DNA from: Mesostigma viride
Lineage: Eukaryota > Streptophyta > Mesostigmatophyceae > Mesostigmatales > Mesostigmataceae
Length of the DNA: 64,000 bases
Assembly (NCBI GenBank): GCA_009746045.1
Contig: RPFO01000079.1
Location: 4,300,271-4,364,270, forward strand
Reading direction: 5' to 3'
Of this stretch, positions 1 through 64,000 are shown piece after piece. Positions within the stretch are counted from its first letter, which is position 1; the number at the start of each line of letters is the position of its first letter. The notes beneath the pieces are model-generated. The model was not told the DNA's origin, made no database searches, and worked only from the letters and a program-made list of their open reading frames with translations. The position numbers and the translations under genes are program-made.

Positions 1-409
1 GGGCCAGCTGCACTCACATGTACACACACAAAGCACGCAAGGGGCGGCTGCACACACACGTACATACACCGCGCACGCAAGGGGCGAGTGCAAACACATG
101 TACATACACCGCGCACGCAAGGGGCAACTGCCCACACATGTACATACACTGCGCACGCAAGGGGCAGCTGCACTCACACGTACATACACCGCGCACGCAA
201 GGGACGGCTGCACTCACATGTACACACACCATGCACGCAAGGGGCGGCTGCACACACATGTACATACACCGCGCACGTAGATCCACCGCGCACGCAAGGG
301 ACGGCTACCCACACACGTACATCCACTGCGCACGCACGGGTCGACTGCACACACATGTACATACACCGCGCACGCAAGGGCCGGCTGCACTCACATGTAC
401 ATACACCAT
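1..409. repeat. 40-bp minisatellite block (left-truncated by the window)
   Basis: Tandem units of about 40 bp share a core reading CGCACGCAAGGG, followed by a GGCTGCACAC-like part and ACGTACATACACC. The block is nearly the same as 8875-9283, so it is the end of a longer array outside the window. No unit contains a stop in any frame, so all frames stay open; I do not call a gene. Confidence 0.93.
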
Positions 410-938
410 CCAATCATTGCTTTATCCCATTGGAGTGAGGGGCTGCCAGAAGAACCAGATTTATTACATATAAGTGATAAGCCCACGTCAAGGCCGTAGC
501 CAATCTGAGACTCTAGACTAACTAGGCCACCCGACAGGTGGCTAGGACATCACATTACCAGGGCCAACTCACCTGGGCCAGTCATGAGGACCTGGACTTG
601 TAATACCCTCAAGCAGCGAGGGAGGGCGGGTGGGAGCTGCAAAGAGGCCTAATTGTGGCAGTACCACAACCCTAAGTAGTCGGACCGCCCTGGGGTGGCG
701 CGTGCCAGCCCACTGACCAAAAGGCCAGTGGCACCGTGACGCGCGCCAGCCCACTGACCAAAAAGGCCAGTGGTGCCGTGGCGCGCGCCAGCCCACTGAC
801 CAAAAGGCCAGTGGCGCCGCGCCACCCCCGGTCCACACTACCCCCCCCTCACTTCTAGTCGGACTGACTACTGCGGCCGCCCCTCCCCCTTTGAGTATGC
901 CGCAAGTCATAGATAATACGAGCGTGAGCTCACAAAAT
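410..938. repeat. Composite repeat copy 1, short form (R1a-R2a)
   Basis: R1a (410-607) is a 198-bp segment that recurs at 939-1136. R2a (635-938) recurs at 2231-2465 plus 5298-5367. R2 contains three tandem units of about 37 bp, each an imperfect hairpin built from CCACTGACC and GGCCAGTGG. The short form looks like the long form (939-5367) with its central U segment deleted. No coding potential is recognised. Confidence 0.85.
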
Positions 939-2465
939 CCAATCATTGCTTTATCCCATTGGAGTGAGGGGCTGCCAGAAGAACCAGATTTATTACATAT
1001 AAGTGATAAGCCCACGTCAAGGCCGTAGCCAATCTGAGACTCTAGACTAACTAGGCCACCCGACAGGTGGCTAGGACATCACATTACCAGGGCCAACTCA
1101 CCTGGGCCAGTCATGAGGACCTGGACTTGTAATACCCCACACCCCCAACCTGGCCCTCGGCCGCAGGCTGTCGCGTGACCCCGCCTCCCGTTGCCCCCCG
1201 TGTCCCCTGCCGCTACCAGCGGCTCCATCAGCCTAGCCAGGCGGCAATACAACGGGGGGAGCTAATAGTCTTCCTGAGCAGGATGGTTCATCCCCAGGCC
1301 CAGCACACATCCCCTCACCCCAAAAGGTGCAGCTCGTCGAGGGTAAAGACACGCCGGATAAAACACAACCCCACGGGCCCGCCACACAGGTGGGTCCTTA
1401 CACGTCCCCCCCCTCGTGGGGGGCGGGGAAAACGCAAAGGCAGAGCGGAGCCCGCAGCCTTACCGCGGGCGAAGCGGAGCCTTTGCGTTTTCCACGCCCC
1501 CCGCGAGGGGAAAAATTTTTTGGAAACCTGCCAACCCGTGAGGGGTTTTCCACGCACCCTCCCCCGCACCCAAGCTGCGTCCTTGGATTCCCCCTCCGCC
1601 TGTACGCCATGCCCCGTCATCCCGTTTTTATGTTTTTGCATGCACCATGGAAGCAGACCAACGATGTAACATAGCAGTAGCCGGGTGCCCGTTAAGGCAC
1701 CGGACCCTACCCTCTCGTCTGCAGCACGAGGCTCCTCCTCCTCCATGCGTTGGGTAAAATTCCGCCCTTATATACTGCATGGACACTTCCCCCAACAATT
1801 CGTCACCTCGCCATACCCCGCACCTCCCCTTCTGGCCCACGCCGGCCGGAGGGAATACGCCAGGCGAAATGAATTTCAGGTTTCGGCAGCTTGGACCACG
1901 CAATATTGTTTTACAGTGATTCCTGCACCATCTCACGATTTTTACCACCCGCCTGCACTATTCCACAGCTCCCGTCGACTGTGGCCTGGCCTGCCCAAAT
2001 CATCTCGTGGCAGGAGATGATGTTCCATAGTGTCGGTCGGCGCCCAAATAATGCAGTGGAAATCGAGTCCTGTACTTCGAAAAACAGGGGCCCCGCCACC
2101 TTCCCCCCTCGGCGGCCAAAAATTTAAATCACTCTGGGCCCTCCCAAATAAACGGGAAGGCTGGTAGCCATCGACTAATTTGGGCTTGTGCCGCCATGGC
2201 CAGCCGCCACCGAATTTCGATGGTCGCGACAGCTGCAAAGAGGCCTAATTGTGGCAGTACCACAACCCTAAGTAGTCGGACGGCCCTGGGGTGGCGCGTG
2301 CCAGCCCACTGACCAAAAGGCCAGTGGCACCGTGACGCGCGCCAGCCCACTGACCAAAAAGGCCAGTGGTGCCGTGGCGCGCGCCAGCCCACTGACCAAA
2401 AGGCCAGTGGCGCCGCGCCACCCCCGGTCCACACTACCCCCCCCCTCACTTCTAGTCGGACTGAC
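939..2465. repeat. Composite repeat copy 1, long form (R1b-U-R2b), split by an LTR element
   Basis: R1b is 939-1136, U is 1137-2230 and R2b starts at 2231. R2b is broken by the LTR element at 2466-5292 and resumes at 5298-5367. Copies 2 and 3, at 9813-11407 and 12831-14420, lack the insertion. U has no convincing ORF. It contains a strong inverted repeat (1410-1510) and a TATATA stretch near 1770, but no transcript can be inferred. Confidence 0.85.
1410..1510. repeat. 32-bp inverted repeat (stem-loop) in U
   Basis: Arms 1410-1441 and 1479-1510 are complementary at 30 of 32 positions by eye, around a 37-nt loop. The innermost arm parts read GGAAAACGCAAAGGC and its complement. The same structure is in copies 2 and 3 near 10.28-10.38 and 13.30-13.40 kb. 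Confidence 0.8.
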
Positions 2466-3010
2466 TGTTAAAATGTAGGACAGGTGGCAGGCTTAAAGAT
2501 CGAATAATGCTTTACTGATTTTATATATTGACTTTGAGTCGGCGTACAAACGGGTAGCCATGACAATTGCAGGGGCAACATTAAGTGGAAAAACACACTG
2601 TCGCAGTATCCGTCGATCTGGAAATAATCTACGGTATAAGTTAAAGTGCATCCAGCCGCCACACACAAGTGGGTGGCTTACATCAACACTAAAATGATGC
2701 GTCAGATCACTAGTATGCAAGTACAAGGACATTGCGCCTCCAGGGCAGCACTTAGTGAACATAGGGTCGGCGCGTAGCGCGGAGCCAGGCAAATTTTGTC
2801 AGACGGCTACAGTACCACTGGCTACAGTACCACTGGTTACAGTACCACTGGTTACAGTACCACTAGGGTACGGATGTCAGCTAACTAATATATTTAGCTA
2901 ACTAATATATTTAGTAAAATGTAGAGAAAGTAGTCATATAAGTTCCGGTATACCCGAAACTAGCACACTCAATAAAAAGACTGTCAGGCATATTGGGGCA
3001 TATCCTGACA
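2466..3010 (-). repeat. 3' LTR (in element orientation)
   Basis: It starts TGTTAAAATG and ends ATCCTGACA on the plus strand, and matches 4747-5292. It contains four tandem 16-bp units of the type GGCTACAGTACCACTG at about 2803-2868, then a 17-bp doublet with CTAACTAATATA. Confidence 0.9.
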
Positions 3011-3018
3011 CCCCCCTT
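3011..3018 (-). promoter_or_regulatory. Polypurine tract
   Basis: On the minus strand AAGGGGGG directly precedes the LTR that begins TGTCAGG. This is the expected place and composition for the plus-strand primer of reverse transcription. Confidence 0.75.
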
Positions 3019-3389
3019 GCATACAATGTGCCTGTTCCCCCCTTGCTCAGAGAGACCTATAGCTAGTGAGGGTATAGCCGGGTACACTCCCCTGGCACCC
3101 CCCTTACACGGCTATCTGGTTGGAGCTGAGAGGAGACTGATGACTGTAGCCCCCAGGTGTCCCTGGGAGTGCGCCACAGTGGCTGTTGCTGGGAGAATGC
3201 CGGGGACCCTCGAAAAAACTTGGTTGTTGCTGCTGTTGCTGGTAAAATGCTGGGACCCTGGAAAGACATCCGGTGGCCCCCAGGTGTCCCTGGGAGTGCG
3301 CCACAGGAGAAAAGAACACAGGTTGACTGGTTGATGCTGGTACTGCAGTACTGGTCACTGCTGGCTGCTGGCATGAAGACCTGCACCTG

Positions 3390-4465
3390 TCACGTCTGGC
3401 AGGGCGGGCGACTAGCCGCTAGCAATGCAGGAGGGCCAGAGGACGGGTTGGGGGGGCTGGCTGCTGTCGCCTGCTGCAGTGCAGGTTGAAAAGCTCCAGG
3501 GCCCACGTCTGGTGCTAGCTGGGCCCAGCTGGCTGCTACCCCTTGTTCCCTGTCCCGGGGGAGCTGGATAAGGCGTTTAGAAGCAGAAACCGGGGGGGAG
3601 GTCGGGGCCTCGTGGGAGGGCGCCGGGGTGTCGGTGGTGTGGTGGGCGGCGGGCCCGCCGGTGTTGCCGCGAGTGTTCCGTAGGTGAGGATACTTCCACC
3701 AGCAGGTGGGCTCCTGATGAGAGGTGCGACCGCAGTGGGTGCAGCTGGGCCGCTGGGTCCCGCCATTGTGACCGCCACGCCCCCTGCCACGGCCGGTGCC
3801 ACGGCCACCGCGTCCAGAGTGGGAGGTATGATACACCCCGGTGGCCTCCGCGGAATCTTTGTTACCGTGCACAAGGTCCCAGGCCTTAAGAAGGCCGCCT
3901 TAGTTTCCTGTAGGGTGATACCGTCCCCAAGGTTCAATTGTGCAAGGGACGGTAGCAACTCCTCGGTCACGCCGGCGAGCAGATTCTCGGCCAGATCCTC
4001 GGGTGCCATTTTGGCGCCGGTGGCAATCAGGTCGTTATAAGTTAATTCCCCGTCGGTTATATATTGCCGCATTGTGACGCCGGGTTCCAGCTTCATTCGA
4101 TTTAGCTTGCGGCGTAGTGCTCGCCGGTTGCTCATCTGCAGTTTGAGATGCTCATATTCTTCACAGATGCGATGATATGCCACGCTGCCAGTTTTCTGAG
4201 TAACACTGTTTGCCACTTTGAGTGCCGGTCCAACGAGGCACTGACAAAGGGCCGCAAAAAGAATCAGGTCGCGTTCCTCATTGACCTCGGTGCCAAGCAG
4301 GACAGACAGCATCCCGAATGCTGTCACTACGGCCAGAAAAGGAATCTTCGTGTTATCCCACTTTACTGGGTCGAGGCCGTCGAACTGTGTAATATTTTTG
4401 CAGGCCTGTAGAATGTTGAGATCTTTCGTCGCTTTCGTAGCTGCTGCTGTCGCGGCTGCGGACAT
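3390..4465 (-). pseudogene. Copia-type gag polyprotein, frameshifted
   Basis: Gag would coat the element's RNA in cytoplasmic particles. The first frame (4465 to about 3890) reads as a Copia Gag, with FDGLDPVKW near the N-terminus followed by a helical region. Near 3880-3900 the sensible reading changes frame: the nucleic-acid-binding tail, with GRG repeats and the knuckle CTHCGRTSHQEPTC (CX2CX4HX4C), lies in the frame of 3872-3390. The break may be a mutation or an assembly error. A programmed shift is possible but less likely, since nothing follows gag here. Confidence 0.75.
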
Positions 4466-4730
4466 GATTGTCTCGGCAAGGTTAAAATCTGGTCACAACC
4501 GAGAAAGCCGGAGACGCTCAATCCGTAATGGTAAAGATTAAGACTAATATGCGACGATGGTTGAGAACAGCAAATACGAGGTAGAGACGATCGTCTAAAT
4601 ACTGGAGTTCTTGAATTTCGATACAGGGAAGCCCGTCTAGGATATGCACGACTGGCATAAAGTGCCGACGTCGGATTCAGGGAGTCAATTTGCCCGATAA
4701 ATCGGACCAGTTTCAGCAATTTAGTAGGCC

Positions 4731-4746
4731 ACCCCGCTCGATACCA
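4731..4746 (-). promoter_or_regulatory. Primer-binding site (initiator tRNA-Met type)
   Basis: Immediately inside the 5' LTR the minus strand reads TGGTATCGAGCGGGGT. The leading TGGTATC is typical of LTR elements primed by initiator tRNA-Met. Confidence 0.75.
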
Positions 4747-5292
4747 TGTCAGAATGTAAGACAGGTGGCAGGCTTAAAGATCGAATAATGCTTTACTGAT
4801 TTTATATATTGACTTTGAGTCGGCGTACAAACGGGTAGCCATGACAATTGCAGGGGCAACATTAAGTGGAAAAACACACTGTCGCAGTATCCGTCGATCT
4901 GGAAATAATCTACGGTATAAGTTAAAGTGCATCCAGCCGCCACACACAAGTGGGTGGCTTACATCAACACTAAAATGATGCGTCAGATCACTAGTATGCA
5001 AGTACAAGGACATTGCGCCTCCAGGGCAGCACTTAGTGAACATAGGGTCGGCGCGTAGCGCGGAGCCAGGCAAATTTTGTCAGACGGCTACAGTACCACT
5101 GGCTACAGTACCACTGGTTACAGTACCACTGGTTACAGTACCACTAGGGTACGGATGTCAGCTAACTAATATATTTAGCTAACTAATATACTTAGTAAAA
5201 TGTAGGAGAAAGTAGTCATATAAGTTCCGGTATACCCGAAACCAGCACACTCAATAAAAAGACTGTCAGGCATATTGGGGCATATCCTGACA
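4747..5292 (-). repeat. 5' LTR (in element orientation)
   Basis: It starts TGTCAGAATG and ends ATCCTGACA on the plus strand, and is nearly identical to 2466-3010. Differences include TGTCAG versus TGTTAA at the start, TAAGACAGG versus TAGGACAGG, and one extra G in GTAGGAGAAAG. Confidence 0.9.
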
Positions 5293-5297
5293 CTGAC

Positions 5298-5367
5298 TAC
5301 TGCGGCCGCCCCTCCCCCTTTGAGTATGCCGCAAGTCATAGATAATACGAGCGTGAGCTCACAAAAT
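5298..5367. repeat. Remainder of R2b, copy 1
   Basis: It continues R2b after the LTR element and its target duplication, and matches the end of R2 in copies 2 and 3. The minisatellite resumes directly afterwards. Confidence 0.85.
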
Positions 5368-8300
5368 GCACGCAAGGGGCGAGTGCGCACACACGTACAT
5401 CCACCGCGCACGCAAGGGGCGAGTGCACACACACGTACATACACCGCGCACGCAAGGGCCGGCTGCACTCACATGTACATACACCATGCACGCAAGGGGT
5501 GGCTGCACACACATGTACACAAACCATGCACGGAAGGGACGGCTGCACACAAACGTACATACACCGCGCACGCAAGGGCCGGCTGCACACACACGTACAC
5601 ACACCATGCACGCACGGGCCGGCTGCACACACATGCACGTACACACACCATGCACGCAAGGGGCGGCTGCACACACATGTACACACACCATGCACGCAAG
5701 GGGCGGCTGCACACACACGTACACACACCGCGCACGTAGATCCACCGCGCACGCAAGGGACGGCTACCCACACACGTACATCCACTGGGCACGCACGGGG
5801 CGACTGCACACACATGTACATACACCATGCACGCAAGGGGCGGCTGCACACACACGTACATACACCATGCACACAAGGGGCGAGTGCAAACACATGTACA
5901 TACACCATGCACGCAAGGGCCGGCATGCACAGAAACGTACATACAACGCGCACGCAAGGGGCAACTGCACACACACGTACACACACCATGCACGGAAGGG
6001 CCAGCTGCACTCACATGTACACACACAAAGCACGCAAGGGGCGGCTGCACACACACGTACATACACCGCGCACGCAAGGGGCGAGTGCAAACACATGTAC
6101 ATACACCGCGCACGCAAGGGGCAACTGCCCACACATGTACATACACTGCGCACGCAAGGGGCAGCTGCACTCACACGTACATACACCGCGCACGCAAGGG
6201 ACGGCTGCACTCACATGTACACACACCATGCACGTAGATCCACCGCGCACGCAAGGGACGGCTACCCACACACGTACATCCACTGCGCACGCACGGGTCG
6301 ACTGCACACACATGTACATACACCGCGCACGCAAGGGACGGCTGCACTCACATGTACATACACCATGCACGCAAGGGGCGAGTGCGCACACACGTACATC
6401 CACCGCGCACGCAAGGGGCGAGTGCACACACACGTACATACACCGCGCACGCAAGGGCCGGCTGCACACACACGTCTATCCACCGCGCACGCAAGGAGCG
6501 ACTGCACGCACACTTACACACACACCGCGCACGCAAGGGGCGACTGCACACACACGTACATCCACCATGCACGCGAGGAGCGGCTGCACTCACATGTACA
6601 TACACCGCGCACGCAAGGGGCGGCTGCACACACATGTACATCCACCGCGCACGCAAGGGACGGCATGCACACACACGTACATCCACCGCGCACGCAAGGG
6701 ACGGCTGCACTCACATGTACATGCACCATGCACGCAAGGGGCGGCTGCACACACACGTACACACACCGCGCACGTAGATCCACCGCGCACGCAAGGGACG
6801 GCTACCCACACACGTACATCCACTGCGCACGCACGGGGCGACTGCACACACATGTACATACACCATGCACGCAAGGGCCGGCTGCACACACATGCACGTA
6901 CACACACCATGCACGCAAGGGGCGGCTGCACACACATGTACACACACCATGCACGCAAGGGGCGGCTGCACACACACGTACACACACCGCGCACGTAGAT
7001 CCACCGCGCACGCAAGGGACGGCTACCCACACACGTACATCCACTGCGCACGCACGGGGCGACTGCACACACATGTACATACACCATGCACGCAAGGGGC
7101 GGCTGCACACACACGTACATACACCATGCACACAAGGGGCGAGTGCAAACACATGTACATACACCATGCACGCAAGGGCCGGCATGCACAGAAACGTACA
7201 TACAACGCGCACGCAAGGGGCAACTGCACACACACGTACACACACCATGCACGGAAGGGCCAGCTGCACTCACATGTACACACACAAAGCACGCAAGGGG
7301 CGGCTGCACACACACGTACATACACCGCGCACGCAAGGGGCGAGTGCAAACACATGTACATACACCGCGCACGCAAGGGGCAACTGCCCACACATGTACA
7401 TACACTGCGCACGCAAGGGGCAGCTGCACTCACACGTACATACACCGCGCACGCAAGGGACGGCTGCACTCACATGTACACACACCATGCACGTAGATCC
7501 ACCGCGCACGCAAGGGACGGCTACCCACACACGTACATCCACTGCGCACGCACGGGTCGACTGCACACACATGTACATACACCGCGCACGCAAGGGCCGG
7601 CTGCACTCACATGTACATACACCATGCACGGAAGGGGCGAGTGCGCACACACGTACATCCACCGCGCACGCAAGGGGCGAGTGCACACACACGTACATAC
7701 ACCGCGCACGCAAGGGCCGGCTGCACACACACGTCTATCCACCGCGCACGCAAGGAGCGACTGCACGCACACTTACACACAAACCGCGCACGCAAGGGGC
7801 GACTGCACACACACGTACATCCACCATGCACGCGAGGAGCGGCTGCACTCACATGTACATACACCGCGCACGCAAGGGGCAACTGCCCACACATGTACAT
7901 ACACTGCGCACGCAAGGGGCAGCTGCACTCACACGTACATACACCGCGCACGCAAGGGACGGCTGCACTCACATGTACACACACCATGCACGTAGATCCA
8001 CCGCGCACGCAAGGGACGGCTACCCACACACGTACATCCACTGCGCACGCACGGGTCGACTGCACACACATGTACATACACCGCGCACGCAAGGGCCGGC
8101 TGCACTCACATGTACATACACCATGCACGCAAGGGGCGAGTGCGCACACACGTACATCCACCGCGCACGCAAGGGGCGAGTGCACACACACGTACATACA
8201 CCGCGCACGCAAGGGCCGGCTGCACTCACGTGTACATACACCATGCACGCAAGGGGCGAGTGCGCACACACGTACATACACCGCGCACGCAAGGGGCGAG

Positions 8301-9283
8301 TGCACACAAACGTACATACACCGCGCACGCAAGGGCCGGCTGCACACACACGTACACACACCATGCACGCCAGGGCCGGCTGCACACACATATACACAAA
8401 CCATGCACGGAAGGGACGGCTGCACACAAACGTACATACACCGCGCACGCAAGGGCCGGCTGCACACACACGTACACACACCATGCACGCAAGGGCCGGC
8501 TGCACACACATGCACGTACACACACCATGCACGCAAGGGGCGGCTGCACACACATGTACACACACCATGCACGCAAGGGGCGGCTGCACACACACGTACA
8601 CACACCGCGCACGTAGATCCACCGCGCACGCAAGGGACGGCTACCCACACACGTACATCCACTGCGCACGCACGGGGCGACTGCACACACATGTACATAC
8701 ACCATGCACGCAAGGGGCGGCTGCACACACACGTACATACACCATGCACACAAGGGGCGAGTGCAAACACATGTACATACACCATGCACGCAAGGGCCGG
8801 CATGCACAGAAACGTACATACAACGCGCACGCAAGGGGCAACTGCACACACACGTACACACACCATGCACGGAAGGGCCAGCTGCACTCACATGTACACA
8901 CACAAAGCACGCAAGGGGCGGCTGCACACACACGTACATACACCGCGCACGCAAGGGGCGAGTGCAAACACATGTACATACACCGCGCACGCAAGGGGCA
9001 ACTGCCCACACATGTACATACACTGCGCACGCAAGGGGCAGCTGCACTCACACGTACATACACCGCGCACGCAAGGGACGGCTGCACTCACATGTACACA
9101 CACCATGCACGCAAGGGGCGGCTGCACACACATGTACATACACCGCGCACGTAGATCCACCGCGCACGCAAGGGACGGCTACCCACACACGTACATCCAC
9201 TGCGCACGCACGGGTCGACTGCACACACATGTACATACACCGCGCACGCAAGGGCCGGCTGCACTCACATGTACATACACCAT
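5368..9283. repeat. Large 40-bp minisatellite array with higher-order structure
   Basis: About 98 units of 40 bp. Because 40 is not a multiple of three, each reading cycles through three peptide forms every 120 bp. A 1262-residue open frame on the plus strand (5366-9154) and several long minus-strand frames result from the stop-free unit. Diagnostic variant blocks, such as the one with CGCACGTAGATCCACCGCG, recur near 5730, 6233, 6772, 6990, 7490, 7989, 8608 and 9148. The array therefore grew by duplication of multi-unit blocks. I do not call a protein. Confidence 0.93.
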
Positions 9284-11407
9284 CCAATCATTGCTTTATC
9301 CCATTGGAGTGAGGGGCTGCCAGAAGAACCAGATTTATTACATATAAGTGATAAGCCCACGTCAAGGCCGTAGCCAATCTGAGACTCTAGACTAACTAGG
9401 CCACCTGACAGGTGGCTAGGACATCACATTACCAGGGCCAACTCACCTGGGCCAGTCATGAGGACCTGGACTTGTAATACCCTCAAGCAGCGAGGGAGGG
9501 CGGGTGGGAGCTGCAAAGAGGCCTAATTGTGGCAGTACCACAACCCTAAGTAGTCGGACCGCCCTGGGGTGGCGCGTGCCAGCCCACTGACCAAAAGGCC
9601 AGTGGCACCGTGACGCGCGCCAGCCCACTGACCAAAAAGGCCAGTGGTGCCGTGGCGCGCGCCAGCCCACTGACCAAAAGGCCAGTGGCGCCGCGCCACC
9701 CCCGGTCCACACTACCCCCCCCTCACTTCTAGTCGGACTGACTACTGCGGCCGCCCCTCCCCCTTTGAGTATGCCGCAAGTCATAGATAATACGAGCGTG
9801 AGCTCACAAAATCCAATCATTGCTTTATCCCATTGGAGTGAGGGGCTGCCAGAAGAACCAGATTTATTACATATAAGTGATAAGCCCACGTCAAGGCCGT
9901 AGCCAATCTGAGACTCTAGACTAACTAGGCCACCCGACAGGTGGCTAGGACATCACATTACCAGGGCCAACTCACCTGGGCCAGTCATGAGGACCTGGAC
10001 TTGTAATACCCCACACCCCCAACCTGGCCCTCGGCCGCAGGCTGTCGCGTGACCCCGCCTCCCGTTGCCCCCCGTGTCCCCTGCCGCTACCAGCGGCTCC
10101 ATCAGCCTAGCCAGGCGGCAATACAACGGGGGGAGCTAATAGTCTTCCTGAGCAGGATGGTTCATCCCCAGGCCCAGCACACATCCCCTCACCCCAAAAG
10201 GTGCAGCTCGTCGAGGGTAAAGACACGCCGGATAAAACACAACCCCACGGGCCCGCCACACAGGTGGGTCCTTACACGTCCCCCCCCTCGTGGGGGGCGG
10301 GGAAAACGCAAAGGCAGAGCGGAGCCCGCAGCCTTACCGCGGGCGAAGCGGAGCCTTTGCGTTTTCCACGCCCCCGCGAGGGGAAAAATTTTTTGGAAAC
10401 CTGCCAACCCGTGAGGGGTTTTCCACGCACCCTCCCCCGCACCCAAGCTGCGTCCTTGGATTCCCCCTCCGCCTGTACGCCATGCCCCGTCATCCCGTTT
10501 TTATGTTTTTGCATGCACCATGGAAGCAGACCAACGATGTAACATAGCAGTAGCCGGGTGCCCGTTAAGGCACCGGACCCTACCCTCTCGTCTGCAGCAC
10601 GAGGCTCCTCCTCCTCCATGCGTTGGGTAAAATTCCGCCCTTATATACTGCATGGACACTTCCCCCAACAATTCGTCACCTCGCCATACCCCGCACCTCC
10701 CCTTCTGGCCCACGCCGGCCGGAGGGAATACGCCAGGCGAAATGAATTTCAGGTTTCGGCAGCTTGGACCACGCAATACTGTTTTACAGTGATTCCTGCA
10801 CCATCTCACGATTTTTACCACCCGCCTGCACTATTCCACAGCTCCCGTCGACTGTGGCCTGGCCTGCCCAAATCATCTCGTGGCAGGAGATGATGTTCCA
10901 TAGTGTCGGTCGGCGCCCAAATAATGCAGTGGAAATCGAGTCCTGTACTTCGAAAAACAGGGGCCCCGCCACCTTCCCCCCTCGGCGGCCAAAAATTTAA
11001 ATCACTCTGGGCCCTCCCGAATAAACGGGAAGGCTGGTAGCCATCGACTAATTTGGGCTTGTGCCGCCATGGCCAGCCGCCACCGAATTTCGATGGTCGC
11101 GACAGCTGCAAAGAGGCCTAATTGTGGCAGTACCACAACCCTAAGTAGTCGGACCGCCCTGGGGTGGCGCGTGCCAGCCCACTGACCAAAAGGCCAGTGG
11201 CACCGTGACGCGCGCCAGCCCACTGACCAAAAAGGCCAGTGGTGCCGTGGCGCGCGCCAGCCCACTGACCAAAAGGCCAGTGGCGCCGCGCCACCCCCGG
11301 TCCACACTACCCCCCCCTCACTTCTAGTCGGACTGACTACTGCGGCCGCCCCTCCCCCTTTGAGTATGCCGCAAGTCATAGATAATACGAGCGTGAGCTC
11401 ACAAAAT
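9284..11407. repeat. Composite repeat copy 2 (R1a-R2a-R1b-U-R2b)
   Basis: Nearly identical to 410-2465 plus 5298-5367, at an offset of 8874 bp. Segments are R1a 9284-9481, R2a 9509-9812, R1b 9813-10010, U 10011-11103 and R2b 11104-11407. It has no LTR insertion and keeps the U hairpin. Confidence 0.9.
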
Positions 11408-12301
11408 GCACGCAAGGGGCGAGTGCGCACACACGTACATCCACCGCGCACGCAAGGGGCGAGTGCACACACACGTACATACACCGCGCACGCAAGGGCC
11501 GGCTGCACTCACATGTACATACACCATGCACGCAAGGGGTGGCTGCACACACATGTACACAAACCATGCACGGAAGGGACGGCTGCACACAAACGTACAT
11601 ACACCGCGCACGCAAGGGCCGGCTGCACACACACGTACACACACCATGCACGCAAGGGCCGGCTGCACACACATGCACGTACACACACCATGCACGCAAG
11701 GGGCGGCTGCACACACATGTACACACACCATGCACGCAAGGGGCGGCTGCACACACACGTACACACACCGCGCACGTAGATCCACCGCGCACGCAAGGGA
11801 CGGCTACCCACACACGTACATCCACTGCGCACGCACGGGGCGACTGCACACACATGTACATACACCATGCACGCAAGGGGCGGCTGCACACACACGTACA
11901 TACACCATGCACACAAGGGGCGAGTGCAAACACATGTACATACACCATGCACGCAAGGGCCGGCATGCACAGAAACGTACATACAACGCGCACGCCCGGG
12001 GCAACTGCACTCACATGTACACACACCGCGCACACAAGGGGCGGCTGCACACACATGTACATCCACCGCGCACGCAAGGGGCGGCTGCACACACACGTAC
12101 ATACACCGCGCACGCAAGGGGCGAGTGCAAACACATGTACATACACCGCCCACGCAAGGGGCAACTGCCCACACATGTACATGCACTGCGCACGCAAGGG
12201 GCAGCTGCTGCACTCACACGTACATACACCGCGCACGCAAGGGACGGCTGCACTCACATGTACACACACCATGCACGCAAGGGGCGGCTGCACACACATA
12301 T
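11408..12301. repeat. 40-bp minisatellite array, short block
   Basis: About 22 units. The start matches the start of the 5368-9283 array, and the end is interrupted differently (GCACACACATAT) before R1 begins again. A few units carry small indels, for example an extra CTG in GCAGCTGCTGCAC near 12205. Confidence 0.9.
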
Positions 12302-14420
12302 CCAATCATTGCTTTATCCCATTGGAGTGAGGGGCTGCCAGAAGAACCAGATTTTTTACATATAAGTGATAAGCCCACGTCAAGGCCGTAGCCAATCTGA
12401 GACTCTAGACTAACTAGGCCTCCCGACAGGTGGCTAGGACATCACATTACCAGGGCCAACTCACCTGGGCCAGTCATGAGGACCTGGACTTGTAATACCC
12501 TCAAGCAGCGAGGGAGGGCGGGTGGGAGCTGCAAAGAGGCCTAATTGTGGCAGTACCACAACCCTAAGTAGTCGGACCGCCCTGGGGTGGCGCGTGCCAG
12601 CCCACTGACCAAAAGGCCAGTGGCACCGTGACGCGCGCCAGCCCACTGACCAAAAAGGCCAGTGGTGCCGTGGCGCGCGCCAGCCCACTGACCAAAAGGC
12701 CAGTGGCGCCGCGCCACCCCCGGTCCACACTACCCCCCCCTCACTTCTAGTCGGACTGACTACTGCGGCCGCCCCTCCCCCTTTGAGTATGCCGCAAGTC
12801 ATAGATAATACGAGCGTGAGCTCACAAAATCCAATCATTGCTTTATCCCATTGGAGTGAGGGGCTGCCAGAAGAACCAGATTTATTACATATAAGTGATA
12901 AGCCCACGTCAAGGCCGTAGCCAATCTGAGACTCTAGACTAACTAGGCCACCCGACAGGTGGCTAGGACATCACATTACCAGGGCCAACTCACCTGGGCC
13001 AGTCATGAGGACCTGGACTTGTAATACCCCACACCCCCAACCTGGCCCTCGGCCGCAGGCTGTCGCGTGACCCCGCCTCCCGTTGCCCCCCGTGTCCCCT
13101 GCCGCTACCAGCGGCTCCATCAGCCTAGCCAGGCGGCAATACAACGGGGGGAGCTAATAGTCTTCCTGAGCAGGATGATTCATCCCCAGGCCCAGCACAC
13201 ATCCCCTCACCCCAAAAGGTGCAGCTCGTCGAGGGTAAAGACACGCCGGATAAAACACAACCCCGCGGGCCCGCCACACAGGTGGGTCCTTACACGTCCC
13301 CCCCTCGTGGGGGGCGGGGAAAACGCAAAGGCAGAGCGGAGCCCGCAGCCTTACCGCGGGCGAAGCGGAGCCTTTGCGTTTTCCACGCCCCCCGCGAGGG
13401 GAAAAATTTTTTGGAAACCTGCCAACCCGTGAGGGGTTTTCCACGCACCCTCCCCCGCACCCAAGCTGCGTCCTTGGATTCCCCCTCCGCCTGTACGCCA
13501 TGCCCCGTCATCCCGTTTTTATGTTTTTGCACCATGGAAGCAGACCAACGATGTAACATAGCAGTAGCCGGGTGCCCGTTAAGGCACCGGACCCTACCCT
13601 CTCGTCTGCAGCACGAGGCTCCTCCTCCTCCATGCGTTGGGTAAAATTCTGCCCTTATATACTGCATGGACACTTCCCCCAACAATTCGTCACCTCGCCA
13701 TCCCCCGCACCTCCCCTTCTGGCCCACGCCGGCCGGAGGGAATACGCCAGGCGAAATGAGTTTCAGGTTTCGGCAGCTTGGACCACGCAATACTGTTTTA
13801 CAGTGATTCCTGCACCATCTCACGATTTTTACCACCCGCCTGCACTATTCCACAGCTCCCATCGACTGTGGCCTGGCCTGCCCAAATCATCTCGTGGCAG
13901 GAGATGATGTTCCATAGTGTCGGTCGGCGCCCAAATAATGCAGTGGAAATCGAGTCCTGTACTTCGAAAAACAGGGGCCCCGCCACCTTCCCCCCTCGGC
14001 GGCCAAAAATTTAAATCACTCTGGGCCCTCCCGAATAAACGGGAAGGCTGGTAGCCATCGACTAATTTGGGCTTGTGCCGCCATGGCCAGCCGCCACCGA
14101 ATTTCGATGGTCGCGACAGCTGCAAAGAGGCCTAATTGTGGCAGTACCACAACCCTAAGTAGTCGGACCGCCCTGTGGTGGCGCGTGCCAGCCCACTGAC
14201 CAAAAGGCCAGTGGCACCGTGACGCGCGCCAGCCCACTGACCAAAAAGGCCAGTGGTGCCGTGGCGCGCGCCAGCCCACTGACCAAAAGGCCAGTGGCGC
14301 CGCGCCACCCCCGGTCCACACTACCCCCCCCCTCACTTCTAGTCGGACTGACTACTGCGGCCGCCCCTCCCCCTTTGAGTATGCCGCAAGTCATAGATAA
14401 TACGAGCGTGAGCTCACAAA
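12302..14420. repeat. Composite repeat copy 3 (R1a-R2a-R1b-U-R2b)
   Basis: Matches copy 2 at an offset of 3018 bp: R1a 12302-12499, R2a 12527-12830, R1b 12831-13028, U 13029-14117 and R2b 14118-14420. It carries more point differences than copies 1 and 2 share with each other, including a short deletion near 13530 (GCATGCACC reduced to GCACC). Confidence 0.88.
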
Positions 14421-14940
14421 GTACATACACCGCGCACGTAGATCCACCGCGCACGCAAGGGACGGCTACCCACACACGTACATCCACTGCGCACGCACGG
14501 GTCGACTGCACACACATGTACATACACCATGCACGCAAGGGGCGGCTGCACACACATGTACATACACCGCGCACGCAAGGGGCAACTGCCCACACATGTA
14601 CATCCACCGCGCACGCAAGGGTCGGCTGCACTCACATGTACATACTCGCGCACGTAAGGGGCGGCTGCACACACACGTACACACACCATGCACGCAAGGG
14701 CCGGCATGCACACACACGTACATACTGTACACCGCGCACGCAAGGGGCGGCTGCACACACACGTACACACACCATGCACGCAATGGGCAAGTGCAAACAC
14801 ATGTACATACACCGCGCACGCAAGGGGCAACTGCCCACACATGTACATCCACCGCGCACGCAAGGGGCGGCTGCACAGAAACGTACACACACCGCGCACG
14901 CAAGGGCCGGCTGCACACACATCTACATACACCTTGCACG
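14421..14940. repeat. 40-bp minisatellite, diverged terminal block
   Basis: About 13 units with more variation than the inner blocks. Divergence at the edge is usual for satellite arrays. Confidence 0.88.
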
Positions 14941-15150
14941 TACAACACACAACACACACACAACAAAAAATTATATACACACACACGCACACGCACACGC
15001 ACACGCACACGCACACGCACACGCACACGCACACGCACACGCACACGCACACGCACACGCACACGCACACGCACACGCACACGCACAACACACACAACAC
15101 ACACAACACACACACGCACATGTGAACAACACACACACACAACAATTATA
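14941..15150. repeat. AC-rich microsatellite, mainly (ACACGC)n
   Basis: Roughly 17 perfect ACACGC units at about 14987-15087, flanked by (ACACACA)n-like sequence. It ends the 15-kb satellite region. Confidence 0.93.
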
Positions 15151-15240
15151 ATATTAGTAACAAATAGTAATAAAGTATTTGCAAGCGTACTTCGTGTGAA
15201 TTATGTGTAGACGAGAATAGAAGCTAAACAAAACTCTAAT

Positions 15241-15308
15241 GGAGAAAGGGGGATTCGAACCCTTGGGAAAGTTACCCCATACATAGCATTCCACTCGGAC
15301 ATTTCTCC
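15241..15308 (-). tRNA. tRNA-Ser-like pseudogene lacking half of the anticodon arm
   Basis: The minus strand starts GGAGAAA and ends TTTCTCC, a perfect 7-bp acceptor stem. A T-loop reading GGGTTCGAATCCC and a class II variable arm (TGGG...CCCA) are present. After GTCCGAGTGG the sequence jumps to AATGCTATG, so the rest of the D arm and the 5' half of the anticodon stem are missing. At 68 nt it is far shorter than the 85-90 nt of serine tRNAs. The pattern resembles an organelle-type trnS with an internal deletion, so it is probably non-functional. Confidence 0.6.
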
Positions 15309-15339
15309 GAAAAATAGGTCACGTAAGCTAAGGGTGGAG

Positions 15340-15400
15340 AGTTAAGGGTGTAGGTTGTAGGATGTATGGTGTAGGGTGTAGGGTGTAGGGTGTAGGGTGT
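15340..15400. repeat. Degenerate GTGTAGG tandem repeat
   Basis: About eight 7-bp units, several perfect. The length equals a telomere unit, but the sequence is not TTTAGGG. Confidence 0.7.
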
Positions 15401-15857
15401 CTTGAGCTTTCTATTTTGAGATCAATAGATAGTCCCCTTCCATGATCATGTGCGTGAGCTGGTTATGATTTTCATCTATGGCGTGTGTGGCCACATCGTG
15501 TATTTACAACAACTTTCTAGCCATGGATAACTTGGACAAGGTAAAAACGTGTTGGTTCCAGAATACATGTGATCGCTGCATTGTCATCTACAATGTACAA
15601 ATTAATTACTTAAAAGCTACGGATTTCGGGGCTAAGTTTTTATGGGTAGAGATTGGCAAGGGTGTTTTTATCTTGCCACTTGGTCACTTGGTGTGCATTA
15701 CGTCTGTTCGTGCGTTGGACTCAAAAAACTGTCCGTGTGTGGTGGTGGACTTTTCCTCACGGGCAGTCGCCATATGTCATACAAGCACTTGTTCGGCGTA
15801 CCACTAGCTCGTGGATGTCACCATTGTAATTTTGCGTTGTAACAGCATTTCTCGGAG

Positions 15858-17505
15858 CCAACGGCCGTTGGACTCCGAAAAACTGATAACCTTGTCTAAA
15901 GGTGTGTGCGTGAGATGGCACATGTGCATCGTCGGGGGGAGTTTTCTCAAGAGCCACATGTGGTAGTGTAAGGTGGGCATGCTTAGTGCGTACGGGTGGG
16001 AGGGACAAGAGGTGCAGAAGTTGACGGCTTTTGACCTTGGGAAATGACAAGGCACACACATAAGACAACCACAACCAAGTGATAATTTTAATGTCTTCAC
16101 GGGTGTACTGTCAATTTCTCCGAGCCAACGGCCGTTGGACTCTCGAAACCCTGTCTACAATGTGTGTGCGTGCGATGGCACTTGTGCCATGTGCCGGGGG
16201 GGGGGTGAGAAATCTGTCGTTCATTAATTTGTGCCTCGTCGGGGTGGGCATGCATGAATTTGTGCCTCGTCGGGGTGGACATGCATGAAAGCATTTTCTT
16301 TGGTACTCGGGGTTCAATATTTTTGTCTTTCTGTTGAAACGTCGACGTGCTCTTCTCCTGCTCTTTTTTTTTCCTACTCAACGGCCGTTGGTGCTTTCAA
16401 ACTTGCCCAGCGTTATGACTAGGATGCCCTTCTTTACTGCTAGCCACCGCCGCTTGTGTACAATGCTAGAATTAGGCCGGGGTAATGGTACACAACCACC
16501 GCGTCCCCAGTGCAAGGTTTGTGAATGCGCTAGTTCGTAAAAAATTCGGCACTTGGAGGGTCCGAACCACTGACCTCACTGTTGTTATTTCAACATGTCC
16601 TGAACGAAAAAGCTGCGTAAAGGATACGTTAACCGTCCCCTGTTATTCTTGATTATATACATTACATTAGAGTGACGTACACACGCGGTTGGTGGTCCGT
16701 TTAACGGTGTGTTTCCGTACTTGCCAACTGAACTTGCAAACTGACTGACTGGATCCGTTACGACTAACAAGTGAACGACGAGTGAGCTACTATAGTTTTG
16801 TTCAGTTCTATGTGTCTATATGTACATAGCCGTTTATTCAAAACCGTTGCGTGGGCCCACCTTCATTAGGATTCGCTGATACTCATTTCCCCTCTCACCT
16901 CTTTGGTCCATAATTGGCTAATAAAATATACCCATTTCCCCGAAAAAACCGTTGCGTGGATACCTTGATTCTGGGTTCGCTGATACTTGTTTCCCATTTT
17001 AAATCTCCCGTCCATAATTGGATACATGTAATGTAGGAGGATACCCACTTGCCCGAAATCCGCGTAACGGGTGGTTAATACTGCTGTAAGCGGAACCACA
17101 GACAAATCTGCGTAACGGGCTAACATTATTGTCCTCGTTTTTCATGTACTGGTTTTTGCACGCAGGACGCCATTCGCAACACCGCCTGACGGAGTCGGAT
17201 GGACCGGACGTGCGTGAGGCTGCTGTTCACAGTCGTCAAGTTGGCAGACATTAATATCAACACGGTCACGAGAATTCGTCCAGAGAATAATTGATGCTTG
17301 TGACGTGCTCGACGGCTGCGATGACCGAGATGATGCGTGTAGTGCACAGCGTCCGAGACGTCGCGACACCCGTGGCTGTCCTGTTGATGCGAACGCACGG
17401 TGACGAGACGGAGCCCATTATATAGGTGGATTACAAGTTAGAACGGCCCGCGCGGTTGCACTGTTTAATCGCGAACGTGGATTTTGCGGAGCCGACGGCC
17501 GTTGG
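15858..17505. repeat. Recurring palindrome CCAACGGCCGTTGG (four sites)
   Basis: Sites are 15858-15871, 16125-16138, 16379-16391 (13 bp) and 17492-17505 (one mismatch). The first two share longer flanks (CGGAG before, GACTC after), which makes them larger imperfect palindromes. Function is unknown; they could be binding sites or remains of a dispersed repeat. Confidence 0.65.
16841..17056. repeat. Diverged tandem duplication, unit about 105 bp
   Basis: Two units share AAACCGTTGCGTGG, TCGCTGATACT, TTTCCC and GTCCATAATTGG in order, starting near 16841 and 16945. A partial third follows (CGAAATCCGCGTAACGGG). Non-coding. Confidence 0.7.
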
Positions 17506-17912
17506 GGATTGGAAATCTGATGATATCGGGGCTGCGCACGACATCGAGGAACTGGGGATCGACGTAGGTCTACAGGCTCACTTGTCCGTCAACATGTATG
17601 GCCTCGCTTGACTGTCATCATCTTGACATGTACATAACTAGTTCATATACCATGCATTTGACACTGCCTGCACGTGGATTTTCCAGACATATATTGAGGG
17701 TAATTATAACTCGAAAGCACTACGTACGATTGAGACGTCCGGTCGTAGAGCAGATGCACTGGAGCTTTCTGATCTTCCAATTGATGGGTCTGTAATTATG
17801 TAAGATATTCAGATATCGCGATGACTCGAGCATCGATGCATGGAATGTAATAATGTATTTCATTCAATTATACATCCAATTTAACTCCGCAATTGAGGGG
17901 CGCACATGTCCT

Positions 17913-19673
17913 TCAGCCCGAGACAACATTTCCCAAGTAATTTTCGATTAGTGATTTAGTGTGGGCCTTCCCGGATACCATCGCTGCCTTGACGGGATTT
18001 TGCAAAGCGTCTGTAGGAGGTTTACGCATCAACCTTTCTACAGCAAGGGTGAGAAAGCCCTTACGGCTTGGGCGCTCAAGACACGAACTGCCCTGAGTAC
18101 TATCCCTACCAACGCAGGGATCCTCCCGACCAACGCCAGAAGGGGGGAGGCTAGGCAAGCTGTCGCGCAAGCTCTCTGCCTGTTCTACCCCTAGGGTGTG
18201 TAAGTGGTGTGCTACCACAGCAACATCATCATCATAGTCCCCACTCTGCAACTCCAACTCAGCTTCCCCACTAGGCGCGCTAGTAGGTACCACTGTCCCC
18301 TGCATTGCCACATACAGGAGCCGAAGAGGAAGGAGGAGTCACAGTGCTAGAGAGCCTGCTAGGGTCGGAGTACAACTCCAACACTCTAGACCAAGCCTCC
18401 ACATCACGCATGTAGGGCTTCACCCTATTCCAAGCCATAGTGACCTCAGTGCCCTCATAGTCCACCACGCATTTACGCATAGCAGCATCACAAGAAATGA
18501 CCTTGGCTGGACCAAGCCACCTGCCACGCTTACCCAGGGCACCTTCCTTGTGCAGCCAAACATCATGCCCCACACTGGGCTCATAAGCCCCACGTCGCCT
18601 ATCCAACTGGACAAGGCGCTGAAAACGGGATGCTAGGTGGTCTTTGTACACATCCACCACCACATCGTGATATTGGCCAAACTGCAAACCCTCGGCAGTC
18701 ACCAACACCCCATCCTGTGTCGACATCAGCACACGGTTGTTCAAACTTCGACACACGGCAAGTGCCCACAAGAGCCGACTAGAGAATTCACTGTGTGGCA
18801 TGTGGTCCCCACGTCGGGTAGCAAGCAGCTTAAACTCCTGTACCGCTCTCTCCGCTATCCCTTGTGACTCGTGGTCCTCACGCCCCACTGTTCCCACAAA
18901 CTCATACCCTGGTTCCTTGGCAGCCCACTTGAATTGCTGATCAAACTGCATCCCTGTATAACCATGCTAAACATGGAGTCCAAAAGGTCTATCACCTCAA
19001 GGAGGTCCCCAACATGCTGTGACTTGAGTGAGACAACTGAAACAAAATGGGAAAATCTGTCTATTCCCAGCAAGTAGACAGCCTGGTCCTGGAACAAAAT
19101 GTCACACACCAAGTGACCACGCTCAAGGGGTGGATGTTTGACATGCCTACGTGCACGCTTAGGCGCAGTGGACTGACACTGGTGACAACCACTGTACATG
19201 GACTGCACCGTGCTAGCTAGCCAACTTAGTTAGTCCCCGGCCGGTGCCAATGCCCGTGCAAAACGGATAGCGTGGGTCCCATGGCCTAACACATGATGCA
19301 AGCGTGCAGCAACAGCAGTCAAGGAAAGGACTTCACCTGGTGTGGCCAGTGACCCCCCATCGTCACGGTCGACGTGCATGAGTCCAGCTTGCATAGTACC
19401 AGCATTACTGGTCGTTGGGGGTTCATGGTCCCGCGTCGCCGCAGGCGTAACAATGTCTGCTGTGCACAAGCCGCTACGCAACACAGCCGCAATGCACGCA
19501 GCAGAATTGTTGTCTACACAACCAGTACCCAGCTCATTACATGCAGCTAGATCAGTGGTAAACACATCATCGTCCCAACATGGGCTATCTAGTTTGCTGC
19601 AGAGGGAGCAGCACAACGTTACGAGCCGCGCCAAAATCTGCCCTCGTAAGCGGTACCCGAAAAGTGGCGCCAA
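17913..19673 (-). pseudogene. LTR-retrotransposon integrase remnant
   Basis: Integrase would insert element DNA into the host genome. Reading down the minus strand, the zinc-binding half-motif HHVLGHGTH lies in the frame of 19673-19230. The CHQC half and the first core residues (GHLVCDILF, GIDRFSHF) lie in 19208-18855. The end of the core (ESQGIAERAVQEF) and a Gypsy-like C-terminal part (GRWLGPAKVI, then RVKPY) lie in 18951-18280. Stops and frame changes separate the pieces, so it is dead. The order HHCC, core, C-domain fits a Ty3/Gypsy-type integrase best. No LTRs were found around it. Confidence 0.72.
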
Positions 19674-22468
19674 ATGCGATTTTTGGTGTGCGCGTGCACG
19701 AAAGTGACCGAATTCCGGGCGACAGGCATGGCGGTCTGGCAGGCGATGCTGAGCGTGTATAAAGGCACTATCAAGGCTGAAATTTTACGATTATCCTCCT
19801 AAGGTGTTATTCGATCCACCACTGTTTTTTTTTCGCCATAAAGTTTGCGGAATCGAACAGCATGTTGCGTCATTCATAGATGGGTGCCTGAATGGTCGCA
19901 GATTTTCTCTCGACCCCACCTGACCGCAGCAAAAAATTTTCCCGATGAAGTGCGCCCTAAGATCGGGGTTTCGATCACAAACGACGCATTTTTTAATTCT
20001 AAAGACTTTGACCGAACGACTTTCTTCATTACCGCTGCCATTTTTTTTTCCTGAGCTACCGCATATTTCCGACCAATTTCAAGGCTGCGTCAGGCTTGGC
20101 AAACCGATAATCCATATATATTCGTGTTTGCCCCAAACGTCATGTTTAATGCAGGCTTTGTGGGCTCTAAAGACGCCCACGATGTTGGGGCTTTTATCAG
20201 CCTCTGGACATGCACAAACTGCGGTCAGCAGGTCAATGCCGGAACGAGTTTCTGCGGCGGGGTGTGCGAAACAGACATCAAGCGCAAGGCAGACATGGAT
20301 ACCTCCGAGCGGTATGTTCCCATATTCATATCTAGGGGCGAGTTCACTCCTTGTTGAGGCCCTGACCTTGTCACGGAGGAATATGTTACCAGTTCCCCAT
20401 CTCCGGAGTTTCTCTTTTGGTCATCTTCTTATCTTGCGGGAAGTGCGTCATTAATCGTATAGCGAGCTACGGTTTCATGGCGAGCCTTTTCTTCACATCA
20501 GCAACGTACAGGTTACCTTACAGACTAGGGATGTCAAGGAATTCTTCACACGGATATCAGGAAGGTTGCATTATGGATTGCGGGCAAGATATTACGGGCT
20601 GGCTGGCAGCCAATTGAAGCGCTATTGCCGCCGATGGCAATGATTTGCAGTCAGATACTATGGATCACAAAGCTGTTGCTTTGCTCTAGTTGTACATGCT
20701 GCAATTTATTGGCATTGTGCTCACGGCAAGTAATGTTGCATTACATGGTTGACCACGAAGATTGATGGAAAACCCAGAAGCAATTGGTGGATTTCTTTGA
20801 TGCTTGATGGCTTCACATGCTTGTGAGTCCATGAAACCCACTGCATACGCGCCCACCATCTCTAAGCTGAAAGCATCTGCCTTCAACAAGCATCTTAAGA
20901 CATGCATGCACATGAGAACTGTCATGGTTTGTGGAGAGGGTGGCATATTGCGTGAGAGTGGAGAGAGGACAGTGGCCGGGCTAGGCCAGCTACCTGTGCT
21001 GCCACACGGCCGGGCGGCAAACACTGATGCACAAGCTGCCTTACACGCCAGCACCCAAGCTGCCTTCATACCCCTGAATGATGAGCAGAGGGCATCCTGG
21101 ACGGCCGCATCCATGCAGTTCATGCAGTTCAGGCTGTGCGTGGTTGCCAAGGGCACGGGTAAATGAGCCAATGGCGGACTATTATTACGCACGCTGCAAC
21201 CAGCGCTAATGAAGCAACCCGAGCCTGCCCCCCTGCATGATAGGTATGTGTGTTTTGTTTTCTCATGTCGTGTGCACAACCAGCCATCCTTTATTTCCCT
21301 ATGATGCATGTTTGCGGAATTCTGGCAACCTGGCACATGGCCAAACTCCTCAATGTCAGGGGTGTGAGGGGTTGTTTGTCAAGAGGATAGACACACACAC
21401 ATGCTCAACACCTCTTGCTCCAATGCCACTGCCACTCACCCAGAAACTCAGGCACAACCACGCACGATCGCTAAGCTGCTAGCCAGAATCGCAGTCCTCA
21501 CCAAAGTGAGGGATGGGGCACCAGCTAGTTTGACAGTCTGGCTGAGGACGTGCAGGAGTTGAATGACATTTCTGAAGCAAGTAGTCAGGAATGGCTTGGA
21601 GAAACATTGTGAAGCATGCAAGGGCATGCATCTCATGCTGACAAGGGCCAGAGCAAGAGCATGAGCACAAGGCACGTGCCTATGTAGAGGCCATTGCATG
21701 GCCTTGCACTATCTGTTGAAGACAACTGCGGTATGGTGGCCAAGCGGCTCACCGGGAATGTGCAGTGGCTTCTTCATGCTAGGTACGATGGCGGCCAAGT
21801 GCAGTCCTTTGGTGGCACATTTCAAGCCGGCAACCTTGAGGTAGCAAGTGAGCAGTGTATGAGCTGTCTGGCTATGCACCACAGCGCTGGCTGAGGAGAT
21901 CTAGTCCAACTTAGAAGCTGCATTGCCAGCAACGTGAGCCCCTATAACATAGACAGGGACATGGGGACATCCATGGTGATGCAGAGGACCATGGTTGGCA
22001 ATCTTAGTCAGGCGGGCCGCTTGCCAAGGGATGTGCTGCTACCGAATCAAGGCGCACAAAACACATCGCAGCCATGCCTGGCATGCTTAGATTATTACAT
22101 TGCCAAGCTGAGTTTGCGACTACCGTGCATGCTGTGGGTTTGAACTGATCATGCTAGCCAACGTGACAGCTGGCAGTTCTTATGTCTAACAAGCCCCTAC
22201 TTGAAAATTGCCTGAGCAAGGCCATATGCACATATATACAGCCATTTCTAGCCACTGTTCATAGTAGTATTCATATATCTTTGTCTATTCGTCACAAAAG
22301 TTGTGTTATATTATCTGTGGACTGTGAAAGGTCTGAACAGTTAGCAACACAGTTGGTGGGAGTTGGCCATACCGTTACTAAAGAACTTTGCATCCAAGGT
22401 TGAGTGATAGCTAGAAACTAGCAGGTGTTGCATGGACCAGTGAACCCAAATTATGACACGTACGTGAT
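19674..22468. other. Intergenic sequence, no gene recognised
   Basis: Several frames of 60-216 codons occur on both strands, but none shows a domain, and the longest pair (20686-21336 minus, 20804-21166 plus) overlap each other. A plus frame at 20124-20357 has CTNCGQQ followed by CGGVC, like a zinc ribbon, but it is too short and isolated to call. Confidence 0.55.
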
Positions 22469-22985
22469 GGACCTGAAGTTTTGTGCAATGTCTGAAATGA
22501 TGATTATTAACATGCGCGCTTGTTTTCAGCCTCAACTGAGCACATCTGGCATGGGAAACTGCAAGAAATGTGGCGGAAATGCAAAAAACGCACATTTTTG
22601 CTCACACTTGCTAGCGAGCTGTCAATGAATGAAGTACAACGGACCTGAATTTTTGTGCAATGTCTGCAATGATGATATTTAATATGCTTGCAAGTTTCCA
22701 GCCCCAACTGAGCACATCTTGTATGAAAACTGTCATGAAATGTGTTTAAAAAACGCGAAAAATGCGCATTTTTGCTAGCATTTGGTGGCATTTGGTTACC
22801 AAATACAGTACGATGGACCTGATTTTTTGTGCCATGTCTACATAAATGATGTCTAACGTGATTGCAAATTTCCAGCCTTGGCTGAACACATCTTCTATGG
22901 AAACTGCAATGAGATGTGGTGAAACAGTGCGTTTTTGCTAGCATTTGGTGGCAGTTTGTCACCAAATGAGGTCAGATGACCATGG
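22469..22985. repeat. Tandem repeat, unit about 172 bp, three diverged copies
   Basis: The anchor GGACCT recurs at 22469, 22641, 22815 and 22985. Units share TTTGTGCAATGTCT, CAGCC...CTGA.CACATCT and CGCATTTTTGCTAGCA-like parts. A 152-codon minus-strand frame crosses the copies, but its peptide repeat simply follows the DNA repeat. Confidence 0.8.
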
Positions 22986-23415
22986 GACCTGGTGCACAGT
23001 TGGTAGACCTGGGCATTAGCCTACCTGCAAACATCCAGGTCAGGAGCTCTTTATTTGCATATTAAATGGTATTTGTTTATATTAAAATCTGGAAAGTTGC
23101 TAAAAATAGACATGCCAAAAGGAGGTTATTGGTCCTGAGGATAGCCGCTACACTACCGCCTCGTCTGCCATTACAGTAGAGGACAGCTCGGATGAGGATT
23201 ACATCCCCATCTAGTGCTTAACGGTTGGGGGATGATGCAGACGATATTTGTTTAAACTTTTGTGTAATTATTTTTCTAATGAGATTAGCATAGTACTCCG
23301 TGGCATGCCTTTGCGCATGACACGCAAGTACTTACTTACTTACTTACTTACATGCCAAAAATAGACCAACCGATGTCGGAAAATTCTGGAAAGTCAAATT
23401 CCTTCTACTGGTGTC
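22986..23415. other. Short intergenic stretch with a (CTTA)n run
   Basis: CTTA repeats at about 23325-23352. Otherwise nothing recognised. Confidence 0.55.
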
Positions 23416-24350
23416 CTAGACATGCTGCCTACCAATATCTAGCATGTTTGGACTCAATGTGCTCCATGTAGGGCTTATAAGGGCAATTTTTGGCACTTTC
23501 ATACCGTTGTGAGGGACAGGCACATGAGTGTTAGCAGGTGTGGCCTGGGTGTTCCCCTGCCTCTGCCATTTGTTCCACTTGGCCTTCTTGGGCCGCATGT
23601 TGCCAGCCGGCTTGGGCGGGCGCTTCTTGCCCTGCGGACCGCGTGTGTGCTTGCAGTCCTTGGCGAAGTGCCCTGGCTGGTGGCAGGCGCCAATGATGTG
23701 TGCACAGCCGCACATTCGGACCAGCCTTCGTGTTGGCTGGGCAATCCGACCACACATGCCCGGTGCCCTGGCATCGGCCACTGTCACTTCTCTTCACCTG
23801 CACCATGAATTCTTGCAATGGGCGCTGCAGCAGAGGAAAGAGGGTCAGAAATGCCCGCTGCCACCAATGCCTTGGCGGCAGCCGGCACAGCAACAGAATT
23901 GCGAATAATCTGGAAAGCCTCTGCCCTATTTGCTAGCTTGTCGACAGTCAGTGTTCCCGACATGCCCTGGAGGGCGGACTCAGACAGGCTACCAGACATG
24001 ATGCCCTTTGCCAGAAACATTACCACCGAGAAGGCGTCACCTGGCGAGCATGACGACAACGCCAGTTTCTGCTCGTAGTCGAGCGTTGCCTGGCTGATGT
24101 CTACCTTCCGATTCAGATCAAACTTTAGAATACTTACTGCATCTGCGACGAGGCGCATTAGCCCCGTCTTCAGGAGATTCTTCTCAAGACTAGCCATGAA
24201 TTCTTCCCAGCTCCGGTCCTCCTTGTAGGCTATCTCGATCAGGTCGGATACGACCTTGTAACCCTCGGTGGCCAGCCGATTGCGCCTCAGCAATTCGATA
24301 GGCTTGGCTACCATGTCTTGGACATCACTGTGCCACTTGCGCAGGTTCAA
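23416..24350 (-). pseudogene. Retroelement gag gene, 3' part, split by the PAT-type element
   Basis: The 24350-23784 frame begins with LRKWHSDVQDM and is a helical capsid-like region. Two zinc-knuckle-like motifs follow in shifted frames: CQGTGHVWSDC (near 23800) and CHQPGHFAKDC (near 23680). Both lack the first Cys of a canonical CX2CX4HX4C knuckle. A basic tail (KKRPPKPAG) follows. The 5' part lies at 29743-30143, beyond the inserted element. Frame changes near the knuckles show decay. No pol gene follows, so the family cannot be fixed. Confidence 0.68.
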
Positions 24351-24731
24351 AATCGGGGTTCTCTGAACATAGTTTCTTTATAGTGATACGGAAGGGGAGC
24401 CGCTGATGCTAGGTGAAATAGAGCTGGGTGATGTGATCGTAATAAGGTTGATTAGGCTTCTAGTGTACGAGTATTACGGAAGATATGGCCTAATTGTTGC
24501 GGCCCATACCTTGACGGTGTGCTGAGTACCTTGACGACGGATTTTTGCGTCTAGGTTCTCCTAGCAGATCTGTGATTGCGGACGGGTTTGCAACAGGCAA
24601 TATCTGAAGTAAAACTTGACGGCTAAAACTGTTTAGAGGCCGTTGCCGGATCTGGCCGTTGGTAGAGAGCCGTTGGCCTTGAAACACGATAAAAGCTTGC
24701 TCACCTAGCTCATGGCGGTCTCTTTTGTTTT
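24351..24731 (+). repeat. Split direct repeat A1 (left end)
   Basis: 381 bp, starting AATCGGGGTTCTCTGAAC and ending GTCTCTTTTGTTTT. Same as A2. Confidence 0.93.
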
Positions 24732-24802
24732 AACGAAGGCGGCGACAGGGGTCAGGGGCAGCGTAGCTGACGCCCAGAATTCCTTTCTGCAAAGCGGCTG
24801 GG

Positions 24803-25861
24803 ATGCCGAAGCCCGGGCGGAAGCCAGGTTCGACAGGTGCTGGGAAGCAATTACCGAAAGCTAATCCCGAGGTGCCGACAGCTACTAAACAGACGGGAAA
24901 GGGCCGACTAGGCTGGCCGACGCAGAAGAAAAGGCTCCATCAGGAGCTCTCCACTTGCTCGGGCCTGCCTGAAGTGTGCGCTGCCTTTGAGGCGGTCCTC
25001 GGGACCGACTGGGTAACTACTGTCAGCCGGTGGTCTGCGGCCCAGCTGGAGTCCGTCGTTGGACTGCTGGTCGACCACGTGGACGGGCCTGAAATTCTGG
25101 CAGCAGCGGACCCAAACGAAGCGCTAGTGGCAGCCCTCCAAAGCGCCCGGGACTTGGCGGACTCGGACGAAGAGGAGATGCAGCCACCACGCCGGCCCAC
25201 GAAAGGGGCGAAAAAGGGGACGAAAAAAGTCGGAAGCCCAGCCCCGAGCAAGGGAAAGGCCGCGGGGGATGTGAGGGAGCAGCTCTTGGAGCTGGCGGCT
25301 ATTATTGGCAAGCAGGGGCAGGCGGGCAAAGAAGAGGAGGAGGAGGAGGAGTCCGAGGAAGAGGATTTCCTGACGAAATTGAAGGATGCGCTGGCCGGGG
25401 CAGATGGGGCTTCCAGGAAGCCGAAAAAGACCAAAGGGGTGACGCTGCCCACTCGAGCACAAGTGGTGAATTGGAGGGTGCAAGAGAGAGTGCTCCCCGA
25501 GGTGCTCGAGGATGCCAACGACAATGGAGGGGGGATAAAGAGTTGGATCATGGCTACTCGCCAAGGGGGGTGGAGGAACCAGGAAAGCAGGAAGGTGGTC
25601 ATGAACATCGCCCTGGCCATGGACACACTCTTCAAGGAGTTGGGGCCGGCAGCCGGGGAGTTGGCTGGGGTAGAGTATCTCATGAGGGTGGTGGCAGCCA
25701 TGCTCCTAGTGGAGAGCCAGGGGTCAGGAGGGTGGAAGGTGGCTGGCCACCTCCTTGCTCTCAAGGAAGATGCCTCCTTGGTGAGCAACCCGGCCATGAA
25801 GATGGCCCTGCAAAGCGCCACGATGATGGAGAAGCTGGGCAAGGCCCAGCAAACCAAGTAA
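24803..25861 (+). CDS. Gag-like ORF1 of the PAT-type element
   Basis: 352 residues. The N-terminus is basic and low in complexity (MPKPGRKPGSTGAGK). An acidic stretch (EEEEEEESEEED) lies near residues 180-190. The C-terminal third is well-ordered, with LPTRAQVVNW and hydrophobic helices. It sits directly upstream of the RT frame, where DIRS-order elements encode their structural protein. No zinc knuckle is visible. The ATG at 24803 is the first in the frame and lies 72 bp after A1. It is presumed to package element RNA, by position rather than by motif. Confidence 0.8.
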   Translation: MPKPGRKPGSTGAGKQLPKANPEVPTATKQTGKGRLGWPTQKKRLHQELSTCSGLPEVCAAFEAVLGTDWVTTVSRWSAAQLESVVGLLVDHVDGPEILAAADPNEALVAALQSARDLADSDEEEMQPPRRPTKGAKKGTKKVGSPAPSKGKAAGDVREQLLELAAIIGKQGQAGKEEEEEEESEEEDFLTKLKDALAGADGASRKPKKTKGVTLPTRAQVVNWRVQERVLPEVLEDANDNGGGIKSWIMATRQGGWRNQESRKVVMNIALAMDTLFKELGPAAGELAGVEYLMRVVAAMLLVESQGSGGWKVAGHLLALKEDASLVSNPAMKMALQSATMMEKLGKAQQTK

Positions 25862-25908
25862 ACACCGAAAGGGTAAACCGCTCCCCCTTCCCACTGCCTC
25901 TTCCTACA

Positions 25909-28452
25909 ATGCCTCTAAGCACTACGTGGGGGAGAGTGAGGTCAGCACGCAGACGCCAGCGTGCAACTCGCCGCCGCCGGACCTTCACTCTACAACACAA
26001 GGTGATTACGTGGTTGAATTGGCTATGGCACGGGGGGGCAGACCCTCCGCCTAAATCTGGAGGCGCGTGCTCCAGAGGAACGGCGGAGGCCCTGAAAAGG
26101 GTCAAGAAGCACTGCGAGTGGTACAGTCGCCGCGTAACCGGCGTTGCGACAGGCCCCGCAGAAGGAAGTGATCTAATCTATGGGAAATGTAATAAGTATG
26201 AACAACTTGTGGCGGAGCGGGTGAGTCTGCCGAAGCGCGAGGTGGCAGGAAAGGCGAAGCTGCTGGATTTGCTGGCGCTACGACCTAGTTGGCGAGAGGT
26301 GTACGCGAGCGAAGCCAACTGCATCAAGCCGGAGGTGGCTGCCAGTGCGAGGTATTGGAATGTACCTGCCCCCAGCCGAGGGTGCACCATGGCGGAGTGG
26401 GGCAAGTTGATGGGGAGGGCAGCGGACGTGGGGATGGTGGAGTTCCGAGAGACGCGGCCAAAGTGGGTAGACGGATGTTTTGGGGTGGCCAAAGGAGTGG
26501 GGGAGTTAAGGCTCATTGTGAATAAGAAGTTGGGGAACGCACTGTGGGTGGACCCCCCTAAGACGGTGTTACCCCACCTGGGCATATACTCGGAGGTCTA
26601 TATCAAGGGTCGGTGCTACACGGCCAAGAGCGATCTGGTCTCGTATTACTATACCATCCAAGTGCCGGAGTGGTGGTGGGATTATCAAGGGCTACCTGAT
26701 GTGTGGTCCACCGATGTCGGGCTGCCGGGGCGGCGGAGGAGGGTGTGGCCAGTGCTGAAAGTGCTGGCCATGGGGCACTCCCACGCTGTAGCGCTAGGGG
26801 AAGCCATCCATGAGATGGTCCTCTATGCCACGGGCGCTTTGGATCCTAGACGGCAGGTGAACCGCCTCACAAGTGTAGGGGAGCTGACCGTGCTTCGGAA
26901 TGCATGGGGTAACCCAACCGCCCTAGCCATCGAGTACAAGGAGGAGAGCACGAGGGAGATGCAAATCGACCTTGAGGACCCCCCTGCCCCTATGGTATCC
27001 ATCACTATTGATGACCTGGTGGTCAGCAATGGGCGCACGTGCGAGGCGGTGAATCGCTTAATCGCGAGTGCTATTGAAGACGGGTACGCGCCTAACAACC
27101 TTGTGCCCTCCAAGGACAAGACGATCATGGCTAGCCCGGAGGGGGAGGACGAGCTAGAAGCTCTGGGTGTTGTTCACCGGCGGGATGGGGTGTTGGAGCC
27201 GACAGCTAAGCAGCTCACCCTTGTGGTTGCGCACACTCGTGTACTCCTCGAGAGGGGACGCGCTACCGCTGAGGCGCTGGCGGCCGTCGTGGGCCGGTGG
27301 GTGTGGCTGCAGATGCTCAGCCGCACTTGCTTGTCCATATGGCAGCAGAGTTTTAAGTTCATCAACCTCAAGGGGTGGGGCCAGCGAACGCGACCTTTGT
27401 GGCAAGGTGTGCGCGATGAGCTCGAGTGTGCCATGGCGTTGGCCCCCATGCTCCGTGTGGACCGGGGGGCTGCCCTGGCTCCGGTGGTGGTGGCCTCGGA
27501 TGCGTCTAGTTTTGGGCAGGGGGTTGTCTACGCTGAGATGGCCCCAGCTGAGGTGACGGAATTAGCTCGGGCCCGGGAGGTGCGGGGTTACCCAACCCTC
27601 CTCACCCCAGGTGAGGCCATGTATGCCGGGCCTAGACCCTTGACCAAGGCCGCGGAAAAAGCCATCATCCACGGGCGATGGCGCGTCGGGATCAAGAGTC
27701 GCTGGCGCGATTCGACCATGCACATCAACGAGAAGGAAGTGCGGGCCGCTGTGAAGGGGGTGGAGCGCTCGGCCCGGAACCTCGGAACATGGGGTAAGCG
27801 GGTGGTGAGGTTAGTGGACTCCACTGCCGCTTTGGGCTGCTTGGCTAAAGGGCGTTCCTCTTCTTACCGGTTAAACAAGCAATGCCGCCGGTTGTGCGCT
27901 CTTACGTTGGTCACCGGCAGCCGCTCACAATGGGTCTGGACGCCAAGTGAGCTTCAGCCTGCGGATGGGCCTTCGCGGGGGCTTTCCATGGCTGCCTCGG
28001 TGGCCGGGTGGGTCCGCGATTTGACTCGCGAGGGTGTTCATCCCAATCCCGGGCCTCGGCTTGGCGCTAGCTACTTGACCCTTCTTGAGGGCAAGGTGAA
28101 GCCGGCTACTTTGATGGTTTACCATCGGGGTCTTAGGTCCTTTTTCGCATGGTGGGCGAGCCGGCGGGGTCGGGTTGGCAGCTTGTTGCGCGGCTTGACG
28201 ATAGAGGAATACTATTGCGAGTATGTCGCTTGGGCGCACTCACGGTGTTACAGCCGCCAGTTGTGTGTCAATGCGCTTATGGGCCTGAATTTGTACTTCC
28301 CCCGGGAGGTGCGGGATTGGGCCTTGGCACGAAGTGTTTTGGCTGGCTGGCGCACGTTGGCACCCCCTCGTGCCCCCCCCCCATTCCATGGGAGGCTGCG
28401 TTTGCGCTTGCTTGTACTATGGTGCTCCAGCGGCAGCCTCGTGCGGCTATGA
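25909..28452 (+). CDS. Reverse transcriptase-RNase H ORF2, running into the recombinase N-domain
   Basis: RT copies the element RNA, and RNase H removes it from the hybrid. RT motif A is KSDLVSYYYTIQV, motif B is LAMGHSHAVALGEAI, and motif C is TIDDLVV with its two Asp codons at 27010-27015. Motif C lacks the usual aromatic residue of Y/F-X-D-D. RNase H follows with VVVASDASSFGQG, then INEKEV and LVDSTAALGCL. The last 140 residues (from about VHPNPGPR) form a helical DNA-binding region expected at the front of a tyrosine recombinase. The frame is open from 25471, but I start at ATG 25909, after the ORF1 stop, to avoid overlap. It leaves frame at the C run 28373-28382. Confidence 0.88.
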   Translation: MPLSTTWGRVRSARRRQRATRRRRTFTLQHKVITWLNWLWHGGADPPPKSGGACSRGTAEALKRVKKHCEWYSRRVTGVATGPAEGSDLIYGKCNKYEQLVAERVSLPKREVAGKAKLLDLLALRPSWREVYASEANCIKPEVAASARYWNVPAPSRGCTMAEWGKLMGRAADVGMVEFRETRPKWVDGCFGVAKGVGELRLIVNKKLGNALWVDPPKTVLPHLGIYSEVYIKGRCYTAKSDLVSYYYTIQVPEWWWDYQGLPDVWSTDVGLPGRRRRVWPVLKVLAMGHSHAVALGEAIHEMVLYATGALDPRRQVNRLTSVGELTVLRNAWGNPTALAIEYKEESTREMQIDLEDPPAPMVSITIDDLVVSNGRTCEAVNRLIASAIEDGYAPNNLVPSKDKTIMASPEGEDELEALGVVHRRDGVLEPTAKQLTLVVAHTRVLLERGRATAEALAAVVGRWVWLQMLSRTCLSIWQQSFKFINLKGWGQRTRPLWQGVRDELECAMALAPMLRVDRGAALAPVVVASDASSFGQGVVYAEMAPAEVTELARAREVRGYPTLLTPGEAMYAGPRPLTKAAEKAIIHGRWRVGIKSRWRDSTMHINEKEVRAAVKGVERSARNLGTWGKRVVRLVDSTAALGCLAKGRSSSYRLNKQCRRLCALTLVTGSRSQWVWTPSELQPADGPSRGLSMAASVAGWVRDLTREGVHPNPGPRLGASYLTLLEGKVKPATLMVYHRGLRSFFAWWASRRGRVGSLLRGLTIEEYYCEYVAWAHSRCYSRQLCVNALMGLNLYFPREVRDWALARSVLAGWRTLAPPRAPPPFHGRLRLRLLVLWCSSGSLVRL

Positions 28453-28985
28453 TGGTCATCGTTATTTTCCAACAATACCTGCGGGTATCGGAGGCGCTCA
28501 ACCTGTTGGTCGGCCATGTGCGCTTGCAGCCTGATGTTCGGTTGCGGGGTTCGCAGCGGGGCGCCTTGTTGTTGATGTCAGCTAAGACGGCTAAGGGGGA
28601 GGTGCAGTCTGTGGTGATCGAGGATGTCATGACTGAGACCCTCTTGCGGGCTTGTATGCGTGGCAAGGCGGCCTGGGAGCGGGTGTTCCCTTACGATTAT
28701 GCCCAGTTCAGCCGGGTTTGGCATCAGGCCACGCAAGCTTTGGGGGTCGACACGGTGTTTACCATTCACGGGCTGCGGCATGGGGGGGCTACCTATGATT
28801 TTTTGCGGCAGCGCAGCATGGCTGATATTCAGCATCGGGGTCGCTGGCGCAGCAGCAAAACTGTCGCCCACTATGTGGGATTGCACCGGAGCTTGGCCCT
28901 CACCCTTCCTGACGCCCTGGTTCGGGCTATCGCCGCCTGCCCCCCGCGCATTTGGCGGAGCGTCTTTTCTCTGCCTTCCTCTTAA
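28149..28985 (+). CDS. Tyrosine recombinase catalytic domain (frame-shifted from ORF2)
   Basis: This enzyme would integrate circular element DNA by strand exchange through a Tyr, which explains the missing target duplication. Catalytic residues visible are Arg in YLRVSEAL (codon 28482), His and Arg in HGLRHGGAT (28767 and 28776), a second His in HRGRW, and Tyr in AHYVGL (28872). Only the part after the ten-C run (28373-28382) is meaningful; the first 75 or so codons overlap ORF2 in the wrong frame. The N-terminal domain is in the ORF2 frame, so full-length protein needs a one-base shift. Mutation, sequencing error in the C run, or slippage are all possible. Confidence 0.85.
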   Translation: MVGEPAGSGWQLVARLDDRGILLRVCRLGALTVLQPPVVCQCAYGPEFVLPPGGAGLGLGTKCFGWLAHVGTPSCPPPIPWEAAFALACTMVLQRQPRAAMMVIVIFQQYLRVSEALNLLVGHVRLQPDVRLRGSQRGALLLMSAKTAKGEVQSVVIEDVMTETLLRACMRGKAAWERVFPYDYAQFSRVWHQATQALGVDTVFTIHGLRHGGATYDFLRQRSMADIQHRGRWRSSKTVAHYVGLHRSLALTLPDALVRAIAACPPRIWRSVFSLPSS

Positions 28986-29061
28986 GTTCCCTTCATTCTT
29001 GTCTTATGCGTCCACCGGTTTTTGTTTTGCCCCTGGCTTGGGTCGCCAGGGAGGGATGTAA

Positions 29062-29196
29062 GGGTAAGGCTAGCCTTTTTGGACATAAAGTGTTCCCATG
29101 GGTAAGGATGGCCAGTTGAGGGCCACTTCCCGATGTGCTCTACTTATTGTTTTAATAAAGAGTCTGGTTACCCTGGAGTTCCACGGTTAATAGAAT
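29062..29196 (+). repeat. Split direct repeat B1
   Basis: 135 bp from GGGTAAGGCTAGCC to GGTTAATAGAAT, directly before A2. One base differs from B2 (TTGAGGGCC versus TTGGGGGCC). Confidence 0.92.
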
Positions 29197-29574
29197 CGGG
29201 GTTCTCTGAACATAGTTTCTTTATAGTGATACGGAAGGGGAGCCGCTGATGCTAGGTGAAATAGAGCTGGGTGATGTGATCGTAATAAGGTTGATTAGGC
29301 TTCTAGTGTACGAGTATTACGGAAGATATGGCCTAATTGTTGCGGCCCATACCTTGACGGTGTGCTGAGTACCTTGACGACGGATTTTTGCGTCTAGGTT
29401 CTCCTAGCAGATCTGTGATTGCGGACGGGTTTGCAACAGGCAATATCTGAAGTAAAACTTGACGGCTAAAACTGTTTAGAGGCCGTTGCCGGATCTGGCC
29501 GTTGGTAGAGAGCCGTTGGCCTTGAAACACGATAAAAGCTTGCTCACCTAGCTCATGGCGGTCTCTTTTGTTTT
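29194..29574 (+). repeat. Split direct repeat A2
   Basis: 381 bp, matches A1, and shares AAT with the end of B1. Confidence 0.92.
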
Positions 29575-29607
29575 CCCACCCGCCCTCCCTGTGTGTTGCC
29601 TGTTTGG

Positions 29608-29742
29608 GGGTAAGGCTAGCCTTTTTGGACATAAAGTGTTCCCATGGGTAAGGATGGCCAGTTGGGGGCCACTTCCCGATGTGCTCTACTTATTGTTTTA
29701 ATAAAGAGTCTGGTTACCCTGGAGTTCCACGGTTAATAGAAT
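29608..29742 (+). repeat. Split direct repeat B2 (right end)
   Basis: 135 bp, matches B1 and ends the element. Contains AATAAAGAGTC, a possible poly(A) signal. Confidence 0.92.
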
Positions 29743-30143
29743 AAACTGTTCTTTCACCTTCTCTGATGGCTCAGGAGCCGCTGGAATCGGCGCAGGAATT
29801 CGCTCCTCGATCGATCACCTTTTGCTCCTTCATCCAGAGGATGCGGGCAGCACGGTCTAGGCTTGCAGTGCGCAGCCCAGCCTCGTTGGTGATTCTCGCC
29901 TGTGATCCACTTGGCAGCTCGATCCGCTGCACGGGCAGCTGCAGGTGCAGTTTCCTCCGCCGCAGTGTCCACCACTGCGGGGCTATCCTGCTTGGCAAAT
30001 TCTTCGTTCAGATTCCTCTGAATCTCGCTCGCGGTTGGCTTGCGAAGTGTGCCCACGCCCTTCGAGCCCAGGGCTCCGAGATTCGGCAGCTTGATTTTGT
30101 GTTTGATTTTGGACGACGGCGTTGTCAGGCCCGTCCGGAACAT
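29743..30143 (-). pseudogene. Retroelement gag gene, 5' part
   Basis: An ATG at 30143 opens MFRTGLTTPSSKIKHK, followed by a charged, Ala-rich segment (EEFAKQDSPAVVDTAAEE) and RITNEAGLRTASL in a second frame. A third frame gives EPSEKVKEQF up to the element boundary. The next codons, ATT TTG AAC CTG, lie across the insertion at 24353 and below. Frame changes sit near 29905 and at a duplicated GATC near 29812, so the gene was already decaying, or it decayed after the insertion. Confidence 0.65.
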
Positions 30144-30356
30144 TTTTGAAAATGTTCTTTCTTGAGTACAAGTTAATTGCAATAATGTGTTTTGGATACT
30201 CCAACGCTCTTCGTCGAGAGGCAAGTGCTTTGGTGCTACGCAGAGAAACACGCAGGCGGCTACCTCGCCCGCCGTCACGTTGCATTTATTTCTCATTAAG
30301 TTATCATCGTGCATTGGACTTGCTTAACATAGTCCGAGATTCCTCGGCGCGACGCT

Positions 30357-31510
30357 AGATGCCGTTTACAAGATTCCTGCGCAGCAAAGATGCTGACGGC
30401 GCGGCGTCCACACTAGGATTTAGGGTGCTGAGTAGAACTACACAGTACAACTGACGTCCCACCTGGCTTCTGGGGGAAACGACGCAGCACCACTCGGCAC
30501 TCGTGGCGAGCGCGGTCGGTGGCCTCCCGTTGGTTGGCCTGGTGGAGATCCTCCGACCTCCAGTTCCTGGAGCTTCGTGGCGATGGCGTCGGTGGTTGAG
30601 GCGGTCGCTGACCGCAGCAGGTCCGCATAGGAGAGCGGCGGGAGGTCGCCAGCATCCTGTCGCGGGGTGCCAGGCTGGGATGCAATGGTGGCCGTCTGCT
30701 CCGCTATCTTTGGGACCGGGTGAGGCCAGGGCCTCGGTGTGAGCGGTGATGGCTTCAAGCTTCTTCATGAGCACGCCGCACTTGCCCTAGCTCAACCTGG
30801 TTGAGGCGAGAGACAAGTGCAGCGTGCGTCTCAGATGCCTGTGCCGCGGTGTGCAGCGCCATGAACTGGGGTTGGAGCTTGTGGACGACCTTGGTTTCCA
30901 CATTGGAGACCCGGGCCTCCATGCACCGTGTTGAGCGTCGTTCTCAGCGAGGTCAGCTTCTCGGCCAACGGCCAGGTCACGTGCTCCTCCGGCCAGCACT
31001 GCTCGGATGTCATCCTTGCAGAGGGAGGAAGCCGATGTGGCTGTCGGCCGCGCAGGCTGCCAGGGCTGGGGCGCGGATCTTGGCGGCGATTTTGTCCAGG
31101 GGTAGCTGGAAGAAGCTGCACAAGATAGCGAGGCCGGCGGTGGTCTCCCCTGGTAAAGAACCTCTCCAGGTTCCGATCGTCGGGGATGGGCCCTGTGGTC
31201 CCATGGAGCTTGCGTTCCTGTGCTAAGAAACGCACTATGTCGGCGCATTCTTCTCTGGTCAGCTGCAGCCTGCAGTTGCTGAAAGAAAAGCGGTCGTAAT
31301 GATTGTGGTAGGTTCTGGCCCAATTTGTGTTCGTGGCAGGGTTTCTTGGGCTCGGGTGAGGCGCTTGGCGATGGGTTTGCTGGCGATGGATTTGCGAGCC
31401 CAGGCGGCTGCATGGGCAAGGACGATGGCTCGCCCCGCACGAGTGGGTTGGGCTGCTGGGAGCCGGAAAGCTCCTTTTCCAACCCCCGTTTTGCTTTGGT
31501 TGGTCGTCAT
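30357..31510 (-). pseudogene. LINE ORF1 remnant, left arm of an inverted pair
   Basis: The minus strand opens MTTNQSKTGVGKGAF, then LTREECADIVRFLAQERKLH and ELEV-type helical parts, ending with REATDRARHECRVVLRRFPQ. Several frame changes interrupt it. The stretch at about 30457-30957 is a close inverted copy of 31724-32205. LINE ORF1 proteins bind element RNA and usually have a coiled coil then an RRM-like domain; the Asn-Gln-Val-Glu region (SRLNQVE) fits the coiled coil. Confidence 0.65.
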
Positions 31511-31712
31511 AGCTTGTCACGAGCGTAACTTTGGCAATACTGCGTTTCAGCCGTAACCGATTATACTGGCGTGTGCGTGACTCTCAAAAAAGTGCATCGA
31601 ATGCAAGTGGTCTGACCGAATTTGGGGCTCAGACGCAAAAGAGTCTGAACTCCGCCGTCAGCCATACCGCCGTCAGCCATTTTCGTTTTCTGGCCGCTGG
31701 CCGGCCGAGAAG

Positions 31713-32592
31713 ATGACATTGATGACTACAGCGCTCAACATGGTGGAGGCCAAGGTCTCCAATACGGAAACCAAGGTCGCACACAAGCTATACAATCTCA
31801 GCTCACGGCGCTGCAGACCGCGGCACAGGCATCCGAGGCACATGCTGCACTCCTCTCCCGCCTCAACCAGGTTGAGGGCAAGTGCGGCGTGCTCATGAAG
31901 AAGCTTGAAGCCATCACCGCCCACACCGAGGCCCTGGCCACACAGCCTGGTCCCAAAGATAGCGGAGCAGACGGCCACCATCGCATCCCAGCCACCCCGC
32001 GACAGGATGCTGGCGACCTCCCGCCGCTCTCCTATGCGGACCTGCTGCGGTCAGCGACCGCCTCAACCACCAACGCCATCGCCTCGAAGCTCCAAAAGCT
32101 GGAGGATCCCTGACCGCCAGGCCAACCAACGGGAGGCCACCGACCGCGCTCGCCGCGAGTGCCGAGTGGTGCTGCGTCGTTTCCCCCAGAAGCCAGGTGA
32201 GACGTCAACCACCCTTGCCGATGAGCTCAAGGACCAGCTTCTCACCCTCATGGGCCTGGTAGGTGAGGTAGCCGGAACTGCATGCGCGGGTGCCACCGCC
32301 TTCCCCACTCACGGGACAAGGCGGCTCCCCCACCAGTTCTGCTCACCTTCCCCTCCCCTGAGGACAAGCGGCGGTTCCTTTCTCGTCGCAAGAGGTTAAT
32401 TGCACGACCTCACCTGGACGCTGGACGACGACCTGACCGGCCCTCGCTCAGCAGCAGCAGCGACGCGACCTGTGGCCGGAATACCTCCGCCACAAGCAGG
32501 ACCCCCAGAAGCCCAAGGTGTACTGGAGGGGCGGGGACCTGATGATCAACCACAAGATGTGGACGCCCCCTGCCCGGGCTAGAATAGCTTGA
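31713..32592 (+). pseudogene. LINE ORF1 remnant, right arm of the inverted pair
   Basis: Runs on the plus strand through LLSRLNQVEGKCGVLMKKLEAI (shown here only as landmarks SRLNQVE and MKKLEAI), YADLLRSATAS and VVLRRFPQK. It then reads VLLTFPSPEDKRRFLSRRKRL-like sequence near 32340 and VYWRGGDLMINHKMW before a stop at 32590-32592. The last two parts match the RRM and C-terminal pattern of algal and plant L1-type ORF1 proteins. Frame changes at about 31900, 32110 and 32400 make it a pseudogene. The 5' part is missing. Confidence 0.68.
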
Positions 32593-32945
32593 ACAGCCCT
32601 AGCTTGTATCCATTGGTTATAGTCACTGCCGCCATGGCAGCCATGCCTAGAATGTTTGCCTAGCTGTGCCACCATACCTAGTCACGTGCACCGCTAACAC
32701 ACGGTACACCACCAGCCATTGCCTCAGCTTAGCCGGCCTTGTACAGCCATGCTACGTCCTGGCTATGATCAGCTTACTTGCCCACGCTACTTGTTATTGA
32801 TGATATGCTCACATGGGTCTTATTGCACCCACAGCACTTGCCGGATCGCCTTGGCGTGTCCGATTGCCGCTGTACGTGGCATGCCTCTGGCATGAAGGAG
32901 AAAGGGGGTATCTGCCCTTTCTTCCTGTTGTGCACATGCAGGGTT
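32593..32945. other. Intergenic, nothing recognised
   Basis: No ORF with a domain and no repeat structure seen. Confidence 0.5.
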
Positions 32946-32949
32946 TTAA

Positions 32950-34696
32950 CCCGTGTTTTTTTACAACGCGATACATCGCGTTGTAGGGTTAGAACGCGAT
33001 GTATCGCGTTGTAATCTGACACGTGGCAAACATATTAAACATGCGATTTTTGGTCTGAAACTTTCAAAATAGGTCAGAAACATCTCATAGAATTCAAGAA
33101 AAAATCCTGGTATTTTTGGTATTTTTTTTGTGACAGCTGCAAACAAATATGTACCACTGAAATCAGGCATTTTCGCGGGACGAAGGTGAAGACGACGGCG
33201 ATGGCGGCAGGTAGATCTCGCCAGTTTTCGCGCGAATTTCAGTGGCTGTTGGGTAGCACGACCATGATGATGCGTTCAAAGGTTGATAATTAGGTTTCTA
33301 CGAGTTTGTTGAGGTACTGGGGCAAAGGAAACGTAGTTTTTTCCAGTTTCTCACCCAACTTTCATGCGGAAACCCTGGAAACCGGCATACATATTATTAC
33401 GTCAAGACTCGGGTCTGCTGCGGCACCATGCTTGGTATTTCCATGGTGTTTCGACTTCTTAACACATGTTTATTCATTCCGAACGCCCGGACTCTCGGCT
33501 AAACCGAGATTTGTGCAGACTTTTATTGCAGGGTAGCTCCGGGCATGATGGTGCCTGCAAATAGCGTAAGGCGTGACCGTGGCTATTGCTACGGTATGCT
33601 GTATTTTCCTGGAAATGGCCTCTGCCACCGGCTCAATAGTGCTTGCAGGCGTAAGTATATCGTGTTTCTACCTAGTTTCTGCCAGTTTCCCACTTATTTC
33701 TACCGACCTCTGCCCAGCCTCTCTAAGACCGCCATCCTACTCGACGTTGCTTGCATGTCAGCCATAGCAGGTTGCAGTTGTGCAGTATGTAGGTGCTGTA
33801 TACGTCGTCAAGCCGTGCATATATCGTGAGGATTGGATGTTGATGGTTTATACTGCGTTGATTGTGCAAGAAGATCAGCTAGGTGCCCATAATCATGGTG
33901 TATAATCATGTGTTGTTAGCATCTTGCCACCATTTGCTACATAGCGCATGCATTCCAGCGTCATCTTTGCCTGCATGTAAGCTCATGGATCACTCAACCT
34001 ATCCAAGCCTTGCATTACACGTGCCTCTTTCTTTCAGTATTGCACGCGTTATGGAATGAAAACCCAGCACCTCCGTTCCCACGAGGCATGTGCTCAACAC
34101 GTTGTGAGAGTGGATGATGCTTTGGCTATGGCTGCCTGATTCAGTCATATTAGGTCATCCAGTCATGATGTTTGATGCATGTTTGATGCTGTATAACTTA
34201 TACAACACCTATTTTCAACGTTTTGACCCTCCAAGCTCACTATGGCCCCGTTTATGGGGCTCGTGTCGTTGCGTAATGTTGTGAAGGGCTCTCATGTTTC
34301 CCACTGCGTTGTACTGCGTTGTAATTGTGATGCTAATGAAAAATAGCTCCAGTGGCCCAATGGGCCTGAGTTTTGTTTCACAGAGCCTGCATATGTTGCC
34401 CATAGCTCGTGCAAGAAGCCAGATTTTTTTCATGAACCATTTGTGAATAAGCACATGACTCAGTGACCTAGGGTCAAGAAATCGCGGTCATGGTCAGACC
34501 CCCCTGTATTCAAACAAGTGTATCTCTCTAATGAATAAGCATTTTGTAGGTCTGAGTAGCTCAAAAAATCCTTTGATTTATGGGCTTTCAGGAAAGTATA
34601 TACATGACCATGAAAAAAAATTTTCCTTAGGTGCTATACGCGTTATAAAAAAAGCTTACAACGCGATATATCGCGTTCTAATTAAAAAAACACGGG
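32950..34696. mobile_element. TTAA-flanked TIR element 1 (piggyBac-like, non-autonomous)
   Basis: Flanked by TTAA at 32946-32949 and 34697-34700. The terminal inverted repeat is CCCGTGTTTTTTTA, 14 bp and perfect at both ends. Inside each end sits a palindrome of the type AACGCGATACATCGCGTT (two at the left, one at the right). TTAA duplication and ends starting CCC are known for the piggyBac superfamily. No transposase frame is seen in 1747 bp, so it would need help in trans. It lies inside a LINE B-type 3' end that resumes at 34701. Confidence 0.8.
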
Positions 34697-34700
34697 TTAA

Positions 34701-34740
34701 AGCACTTCGGTGCTCCGTGACTCCCCAACGGGAGCACGAG
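34701..34740 (+). mobile_element. LINE B 3' end fragment (plus orientation)
   Basis: It carries the LINE B terminal hairpin (34716-34738), followed at once by a TTAA tail. Its upstream part is separated by TIR element 1. Confidence 0.75.
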
Positions 34741-34802
34741 TTTAATTAATTAATTAATTAATTAATTAATTAATTAATTAATTAATTAATTAATTAATTA
34801 AT
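34741..34802. repeat. (TTAA)n tail, about 15 units
   Basis: Perfect TTAA repeats directly after the LINE B hairpin. They are interpreted as the LINE tail, possibly expanded. Confidence 0.9.
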
Positions 34803-35303
34803 CCGCTCCCTCTCCCTTCTTTGGACTGCCATGCAGAACAAGAAGCGCGGTGGCAGAAGATTGTCCAGGCTCACACGCCAGCCCCTGTGGGCAAGCCACC
34901 CCCGGCCCCCCAAGCGGAAGGGGCGTTTTGCTGAGTAGTGTAGTTAGGATTTTATAGACTAGAAAGCTTAGAGTTAGGTTAGTTAGTTAGGTTAAATAGT
35001 GCCGGAACCTTTTGCCCACTGAGGCAAATCGGGCCGGAACACTATTTTGCCCGGAATAACCACTTCCGAGCACCCAAGTTAATTCGGCCAGTGGGCAAAA
35101 GGTTCCGGCACTAGTTAATTCGGCCGAATTAACTTGGGTGCTCGGAAGTGGTTATTCCGGGCAAAATAGTGTTCCGGCCCGATTTGCCTCAGTGGGCAAA
35201 AGGTTCCGGCACTATTTAACCTAACTTAGTTGGATCACGCGGCTTCCTCCACCTCCACCCTCCATCAAGGAATATGTGCTACATGATCTCCCCAACGGAG
35301 GCA
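34803..35303 (+). mobile_element. LINE C 3' end fragment, carrying a foldback element
   Basis: 5'-truncated LINE. It encodes the end of ORF2 (WQKIVQAHTPAPVGKPP), matching the C-terminus of the minus-strand LINE C copies. The 3' UTR is interrupted at 34985-35226 by a foldback element and then continues as GATCACGCGGCTTCCTCC to the terminal hairpin. The tail at 35304-35320 is shared with LINE A, which points the other way. Confidence 0.75.
34985..35226. mobile_element. Foldback element with perfect 105-bp inverted arms
   Basis: Left arm 34985-35089 and right arm 35122-35226 are exact reverse complements, around a 32-nt centre. The centre repeats the sequence found at the right terminus (AGTGGGCAAAAGG, then CGGCACTA). 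It could form a hairpin of over 100 bp. The flanks AGGTTAA and TTAACCT are part of the palindrome, so a TTAA duplication is possible but cannot be proved. Confidence 0.85.
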
Positions 35304-35320
35304 TTAATTAATTAATTAAT
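35304..35320. repeat. Shared TTAA tail between two opposed LINEs
   Basis: The tail of plus-strand LINE C abuts the tail of minus-strand LINE A (hairpin 35324-35342). Confidence 0.75.
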
Positions 35321-38300
35321 AGACACGTGACTGCGTCACGTGAGCATAAGTCCTCAGTGGGAGGGGAACATGGGATGGAATGGATGGTATAAGCTATCTA
35401 GGTCCTAGTTACAGGGGTGTGGGCACCGCGGCCCGAATCGCTATGAATGCCATACTTGGTCACACGCGGAGCCCCCACAGGCTTGGGGGTGGTCTCCTTC
35501 ATCACTACTTGCCATCTATCCTTGCGCACCATCTGCCTCCATATTACAGACAAACCAGGAGGCTGCCCGGGGGTGAGCCCGTCACGTCTAGTGTAGCACA
35601 TGTCCATGCCGAGTCTATCACGAAAAGTCCACGGGTGGCGGCCCTGCCGCGCGCGGCCGGGGGCACGCCAGGTGAGGACATATCGCCCAGGCTGGGCGGG
35701 CTTGGTGCCAGCTAGTCTATCTGATGTATCTACCTGATCTGTGCGGGCCAGGTGCCCGGCTAGGCCCAGGCGCCTGTGCCTAATAATGTGGGAAACATAG
35801 GGCAAATCAGCGTACAAATCCTCATTACTAATGTGCAAACCAAAGGGGATGTTAAGGGCCTTGCGCAGCATCTTGGTGACGGCGCCGTCGAGTCGTTGCT
35901 CCAGCTCCTGCATCAGTGTCCACGTCTCGGCGCCGTAGGTCAGGATCGTCAGAATGACGACCTTGAAGAGGTCACGCTTGACGATCCGGGGTAGGGCGGG
36001 GTTGCTCCACCAGCGGCGGTGGTCATGGAGGTGCGCCCACGCCATGCCGATCCGTGTCGTCATGTCGTCCTCGCAGTCAGGAAGCCAACTGCCGAGCAGC
36101 TTGAAGCGGCCTAGGAAGTAGGGTAGTTGACCTCGGCATCGTCTAAGAGGCGGAGTGTGGGTGGGGGCCCTGCCATGCCGAGGGCCAGGGCCTCCGTTTT
36201 GGGGCTAATTTCTAGACCAACCGCCCGAGCCTCGAGCGCCAGGCAGTCCAGCCAAAGTTGGGCAGACTCCGGCTTCTCGATGAGCGTGATGTCGTCGGCA
36301 TAAATGAGGTCAGCTAGTAAATTCTGCTTGTTAGTCGGCCCCCCTTCCCCAAGCTCGTTCGTGATCGCTAGGCCAGGGGCACGGCCTGCAATGCTAGCAA
36401 AGCGAGCACGTGCCTGGCGCATAACATAATCCACTACAATAATAAACAGGTACGGCGACAGGACGCAACCCTGCCAGACGCCGGTCTGCAGTGGGCAGGG
36501 CGGGGTTATGCCGTGCTGAGTGCGCACCGAAGTGGTGGACCCCTCATACAGCGTGCGGATGACGGTAATCAGGGGAGTGGGGACGCGAGCGCGAGCAAGT
36601 ACAGCCCATAGAGCGTCCCAGAGGACAGAATCAAAAGCCTTGATGAAGTCGACGAAGATCAGGATGGCGGGAAACTCACCAGGTTGCAGGAGAGCGATTT
36701 CCTCGAAGAGGCGACGCGCGACGAAGATGGCCATGACGGTGTTGCGCCCAGGACGGAAGCCCATTTGACTTTCCCCAAGGTGACAGTCGAGAGCAGAACG
36801 AAGGCGGTTGAGGATCATGCGCATGAACAACTTAAGTGCGGCGCTCTGGATGCAGACTCCTCTGTAGTTGGCGGGGTCGTCAGGGGAACCTTTGTTTTTG
36901 TACAGCATAATACGGTAGCTGTGCTGCCACTCAGGAATCGGCGGCGCGTCGGCAAGCAGGATCCGGTTGCAGACGTCAAGCAGGAACCCCGTGAGCGCCG
37001 TCAGCTTAATCACCGGGGCTGGGAGCTGGTCAGGTCCAACGGCAGCATAGAAGCGGAGTTGCTTGGCGGCGGTGCTCAGCTCGAGCTCGGTGAACGGCGG
37101 GAGCTCGTTGGGGTGGGCCAGGGGTTCCGTCAGGGCTGGGTACGTGTAGTCCTGCTCAGCGGCGGGCGGCGTGGGCGGCGCAGGGACGTCCGCCGGTGCT
37201 ACTGCCAGGCGTGCGGCCGCCAGAGGGCCAAGCGGCGGAGGCGGCGGGGGGGCGCCGAGCAGCCGGGACTGGGAGGAATACCACTGGTTGAGCTGCTGCT
37301 GCGGTGAGCCAGAGAGCGTCCGCGGCGCCGGCTGCGCGCCGCCGGCGGGCCGTTGGGCGTGACGCAGGCGGGTCCAGGCGTACTTGCCGTGCTGGTCCTT
37401 GAGGTGGGCGAAGTACTCGCGGACATGAAGGTCCTCCTGCTCCTTGGTCGCCTGCCGGATGGCCGAGTGGTAATCGGCTTTGAGGCGGGCGTAGCGGGCG
37501 GGGTCGCGGTTGTCGCGCAGGGCTTGCCGGGCCTGGATGACGGCGGGGAGCCGGTGCAGGCTGGTGAAGCGGGGCGGGCGGCGGGGGGCAGTAGGGCCCC
37601 GGCCGCGGGCAGCTTGTCAGCGAGGTGCCGAAGGGCCGATGCCGGGCCGGCAGCGAACAGCTGGGCGTGGCTGGCCGGGATGTCCAGCGCGTCGACGAAC
37701 GCCTCTGCGGCGCGCTTGTGGGCGCGTTTTTCAGGGAAGTCCTCCAGAGCGTCGTCAGATTTCTCGAGCAACTGAAGTGTGCGCAAATCAGGTGGTGCCA
37801 CGTGCTTACGAAAGGGCGAGGGGAATCGCAGGCGGATGCGGGCGGTGACGATGCGATGATCGGAGCGCACCAGGGGGATCACATGCGAGCGAGCAGCTAG
37901 TACAGATCCTTGATGACGCTTGCGCATTACAACATAGTCAATGCAGCGTTCAGTGCCAGTTGGCGAGGTGTGTGTGACCAAAGCATCTGGACTATGTGGA
38001 AAGCGGGTGTTGGCAGTGACCAAATCGCATGTCGTAAGCAAATCAGCAAAAAGTTCGGTGTTGGCATTGGAGACCGTACCGTTGGGGGCGTGCTGACATC
38101 CGCCAGTACCCGGTGGTAGCGTGGCGTTGGCGTCCAGCAGCAGAGCGAGGTAGTTGCGACCAGGGATGCCGTTCGCCAGGTTCTCCAGCGCTGCAAAGAA
38201 GTCCTTGCGGTCTTGTTCTGGGTGGCCGGAGTGGGGTGCGTAACCAACGCCCACCGTCAGGGCGTAGGTCGAGTGGCCCTCCATCGAATGAAAAGTGGCC

Positions 38301-39205
38301 ACGAGGAGCCGAGCGTTGACCAGCTGGGGTTCGCCCATGTGGCGTACGGCGAGCGGGGAGCAGAGGAGACCGACGCCCCCGTTCCCGGTGCCGTCGCCGC
38401 CTCCGTAGTAGAACCGCCAGCCGTCGATGTCGTCAGCAACAAGGGCAGTTGATCCGCGGGCCGATGCAGTGCGCCTGTGTTCTTGGATTCCCAGGATGGC
38501 GATATTATTGTCGATGCAGAAACCAATAAGATTGGAGACTCGATGGCACTGACAGTCGTCACTGCGCAGGCAGTGACAGCGGTCAGCGTCGGGCTGGAGC
38601 GTGCGGGCGTTGAAGGTGGCGATGACCAAGGGCGCGCGTTGACCGAAAAGGGGGGTGCAGGCGGGGGTGGGGGCGGAGATGGAGCAGGGTGGTGATGGGG
38701 GTGGGGGTGGAGGTGGTGGGGTAGGGGGGGCGGGTTGGGGACTTATGCTTTCAATCACCATTTCGATTCTTCCTGCCAACGCGTCGAGGCGACGCCGACG
38801 GTTGGCTCGGGTGGCCAGGTAGAATGAGTTTGCGTCTGCACGCATAAGAAATGCGTGCAGTCTGAGGAGGTTTCGGAGGCGGCCGCGCGAGGCGGGGCTA
38901 ACCTGGCTCACTGCCGACCCGTTGCTCTCTCTCCGACAGCCCGAGGGCTGCGAAGGCAAAGGGGCGGGAAGGGGAGTTAGGCAGATCCCACTGCTAGAGC
39001 CGCGGAGCCGCGGGGCCGCGAGCGTCGTCATTGATAGGAGAGAAGGGTTCGCAGCGCGGGCTCCGGCTCAGGTGCAAAGCGAACGAATTTATTAGGGGGA
39101 CGGCCAAGCCTGGCAGCCATACCTGAGCTGAAGTTGCCCCGGCGGATCCCCACACGTGCTGGGGAGCAGGTGACCGTCGATGCCGGTGGCGATGGCGGTG
39201 ACGGC
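35321..39205 (-). mobile_element. LINE A: nearly complete APE-type non-LTR retrotransposon
   Basis: Contains the full endonuclease-RT-C-terminal order of ORF2 on the minus strand, and at its 3' end a perfect hairpin (CACGTGAC / GTCACGTG, loop TGC) next to a TTAA tail. The 5' end runs into AATTTA repeats near 39206, so ORF1 is absent or nearly so. No target duplication was identified. The clade is not assigned; tandem-repeat tails rather than poly(A) recall RTE-type elements. Confidence 0.85.
35398..39031 (-). pseudogene. LINE A ORF2: endonuclease-reverse transcriptase, broken by frameshifts
   Basis: ORF2 nicks the target and primes reverse transcription from it. The endonuclease is in 39031 to about 37575: FNARTL, ILGIQEHRR, LLLDANATL, CIDYVV and VRSDHRIV are the APE landmarks. 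A frame change near 37575 moves the reading to the RT frame (37013-36111), with motif A FVDFIKAFDSV, motif B GVWQGCVLSPYLF and motif C YADDITLI. A second change near 36115 leads to the C-terminal part (36063-35398), with LTYGAETWTL and GHLARTDQVDT. The breaks and the lack of ORF1 imply an inactive copy. A Pro-rich stretch precedes the endonuclease. Confidence 0.88.
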
Positions 39206-39300
39206 ATGTTATAATTTAATTTAATTTAATTTAAATTTTTTTAATGATCTCCCCACGGAGGCATGCTATAATTTAATTTAATTTAATTTTTAATGCCTAT
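39206..39300 (+). mobile_element. Two LINE C tail fragments
   Basis: GATCTCCCCACGGAGGCATG followed by AATTTA-type repeats occurs once, preceded by a further AATTTA run. These look like 3' termini in plus orientation. Confidence 0.6.
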
Positions 39301-39565
39301 AATGGGACCCCCATGGATGTTGCATTAAGCATTTAGCCACGCTCTGCCTATGCAGAGAGTCACTCTCTGCTGAGAAGCCATGCCCTAGCGCTTGTATAGC
39401 CATGATGATCCGTTCCACCCCATGCCAGACCCCTACCTCTGCTGTGAACATGGTGGTGCAGGTGCCCTTGGTGCACCTAGAGCAAGTGTCGTTTACATCC
39501 CCACCCTTGCAGGAAGTAGCCCAGAATTAATGTATTAAAAGCCATATGCCCCTTCTCTGGGATAT

Positions 39566-40372
39566 TAAAGTTAAATTAAATGAAATTATAACATGCCTCC
39601 GTGGGGAGGTCATGTAGCACATATTTCATGATGGATGGGGTGGAGGAAGCCGCGTGATCGAACGATCCTAATTCTATCTAGAAAATCCTAACTACACTAC
39701 TCATCAAAACGCCTCCTCCGCTTGGGGGGAGGTGGCTTGCCCACAGGGTCGGGCGTGTGCGCCTTGACAATCTTCTTCCACCGCGTCTTGTCCTGCATGG
39801 CAGTCCAAAGACGGGAGAGGGAGTGGATGCGGTACTCAAACTGGGCTGGGACCACTTGGTCGTCCAGCAACATCTGAACGTAGTTGGTGACAGGTTTCCC
39901 TACCCTTTTGGGAATGTCCGCGGGGCCAGGCCAGGTCAGAATGTGCCGCCCTGGCTGGCCAAGCCGCTGGGGGCCGGCCAGACCGAGCCGGGTGGTGTCG
40001 ACCTGGCTGGTGCGGGCAAGGTGTCCTACAAATGCTATCCTACGCTGCCTTATCTCGTCCGAAACACGAGGCATGCCATGATACAAAGACTCTGATGACG
40101 GACGCTCGGAAAAACCTACGTTAAGGACCTGCCGGAGCATCCTGTAAACGGTGCCGTCGAGCCGAGCTGCCAGTTTGGGTGGGAGGGTCCACGCCTCGGC
40201 GCCATACGTGAGCACCGTGAGGACGAGGACCTTGAAGAGCATGCGCTTGCGGTGCCCGTCCAGGCCCTTCGAGCGCCAGTAAGGTGTGAGCGAACGGAGC
40301 TTGGCCCAGGCAAGGCCGATGCGGGTGTCCACATCGTCGGCGGTGTCAGGAAGCCAGCTCCCCAACAGGGAT
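39566..40372 (-). mobile_element. LINE C copy 1, 5'-truncated, with target duplication
   Basis: Flanked by the 13-bp direct repeat TTCTCTGGGATAT (39553-39565 and 40373-40385). Tail of TTAAA units, then the terminal hairpin (39591-39615) in antisense. The 5' end is truncated inside the RT-to-C-terminal linker. A clean example of target-primed insertion. Confidence 0.92.
39697..40365 (-). CDS. LINE C ORF2 C-terminal fragment, uninterrupted
   Basis: 222 codons without a stop, ending in the basic PPPKRRRRFDE. Contains LTYGAEAWTL, MLRQVLNVGF, FVGHLARTSQVDT and a Trp/Lys-rich end (TRWKKIVKAHTPDPVGK). Only the part downstream of the RT is present, because the LINE is 5'-truncated, so it encodes no enzyme. 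Its undamaged frame suggests a recent insertion. Confidence 0.8.
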   Translation of the reverse strand: MGSWLPDTADDVDTRIGLAWAKLRSLTPYWRSKGLDGHRKRMLFKVLVLTVLTYGAEAWTLPPKLAARLDGTVYRMLRQVLNVGFSERPSSESLYHGMPRVSDEIRQRRIAFVGHLARTSQVDTTRLGLAGPQRLGQPGRHILTWPGPADIPKRVGKPVTNYVQMLLDDQVVPAQFEYRIHSLSRLWTAMQDKTRWKKIVKAHTPDPVGKPPPPKRRRRFDE

Positions 40373-40496
40373 TTCTCTGGGATATGAGCTATATATTAAA
40401 AATATAATTACTTACAGCAGAGTGAAATCACTCAAACCAAAACAAACGCCCAGCTATATGAGCTATATATACTCCCAACGGAGGTATGTACCTAAT

Positions 40497-40733
40497 TCAT
40501 TCATTAATTATTGACGCCGTTGGGAGATCATGTAGCACATATTCCCTTGCTGGATGGATGGATCGAGGTGGGCGAAGCCGCGAAACCGAACTAAGCCAAC
40601 TCTTAATTAATCTAGAAAACCCTAACTACTCTACGCAGCAAAGCGCCCCTTCCTCCGATCCTGGGGGGGAGGGGGCTTGCCCACAGGGGCTGGCGTGTGA
40701 GCCTGGACAATGTTCTCCCACTTCTTCTTGTTC
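40497..40733 (-). mobile_element. LINE C-related 3' fragment
   Basis: A diverged 3' end (hairpin core CGTTGGGAGATCATG, then AGCACATATTCC) with the ORF2 stop region CACAGGGGCTGGCG. A short plus-strand tail fragment (ACTCCCAACGGAGGTATG, near 40470-40490) abuts it tail to tail. It is interrupted downstream by copy 2. Confidence 0.65.
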
Positions 40734-40745
40734 TTGAAGCCATTA

Positions 40746-40907
40746 AATTAAATTAAATTATAACCTGCCTCCGTTGGGAGGTCATGTAGCACATATTCCT
40801 TGATGGGCGGTGGAAAGGAGAGAGCCGCGCAATCAAACTACCCTAACGCTAAGCTACCTAGTCTAGAAAAATCCTAACTGCCCTACTCGTCAAAACGCCT
40901 CCTCCGC
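40746..40907 (-). mobile_element. LINE C copy 2, extreme 5' truncation with target duplication
   Basis: 162 bp of 3' end flanked by TTGAAGCCATTA at 40734-40745 and 40908-40919. It includes the tail, the hairpin and the first few codons of the antisense ORF2 end. Confidence 0.85.
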
Positions 40908-40980
40908 TTGAAGCCATTAGCATTGCATAATTTCATTTTCATCGAAGTCCCGGGCCGCCTCTGCGCATGAAGCTGTGATG

Positions 40981-41958
40981 GATTAAAAATTAAATTAAAC
41001 TATAACATGCCTCCGTGGGGAGGTCATGTAGCACATATTCCATGATGGATGGGGTGGAGGAAGCCGCGTGATCGAACGATCCTAATTCTATCTAGAAAAT
41101 CCTAACTACACTACTCATCAAAACGCCTCCTCCGCTTGGGGGGAGGTGGCTTGCCCACAGGGTCGGGCGTGTGTGCCTTGACAATCTTCTTCCACCGCGT
41201 CTTGTCTTGCATGACAGTCCAAAGACGGGAGAGAGAGTGGATGCGGTGCTCAAACTGGGCTGGGACCACTAGGTCGTCCAGCAACATCTGAACGTAGTTC
41301 GTGACAGGTTTCCCTACCCGTTTGGGAATGTCCGCGGGGCGGCAGGCCAGGTCAGAATGTGCCGCCCTGGCTGGCCAAGCCGCTGGGGGCCGGCCAGACC
41401 GAGCCGGGTGGTGTCGACCTGGCTGGTGCGGGCAAGGTGTCCTACAAATGCTATCCTACGCTGGCCCGACAGCCTAATCTCGTCCCGAAACACGAGGCAT
41501 GCCATGATATAAAGACTCTGATGACGGACGCTCGGAAAAACCTACGTTAAGTCGACCTGGCGGAGCATCCTGTCAAACCGTGCCGTCGAGCCGAGCTGCC
41601 AGTTTGGGTGGGAGGGTCCACGCCTCGGCGCCATACGTGAGCACCGTGAGGACGAGGACCTTGAAGAGCATGCGCTTGTGGTGCCCGCCCAGGCCCTTCG
41701 AGCACCAGTAGGGTGTGAGCGAACGGAGCTTGGCCCAGGCAAGGCCGATGCGGGTGTCCACATCGTCGGCGGTGTCAGGAAGCCAGCTCCCCAACAGCTT
41801 GAAGCGGTCGCGGAACGGGACCTCCGTCCCGTCGAGCAGGCGCGGCAGCGGTGGTTTACTGGTCCGAGGCCCCAATCACCATCGCCTCGGTTTTGACACT
41901 AATCTCCAGCCCCACCGCCCGCGCCTCCAGGCCCAGGCAGTCCAGCCAGGTCTGAATG
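40981..41958 (-). mobile_element. LINE C copy 3, 5'-truncated
   Basis: Very similar to copy 1 but longer, with the hairpin at 41005-41029. ORF2 pieces (LLDGTEVPFRDRFKLLGSWL, then LTYGAEAWTL) are broken by small indels near 41340, 41470 and 41560 (extra GTCGA compared with copy 1). The RT core is not included. A target duplication is not clear. Confidence 0.82.
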
Positions 41959-42416
41959 TGATCGATGGGCGGAATAAAATTATAGAATACAGATTGAAAC
42001 TGTTCCTGGATGCACAGCGGTCCAACATCGTGTAAGGATACGAGCAGAGTTTTAAAAAATTAACTGAGACAACCGTAAATACTAAATGACTTCAGGCATT
42101 CCCTGGAGTACTTGCAACCAAGAAAACCTAATGATCGGTTCCCTTAGGGCCTGCAAATGGGTGCCCCTGGAATCAGCAGGGGAATCATGCAGGGGATCAT
42201 AGCACAGTGTGCTTGTTTAGGAGGCATGAACCATCATGGCGGTGCAGGTGCACCTTGTGCACCCAGAGCAGGTGATAGTTGTACATCCTACACCTGCAGG
42301 TTGTCGCCCTGATTGTATAACAAACCCATAGATGCCCCTTTCTCAGGGCTATGTGTTACATATGCTCCCCACGGAGCTATGATTTTAATTAATTAATTAA
42401 TAGCACAGTGGGCATG
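41959..42416. other. Unassigned spacer with a short LINE tail
   Basis: No gene recognised. Near 42361-42400 GCTCCCCACGGAGC followed by TTAA repeats looks like a plus-oriented LINE 3' terminus facing LINE B. Confidence 0.5.
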
Positions 42417-42611
42417 CATTAATTAATTAATTAATTAGACTCGTGCTCCCGTTGGGGAGTCACGGAGCATTAACCCCGATGGATGGATGGATGCCGTGCA
42501 AACATGCCTACCGGTCTAATCTATCTACATTGACTACATACTACATCTACATAACAACATTCTAACTACAACATCTATCTAGGCAGCCGCACGCTGCCCT
42601 AGTAGGGGGAG

Positions 42612-45600
42612 CTATCTGGCGTGCCTCCCGCGGGACTGCACACGCGGGCGCTTCCCCACTGGGGGGGGCTCATTGTCCTCTATGACCTGGGCCCACTTGG
42701 CCTTGTCCATCATCTTCTTCCAAATCACGGAGAGGCCGAGGCCCCCCATGTCCTCTACTAGCTGTTCCTTGAAGGTGCGGGCCTTGCGGCGTCTAACATC
42801 ACTAGGCCCAGCCCACGTCAGGAGGTGCCGGCCCGGCTGGGCTGGTCGCAGTCCTGCGGGGGGGCCACGTGAGGTGTCTACCTGGTTGGTGCGAGCTAGG
42901 TGCCCTACAAGCTGCAGGCGGCGTTGCTTAATGGTGCTGGTGATATATGGCATGCATGTACAGGTCCTCATTGCGGACATGAGCAGCATATATCCTACTC
43001 TGAAAATGGAACGCAGCATGCTGGTGACCGCGCCGTCCAGCTTGCGGGCCAGGTCGGCGGTGAGGGTCCACGTCTCGGCGCCATACGTGAGAACAGGAAC
43101 CTTGGACGAGGACCTTGAACAGGTCCTGTTTCTCGATCTTGCCCAGGGGCTTGCGCCACAGGGCCCGGTACTGACGTAAAGCGTGCCAGGCGAGGGAGAT
43201 GCGATGGTCCACATCAACCTCGCAGCTGGGGAGCAGGCTGCCCAGCAGCTTAACGCGGTCCCGGTACAGGACTCGAGAGCCGTCTAGGAGATATAGGGGC
43301 GGCGTTGAGTTGGTGAGCCCAACCGCCAGGGCCTCTGTCTTCTTGCTGACCTCAAGCCCCACTGCACGGGCCTCGAGAGCCAGGCAGTCAAGCCATGTCT
43401 GCACGCGCTCAGTGTCCTCGAAGAGGGTGGTGTCGTCTGCATAAATGATGTCTGCTAGCCGAATCTCCGTGTCCGCACCGGCCGCCATGCCAGAATTTGT
43501 TAGCAACCTGCACTCCTGGTTCCCTGCCCACGATGCGGGCAAATCGCTTGCGCGCCTGAATCATTACGTATTCGACAACAATAATGAACAGGTAGGGCGA
43601 CAGCACGCAGCCCTGCCACACACCCTTCTGTAAAGGGCATGGGGGCGTGGTCCCGTAGTAACCCTTAAACCGTGCTGACTGATATTTGCAGCGGACAGTA
43701 CCAACTGTCCGCTACAAATAGCGGACAGTTGGTAGTGAGAATAACGCGAATGCCAGTAGGTATTTCCGTGATATTTTTAGCCAGGCGTCTTCAGCTAGAT
43801 GTGTACAGTTGCGTCCCGTACCTAAACATCACTATATTCTGACAAGTACACAGGGACTAATTATTGACCCAAGTACAAGGGGTACCCTTTTTTTGGGACG
43901 AAAACGTGAATGTAAAACATTGACGTCCGTGCAGATTTGCGGCCATGGCGGTGCAGAAAACTGACTGGCGCAGGAGCATTCATGCACGGACTCGTTCCAA
44001 ATTTTGTAGGCACACTTTATACGTCATAAAGATGCTATAGACCTAGTTGCGCAACCTCTAACGAGGCGCGCAATCATCTCGGGCTGGTTTTTATTGCGTC
44101 AACACGCGTTTACTACTACGGGGATGCCGAGAAGCTAGCACTTGGTATTTGCCCTTTTATCATTGAATATTTCGCAACGATTAACTTTCTTATGATGTAT
44201 ATCGCATAGTTCATCAGCGCTGTCGGCCAGAATAGCCTCGGGGCATCGTTTCTGTCATGAGCTTGCTACCTGTCAGCCAGCCTTTTTTGCTGTAATTGGA
44301 CCTGGCGCAGTTTGCAGTCCCTGCCGCTGCCGTGAAGGAGGTAAAGTGGTTTTATCGCTCGGTAAGTAATCCCGGACTTATTATTAAGGTTTCGTGGTGT
44401 TAAATTCCCTCCTTACTACTTTTATGTAATGGTTTGTCGTGGTGGCTGCGTACAACCATTTCGCCCATTTTATCATCCGTTTTGTTCATGGTTAGCTGCG
44501 TCTTCATCCTATATACTAGAGTAACGATCGATGTAATGCTTAGATATGTTGTGCATGGTATTGTGATGGGTTTTCTTGCCTACATTCTTTGGAAAGATGG
44601 TATCTTGGCCAGGTTTTGGTTAGCTGTTTGGTTTTGTTAGTAGAGGACACCCCATAGCCAGTTAGCAGCTACTATAATAAAGCCCAGCATACAGGGAGCA
44701 CTAGCTAGCACTGTCGTTGAGCTAGGCTTACTTGCACTTGTTTATTACAGCATCAGCACAAGAAAAAAGTGAGCATCGTGTTTGGCTTGTGTGGTTTCAA
44801 GGGTGTGCCCTTACCATGCTATGATACGTACAAATGTGACTGTGCATAGGCGTGGTTACCTATCTTTATATGCTATGATGGATGTTCTGCAGCCTGGACA
44901 GGATGTAATTAGCATGTTTGATCATCCATGATGTTTTTTGTTGCTACGGGATGAGAATTTAGCTTTGTAATGCTAGCAGGCGTCACCAACCAAACTGTCC
45001 GCTATTTGTAGCGGGCATTTATTTTTAGAGCTTGCAGCTGGGTCCCTGCTCCACCCCATGATGTCAGTGTTCAGGAGCCCTTTCTAGCTTCCTTTCTCAC
45101 TGCCTTGTTCAATCCAGGACCAACAAATAAGATTTGACATCCAATATTGCATTATATGTGTCTCTTGTCTCGCACCCTGCGCACCCCCTGCCAGGGGGTG
45201 CTATATTTAGCACCCATAGGACATTGCAATATGACCAATGACATGACCCCCAAGGAGGTCCACATATGTGTGTGCTTTGGTCCTAGTATGGGCCATAAAT
45301 AATTATTAGGTTGGTTTGTGGACATTATCATGGAAAGTGCCAACTGCCCGCTATTTATAGAGGGCAGTTGGACACGGTTTAAGGGGTAAGAAGTGCGCAC
45401 CGAAGTGGTGGACCCTTCATACAGGTTGCGGATGACAGCAATCAGGGGGCGGGGGATCCGGAACAACTCGAGGATGTCCCAAAGCGCAGGCCAGAAAACC
45501 GAATCGAAGGCTTTGATGAAGTCCACCAGCACAAGGTGCAAAGGGGACTCACCAGGCTGAAGGCGTTGCAGTTCCTCCACCAGGCGGCGAGTAGCGAAGA

Positions 45601-47590
45601 GCGCCTGTACTGTGTTGCGACCTGAACGGAAGCCGTGCTGAGTCTCGCTGAGGTGACCGTCCAGGGCCGTGCGCCTGCAGGCGGTTCAGGATGAGCCGCA
45701 TAAGAAGCTTGAGGGGGGCACTTTGAATGCACACCCCTCTGTAGTTGCCGGGGTCGGCAGGCGACCCCTTGTTCTTGTACAGCATCGTGCGAAAACTGTG
45801 TTGCCAGGCCGCTGGAGGTGGCTGCGACGACAGCAGAAGGCGGTTGCAGATGTCCCGGAAGAGCAGCATAACACCTGTGTCCTCGAATTCGGCTGCAAGT
45901 TTTACAACTGCGGCCGGAATCTCGTCAGAGCCGGTGGCTGCGTCATAACGCAGCTAGGCGCTGGACCGCCTCCGTGACCTCGCGGGAGGTGAAAGGAGGC
46001 ATGTCAGACGGGTCGCCAAGTGGGCCGACCAGCGGGGGGACTAGGTAGTCCGCCGCTGATCTAGGCGGGGCAGGGGGCCCAGCGGGGCCGGCCAGGGCGG
46101 CCGGGCGGGCGGCGGCGGCTGGGAGCAGGGGTGGGGGCGGCGCAGCTGTCCCCACGACCTCGGCCGTGGCCGTGGCCCAGGTACGAAGCCGCTTGGCTGG
46201 GGCGCCGGGGACGTCGTGGCGGTGGGGCCGGCCGAGGCCGTCCGGGTGCCCGAGGCGCTTGTACCAGAACCAGGCCCCCTTGCCGTCGTGCTTCTGCTGG
46301 CAGCTGTGCAGGTACTTGACCATCTGCTGAGCATCTGCCTTCTCAGCCTGCTCGTAGGCGGCCCTCAGAGCTGCTTGCAGCCCAGGTTTGGCGATCGGAT
46401 CTCTGTTGCGGCGGAGCATCTGCCTGGCGGCGACCACTGTCGGTGCGTGACGGTGGACAGCAAGCTGCCGACGCGGAGGCAAGGTGGGGAGGGTGCGGGC
46501 AGCCAGGCGATACTTGGCGGCGACACCACGGAGGATCACTGAGATATCCCCCGGCGGCGGAATGGCGTGTAACTGCTGTCGGCTGCCCCCGGCGTCGAAT
46601 ACGGCCAGGAAATCATCCCTGTGCGACATAGCGGCCTGCTCTGCTGCTGACATCTTGTCGGCATCCTTCAGCACAATCCGGAGCACTTTTCAGATCTGGC
46701 TGAGGTGCCAGCTGTCGCGACGGTTTCACCCCAGGAAACCGCAATCTGATGCGAGCGAGCACGAGACGATGATCAGATTCCACCGTGCTGACAGAATCTT
46801 GCAGGACGCGAGCATCGACAACTGAGGGGCGCTGAGCCCGACGTACGCAGACATAATCAAGGCACACCACCCGATCCGACGGCCCAAAAAAGGTGGCCAG
46901 CTGCTCAGCGGGGCGTGCGAAAGAAGCATTGCATGCAACCAGCGCAGATTCTGCCAGCAGATTCGCAAATAAAGGCGTGTTACCGTTGGCTGTCGTGTTG
47001 GTTGGGGAATACTGAGCGCCCCCAGTGCCAACTGGCAGCGTGGCGTTGGCGTCGAGCAGCATAACCAGGAAGTGCCGAGCTGGGATGTTGGCCTCCTCCT
47101 CCTTGAGAGCGTCGAAGAAGGCCTGACGTTCCGCCTGAGCTCGACCCGCATGTGGTGCATATCCCACGATAACGGTTAGCGTGTGGTGTGAATGGCCCTC
47201 AGTGGCTGAAAAAGTGGCCACTAGCACACGCGGGGACCGCAGCACGATGGACTGGAGCTGCTCTGATGCTGCCGGCGAGCACAAGAGGCCCACACCACCT
47301 TGGCCCGGCGCGTCGCCGCCACCATAGTGGAACCGCCAGCCTGCACGCAGGTCGTCGACCAGCAGACCGTTGACCGCGTGCTGAGGGTCAACGGTGCGTC
47401 GGTGCTCCTGGACTCCAAGAACAGCGATCTTGTTGTCGGCGCACAGGGCGATCAGCTCGTCGACGCGTTGGCGTGCTGGGGTGCCGCCGCTCGTAGAAGG
47501 ATCTGCAGGGAGGGTGCGCACGTTAAAACTTGCAATACCAAGAATGGGCCGTTGCCCTATTAGCGGGGGGGTGGGGGTGGGGGTGGGGGT
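42612..47590 (-). pseudogene. LINE B ORF2: endonuclease-reverse transcriptase, broken
   Basis: The endonuclease is in 47590-46690: FNVRTLPADP, VLGVQEHRR, LLDANATLP, VCLDYV and VESDHRLV. The linker is in the frame 46686-45943 after a shift near 46690. The RT fingers (MLYKNKGSPADPGNYRGVC) are at about 45790. Motif A, VDFIKAFDSVFW, is in another frame at about 45500. After the insertion come motif B GVWQGCVLSPYLF (43621) and motif C YADDTTLF (near 43440). The C-terminal part LTYGAETWTL (near 43090) has a further shift. The end reads KRPRVQSRGRHAR. At least four frame changes plus the insertion make it inactive. Confidence 0.86.
43669..45378. mobile_element. TTAA-flanked TIR element 2 (piggyBac-like, non-autonomous)
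   Basis: TTAA at 43665-43668 and 45379-45382, with ends ACCGTG and CACGGT. Near the ends are hairpins: CCAACTGTCCGCTA with AGCGGACAGTTGG on the left, and CCAACTGCCCGCTA with GGGCAGTTGG on the right. No transposase is seen; a 68-codon plus frame (44434-44640) is hydrophobic but unsupported. Removing the element joins the two halves of LINE B ORF2. Confidence 0.78.
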
Positions 47591-47645
47591 GGAGAAGGGT
47601 AGTGCTGGAGGTGGGGGTGGGGGTGGGGGGGGGGGGAGGGGGAGG
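47566..47645. repeat. G-rich (GGGGGT)n tract at the ORF2 start of LINE B
   Basis: Encodes a Pro-rich stretch in antisense and makes the ORF2 start uncertain. LINE A has a similar tract near 38695-38740. Confidence 0.75.
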
Positions 47646-47935
47646 GTGGCGATTGGGGTTAATGCTTGTCAACGCATGGAGGCTTTCTTTCAGGACGGAT
47701 ATGCGTCGTCTCCGTCCTGGCTGGGGTCGCCGGCGTGTCGACTGGGCCTCATCCCGCTCAAGGCGGGCTAGGAGGCGTGTAAGGCTGGTAAATTGGCGGG
47801 AAGGTTGACCGTGGCGTGCCTGGCGACCTTGCATCCTGATCATGCTCGCACGGTGCGACATGATGATGGAAAGGGGCTTGTTTATAAAGGCTGTGCCCAA
47901 AGCCTATTGTACCGCGAGGCCGCGAGGGTGTGCCC

Positions 47936-49276
47936 TTACGGGGCGCCATCCATACCCGGGACGTGCGTAGACGATGATGACGCAGCTGGGGCGGGCCTGG
48001 TACGGCCCGACTTGTGCCGCTTGTTAGGAGCCTGCGCCTCCGTGCGCTGTCCGTTGATGAATAGCACGGGGGTGTCGTGGACGAGGCGGACGTAGACCTT
48101 CTGGCCGTCGTGCCTGGCCTTGATCGCCACGTCGCTGCCCAGCAGACCATTCTTGATGACTAGCTGGGCCGGTGAGAGGAGGTCGTCGAGGCTCGGCGCG
48201 TTTCTCCCGCCTAGGAGCTTGCGGGCCTGGAGTACCTTCACCTTGCTGGCCACATTCGCAAAGGTCACCCGCATGGGGCCAGGCTGGCCCGCCATCCAAG
48301 CTGCCGACTCAATGCGGATGCGTTCGTTGCCCAGTTGCAGCCGGCCCACGATGAGGCTGTGGTACAGGCGTTGCGCTAGCATCAGGTCCGTTTCAGGCTG
48401 CTGCGCGACCTGAAAATACCGGACCACTATACTGCGTGAGCGCAGGTCCTCCTCGATAGCAGTCTTGTGGGCTGCAGCCCCCCTGCGTGCGGCATCCTCC
48501 ATCAGGTTGGCAATGTCTGTCTGTTTGACCATGTTAGCGTAGCTGGTGGCCGGTGCGGGAGCGGCTGGTTGGGGCGGGCTGGTCAGGGCGGCCTTGACCT
48601 CGGCAATGCTGGAGCGGAGCTCGGCAGTGTCTTGACGGATAGCGGTGGACAAGGTGCCGAGTTGGGCAGCCATGTCTGCGACTTTCTTATTGAGCTTGTG
48701 CAGGTCTGCTGCTTCCGGGGAAGCATCGGGGGTGTTGGCGGTGCCGTGATCGGCGTCCTCGAAGGCGGCAAAGAGTGCCCGGAGGCAAGGGGCCTGCACG
48801 TGACTCAAGAAAACAGAAAGTCGAAGCTGTGGCTCGTCCAAGTCGGCGATGTCGTTCACTGGAATGGTCCCGCAAGACGCGTAAGGAAAATATATCTCCT
48901 TGCCGGTGTCGTGCAGGTGGCGCAGGATAGCCTGCGCCTGCTCGGCGGTAAGCGAAAAGAACTGCTGCTCGTCGACAACCTGGCCAGGCATGAAGGATGC
49001 TGGGTCGAACTCAGCGTCGTTAGCGTCGTCGTCGTCGTCGTCGATGGCGTCGTCAATGGGGGTGTCTTTGGAAGACGATGGCGGGGGGATCTGGCTCTCC
49101 ATCTCGTCGGCTGGGGCGTAGCAAACCCGCTTGGAGGAGGCGGTAATGGCGGCCGCGTTTGCCTGGGGCCGCGTCGCAATGGTTTCCGCATCTGCAATCA
49201 GTTGCGTAATCGTGTTGAGCGCTGAAGCCTCCCTCTCGGAGAGAGAAGGGGAGGCGGTTGACGGAGTTTCTGCCAT
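47936..49276 (-). CDS. LINE B ORF1 protein (intact)
   Basis: 446 residues from MAETPSTASP to VPGMDGAP. LINE ORF1 proteins form trimers that coat the element RNA. An acidic run (DDDDDDANDAE) lies near residues 78-90. A likely coiled coil (LNKKVADMAAQLGTLSTAI and following heptads) lies around 190-230. An RRM-like and C-terminal region runs from about 270 to 420 (RSIVVRYFQVAQQ, MRVTFANVASKVKVLQARK, VFINGQRTE). There is no zinc knuckle. The frame is clean although ORF2 is broken. The ORF1 remnants at 30.4-32.6 kb follow the same domain order but differ in sequence. Confidence 0.82.
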   Translation of the reverse strand: MAETPSTASPSLSEREASALNTITQLIADAETIATRPQANAAAITASSKRVCYAPADEMESQIPPPSSSKDTPIDDAIDDDDDDANDAEFDPASFMPGQVVDEQQFFSLTAEQAQAILRHLHDTGKEIYFPYASCGTIPVNDIADLDEPQLRLSVFLSHVQAPCLRALFAAFEDADHGTANTPDASPEAADLHKLNKKVADMAAQLGTLSTAIRQDTAELRSSIAEVKAALTSPPQPAAPAPATSYANMVKQTDIANLMEDAARRGAAAHKTAIEEDLRSRSIVVRYFQVAQQPETDLMLAQRLYHSLIVGRLQLGNERIRIESAAWMAGQPGPMRVTFANVASKVKVLQARKLLGGRNAPSLDDLLSPAQLVIKNGLLGSDVAIKARHDGQKVYVRLVHDTPVLFINGQRTEAQAPNKRHKSGRTRPAPAASSSSTHVPGMDGAP

Positions 49277-49330
49277 AGCTGGTTCCGGAAAATTACGAAC
49301 CCTGCCTGTGCTGCGTGTTATGATATTGCG

Positions 49331-49708
49331 CTAAATCTTGGGCGATGGCGGCTGAAAATTATATCATCGTGTTCGTCATTAAAAGACGCATCTACTGCAA
49401 TTTACCCGACCAAATTTCATGCCTGGATGTAAAAGTTATGAGCATTCTCGGCATCCATAGCTCGCCACACCGTAAAAAATGCAGAAAGGCATGCCCTTGA
49501 CATGTCAACAAAATGTATGGGCATGCATGCATCCCCCCATGGCACACAAGTACTTACATGAACCGCTAAGCATGCGAAGGTCGATTGCCAAAAATGTGCA
49601 GTCGTCAGCCAACACCGACTGGGTGCATATTGCTCAAGTCTGAGCACTTTAACGAATGCGTAAAGAATGTCAAGCTGAGGTATGCCAGTCAAAGCGGCCA
49701 GTCCGCAT
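49331..49708. other. Kinase 3' flank, no feature recognised
   Basis: Lies between the LINE B 5' end and the kinase stop codon, and probably includes the kinase 3' UTR. Confidence 0.5.
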
Positions 49709-52700
49709 CTACGAGATTATGCAGCAAGTGGCTGCCGGCTTAGCTGCCATTTGTCCAGGAATGCCGTCCTCGATCATCTTGTTGAGGCGCTTCACGATCT
49801 CGGCACAGCTGGGCCTCTGCATGCCAGAAACCAGTCAAGCACACAGCCATGCATTCTGTCAGGGCGAGCGGATAGTCGTGTCAGTCTGTACCAAACTCAC
49901 ATTGTCCCATCGGCGATTCCCGCATGCCACCTACACCATTGGGCAGGACCGTCCTGCCCAATGATGAGGGTGGGCCACCCTCTGGAATCAGCATTATAGC
50001 CAATAAACTGATCAGCAGAGTCCGCAAGCATATACCTGAGAAGTGAAGCTGCCTACCAGGGAGCGGATATCTCAGTGGGTCGGAATCGTCTGGCACTGTC
50101 AAAGCGACCTCACGCTGGTATTTGCCCCCTAACTCTCGCAGTGTCCCCTTACTCTGCATAATCTATCTGGAATTAAATTCTATCTGGCAGCAGCTCTCTT
50201 CCCACTCGACATGCTCCCAAGCTCAAGAGGGAAAACGATCAACCCCATAGTATTAATATTCTGTGTAAAAATTGGATCTCAAACAGGTAATTGCCAAAGT
50301 GCAGTTTTGCATCAACAAATATAATCTGATTGCTATAATGGCATGACTTGCAACAGCAACCCTTCACTATCTATTACTGTTAAGGGTTTAGGGAGCACTA
50401 ACCCCTAAACCCTAAACCCTAAACAGCAACCTTTCACCATCTATTACTGTTTAGGGTTTAGGGAGCACTAACCCCTAACCCCTAACCCCTAACCCCTAAA
50501 CAGCAACCCTTCACCATCTATTACTGTTTAGGGTTTAGGGAGCATTAACCCCTAACCCCTAAACCCTAAAGAGCAACCCTTCACCATCTATTACTGTTTA
50601 GGGTTTAGGGAGCATTAACCCCTAAACCCTAAACCCTAAACAGCAACCCTTCACCATCTATTACTGTTTTGGGTTTAGGGAGCATTAAGGGGACGTGGCG
50701 CGCCGAATATTTTCCGCGCCAAAAAATTCGCGGTACCGTCCGTACGGTGTATAATGTGTGCCCGGACCGCTCAACCCTCGCGGAAGTGGCCATGGCGGCA
50801 TGCCTTTATGCAATATTAATCGATATGGCACGTAAACAGCTAGAAAAAATGCTTGAATTTCGCAGAAGATTAGTTGATGACCTCATTGCGTGGCGGAAAG
50901 TTTACGGTTTGCAATATCGCTAATTTCTCGAACGGCTACGGGCGCGGGGGTCCAGGATATAATTTCTCTTGCGGATCATGAAATTTAATGCAGGTTTACG
51001 GCAGCTATTGTGAGGCAACGTAGGCTCTAAAGAGCGATTATGAAGCTAACTTAATGGTGTTGTCGAGTTTGAGCCGAAGCTTCCCGGTTTCTTTTACATT
51101 TCCGGCATTCAAGGTAAGAACCTACGCAGGCCTGCGCATGTCGCCTTCGACGTATTCACGGAAGGCGCACCTTCCTTGTTCGCCTGATCAATGGATGATG
51201 TCTTTTATTGTTGGAGCTTGCGTGCCAGTTTATGCATGAAACATTTCCACGCAGGCAGGTGCATTAACGTCGGCCTTTCGCCTTTTTTTCGGGCAGTTTC
51301 CCTGCAGGAAGCGCTCCATTTCTTTCGGTTGCATCGTCAGATTCCTAGCTATTTCGTACAATTTCGTGTAGTTTGTGGCTGGCATGCTAAATGCGCCGAG
51401 GTCAAGTTGTTGGTAATGTGTTGACATTTGTTTTCCATAATCCTTTGGACGTGACCTTGCTCAGACGCTTTGTTATGTGCCGGATCTGACACGCCTGTTT
51501 TAGAACGACATCCGGCATGTGCCTAGAGGCTAACAAGCTGGCATCAGCTTCTTAGCAAATTGCCCTATTGGAAAGGAAGGTGAGAGTGGTTCTTTTGCTG
51601 GCCATACTGCATGAGTGGCATTGCATTAGATAGGTGTTTCCATTGCTTTCCTTGAGCTATAACCATTAAGACTTCCCTGCTATGTGTGCAGCAAGGCAAG
51701 CTGGATAGGATGTGAATGCTTGGCATACAACATGTATGATTTGCTGCCAAGTTTGCAGGCTGCAGTTGCCTCTATTGCTTGGGCAGTCTTTCTAAGGTTT
51801 TTACACGTATACTTGCTGAGTTCTTGGCATAAATTTACATGGTAACCTTGGGCTGAGCTTAGTGTATGCTCTCTTGGTGCGTGTATGCCTAGCGATGGTG
51901 TTGCTATGCGCACGCTGGCAAGGCTGGCCATGCTGAGGGCAGGGGAGGGCAGATGAGGTGCCTAGCCTTTTCTTATGTTGTGTGATCGAGTTGGGCATGT
52001 TTTTTGGCTTCTTGGATGGAAAACATGATGCCTAGGTGGCCTTATACACAGAAAAACCTCATTTAGCGTATGTTCAGGTTTTAGCACGCCAAACGCAATA
52101 ACTTGAGCTAGACTTGTCGGAATGACCTGGGACTTGGACCACTGCTGTCCCCCTGTTAGCCGGATTTTCGCTACATTTTGTTGCCTAATCTGAAGTGTTT
52201 ATGACATGTTTATTCCCAATGTCCGGTAAAAAAAGGGTACTTTTGCGGGGAAATTAATAACTGTTCAAGGTTTAGTCATTTTCATGATGTAAATAGCTCA
52301 GCAAGCTACAAACTCAGGGAACTATAGACGCTACATTTTTTTTTGCCAACAAATGAGTGCATGGGCTGGGGCATACATAGCCCTAATTAGCGTCTTTTTC
52401 TATTTATAGCGCTATATTGGCGTATATGTGGGGGTAGTACCCCCAACAAGTGCATGGACAACTCACTAGAGATGTTATTTAGTGCCCCCAATCATAATTT
52501 AGCATGGTGCAACTGCTATTCAAGTGATATTAGCATGGGTCAAGTTTTAAGGTTTTTGGGGTGCCACCTCCCCTTAACCCCTAAACCCTTAACCCTAAAC
52601 AGCAACCCTTCACCATCTATTACTGTTGTGCCATCACTCCTGGTAGGGTCACCATCGGGTGCCATGATATCGCAACCAAAAAGTGTGGAATTTACTGTCA

Positions 52701-55700
52701 AGGATGGCCATTTTGTAGTGATTAGCTGACCGGTCCCTGGCTTACCTCCTTGGGGTCTTGTGCCCACGCGGATGCCAGCAGTTGCTTGAGATCCTCGGGC
52801 CACTGTTTGGGCAGTCGCGGCCGGATCCCCTTGAGCGCATGCCCCGCCGCCACGTCCTCTGGTGATATGAAGTCGCGGCTGTACACCGTCTCGTTGGTGA
52901 GCATCTCGTAGAAGATGATGGACCAGCTGGCACATGCCACCGCCATCACAACCGCACCAATGTCACAACCAGCCCCCCGCCACCCCCACCCAAGGTGTCA
53001 TGATTCCCCCCCCCCCCCCCCCCCCCCGGACCATTACCAGCGCCGCCACCACCATGCCATCATATGATTGGGCGGGGGAATGCACAGCACACACAGAAGA
53101 TGCCAGCACGATGCTAAACGATTGTTAGCCGCGGGCTCTAAATGTTAGCGATGCTCTTCCTCTTGGTGCAGAGGACAGCAAAAATGCTTCCTTCATCCCT
53201 TCATCTCTCGACCCCTCCCTCCCGTTCTTCTTCCCTTTCCGAGGATGCACTGAGTACACAACCGCCTTGCACCCACTTCTCCCACGTGCGTCCTGCAGGG
53301 CTGGTTGTACCAGGACGAGCGAACGCATGCTCGATGCCACGCACACCTGCCTGCCTCCTTTTGTGTGTGTGAGTGAGTGTGCGTGTGTGTGTGTGTGTGC
53401 GTGTTGTGCACAAGGTTCTGCTATCACGGGCTCATAAGGAACGACCCACAAGGATAAGCACCTAGATTGCGTCACATGGGTACCAACCAAGTTAGCACTT
53501 ATCTAAGGCTGGACGATGAAACCACAGGACCGGCCTGCTACGCCCAACCTTTGCTGCATCCACGCACGCTGCCACTCATGCACGTACACCTGCCCGCCTC
53601 GTTTGCTGCATCCCTGCATGCCAGGCGGGCGACTTCTGACTCTGCCACTAGAACTGGGCCGAGTACCCCTTTATGGAACGGGCAGCCTTCGTGAAGCCTA
53701 GCCGCAGATGGTTGGCAGCATTAGCGGGCGCGATGCCACTAGCAGTGCTTACCTCTAGGTGCTGCCAACCCATGCATTACAGATGGTGAACTTCTAATAT
53801 TACGCCGTTGACTGACGTAGAACCAAGCCGCTAAATTACCAATAATCTGTCTCCCCCCTCATGCCTCCCCCCCCCCCAAAAAAAAAAAAAATAAAAAAAT
53901 CCAAGTGAGTTAGATGCCATCTGATGACTTAGCGACCGAGAAAACTCGTCCAACAGGGCACACAGACATCAAGACTTCAGGGAAATCACCAACCCATCAT
54001 CCACCTCGAAGAAAGATAATCCATTCCTGAGGAAAGGCATCGGTGTGATGCGTTCAAAGAGAAACTTGTCCACGTACGAGAAGATGTGATCATCGTCATG
54101 CACTCCATGTATGAGACCATGCATTCCATGTTTGCGAGTATGCCATCTACACAGGAAAAAAGAAATAATCCACTTCAGTTGCGGAGACAAAACAACCAAC
54201 GTACGAAAAGATGTCAACTTTCTCGTCGTAGTTCTCGTGCTTGTACACCTCCGGCGCCATGTACCTGCGGGGCACGCATCCGCAGCATGCCGATGGCATG
54301 ACCGAGGTGTCAAAACGATCGCGTGGGCCCCATCTACGGCGCAGCAGCTTGCGCCTGCTTTGATACTAGCAGCAGTTTTTGATGCAGACATATACGGCCA
54401 GCAATCCATGCAGAAAAAACCCAGACAAGCCCAACCGGTTATGATTATGACTGTCGTTGCACGATTACCGAGGTTGATAATGGTTAGGAGCCGTCACTAT
54501 TGGTGGCGATGAGCATGATTGCCATTTATCCATGAGAATCGATAGGGGTAAGTGCCCAGGCTACGGGGTGCATGTCTTCGCACACTAGGTGCATGTTCAT
54601 ATGCGGCTGGGTGGAAGTATAGGTGGGCGCTCACGCACTGATGGGAAAAACAGGTAACAACGCACATGGCTCTTTAGCGATGACAGCAAGAGGACAGGCC
54701 AGTACGGTCTACCTGCACAAGTAAGGGATTCATGGTCAAGAATCGAGGCTGTGTCGGGTGCGCTGCATGCATGCATGCACTCACCGGTAGGACCCCGTCT
54801 CCCCCGTCATCTTATACACGGCCTTCTCCTTGGCTTTGCTTGCGAGCTTGCTGCATGGGTGGGAGGGGCGGAAAGGGGGAGGGGGGGCAGGGCGGGGCGG
54901 GGCGGTGGCGGAGCGGGGCGCACAACACAGAAAGGTGCTATTGTCAGCGCGGCTGGCAGGTTTGACTGGCAGCTGCACACCATGATCGGGGGGTCATTCT
55001 CAGACATCCCGTTGCAATGCCGCAACTTGCCTTGACAGCCGAGACTGGCAGACCTGGCCGAGGGCCCTACCCAGCACACTAGACGCGTGGCAATATGCAT
55101 GGCAGGGATGTGAACCTTGGATAGCACGCGCTACCACACGGGAGGGAATGCACATGCAGGCGGTGTGCAGGTAAGGTGCATGGGCTAGCGGCCCAGGTCG
55201 GGGGGGGGGGGGGGGGGGGCAGGGAAATATGGTGCCCAGGCCAGGGATCAAGGGCAGACGCACGGAGGGGCCACAGGACAAGGACGGAGCCTATGTGCGG
55301 GGGGTTGGGGGGGGGGAGGACGGAGGACAGCAGGGAATCTGAGGCAGGGGAGGGCTGCACCCCGATACCCTGCAGGAAACGTCTCCCACGTGAAGAACGC
55401 AGCCGAACGCAGCCGAACGCAGCTGAACGCAGCTGCCTTACAGCGGCCGCTGTGTACCATTGCCCGGGTGTGTTGCATGCTGATACCTCAACCATGCGTG
55501 CTACCCAATTATTGGACAGAGTTGCGACTACATCGGTCGAACGTGGTTACTAGGCTTATTGGAGAGGCCCCAGCTGCATGGGGACGTGTGCCACACATGA
55601 ACTTGCATGATTGCCCACACACATAGGCACATTCCAAGGCCACACGAATGCGGCGCATCCCAGCGTGCCAATCCACCACACCCATGCGCCACCTGCCGCC

Positions 55701-56938
55701 CTCAGTGCACTGCATGGTCATGCATGTCCCACATGCCCCCAACGTAAGCCTGGGCTGAGTCCCTCAACATCCCAACGTGCTGCGTAACATGACTGAAACA
55801 ACTAGACGTGCGTGTGGGATACACAAGGACTATGCTGCCAGTGACACCCGTCCATGCAGGCCCATGGTGACCCGCTTCCTGAGCAGTAGGCGGACAAACT
55901 TTACCTGGGATGCCGCCCAATCAATTACAGAATGCATGCACAACGTCCAAGAATGCATCTCGGGCGGGCGCGTGCACGACAGAGGCTTGATGAACGCACC
56001 CCATCCCAAAGTCGGTGATCTTGGCGGTGCCCGTGGCGTCCAGCAGAACATTGTCCGGCTTCATGTCGCGGTGGATGACCGTCGGGCTCACCCCGTGCAG
56101 GTACTCCAGCCCCTTTGCGATGTCCCGCCCAATCACAAACGCATCCGCCAGCGCCACCTTCTTCTTCTGGATAAGGGAGTTGATGGTGCCGGTGGACAGA
56201 AGCTCCTGGCAGATAAACTGGAGCGACTGGCCTGTGGCCGCGTCGACATAGTCCCCGACGCCGAGGTACGCGCAGATGTGCGGGTGCTTGAGCTTACGCA
56301 TGAGCGCCGCCTCGTTGGCGAAATCCTGCATGTCGGCCTGGCTTGAGAGGACCTCGGGCCGCAGCTTCTTGACCGCCATCAACTGGCCGCTCGTATTGTG
56401 CTTGTATTCCTCCACTGAGGCAAACGCACCCTCTGAATGGGTGCAGGGCGAGGGGGACGCCCAGTCAGGAGGGACAACCGGCCGGCGAGGTCACCGCATA
56501 AGGGCCATGTCAATATCAATGGCTCGTCAGGACCGAGTCTGCACCGAGAGGAGCATGAAAATGGCATCATCCTGAAACCCACAGATAATTCCAATCCAGG
56601 CCGGCTCGCAAAGATCTTGTCATTAACCGACAGTGAGAATTAGCAGGGATTCGTGAGTTTGGATATCACTCACCTCCCAAATGCCTAACAAACGTCATGT
56701 CGTCCAGGGAGATGTAATCGTTGGGAACCATGTCGCGCAGCGTGCGGAAACTTTTGGATGCCTTGTCAGCCATCATGACTCTGGACGACGCGTCTTTAAA
56801 CAAAGATAACCCCCGCTTAGCTACACCATCGACGGAGAGCCTGATTTGGTTTTCCGACACTCCCTGATCCATGTTTTCCTGCTTGATTACTTTCACTTCA
56901 TCAGCAACGGATGTGCCGCTGTTATCGAGAACTGTCAT
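49709..56938 (-). CDS. Raf-like protein kinase with a C-terminal CaaX motif (6 exons)
   Basis: A Ser/Thr-type kinase, 370 residues. Exons (minus strand): 56938-56674, 56432-56000, 54850-54785, 54264-54205, 52926-52746, 49816-49709. All introns are GT-AG and the summed coding length, 1113 nt, keeps frame. Domain landmarks: glycine loop LGEGAFASV (87-95), Lys110 in AVKKL, Glu129, HRDMKPDN (209-216), DFG (229-231), activation segment MTGETGSYRYMAPE (247-260), and RPSCAEIVKRL (336-346) closing the domain. These match plant Raf/TKL-type kinases. The N-terminal 85 residues have no recognised domain. The protein ends TCCIIS: Cys367-Ile-Ile-Ser is a CaaX box, preceded by another Cys. This predicts farnesylation and membrane location (inference). 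Introns of 1.1-2.9 kb hold repeats and a transposon. Confidence 0.87.
50354..50688. repeat. Telomere-like tandem array inside kinase intron 5
   Basis: Four to five units of about 62-66 bp. Each carries CAGCAACCCTTCACCATC, TATTACTG, then TTTAGGGTTTAGGG, a short spacer AGCATTAA and CCCTAAACCCTAAA. TTTAGGG therefore appears in both orientations, head to head, and each unit can form a hairpin. It continues at 52574-52627 after the inserted element. Confidence 0.88.
50689..52573. mobile_element. TTAA-flanked TIR element 3 within the telomere-like array
   Basis: TTAA at 50685-50688 and 52574-52577. The ends read GGGGACGTGGC and, in reverse complement, GGGGAGGTGGC (10 of 11). 1885 bp with no transposase recognised. 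A plus frame near 50792-50923 (MARKQLEKMLEFRRRL) is helical and charged but has no assigned family. Removal rejoins the array spacer AGCATTAA with CCCCTAAACC. Confidence 0.75.
52574..52627. repeat. Telomere-like array, right remainder
   Basis: TTAACCCCTAAACCC, then CCTAAACAGCAACCCTTCACC and TATTACTGTT, which is the same unit as 50354-50688. Confidence 0.85.
53006..53027. repeat. Poly(C) run of 22 in kinase intron 4
   Basis: Uninterrupted C run. Length may be unreliable in any assembly. Intron 4 also holds a (GT)n run at 53361-53405 and a C/A-rich run at 53866-53897. Confidence 0.8.
55200..55219. repeat. Poly(G) run of 20 in kinase intron 2
   Basis: Uninterrupted G run. Intron 2 also has a 10-bp tandem repeat of the form ACGCAGCCGA near 55396-55435. 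Confidence 0.8.
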
Positions 56939-58548
56939 TTCCGCTCCTTGATCCGCGATCGGATCGACGCAACAAATGTCGATCGATATTATATTGCAAT
57001 TGCAGTACGTACTCTAATCTAAACACGGCTTACATAAACGCTGTCGCTCGACCACTGAATTTGGTTATTAACGGCCGCATTGACAAAAAAGTGGCGTCAA
57101 TCGAGTAAGTCTTCAGAATGAACTGATCTTACGGACTGTAAACTACGGCCAGCTGCACGCTAGCATCCAGTACAAGTACTACAGCTAGCTGTGGAGCACA
57201 ATTAATAGCGCTACTGAAGAAGAAAACGGTCTTTTGCTGGAGGAATTAGACCACCGCAAGAACCTGGCGGTCGCCATAGCAGGACACGTGCTCCTTCACA
57301 TCAATGATCGCGAGCATAATCATGAGCTGCTCCAGGTCAGGCGCTGCTAATCCATACGGCTGCATGATGTGCACGCGATAATGCTACTAGTTTTTAGTAT
57401 AAATAGCTGCAGTCGAATCCAAGCCAGACAAGGCGCTCGTTGACGACATGCCCGCAGTTATGGCGGTCTTTCGATGCAAAGAAATAAAAGGCTTTCTGTA
57501 CCTAGAACTGCGTTGGGGAATTGATTTAGGCCCCGGCGCTCTGCATTGCCAAACGTGACAGGCGCACGACAGTAGTATCGACAGCCATGAAGATATCACT
57601 TAATTTGCTGGGGCGCGCAGAGGACAAGTAATACAGACTTTACTGGCTACGAAGTGACGTGTCAGAGATCGCGGCCGGCTTTGCGCCATCCGAAAGGGCC
57701 TCGATCAAGAAAGAACATGCTGATGTCAAGTTGGCCACAGAGTTGGCCGTACGAATCCGCAGTGACTGGCATGAATATAACTATCCGATATACTACATAT
57801 CTTCCGGCCCTGGGCCGTTATAGACTCTGCCAATATGCGGCGTGGGATCCAAGTCATCCAACTGACTGACTGACTGACTGGCATGAAGATTCGCCTTCCA
57901 ACGACAATATGGTGGACGAGTTACGATCGTATTTTGCTACGTCTTGGACTAACTGACTGACTGACTTTGCTACGGCGTGTCCAGCAGGACGCCCGCTCAA
58001 AAAACCAAGGGTCAAGGACGGAGGACGGGGATATATCGGAGTTCGGACTGCACCAAGGCCCGGAATCAAAGTTGGCGCCCAAAAGATAAAACAAATATTG
58101 AAAAGATCTTTCATCTCACTAGCCGTCCTGGCACTTTCTTATCTGCTGCCCATGTGCAGCGCGGGATTCAACTAACTACAGTAACTAACTGTCTTATCGC
58201 CACGCGATACAGCACCTCACGTTCGTACAACTCAAATCGCCAAGCGTACAAGCACCATGATGAAACCATGTTTTTCATTTTGCGCGCGCGCGCAAATGAC
58301 AACCATCAAAATCTGCTTTGATGCATGAGAGGACCTGGCGAGAAATGTCAATTTGACAACCAAGGCCTCACCACAGGAAACCTCGGAATGCAAGGCGTGG
58401 ACCTATAAATCCGCATGGAAAGACTGGTTACTGCCACAAGCCTTCCAATCCGTCACAAAGCGTCCCGCTGTTTCGCGTGCGCTTTCCTCACTTTGGGCCT
58501 TCCCCAAGGTTCCAGTTGCATTTCCTTGCCTTGAAACATTGCATAAAG
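56939..58548. other. Divergent intergenic region between the two host genes
   Basis: Holds the promoters of the kinase (minus) and the acidic-protein gene (plus). CTGA tandem repeats occur near 57857-57881 and 57950-57966. An AT-rich TATAATA-like stretch lies on the minus strand about 50 bp upstream of the kinase ATG (56985-56995). No ORF with a domain. Confidence 0.6.
58404..58410 (+). promoter_or_regulatory. Possible TATA box of the acidic-protein gene
   Basis: TATAAAT, 139 bp upstream of the start codon, preceded by GTGGACC. The position would give a 5' UTR of about 110 nt. No experimental support. Confidence 0.45.
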
Positions 58549-59307
58549 ATGTCTTCTGCCGAAGTCGTTGCTGCTGTTTCCGCGTCCAATGAGGTCGTGA
58601 AGAATACCCTAAGTGAAGCTGGAATGGCTGACGAGCCTGCCGTGGATCCTCCAGTGGAGGTCCGTCGATGCGATTTTTGCACGGCTTGTCAACCGCGCGC
58701 TTTCATGTAGAGCGTAGTCACTCTCGTGCATTCGGTTCCTTCTCGCCTGTGCCTAACCTCATGACCTCGGCTTTTTGTTTCCTGTTTGTAACAGGGATCG
58801 GGGCCGGATGAAGCTGCCGCAAGAGAGGCAGAGCCGGCTACTGCAGCTCAGGAGCCTGCTTCTTCAGAACCTGCTGCTCAGGATCAGCCATCGTCGGAAG
58901 TTCGTTCCACCGACCAACAGCCTAAGACAGAGGTAAGCATTTTGTACAAACTAGTAACTGGGTATGCTTTCCCTCGCCGCACGTACTACAAATGCCCGTT
59001 TGCGCTTCTCAACTTTTGAGCCTGACGAAATACTCTGGGAATTCTCTGCAATGTTATCTCTGCGTACGTGCAGTCCGCACCAGAGACTGTGATGGAGAAG
59101 ATTGCGGCAGCAAGCCAGGAGGCCGTCCAAGCAGCTTTGGACCTAGTGAGCTCCGGAGATGCGCAGGTTGGCGCTGAAGATACCCCAGTTGCAACGGAGG
59201 ACTCAGCACTACCTGCGCCAGCAGAGCGTACGTCTGAGGATGAGCCTATCGCCAAGCGAACGCGTCATGCTGCAGAGACGGCCGAGACGGTTACAGCAGA
59301 AGTGTAA
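58549..59307 (+). CDS. Small acidic Ala/Glu-rich protein, 3 exons, function unknown
   Basis: Exons 58549-58659, 58795-58932 and 59074-59307 give 160 residues. Both introns are GT-AG and phase 0 (donors GTCCGT and GTAAGC; acceptors AACAG and GTGCAG). The protein is rich in Ala, Glu, Ser and Pro (EAEPATAAQEP, EDTPVATEDSA) and looks disordered. It has one amphipathic segment (VMEKIAAASQEAVQAALDLV) and a basic cluster AKRTRH near the C-terminus that could act as a nuclear signal. No family is recognised. Retention of intron 1 would give a short alternative product ending ACQPRAFM. An AATAAA is at 59743-59748. Confidence 0.68.
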
Positions 59308-59742
59308 CCCTGAAGGAGGCTTTGCTGAAGTGTTGTCTTCCAGCTAAAGGCGTGGCTATGGTGGAGAATTTATGTCTCCACAATATTTGGTTGTTAATGT
59401 TCCAGAAGGTTCTCATCTTGGAATCTGTGATGACTTGATGAATTCTTTGCGGCTATAAAGGCAGGATTCTGTTTGCCCAGGACTTGAGCAGGCTGGTAGA
59501 TGAAATTATCGAAAGATATATCTCTATACAGTTCAGTGACTAGATCGGAAACTGGCTTGGTTGTCTCTCTCAATATTACAAAATTAATATTTGTTTCTTG
59601 TTTTGAAGGACAGGAATTTTGTATCAGAAGAAGAAATGCTTCTTCTACTACCAGTTGTTGGCACATTGTCAATATAAGCTACTACAAGTTTACAAGTCGA
59701 TATTGAATGTCGTCATGTCGTAATACACGGGAAGGCTTCACT

Positions 59743-59748
59743 AATAAA
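59743..59748 (+). terminator. Candidate poly(A) signal AATAAA
   Basis: 435 bp after the acidic-protein stop codon. A TGTAA, the usual signal in green algae, follows near 59787. Either could serve. Confidence 0.35.
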
Positions 59749-59795
59749 GTCCAATTAAATTCTTTATTTGAACATTCAACGAACTTTGTAACACA

Positions 59796-62290
59796 TTTTA
59801 AAAAATTAAAAATTAAATTATAACATGCCTCCGTTGGGAGATCATGTAGCACATATTCCTTGATGGGTGGTGGGGTGGCGAGAGCCGCGTAATCGGACTA
59901 ACCTAACGCTAATCTAGCTAGCCTAGAAAAAATCCTAACTAACCTACTCATCAAAACGCCTCCTCCGCTTGGGGGGAGGTGGTTTGCCCACAGGGTCGGG
60001 CGTGTGAGCCTTGACAATCCTCTTCCACCGCGTCTTGTTCTGCATGGCAGTCCAAAGAAGGGAGAGAGAGTGGATGCGGTATTCAAACTGGGCTGGGACC
60101 AGCAGGTCATCCAGCAACATCTGTACGTAGTTCGTGACATGTTTCCCTACCTTTTTGGCAATGCCCTTGGGGCCAGGCCAGCTCAGAATGTGCCGCCCTG
60201 GCTGGCCATGCAAGCCGCTGGGGGCCGGCCAGACCAAAGGCGGTGTCGACCTGGCTGGTGCGAGCAAGGTGTCCTACAAATGCTATCCTACGCTGTCTAA
60301 TCTCGTCCGAAATACGAGGCATGCCCTGATACAAAGACTCTGATGACGGGCGCTTGGAAAAACCTACATTCAGGACCTGTCGGAGCATCCTGTAAACTGT
60401 GCCGTCTAGCCTAGATGCCAGTGTGGGGGTGAGTGTCCACGCCTCGGCGCCATACGTGAGCACCGTGAGGACGAGGACCTTGAAGAGCATGCGCTTGCGG
60501 TGTTCGCCCAGACCCTTGGAGCGCCAGTAGGTGTTGAGCGAACGGAGCCTAGCCCAGGCCAGGCCAATGCGGGTGTCCACATCGTCGGCAGTGTCAGGGA
60601 GCCAGCTCCCTAACAGTTTGAAGCGGTCGCGGAACGGGACCATCGTCCGGTCGAGCAGGCGCGGCAGCGGCCGTGTACTGGAGGCCCCAATCACCATCGC
60701 CTCAGTTTTGACACTAATCTCCAACCCCACCGCCCTCGCCTCCAGGCCCAGTCTGACAGTCCAGCCAGGTCTGAATGTCCTCGGGGCGCGCGATGAGGGT
60801 GGTGTCATCCGCATAAATCAGGTCGGCCAAGCGGTAGCCATGCAGGCTCAACTGAACCCCGCCGTGCTCCTTCTCGTTAAGGATGTCCAAGCCTGGCTCG
60901 AACCCCTTAAGAGCAGTAAAGCGCGCACGTGCTCGGCGCATGACGTGATCCACGACAATAATGAACAGGTATGGGGACAGGACACAACCTTGCCACACCC
61001 CGTGGTGAAGGGGGAATGGTGGGGTGGTGCCTTCCGCAGTCCGCACTACTGCCAACAGGTGAGCCCTAGCTCATACAGCCGGCGAATGGCAGCAATAAAC
61101 GCAGGTGGCACTCGATCCAGAGCTAGGATGGCCCAAAGAGCCTCCCAGAGGACCGTGTCAAAAGCCTTGATATAGTCAACAAAAATGAAGACCAGCGGCA
61201 AACTGTCAGCCCTGGGGAAGGCGACGCACCTCCTCCATCAACCGGCGCGCGACAAACATAGCCATGACAGTGTTACGACCACGACGGAAACCCATCTGAG
61301 ACTCACCCACCAGGTGTGGGTCCAGCGCGGCGCGGAGCCTGTGCAGCATCATGCGCATGAAGACCTTCAGCGCGGCGCTCTGGATCGAGGCAGACACCCC
61401 GGTAGTTACCGGGGTCAGCAGCAGAGCCCTTCTTGTACAGCATGACGCGGATGGCCGTCTGCCACTCAGCAGGCGGAGGCTCGTCAGAAAGCAGGACACG
61501 GTTGCAGAACGCCAGCAGAAGATCCCTAACCGCCGGATCAGGGGTCTTCAGCAGCTCGGCAGAAAGGTGGTCGATCGGCACCGACCGCCGCATCGTACCG
61601 CGCAGGCGAGCAAGGGCGCCGTCCAGTTCCTTCAAAGTGAAGGGGTGGACGACGTCGTCAGTGGCAAGGCAGCCCTCCTGCAAGGCCGGGACTTGGTAGT
61701 CCGCGGCCGAGTAGGGGGGCGCTGGCGGCGGCGGGGGTCCGGCAACCCCGAGGCGGGCAGCCGTCTCGGGGTGAAGCGGCGGGGGGGGGGCGCGAGCCCC
61801 ACCGCCGGTCAAGGAAACATTGCATGTGGGCCAACCAGCGGTCAAGGCTGACCGGCGCCGTGCCGTCCCCCGTGTGCTCCACCGGGGTGCGCTGCCGCCG
61901 GCCGCCGAGCCGGTCGAGGTGGTACCACATGTCCTTGCCCTGGTTGCGGGCCCATGGCAGGCCTTGGCATCAGCGATGCACTGGGCCGCCTCCGCGTCCT
62001 GAGCGTGCTCGTAGGCCTCCACGAGGGCGGCCTTGAGCACTGGCTTCTGCAGCGGGTCCCGGTTACGCTTGAGGCGGTGCCGGGCGGCCAAAACCTTGGG
62101 GTCCTGGCGGTAGAGCGGGCCGGGGCGGCGGCGGGGCATGACCGGCAGGTGCCGGGCCGCCAGCAACGGGGCACGGGCCGCAAAGCCCGCAAAAATGGCG
62201 GCGTTGGGGGCACCCGTGTCCAGCTCGTCGACGTCCGCCCGGGCGTCCAGGGCCGACAGGTACTCCAGTCGGCACCGGTTTTCGCGCGAA
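59796..62290 (-). mobile_element. LINE C copy 4, 5'-truncated but including the RT
   Basis: Starts (3' end) with an AATTAAA tail and the terminal hairpin (59823-59847). ORF2 is present in pieces: C-terminal GHLARTSQVDT (near 60260) and LTYGAEAWTL (near 60450), motif C YADDTTLIARPED (near 60810), motif B GVWQGCVLSPYLF (near 60990), motif A region near 61170, fingers IRVMLYKK (near 61440), and the linker with RHRLKRNRDPL (near 62080). Frame changes near 60200, 60760, 61050 and 61400 disable it. The endonuclease is missing; truncation is near 62290. Confidence 0.82.
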
Positions 62291-62498
62291 CATGCATAAT
62301 TCTTATTGGCAGCATGCCAGAAGATTGTATGTTCTATGCATGTGCTCGATGAGTAATTTACTTACGTGCCGGCATGCTGCATGGAGTACTACGGTAATCT
62401 CAGTTGTAATCTGCGCTGCTTAATTGATGGCACCTGCTAGTGATAAGTGGCATGCCCAGGTACAAAGCCGCCTCAATTTGAATGTGTGTGGCATGTAA
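62291..62498. other. Short spacer
   Basis: Nothing recognised. Confidence 0.5.
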
Positions 62499-62597
62499 CT
62501 AATTAATTAATTAGACTCGTGCTCCCGTTGGGGAGTCACGGAGCATTAACCCCGATGGATGGATGGATGGGTGCAAACAGTCCTACCGGTCTAATCT
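62499..62597 (-). mobile_element. LINE B copy 2, 3' end (left of an insertion)
   Basis: TTAA tail, terminal hairpin (62518-62540), GATGGATGGATGG and CCTACCGGTCTAATCT, matching LINE B at 42417-42520. It continues at 63502 after a 0.9-kb insertion. Confidence 0.82.
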
Positions 62598-63491
62598 CAA
62601 GGAGACAACCAGCGCAGGCCAGAAATCGGGAGAATCCGGACCATGGTAGCTCGAGCCTGCCGTTATCTTGGACATCCGCGTGTTCGAGTCGTTCAGGATG
62701 ATGAAGATGAATGGTGATGGAAATGTGTATCCTTGTGCATTGAAATTATGGCTGGCTTACGTGTAGAGCGACTAGATGACCTAGACGGTGGGGCCGGAAA
62801 CAGCATGCTTGATCAGGGCGTGTGTTTCGAGCCTAACTGGCCGGGAGTGTCTAGTGGTGAGTGCTCACCATTGCTGCGATCGCTCTCCCACCATTTACGA
62901 GGAAATACCCGCAAATGGAAAACCGGCCACTGAAAAAATCTAGCTAGTCAGTCATCACGTTAGCCATGCCATGATGCCAAACGTCCAAGAACTGCACACG
63001 GTGCAAAGGCAAAAAGCCGGAGGACAGCACTTTCAAATGTGCGGCGGGAACCAAAAGCCCGCGTATGCCAGAAAACATCGTGTTGCTGCAGCAACGCGAC
63101 GATGTGGACAACGAATCCAGTGCCAAGCTCGGAACGGCCGCAAAGGAGATCTGGCAGCACAGGGTTCAGATGCCGGTGCGGAGATACTATGCGATCCAGC
63201 CGGTCCACGACCTGTTTGTAGAGCTTGTGCCAAGGGGCAGCACCGAACAGATGTGGGTGACGTTGCAAAAAACACCGGATCGACTTGTTGACGGAGCATA
63301 ATGTCTCGGGCATAGTCTTTGACCAATAAACGATGCAAGAGTTCGAAACAAGAGTCGTGATGAAATCGACACGATAAGAACAAAGACGCGAAAAACGATG
63401 TAACTGAGAAAGAACAACACCATATTTTGCTGTGTGGGAAAGGAGACTGTGAATATCGGGGTAACGAATAAAAGGAATTTGCTGGTATTTA
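62598..63491. mobile_element. 894-bp insertion with a 10-bp target duplication
   Basis: Flanked by GGTCTAATCT at 62588-62597 and 63492-63501; LINE B at 42505-42520 has a single copy. No terminal inverted repeat or tail is obvious. On the plus strand a frame from 62975 to 63301 has CTRCKGKKPEDSTFKC near its start and MWVTLQKTPDRLVDGA at its end. Its only in-frame ATG is at 63065, and a TGA precedes it. The family is unknown. A MULE-type element or a retrocopy would fit a 10-bp duplication. Confidence 0.6.
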
Positions 63492-63501
63492 GGTCTAATC
63501 T

Positions 63502-64000
63502 ATCTACATCAGCTACCTACAACATCTATCTATTGTCTCCTTGATCTAACAGCATCTCTATAACTACAAACATCTATCTAAACAGCATCACGCTACCCTA
63601 GCCGGGAGCTGTCTGGCGTGCCTCCCGCGGGTTTGCACACGCGGGCGCTTCCCCACAGGGGGGGGCTCGTTGACCTCTATGACCTGGGCCCACTTGGCCT
63701 TGTCCATCATCTTCTTCCAAATCACGGAGAGGCCTAGGCCCCCCATGTCCTCTACTACTATAGCTGTTCTTTGAAGGTGCGGGCCTTGCGGCGTCTAATG
63801 TTCATCAGGGGGCCCGGCCCACGTCAGGAGGTCACTGCCGGCCAGGCTGAGCTGGTCGCAGTCCCGCGGGGGGGCCACGTGAGGTGTCTACCTGGTTGGT
63901 GCGAGCTAGGTGCCCTACTAGCTGCAGGCGCCGCTGCTTAATGGTGCTGGTGATATATGGCATCAGAATATATGGCGTGCCCTGGTACAGGTCCTCATTG
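63502..64000 (-). mobile_element. LINE B copy 2, continuation, cut by the window end
   Basis: Resumes with ATCTACATC repeats and the end of ORF2 (antisense of GRHAR-type codons, then KWAQVIE). It matches 42520-42970 with several indels, such as an extra ACTATAG near 63758 and TTCATCAGGGG near 63800. The open frame is not intact. Confidence 0.8.

Follow-up and report, generated by a model that had tools for sequence, protein, structure and literature searches.

We found that a gene in the window (the whole 64,000-nucleotide stretch of Mesostigma viride DNA analyzed here) probably encodes a TKL kinase that carries a CaaX box, is prenylated, is acylated on a second cysteine, and is held at the membrane, and that belongs to a clade that includes a multi-copy cluster. 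We infer prenylation, S-acylation, membrane location, and location-controlled access to substrates as follows. FTase (or GGTase-I) would prenylate the CaaX box carried by the last exon, and the second cysteine, beside that of the CaaX box, is possibly S-acylated (palmitoylated). The prenyl and acyl groups would hold the kinase at the membrane without a recruiting partner, and membrane location would control which substrates the kinase can reach.

The gene lies on the minus strand (56938-49709; all features below are on this strand), and its reconstruction yielded six exons with a frame open over 370 codons that closes ...RPSCAEIVKRLNKMIEDGIPGQMAAKPAATCCIIS*, giving the protein C-terminus AATCCIIS. 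Introns 1-5 are 241, 1149, 520, 1278, and 2929 bp, with GT...AG borders in all five, and the phases at the exon ends are 1, 2, 2, 2, and 0. The exons were joined with an alignment script that we wrote. The six exons, the 370 codons, the coordinates, and the 2.9-kb intron 5 given in an earlier sequence-only reading were all reproduced. Exon 1 (56674..56938) contains the ATG and an N-terminal region of ~80 amino acids that reaches the start of the glycine loop; FRTLRDMV in this region is also present in paralogues (N-terminal matches). Exon 2 (56000..56432) encodes the N-lobe and the catalytic loop (GEGAFASV, MAVKKL, VIHRDMKPDN, and DFG), and exon 3 (54785..54850) encodes the activation segment KLASKAKEKAVYKMTGETGSYR. 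Exon 4 (54205..54264) encodes YMAPEVYKHENYDEKVDIFS and has boundaries identical to those in two divergent kinases of the same genome, C1402 and C1670. Exon 5 (52746..52926) encodes WSIIFYEML...WAQDPKE. A 70-bp tandem array that carries CCCTAAA-like motifs lies at 50352-50688, within intron 5 (49817..52745; 2929 bp).

Exon 6 (49709..49816, stop included) encodes the RPS segment, a linker, and the terminal CCIIS (49712..49726), that is, the second cysteine followed by the CaaX box C367-I-I-S370. The rebuilt frame thereby confirmed that a single last exon supplies both the RPS segment and the CCIIS end. The phase-0 end of exon 5 is common to C1402, C1802, and C1670, and the junction ahead of the last exon reads DPKE|RPS in the window gene, DPKK|RPS in C1402, DPDK|RPA in C1670, and REGE|RLP in C1802. 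Because this junction recurs in four genes, homology supports exon 6 as the likely true last exon of the window kinase.

The window gene is predicted to encode a TKL-group serine/threonine kinase that looks active, with the catalytic residues in place. The kinase domain is full length (Pfam Pkinase, 2.7e-53), and K110, E129, H209-R210-D211, K213, N216, and D229 were invariant across a six-row alignment. In the same alignment, DFG was replaced by DMA in C1402 and by DLG in C1802, so kinase activity may be weak or absent in some members of the clade. Among solved structures, the TKL kinases TNNI3K, CTR1, TAK1, and RAF1 were among the best matches, placing TKL nearest for this domain; the top single-kinase match was TNNI3K (6e-38), followed by CTR1 (1e-32) and RAF1 (1e-24). 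A PDB chain labelled EGFR tops the list on the summed score of two matched domains, with only 72 bits per domain. The plant Raf-like MAPKKK signature is GTXX(W/Y)MAPE. At this site the window protein has GSYRYMAPE (T to S) and C1402 has GTYRYMAPE. The activation segment GETGSYRYMAPEV, also found in C1043, is one that we take to resemble those of plant integrin-linked kinases (ILKs).

The sequence-only reading had called this protein a Raf-like kinase that is tethered directly to the membrane and so bypasses recruitment by Ras, the route that animal Raf takes. The TKL assignment held, but the Raf-like label is loose: TNNI3K is a better match than CTR1 or RAF1, and the genome has a separate CTR1-type gene. 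A Pfam scan of the window protein (threshold 0.001) matched kinase models only and found no Ras-binding domain or C1 domain. We therefore rejected bypass of Ras as a mechanism, and no green plant is known to recruit Raf-like kinases via Ras. Direct tethering itself fared better. The CaaX end is real, the TKL kinase that bears it looks intact, and a clade of paralogues has such an end as well; direct lipid anchoring is thus the best reading of it.

The window protein has a C-a-a-X sequence, CIIS, at its extreme C-terminus. Affinity for FTase and GGTase-I has been measured for a set of tetrapeptides that includes CIIS and CTIL, and the same report describes a linker, flexible and hydrophilic and some 11 residues long, ahead of the cysteine in prenylation substrates (PMC1175975). 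The residues before the window CaaX are GQMAAKPAATC, a linker that we judged by eye. The genome also encodes an FTase/GGTase-I alpha subunit (C69; 7e-25 to the mammalian protein).

We compared this tail to those of paralogues, so that conservation of the motif is judged within one genome. The nearest paralogues form a cluster, in which all nine loci whose sequence includes the last exon have a C-x-C-a-V-M end; a tenth, partial copy (C2165) also has a CaaX tail. The last exons of the cluster had dN/dS values of 0.11-0.53 (21 pairs of distinct sequences), which indicates purifying selection. Divergent kinases in the same genome end in CQCIIS (C1802), CCTIL (C1402), and SCTVQ (C1043), and a fourth (C1670) ends in CCQLM. 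These four ends were located via scans for CaaX-like ends, which is a source of bias, and the scan that revealed the last exon of C1670 selected for CaaX, so that end does not count as a blind prediction. Frame, acceptor, phase, and homology point to all four as the probable true last exons. One CaaX scan gave 31 matches, 14 of them family ends and the remaining 17 in other frames or positions. Across nine C-terminal segments, the CaaX cysteine is one of three invariant columns.

It is possible, but unlikely, that the tail is real and conserved without being prenylated, and that its cysteines have another role, such as being S-acylated alone, taking part in metal or redox chemistry, or helping the tail pack on the kinase C-lobe. 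Cysteines are paired (CC or CxC) in five of six lineages, which would suit S-acylation alone, and the Gln at a1 in C1670 also fits a tail that is not prenylated. In contrast, the spacing of the last four residues, an aliphatic a2, and S, M, L, or Q at X are kept across the tails while the length of the linker varies. In addition, two of the ends, CIIS and CTIL, are among the measured prenyltransferase peptides (PMC1175975). These features argue for prenylation of the tail.

That the window kinase is an ordinary soluble plant Raf-like MAPKKK, and its tail an unimportant local quirk, is a reading that we consider very unlikely. The Pfam matches are to general kinase models only, and no CaaX kinase is mentioned in the accessible portions of two reviews of prenylation in plants, both of which favor it. 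However, a CaaX end is present in every clade gene whose end was read, and this genome encodes its CTR1-type Raf-like kinase at a separate locus (C335; 2e-105 to CTR1), in which no CaaX end was read. CTR1-type kinases share a TKL kinase domain with the window protein (1e-32), but in the 38-row tree C335 grouped with CTR1 (support 99/92) outside the CaaX clade, and the window gene was outside the CTR1 group. Trees were built on chosen rows (29, 30, or 38, some of them partial, out of 147 and 112 kinase matches), and the same eight CaaX-tailed rows formed one clade against 22 others in the 30-row tree (support 99/95) and among all 38 rows in the larger tree (99/97). The eight rows added between these trees were near relatives picked regardless of tail, and in the stretch examined for each of the eight, no sense-strand frame ended CaaX-like. 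By parsimony, the CaaX tail would be older than the split of the clade. C1802 is long-branched (1.61).

CaaX-like ends are rare by chance. Of 5066 frames that span at least 25 codons and close on a stop, 35 have one; overlapping loci are counted twice in this background, which is slightly too high because three of the 35 are family ends. Among control kinases, one of 22 frames with a stop had such an end (L029, CLAQ); the 32 control rows include 10 without a stop within the locus and some that are the same gene in two loci. The frame of C1602 left its locus without a stop. C1801 was rejected as a family member, as it aligned poorly and its sense strand had no CaaX-like end or R-P-S motif. A search of viral and prokaryote contigs with the family alignment gave 31 and 80 loci, respectively (the best 80 of at least 524). 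These were general kinases, with a best identity of 33% among the matches listed. In 93 of the 111 matches listed, a stop could be read downstream of the part that matched best, and none of the 93 had a Cxxx end. Three matches from this set (L079, L084, and L140) had alignments that reach the last residue of the query, yet had no CaaX end. The CaaX tails are very unlikely to be chance products of gene prediction, with real last exons elsewhere or ending otherwise: four ends did come from scans for CaaX-like ends and the gene models from DNA alone, but the shared phase-0 junction in four genes, the single exon that carries both kinase segment and tail, the low chance background, the single clade (99/97), and the purifying selection on the last exon of the cluster all argue against it.

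Kinases with lipid anchors are known elsewhere. Prenylated animal kinases include GRK1, GRK7, LKB1, and the phosphorylase kinase subunits, which have a C-terminal CaaX anchor; work on the farnesylation of LKB1 is among the references of PMC1175975. The window kinase is like these in combining a kinase with a C-terminal CaaX, but they are not TKL kinases, and their anchoring would have evolved separately from that of the algal clade. Plant ILKs (the Raf-like C group) are also Raf-like TKL kinases, and the words 'prenyl' and 'CAAX' are absent from the available main text of a review of this group (PMC5376563). Plant ILKs carry ankyrin repeats, whereas the 370-amino-acid window protein matched no ankyrin model in the same Pfam scan (threshold 0.001). 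The closest arrangement is an engineered one. As described in PMC6375958, cRaf joined to the CaaX tail of K-Ras reaches the plasma membrane independently of Ras. In that construct (cRaf or its kinase domain plus the K-Ras tail), as in the window protein, a TKL kinase domain is followed by a CaaX, and Ras-free membrane recruitment would be expected here as well. In contrast to this laboratory construct, the window kinase is natural and has a different tail, with no K-Ras-like polybasic stretch and no Raf regulatory domains found. Among the papers listed in a literature search (judged by titles and abstract openings, mostly of papers outside subscription), none concerned a CaaX-tailed TKL kinase family.

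Fusing a CaaX to Raf is a standard laboratory route to a recruiter-independent TKL kinase, and a whole clade seems to have kept a similar arrangement through evolution. We give about even weight to the broader proposal that this early-branching streptophyte alga has a TKL lineage with an ancestral, built-in CaaX anchor, a natural and maintained Raf-CAAX-like family whose members are tuned to FTase (X = S, M, or Q) or GGTase-I (X = L), mostly with a double lipid switch via the paired cysteine. With this clade, one can test how a kinase acquires a membrane address of its own and how a single clade comes to use both farnesyl- and geranylgeranyl-type tails.

The kinase gene at 49709..56938 (minus strand) consists of six exons that, when spliced at the sites demanded by the frame, give an open frame of 370 codons. 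All five introns are GT...AG, and the exon-end phases are 1, 2, 2, 2 and 0. The last exon (49816-49709, minus strand) encodes RPSCAEIVKRLNKMIEDGIPGQMAAKPAATCCIIS and a stop codon. This reconstruction bears out what had been noticed from the sequence alone, that is, six exons in one 370-codon frame ending CCIIS, and the results below extend the observation to a clade of kinases with C-terminal C-a-a-X prenylation boxes (CaaX-tailed). An in-frame stop (57014-57016) precedes the first ATG, so that, barring an exon farther upstream, the protein probably has its full, short N-terminus.

Several repeats and element-like frames are near the gene. Intron 5 contains a 70-bp tandem array (50352-50688; 4.7 copies) whose unit has telomere-like CCCTAAA/TTTAGGG motifs, and by eye a related stretch is present at the other end of the intron, near 52571-52690. 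(The mean intron in the published M. viride assembly is 1142 bp; PMC6947507.) A LINE-like pair of frames (46613-49330) lies on the same minus strand as the kinase: the first has 464 codons and matches no Pfam family, and the second has an endonuclease domain (Exo_endo_phos 3.6e-8). The first of these open frames starts ~380 bp downstream from the kinase stop codon. The window also has a reverse-transcriptase frame at 36111-37616 (RVT_1 3.4e-25) and, at 28137-28985 (plus strand), a tyrosine recombinase family frame (Phage_integrase 1e-6). The 1119-codon frame beside the latter had no Pfam match at 0.001, and the two may be part of a DIRS-like or other recombinase-bearing element. Long repeat-like stretches at 5224-9347 and 11186-12391 have several frames open on both strands, one of 1265 codons. 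Elsewhere, contig C1107 has 22 consecutive matches to the PK_Tyr_Ser-Thr model (about 0.65-1.31 Mb), 19 of them within open frames of 1039-1265 codons.

Residues 83-344 of the window protein match Pfam Pkinase (2.7e-53) and also PK_Tyr_Ser-Thr (2.2e-47); the Pfam scan found no other family at 0.001. A six-row alignment shows no variation at K110 (the catalytic lysine), E129 (the alpha-C glutamate), H209-R210-D211, K213, N216, D229 and A258-P259-E260. The highest-scoring single-kinase match to a solved structure was TNNI3K (6e-38), followed by CTR1 (1e-32), TAK1, WNK3, RIPK2 and RAF1 (1e-24). A chain labelled EGFR topped the structure matches on the sum of two matched domains, at 72 bits each. 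Judged by the matches from TNNI3K through RAF1, the window protein is a TKL kinase. The sequence-only reading had proposed a Raf-like kinase that bypasses Ras-mediated recruitment. A Raf bypassing Ras is not supported: the Pfam scan found neither a Ras-binding domain nor a C1 domain in the window protein, and we therefore rejected it as a RAF. The CTR1-type Raf-like gene is a different one, on contig C335 (2e-105 to CTR1; grouping with CTR1 in the tree, 99/92).

We compared the window protein to the whole genome (440 Mb, 2243 contigs). Near paralogues, with 38-55% identity by exon, were found on contigs C114, C1391, C1504, C2100, C394 and C2165. All nine loci that cover the last exon (L035-L043) end CQCVVM, CLCIVM, CLCMVM or CQCTVM. 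A tenth, partial copy on C2165 (L065), its match split across two frames, also ends CLCIVM; the matches on C394 to the window protein included no last exon. Two last exons on C1504 and one on C2100 have the same sequence, so the nine comprise seven distinct ones. Across the 21 pairs of these, dN/dS was 0.11-0.53, and therefore the paralogue last exon is under purifying selection. The nearest paralogues are a multi-copy group with recent duplicates, on C1391 (1.61-1.81 Mb and 2.81 Mb), C1504 and C2100.

More distant members on C1802, C1402 and C1043 were found by scanning loci for CaaX-like ends. In the kinase frame, these end ...KSSSCQCIIS, ...RGCCTIL and ...TRKTSCTVQ, respectively. The last exon of a further member, C1670, is RPAFTDIHPQLLAMRDRGMVAAFPDPRAQDGCCQLM, with a proper AG in front, 764 bp past exon 5; it was no blind prediction, because the scan that revealed it selects CaaX ends. 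The window gene, C1402, C1802 and C1670 have in common a phase-0 junction immediately before the last exon. Nine C-terminal segments, representing six lineages and trimmed at the RP motif, have three columns without variation: the first Arg, a Leu and the Cys of the CaaX box. Two members have an altered DFG (DMA in C1402, at L066 and L072; DLG in C1802, at L034), so these are possibly weak or pseudo kinases that have retained the anchor.

We determined how often such ends occur by chance. In the sequence examined, 35 of 5066 stop-terminated frames (at least 25 codons) ended CaaX-like, three of these 35 turning out to be family ends, and 269 ended Cxxx. One of 22 control kinase frames with a stop from the same genome was CaaX-like (CLAQ, at L029). 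Among the matches listed, 93 kinase relatives from bacteria and viruses had a readable stop, and none of them ended Cxxx.

The CaaX-tailed kinases formed a clade. A maximum-likelihood tree built from 29 kinase domains (kinases of this genome plus CTR1, TNNI3K and ZAK) grouped the seven CaaX-tailed rows as a single clade (97/95). With C1670 included, the CaaX rows, now eight, again formed a single clade (99/95) versus 22 others. Because earlier members had surfaced via their tails, we added, without regard to tails, eight near relatives from the paralogue search (C2133, C1813, C1613, C1668, C1424, C1118, C1205 and C224). All eight fell outside the clade, which stayed whole (99/97) versus 30 others, and in the stretches examined none showed a sense-strand frame with a CaaX-like end. 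The fuller tree offsets the bias of the scan toward CaaX ends. Inside the CaaX clade, the C114/C1391 cluster and the window gene are sister groups (97/94). The trees cover chosen rows, a subset of the kinase matches in the genome, and some rows are partial.

Prenylated kinases are known in other groups: GRK1, GRK7, LKB1 and phosphorylase kinase. Several protein kinases are listed among prenylated proteins (PMC10393820). In the listed titles and abstract openings on CaaX or prenylated kinases, Raf-CAAX, green algae, Mesostigma and plant ILK, we found no report of a CaaX-tailed TKL kinase family; what they offer for CaaX combined with a Raf-like kinase is engineered cRaf. Two plant prenylation reviews (one of them PMC12197051) name no CaaX kinase in the portions available, and neither 'prenyl' nor 'CAAX' occurs in the main text of a plant ILK review (PMC5376563).

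On C69 the genome has a gene for the FTase/GGTase-I alpha subunit, which matches the mammalian protein at 7e-25; C1107 carries another PPTA gene, which by eye resembles the alpha subunit of the Rab enzyme. Farnesyl is favoured by X = S, M or Q. Geranylgeranyl is favoured by X = L (PMC12197051), and CIIS and CTIL belong to a set of tetrapeptides with measured affinity for FTase or GGTase-I (PMC1175975). Paired cysteines (CC or CxC) are present in five of the six lineages, which suggests a second, reversible lipid there; C1043 has a single cysteine preceded by a basic stretch. We infer the lipidation of these kinases, their location and the effect on signalling. The proposal of a directly tethered kinase is well supported at that level, the CaaX tail being conserved across the clade. 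cRaf given the K-Ras CaaX tail reaches the plasma membrane independently of Ras (PMC6375958), and the CaaX clade looks like a natural counterpart of this engineered arrangement.
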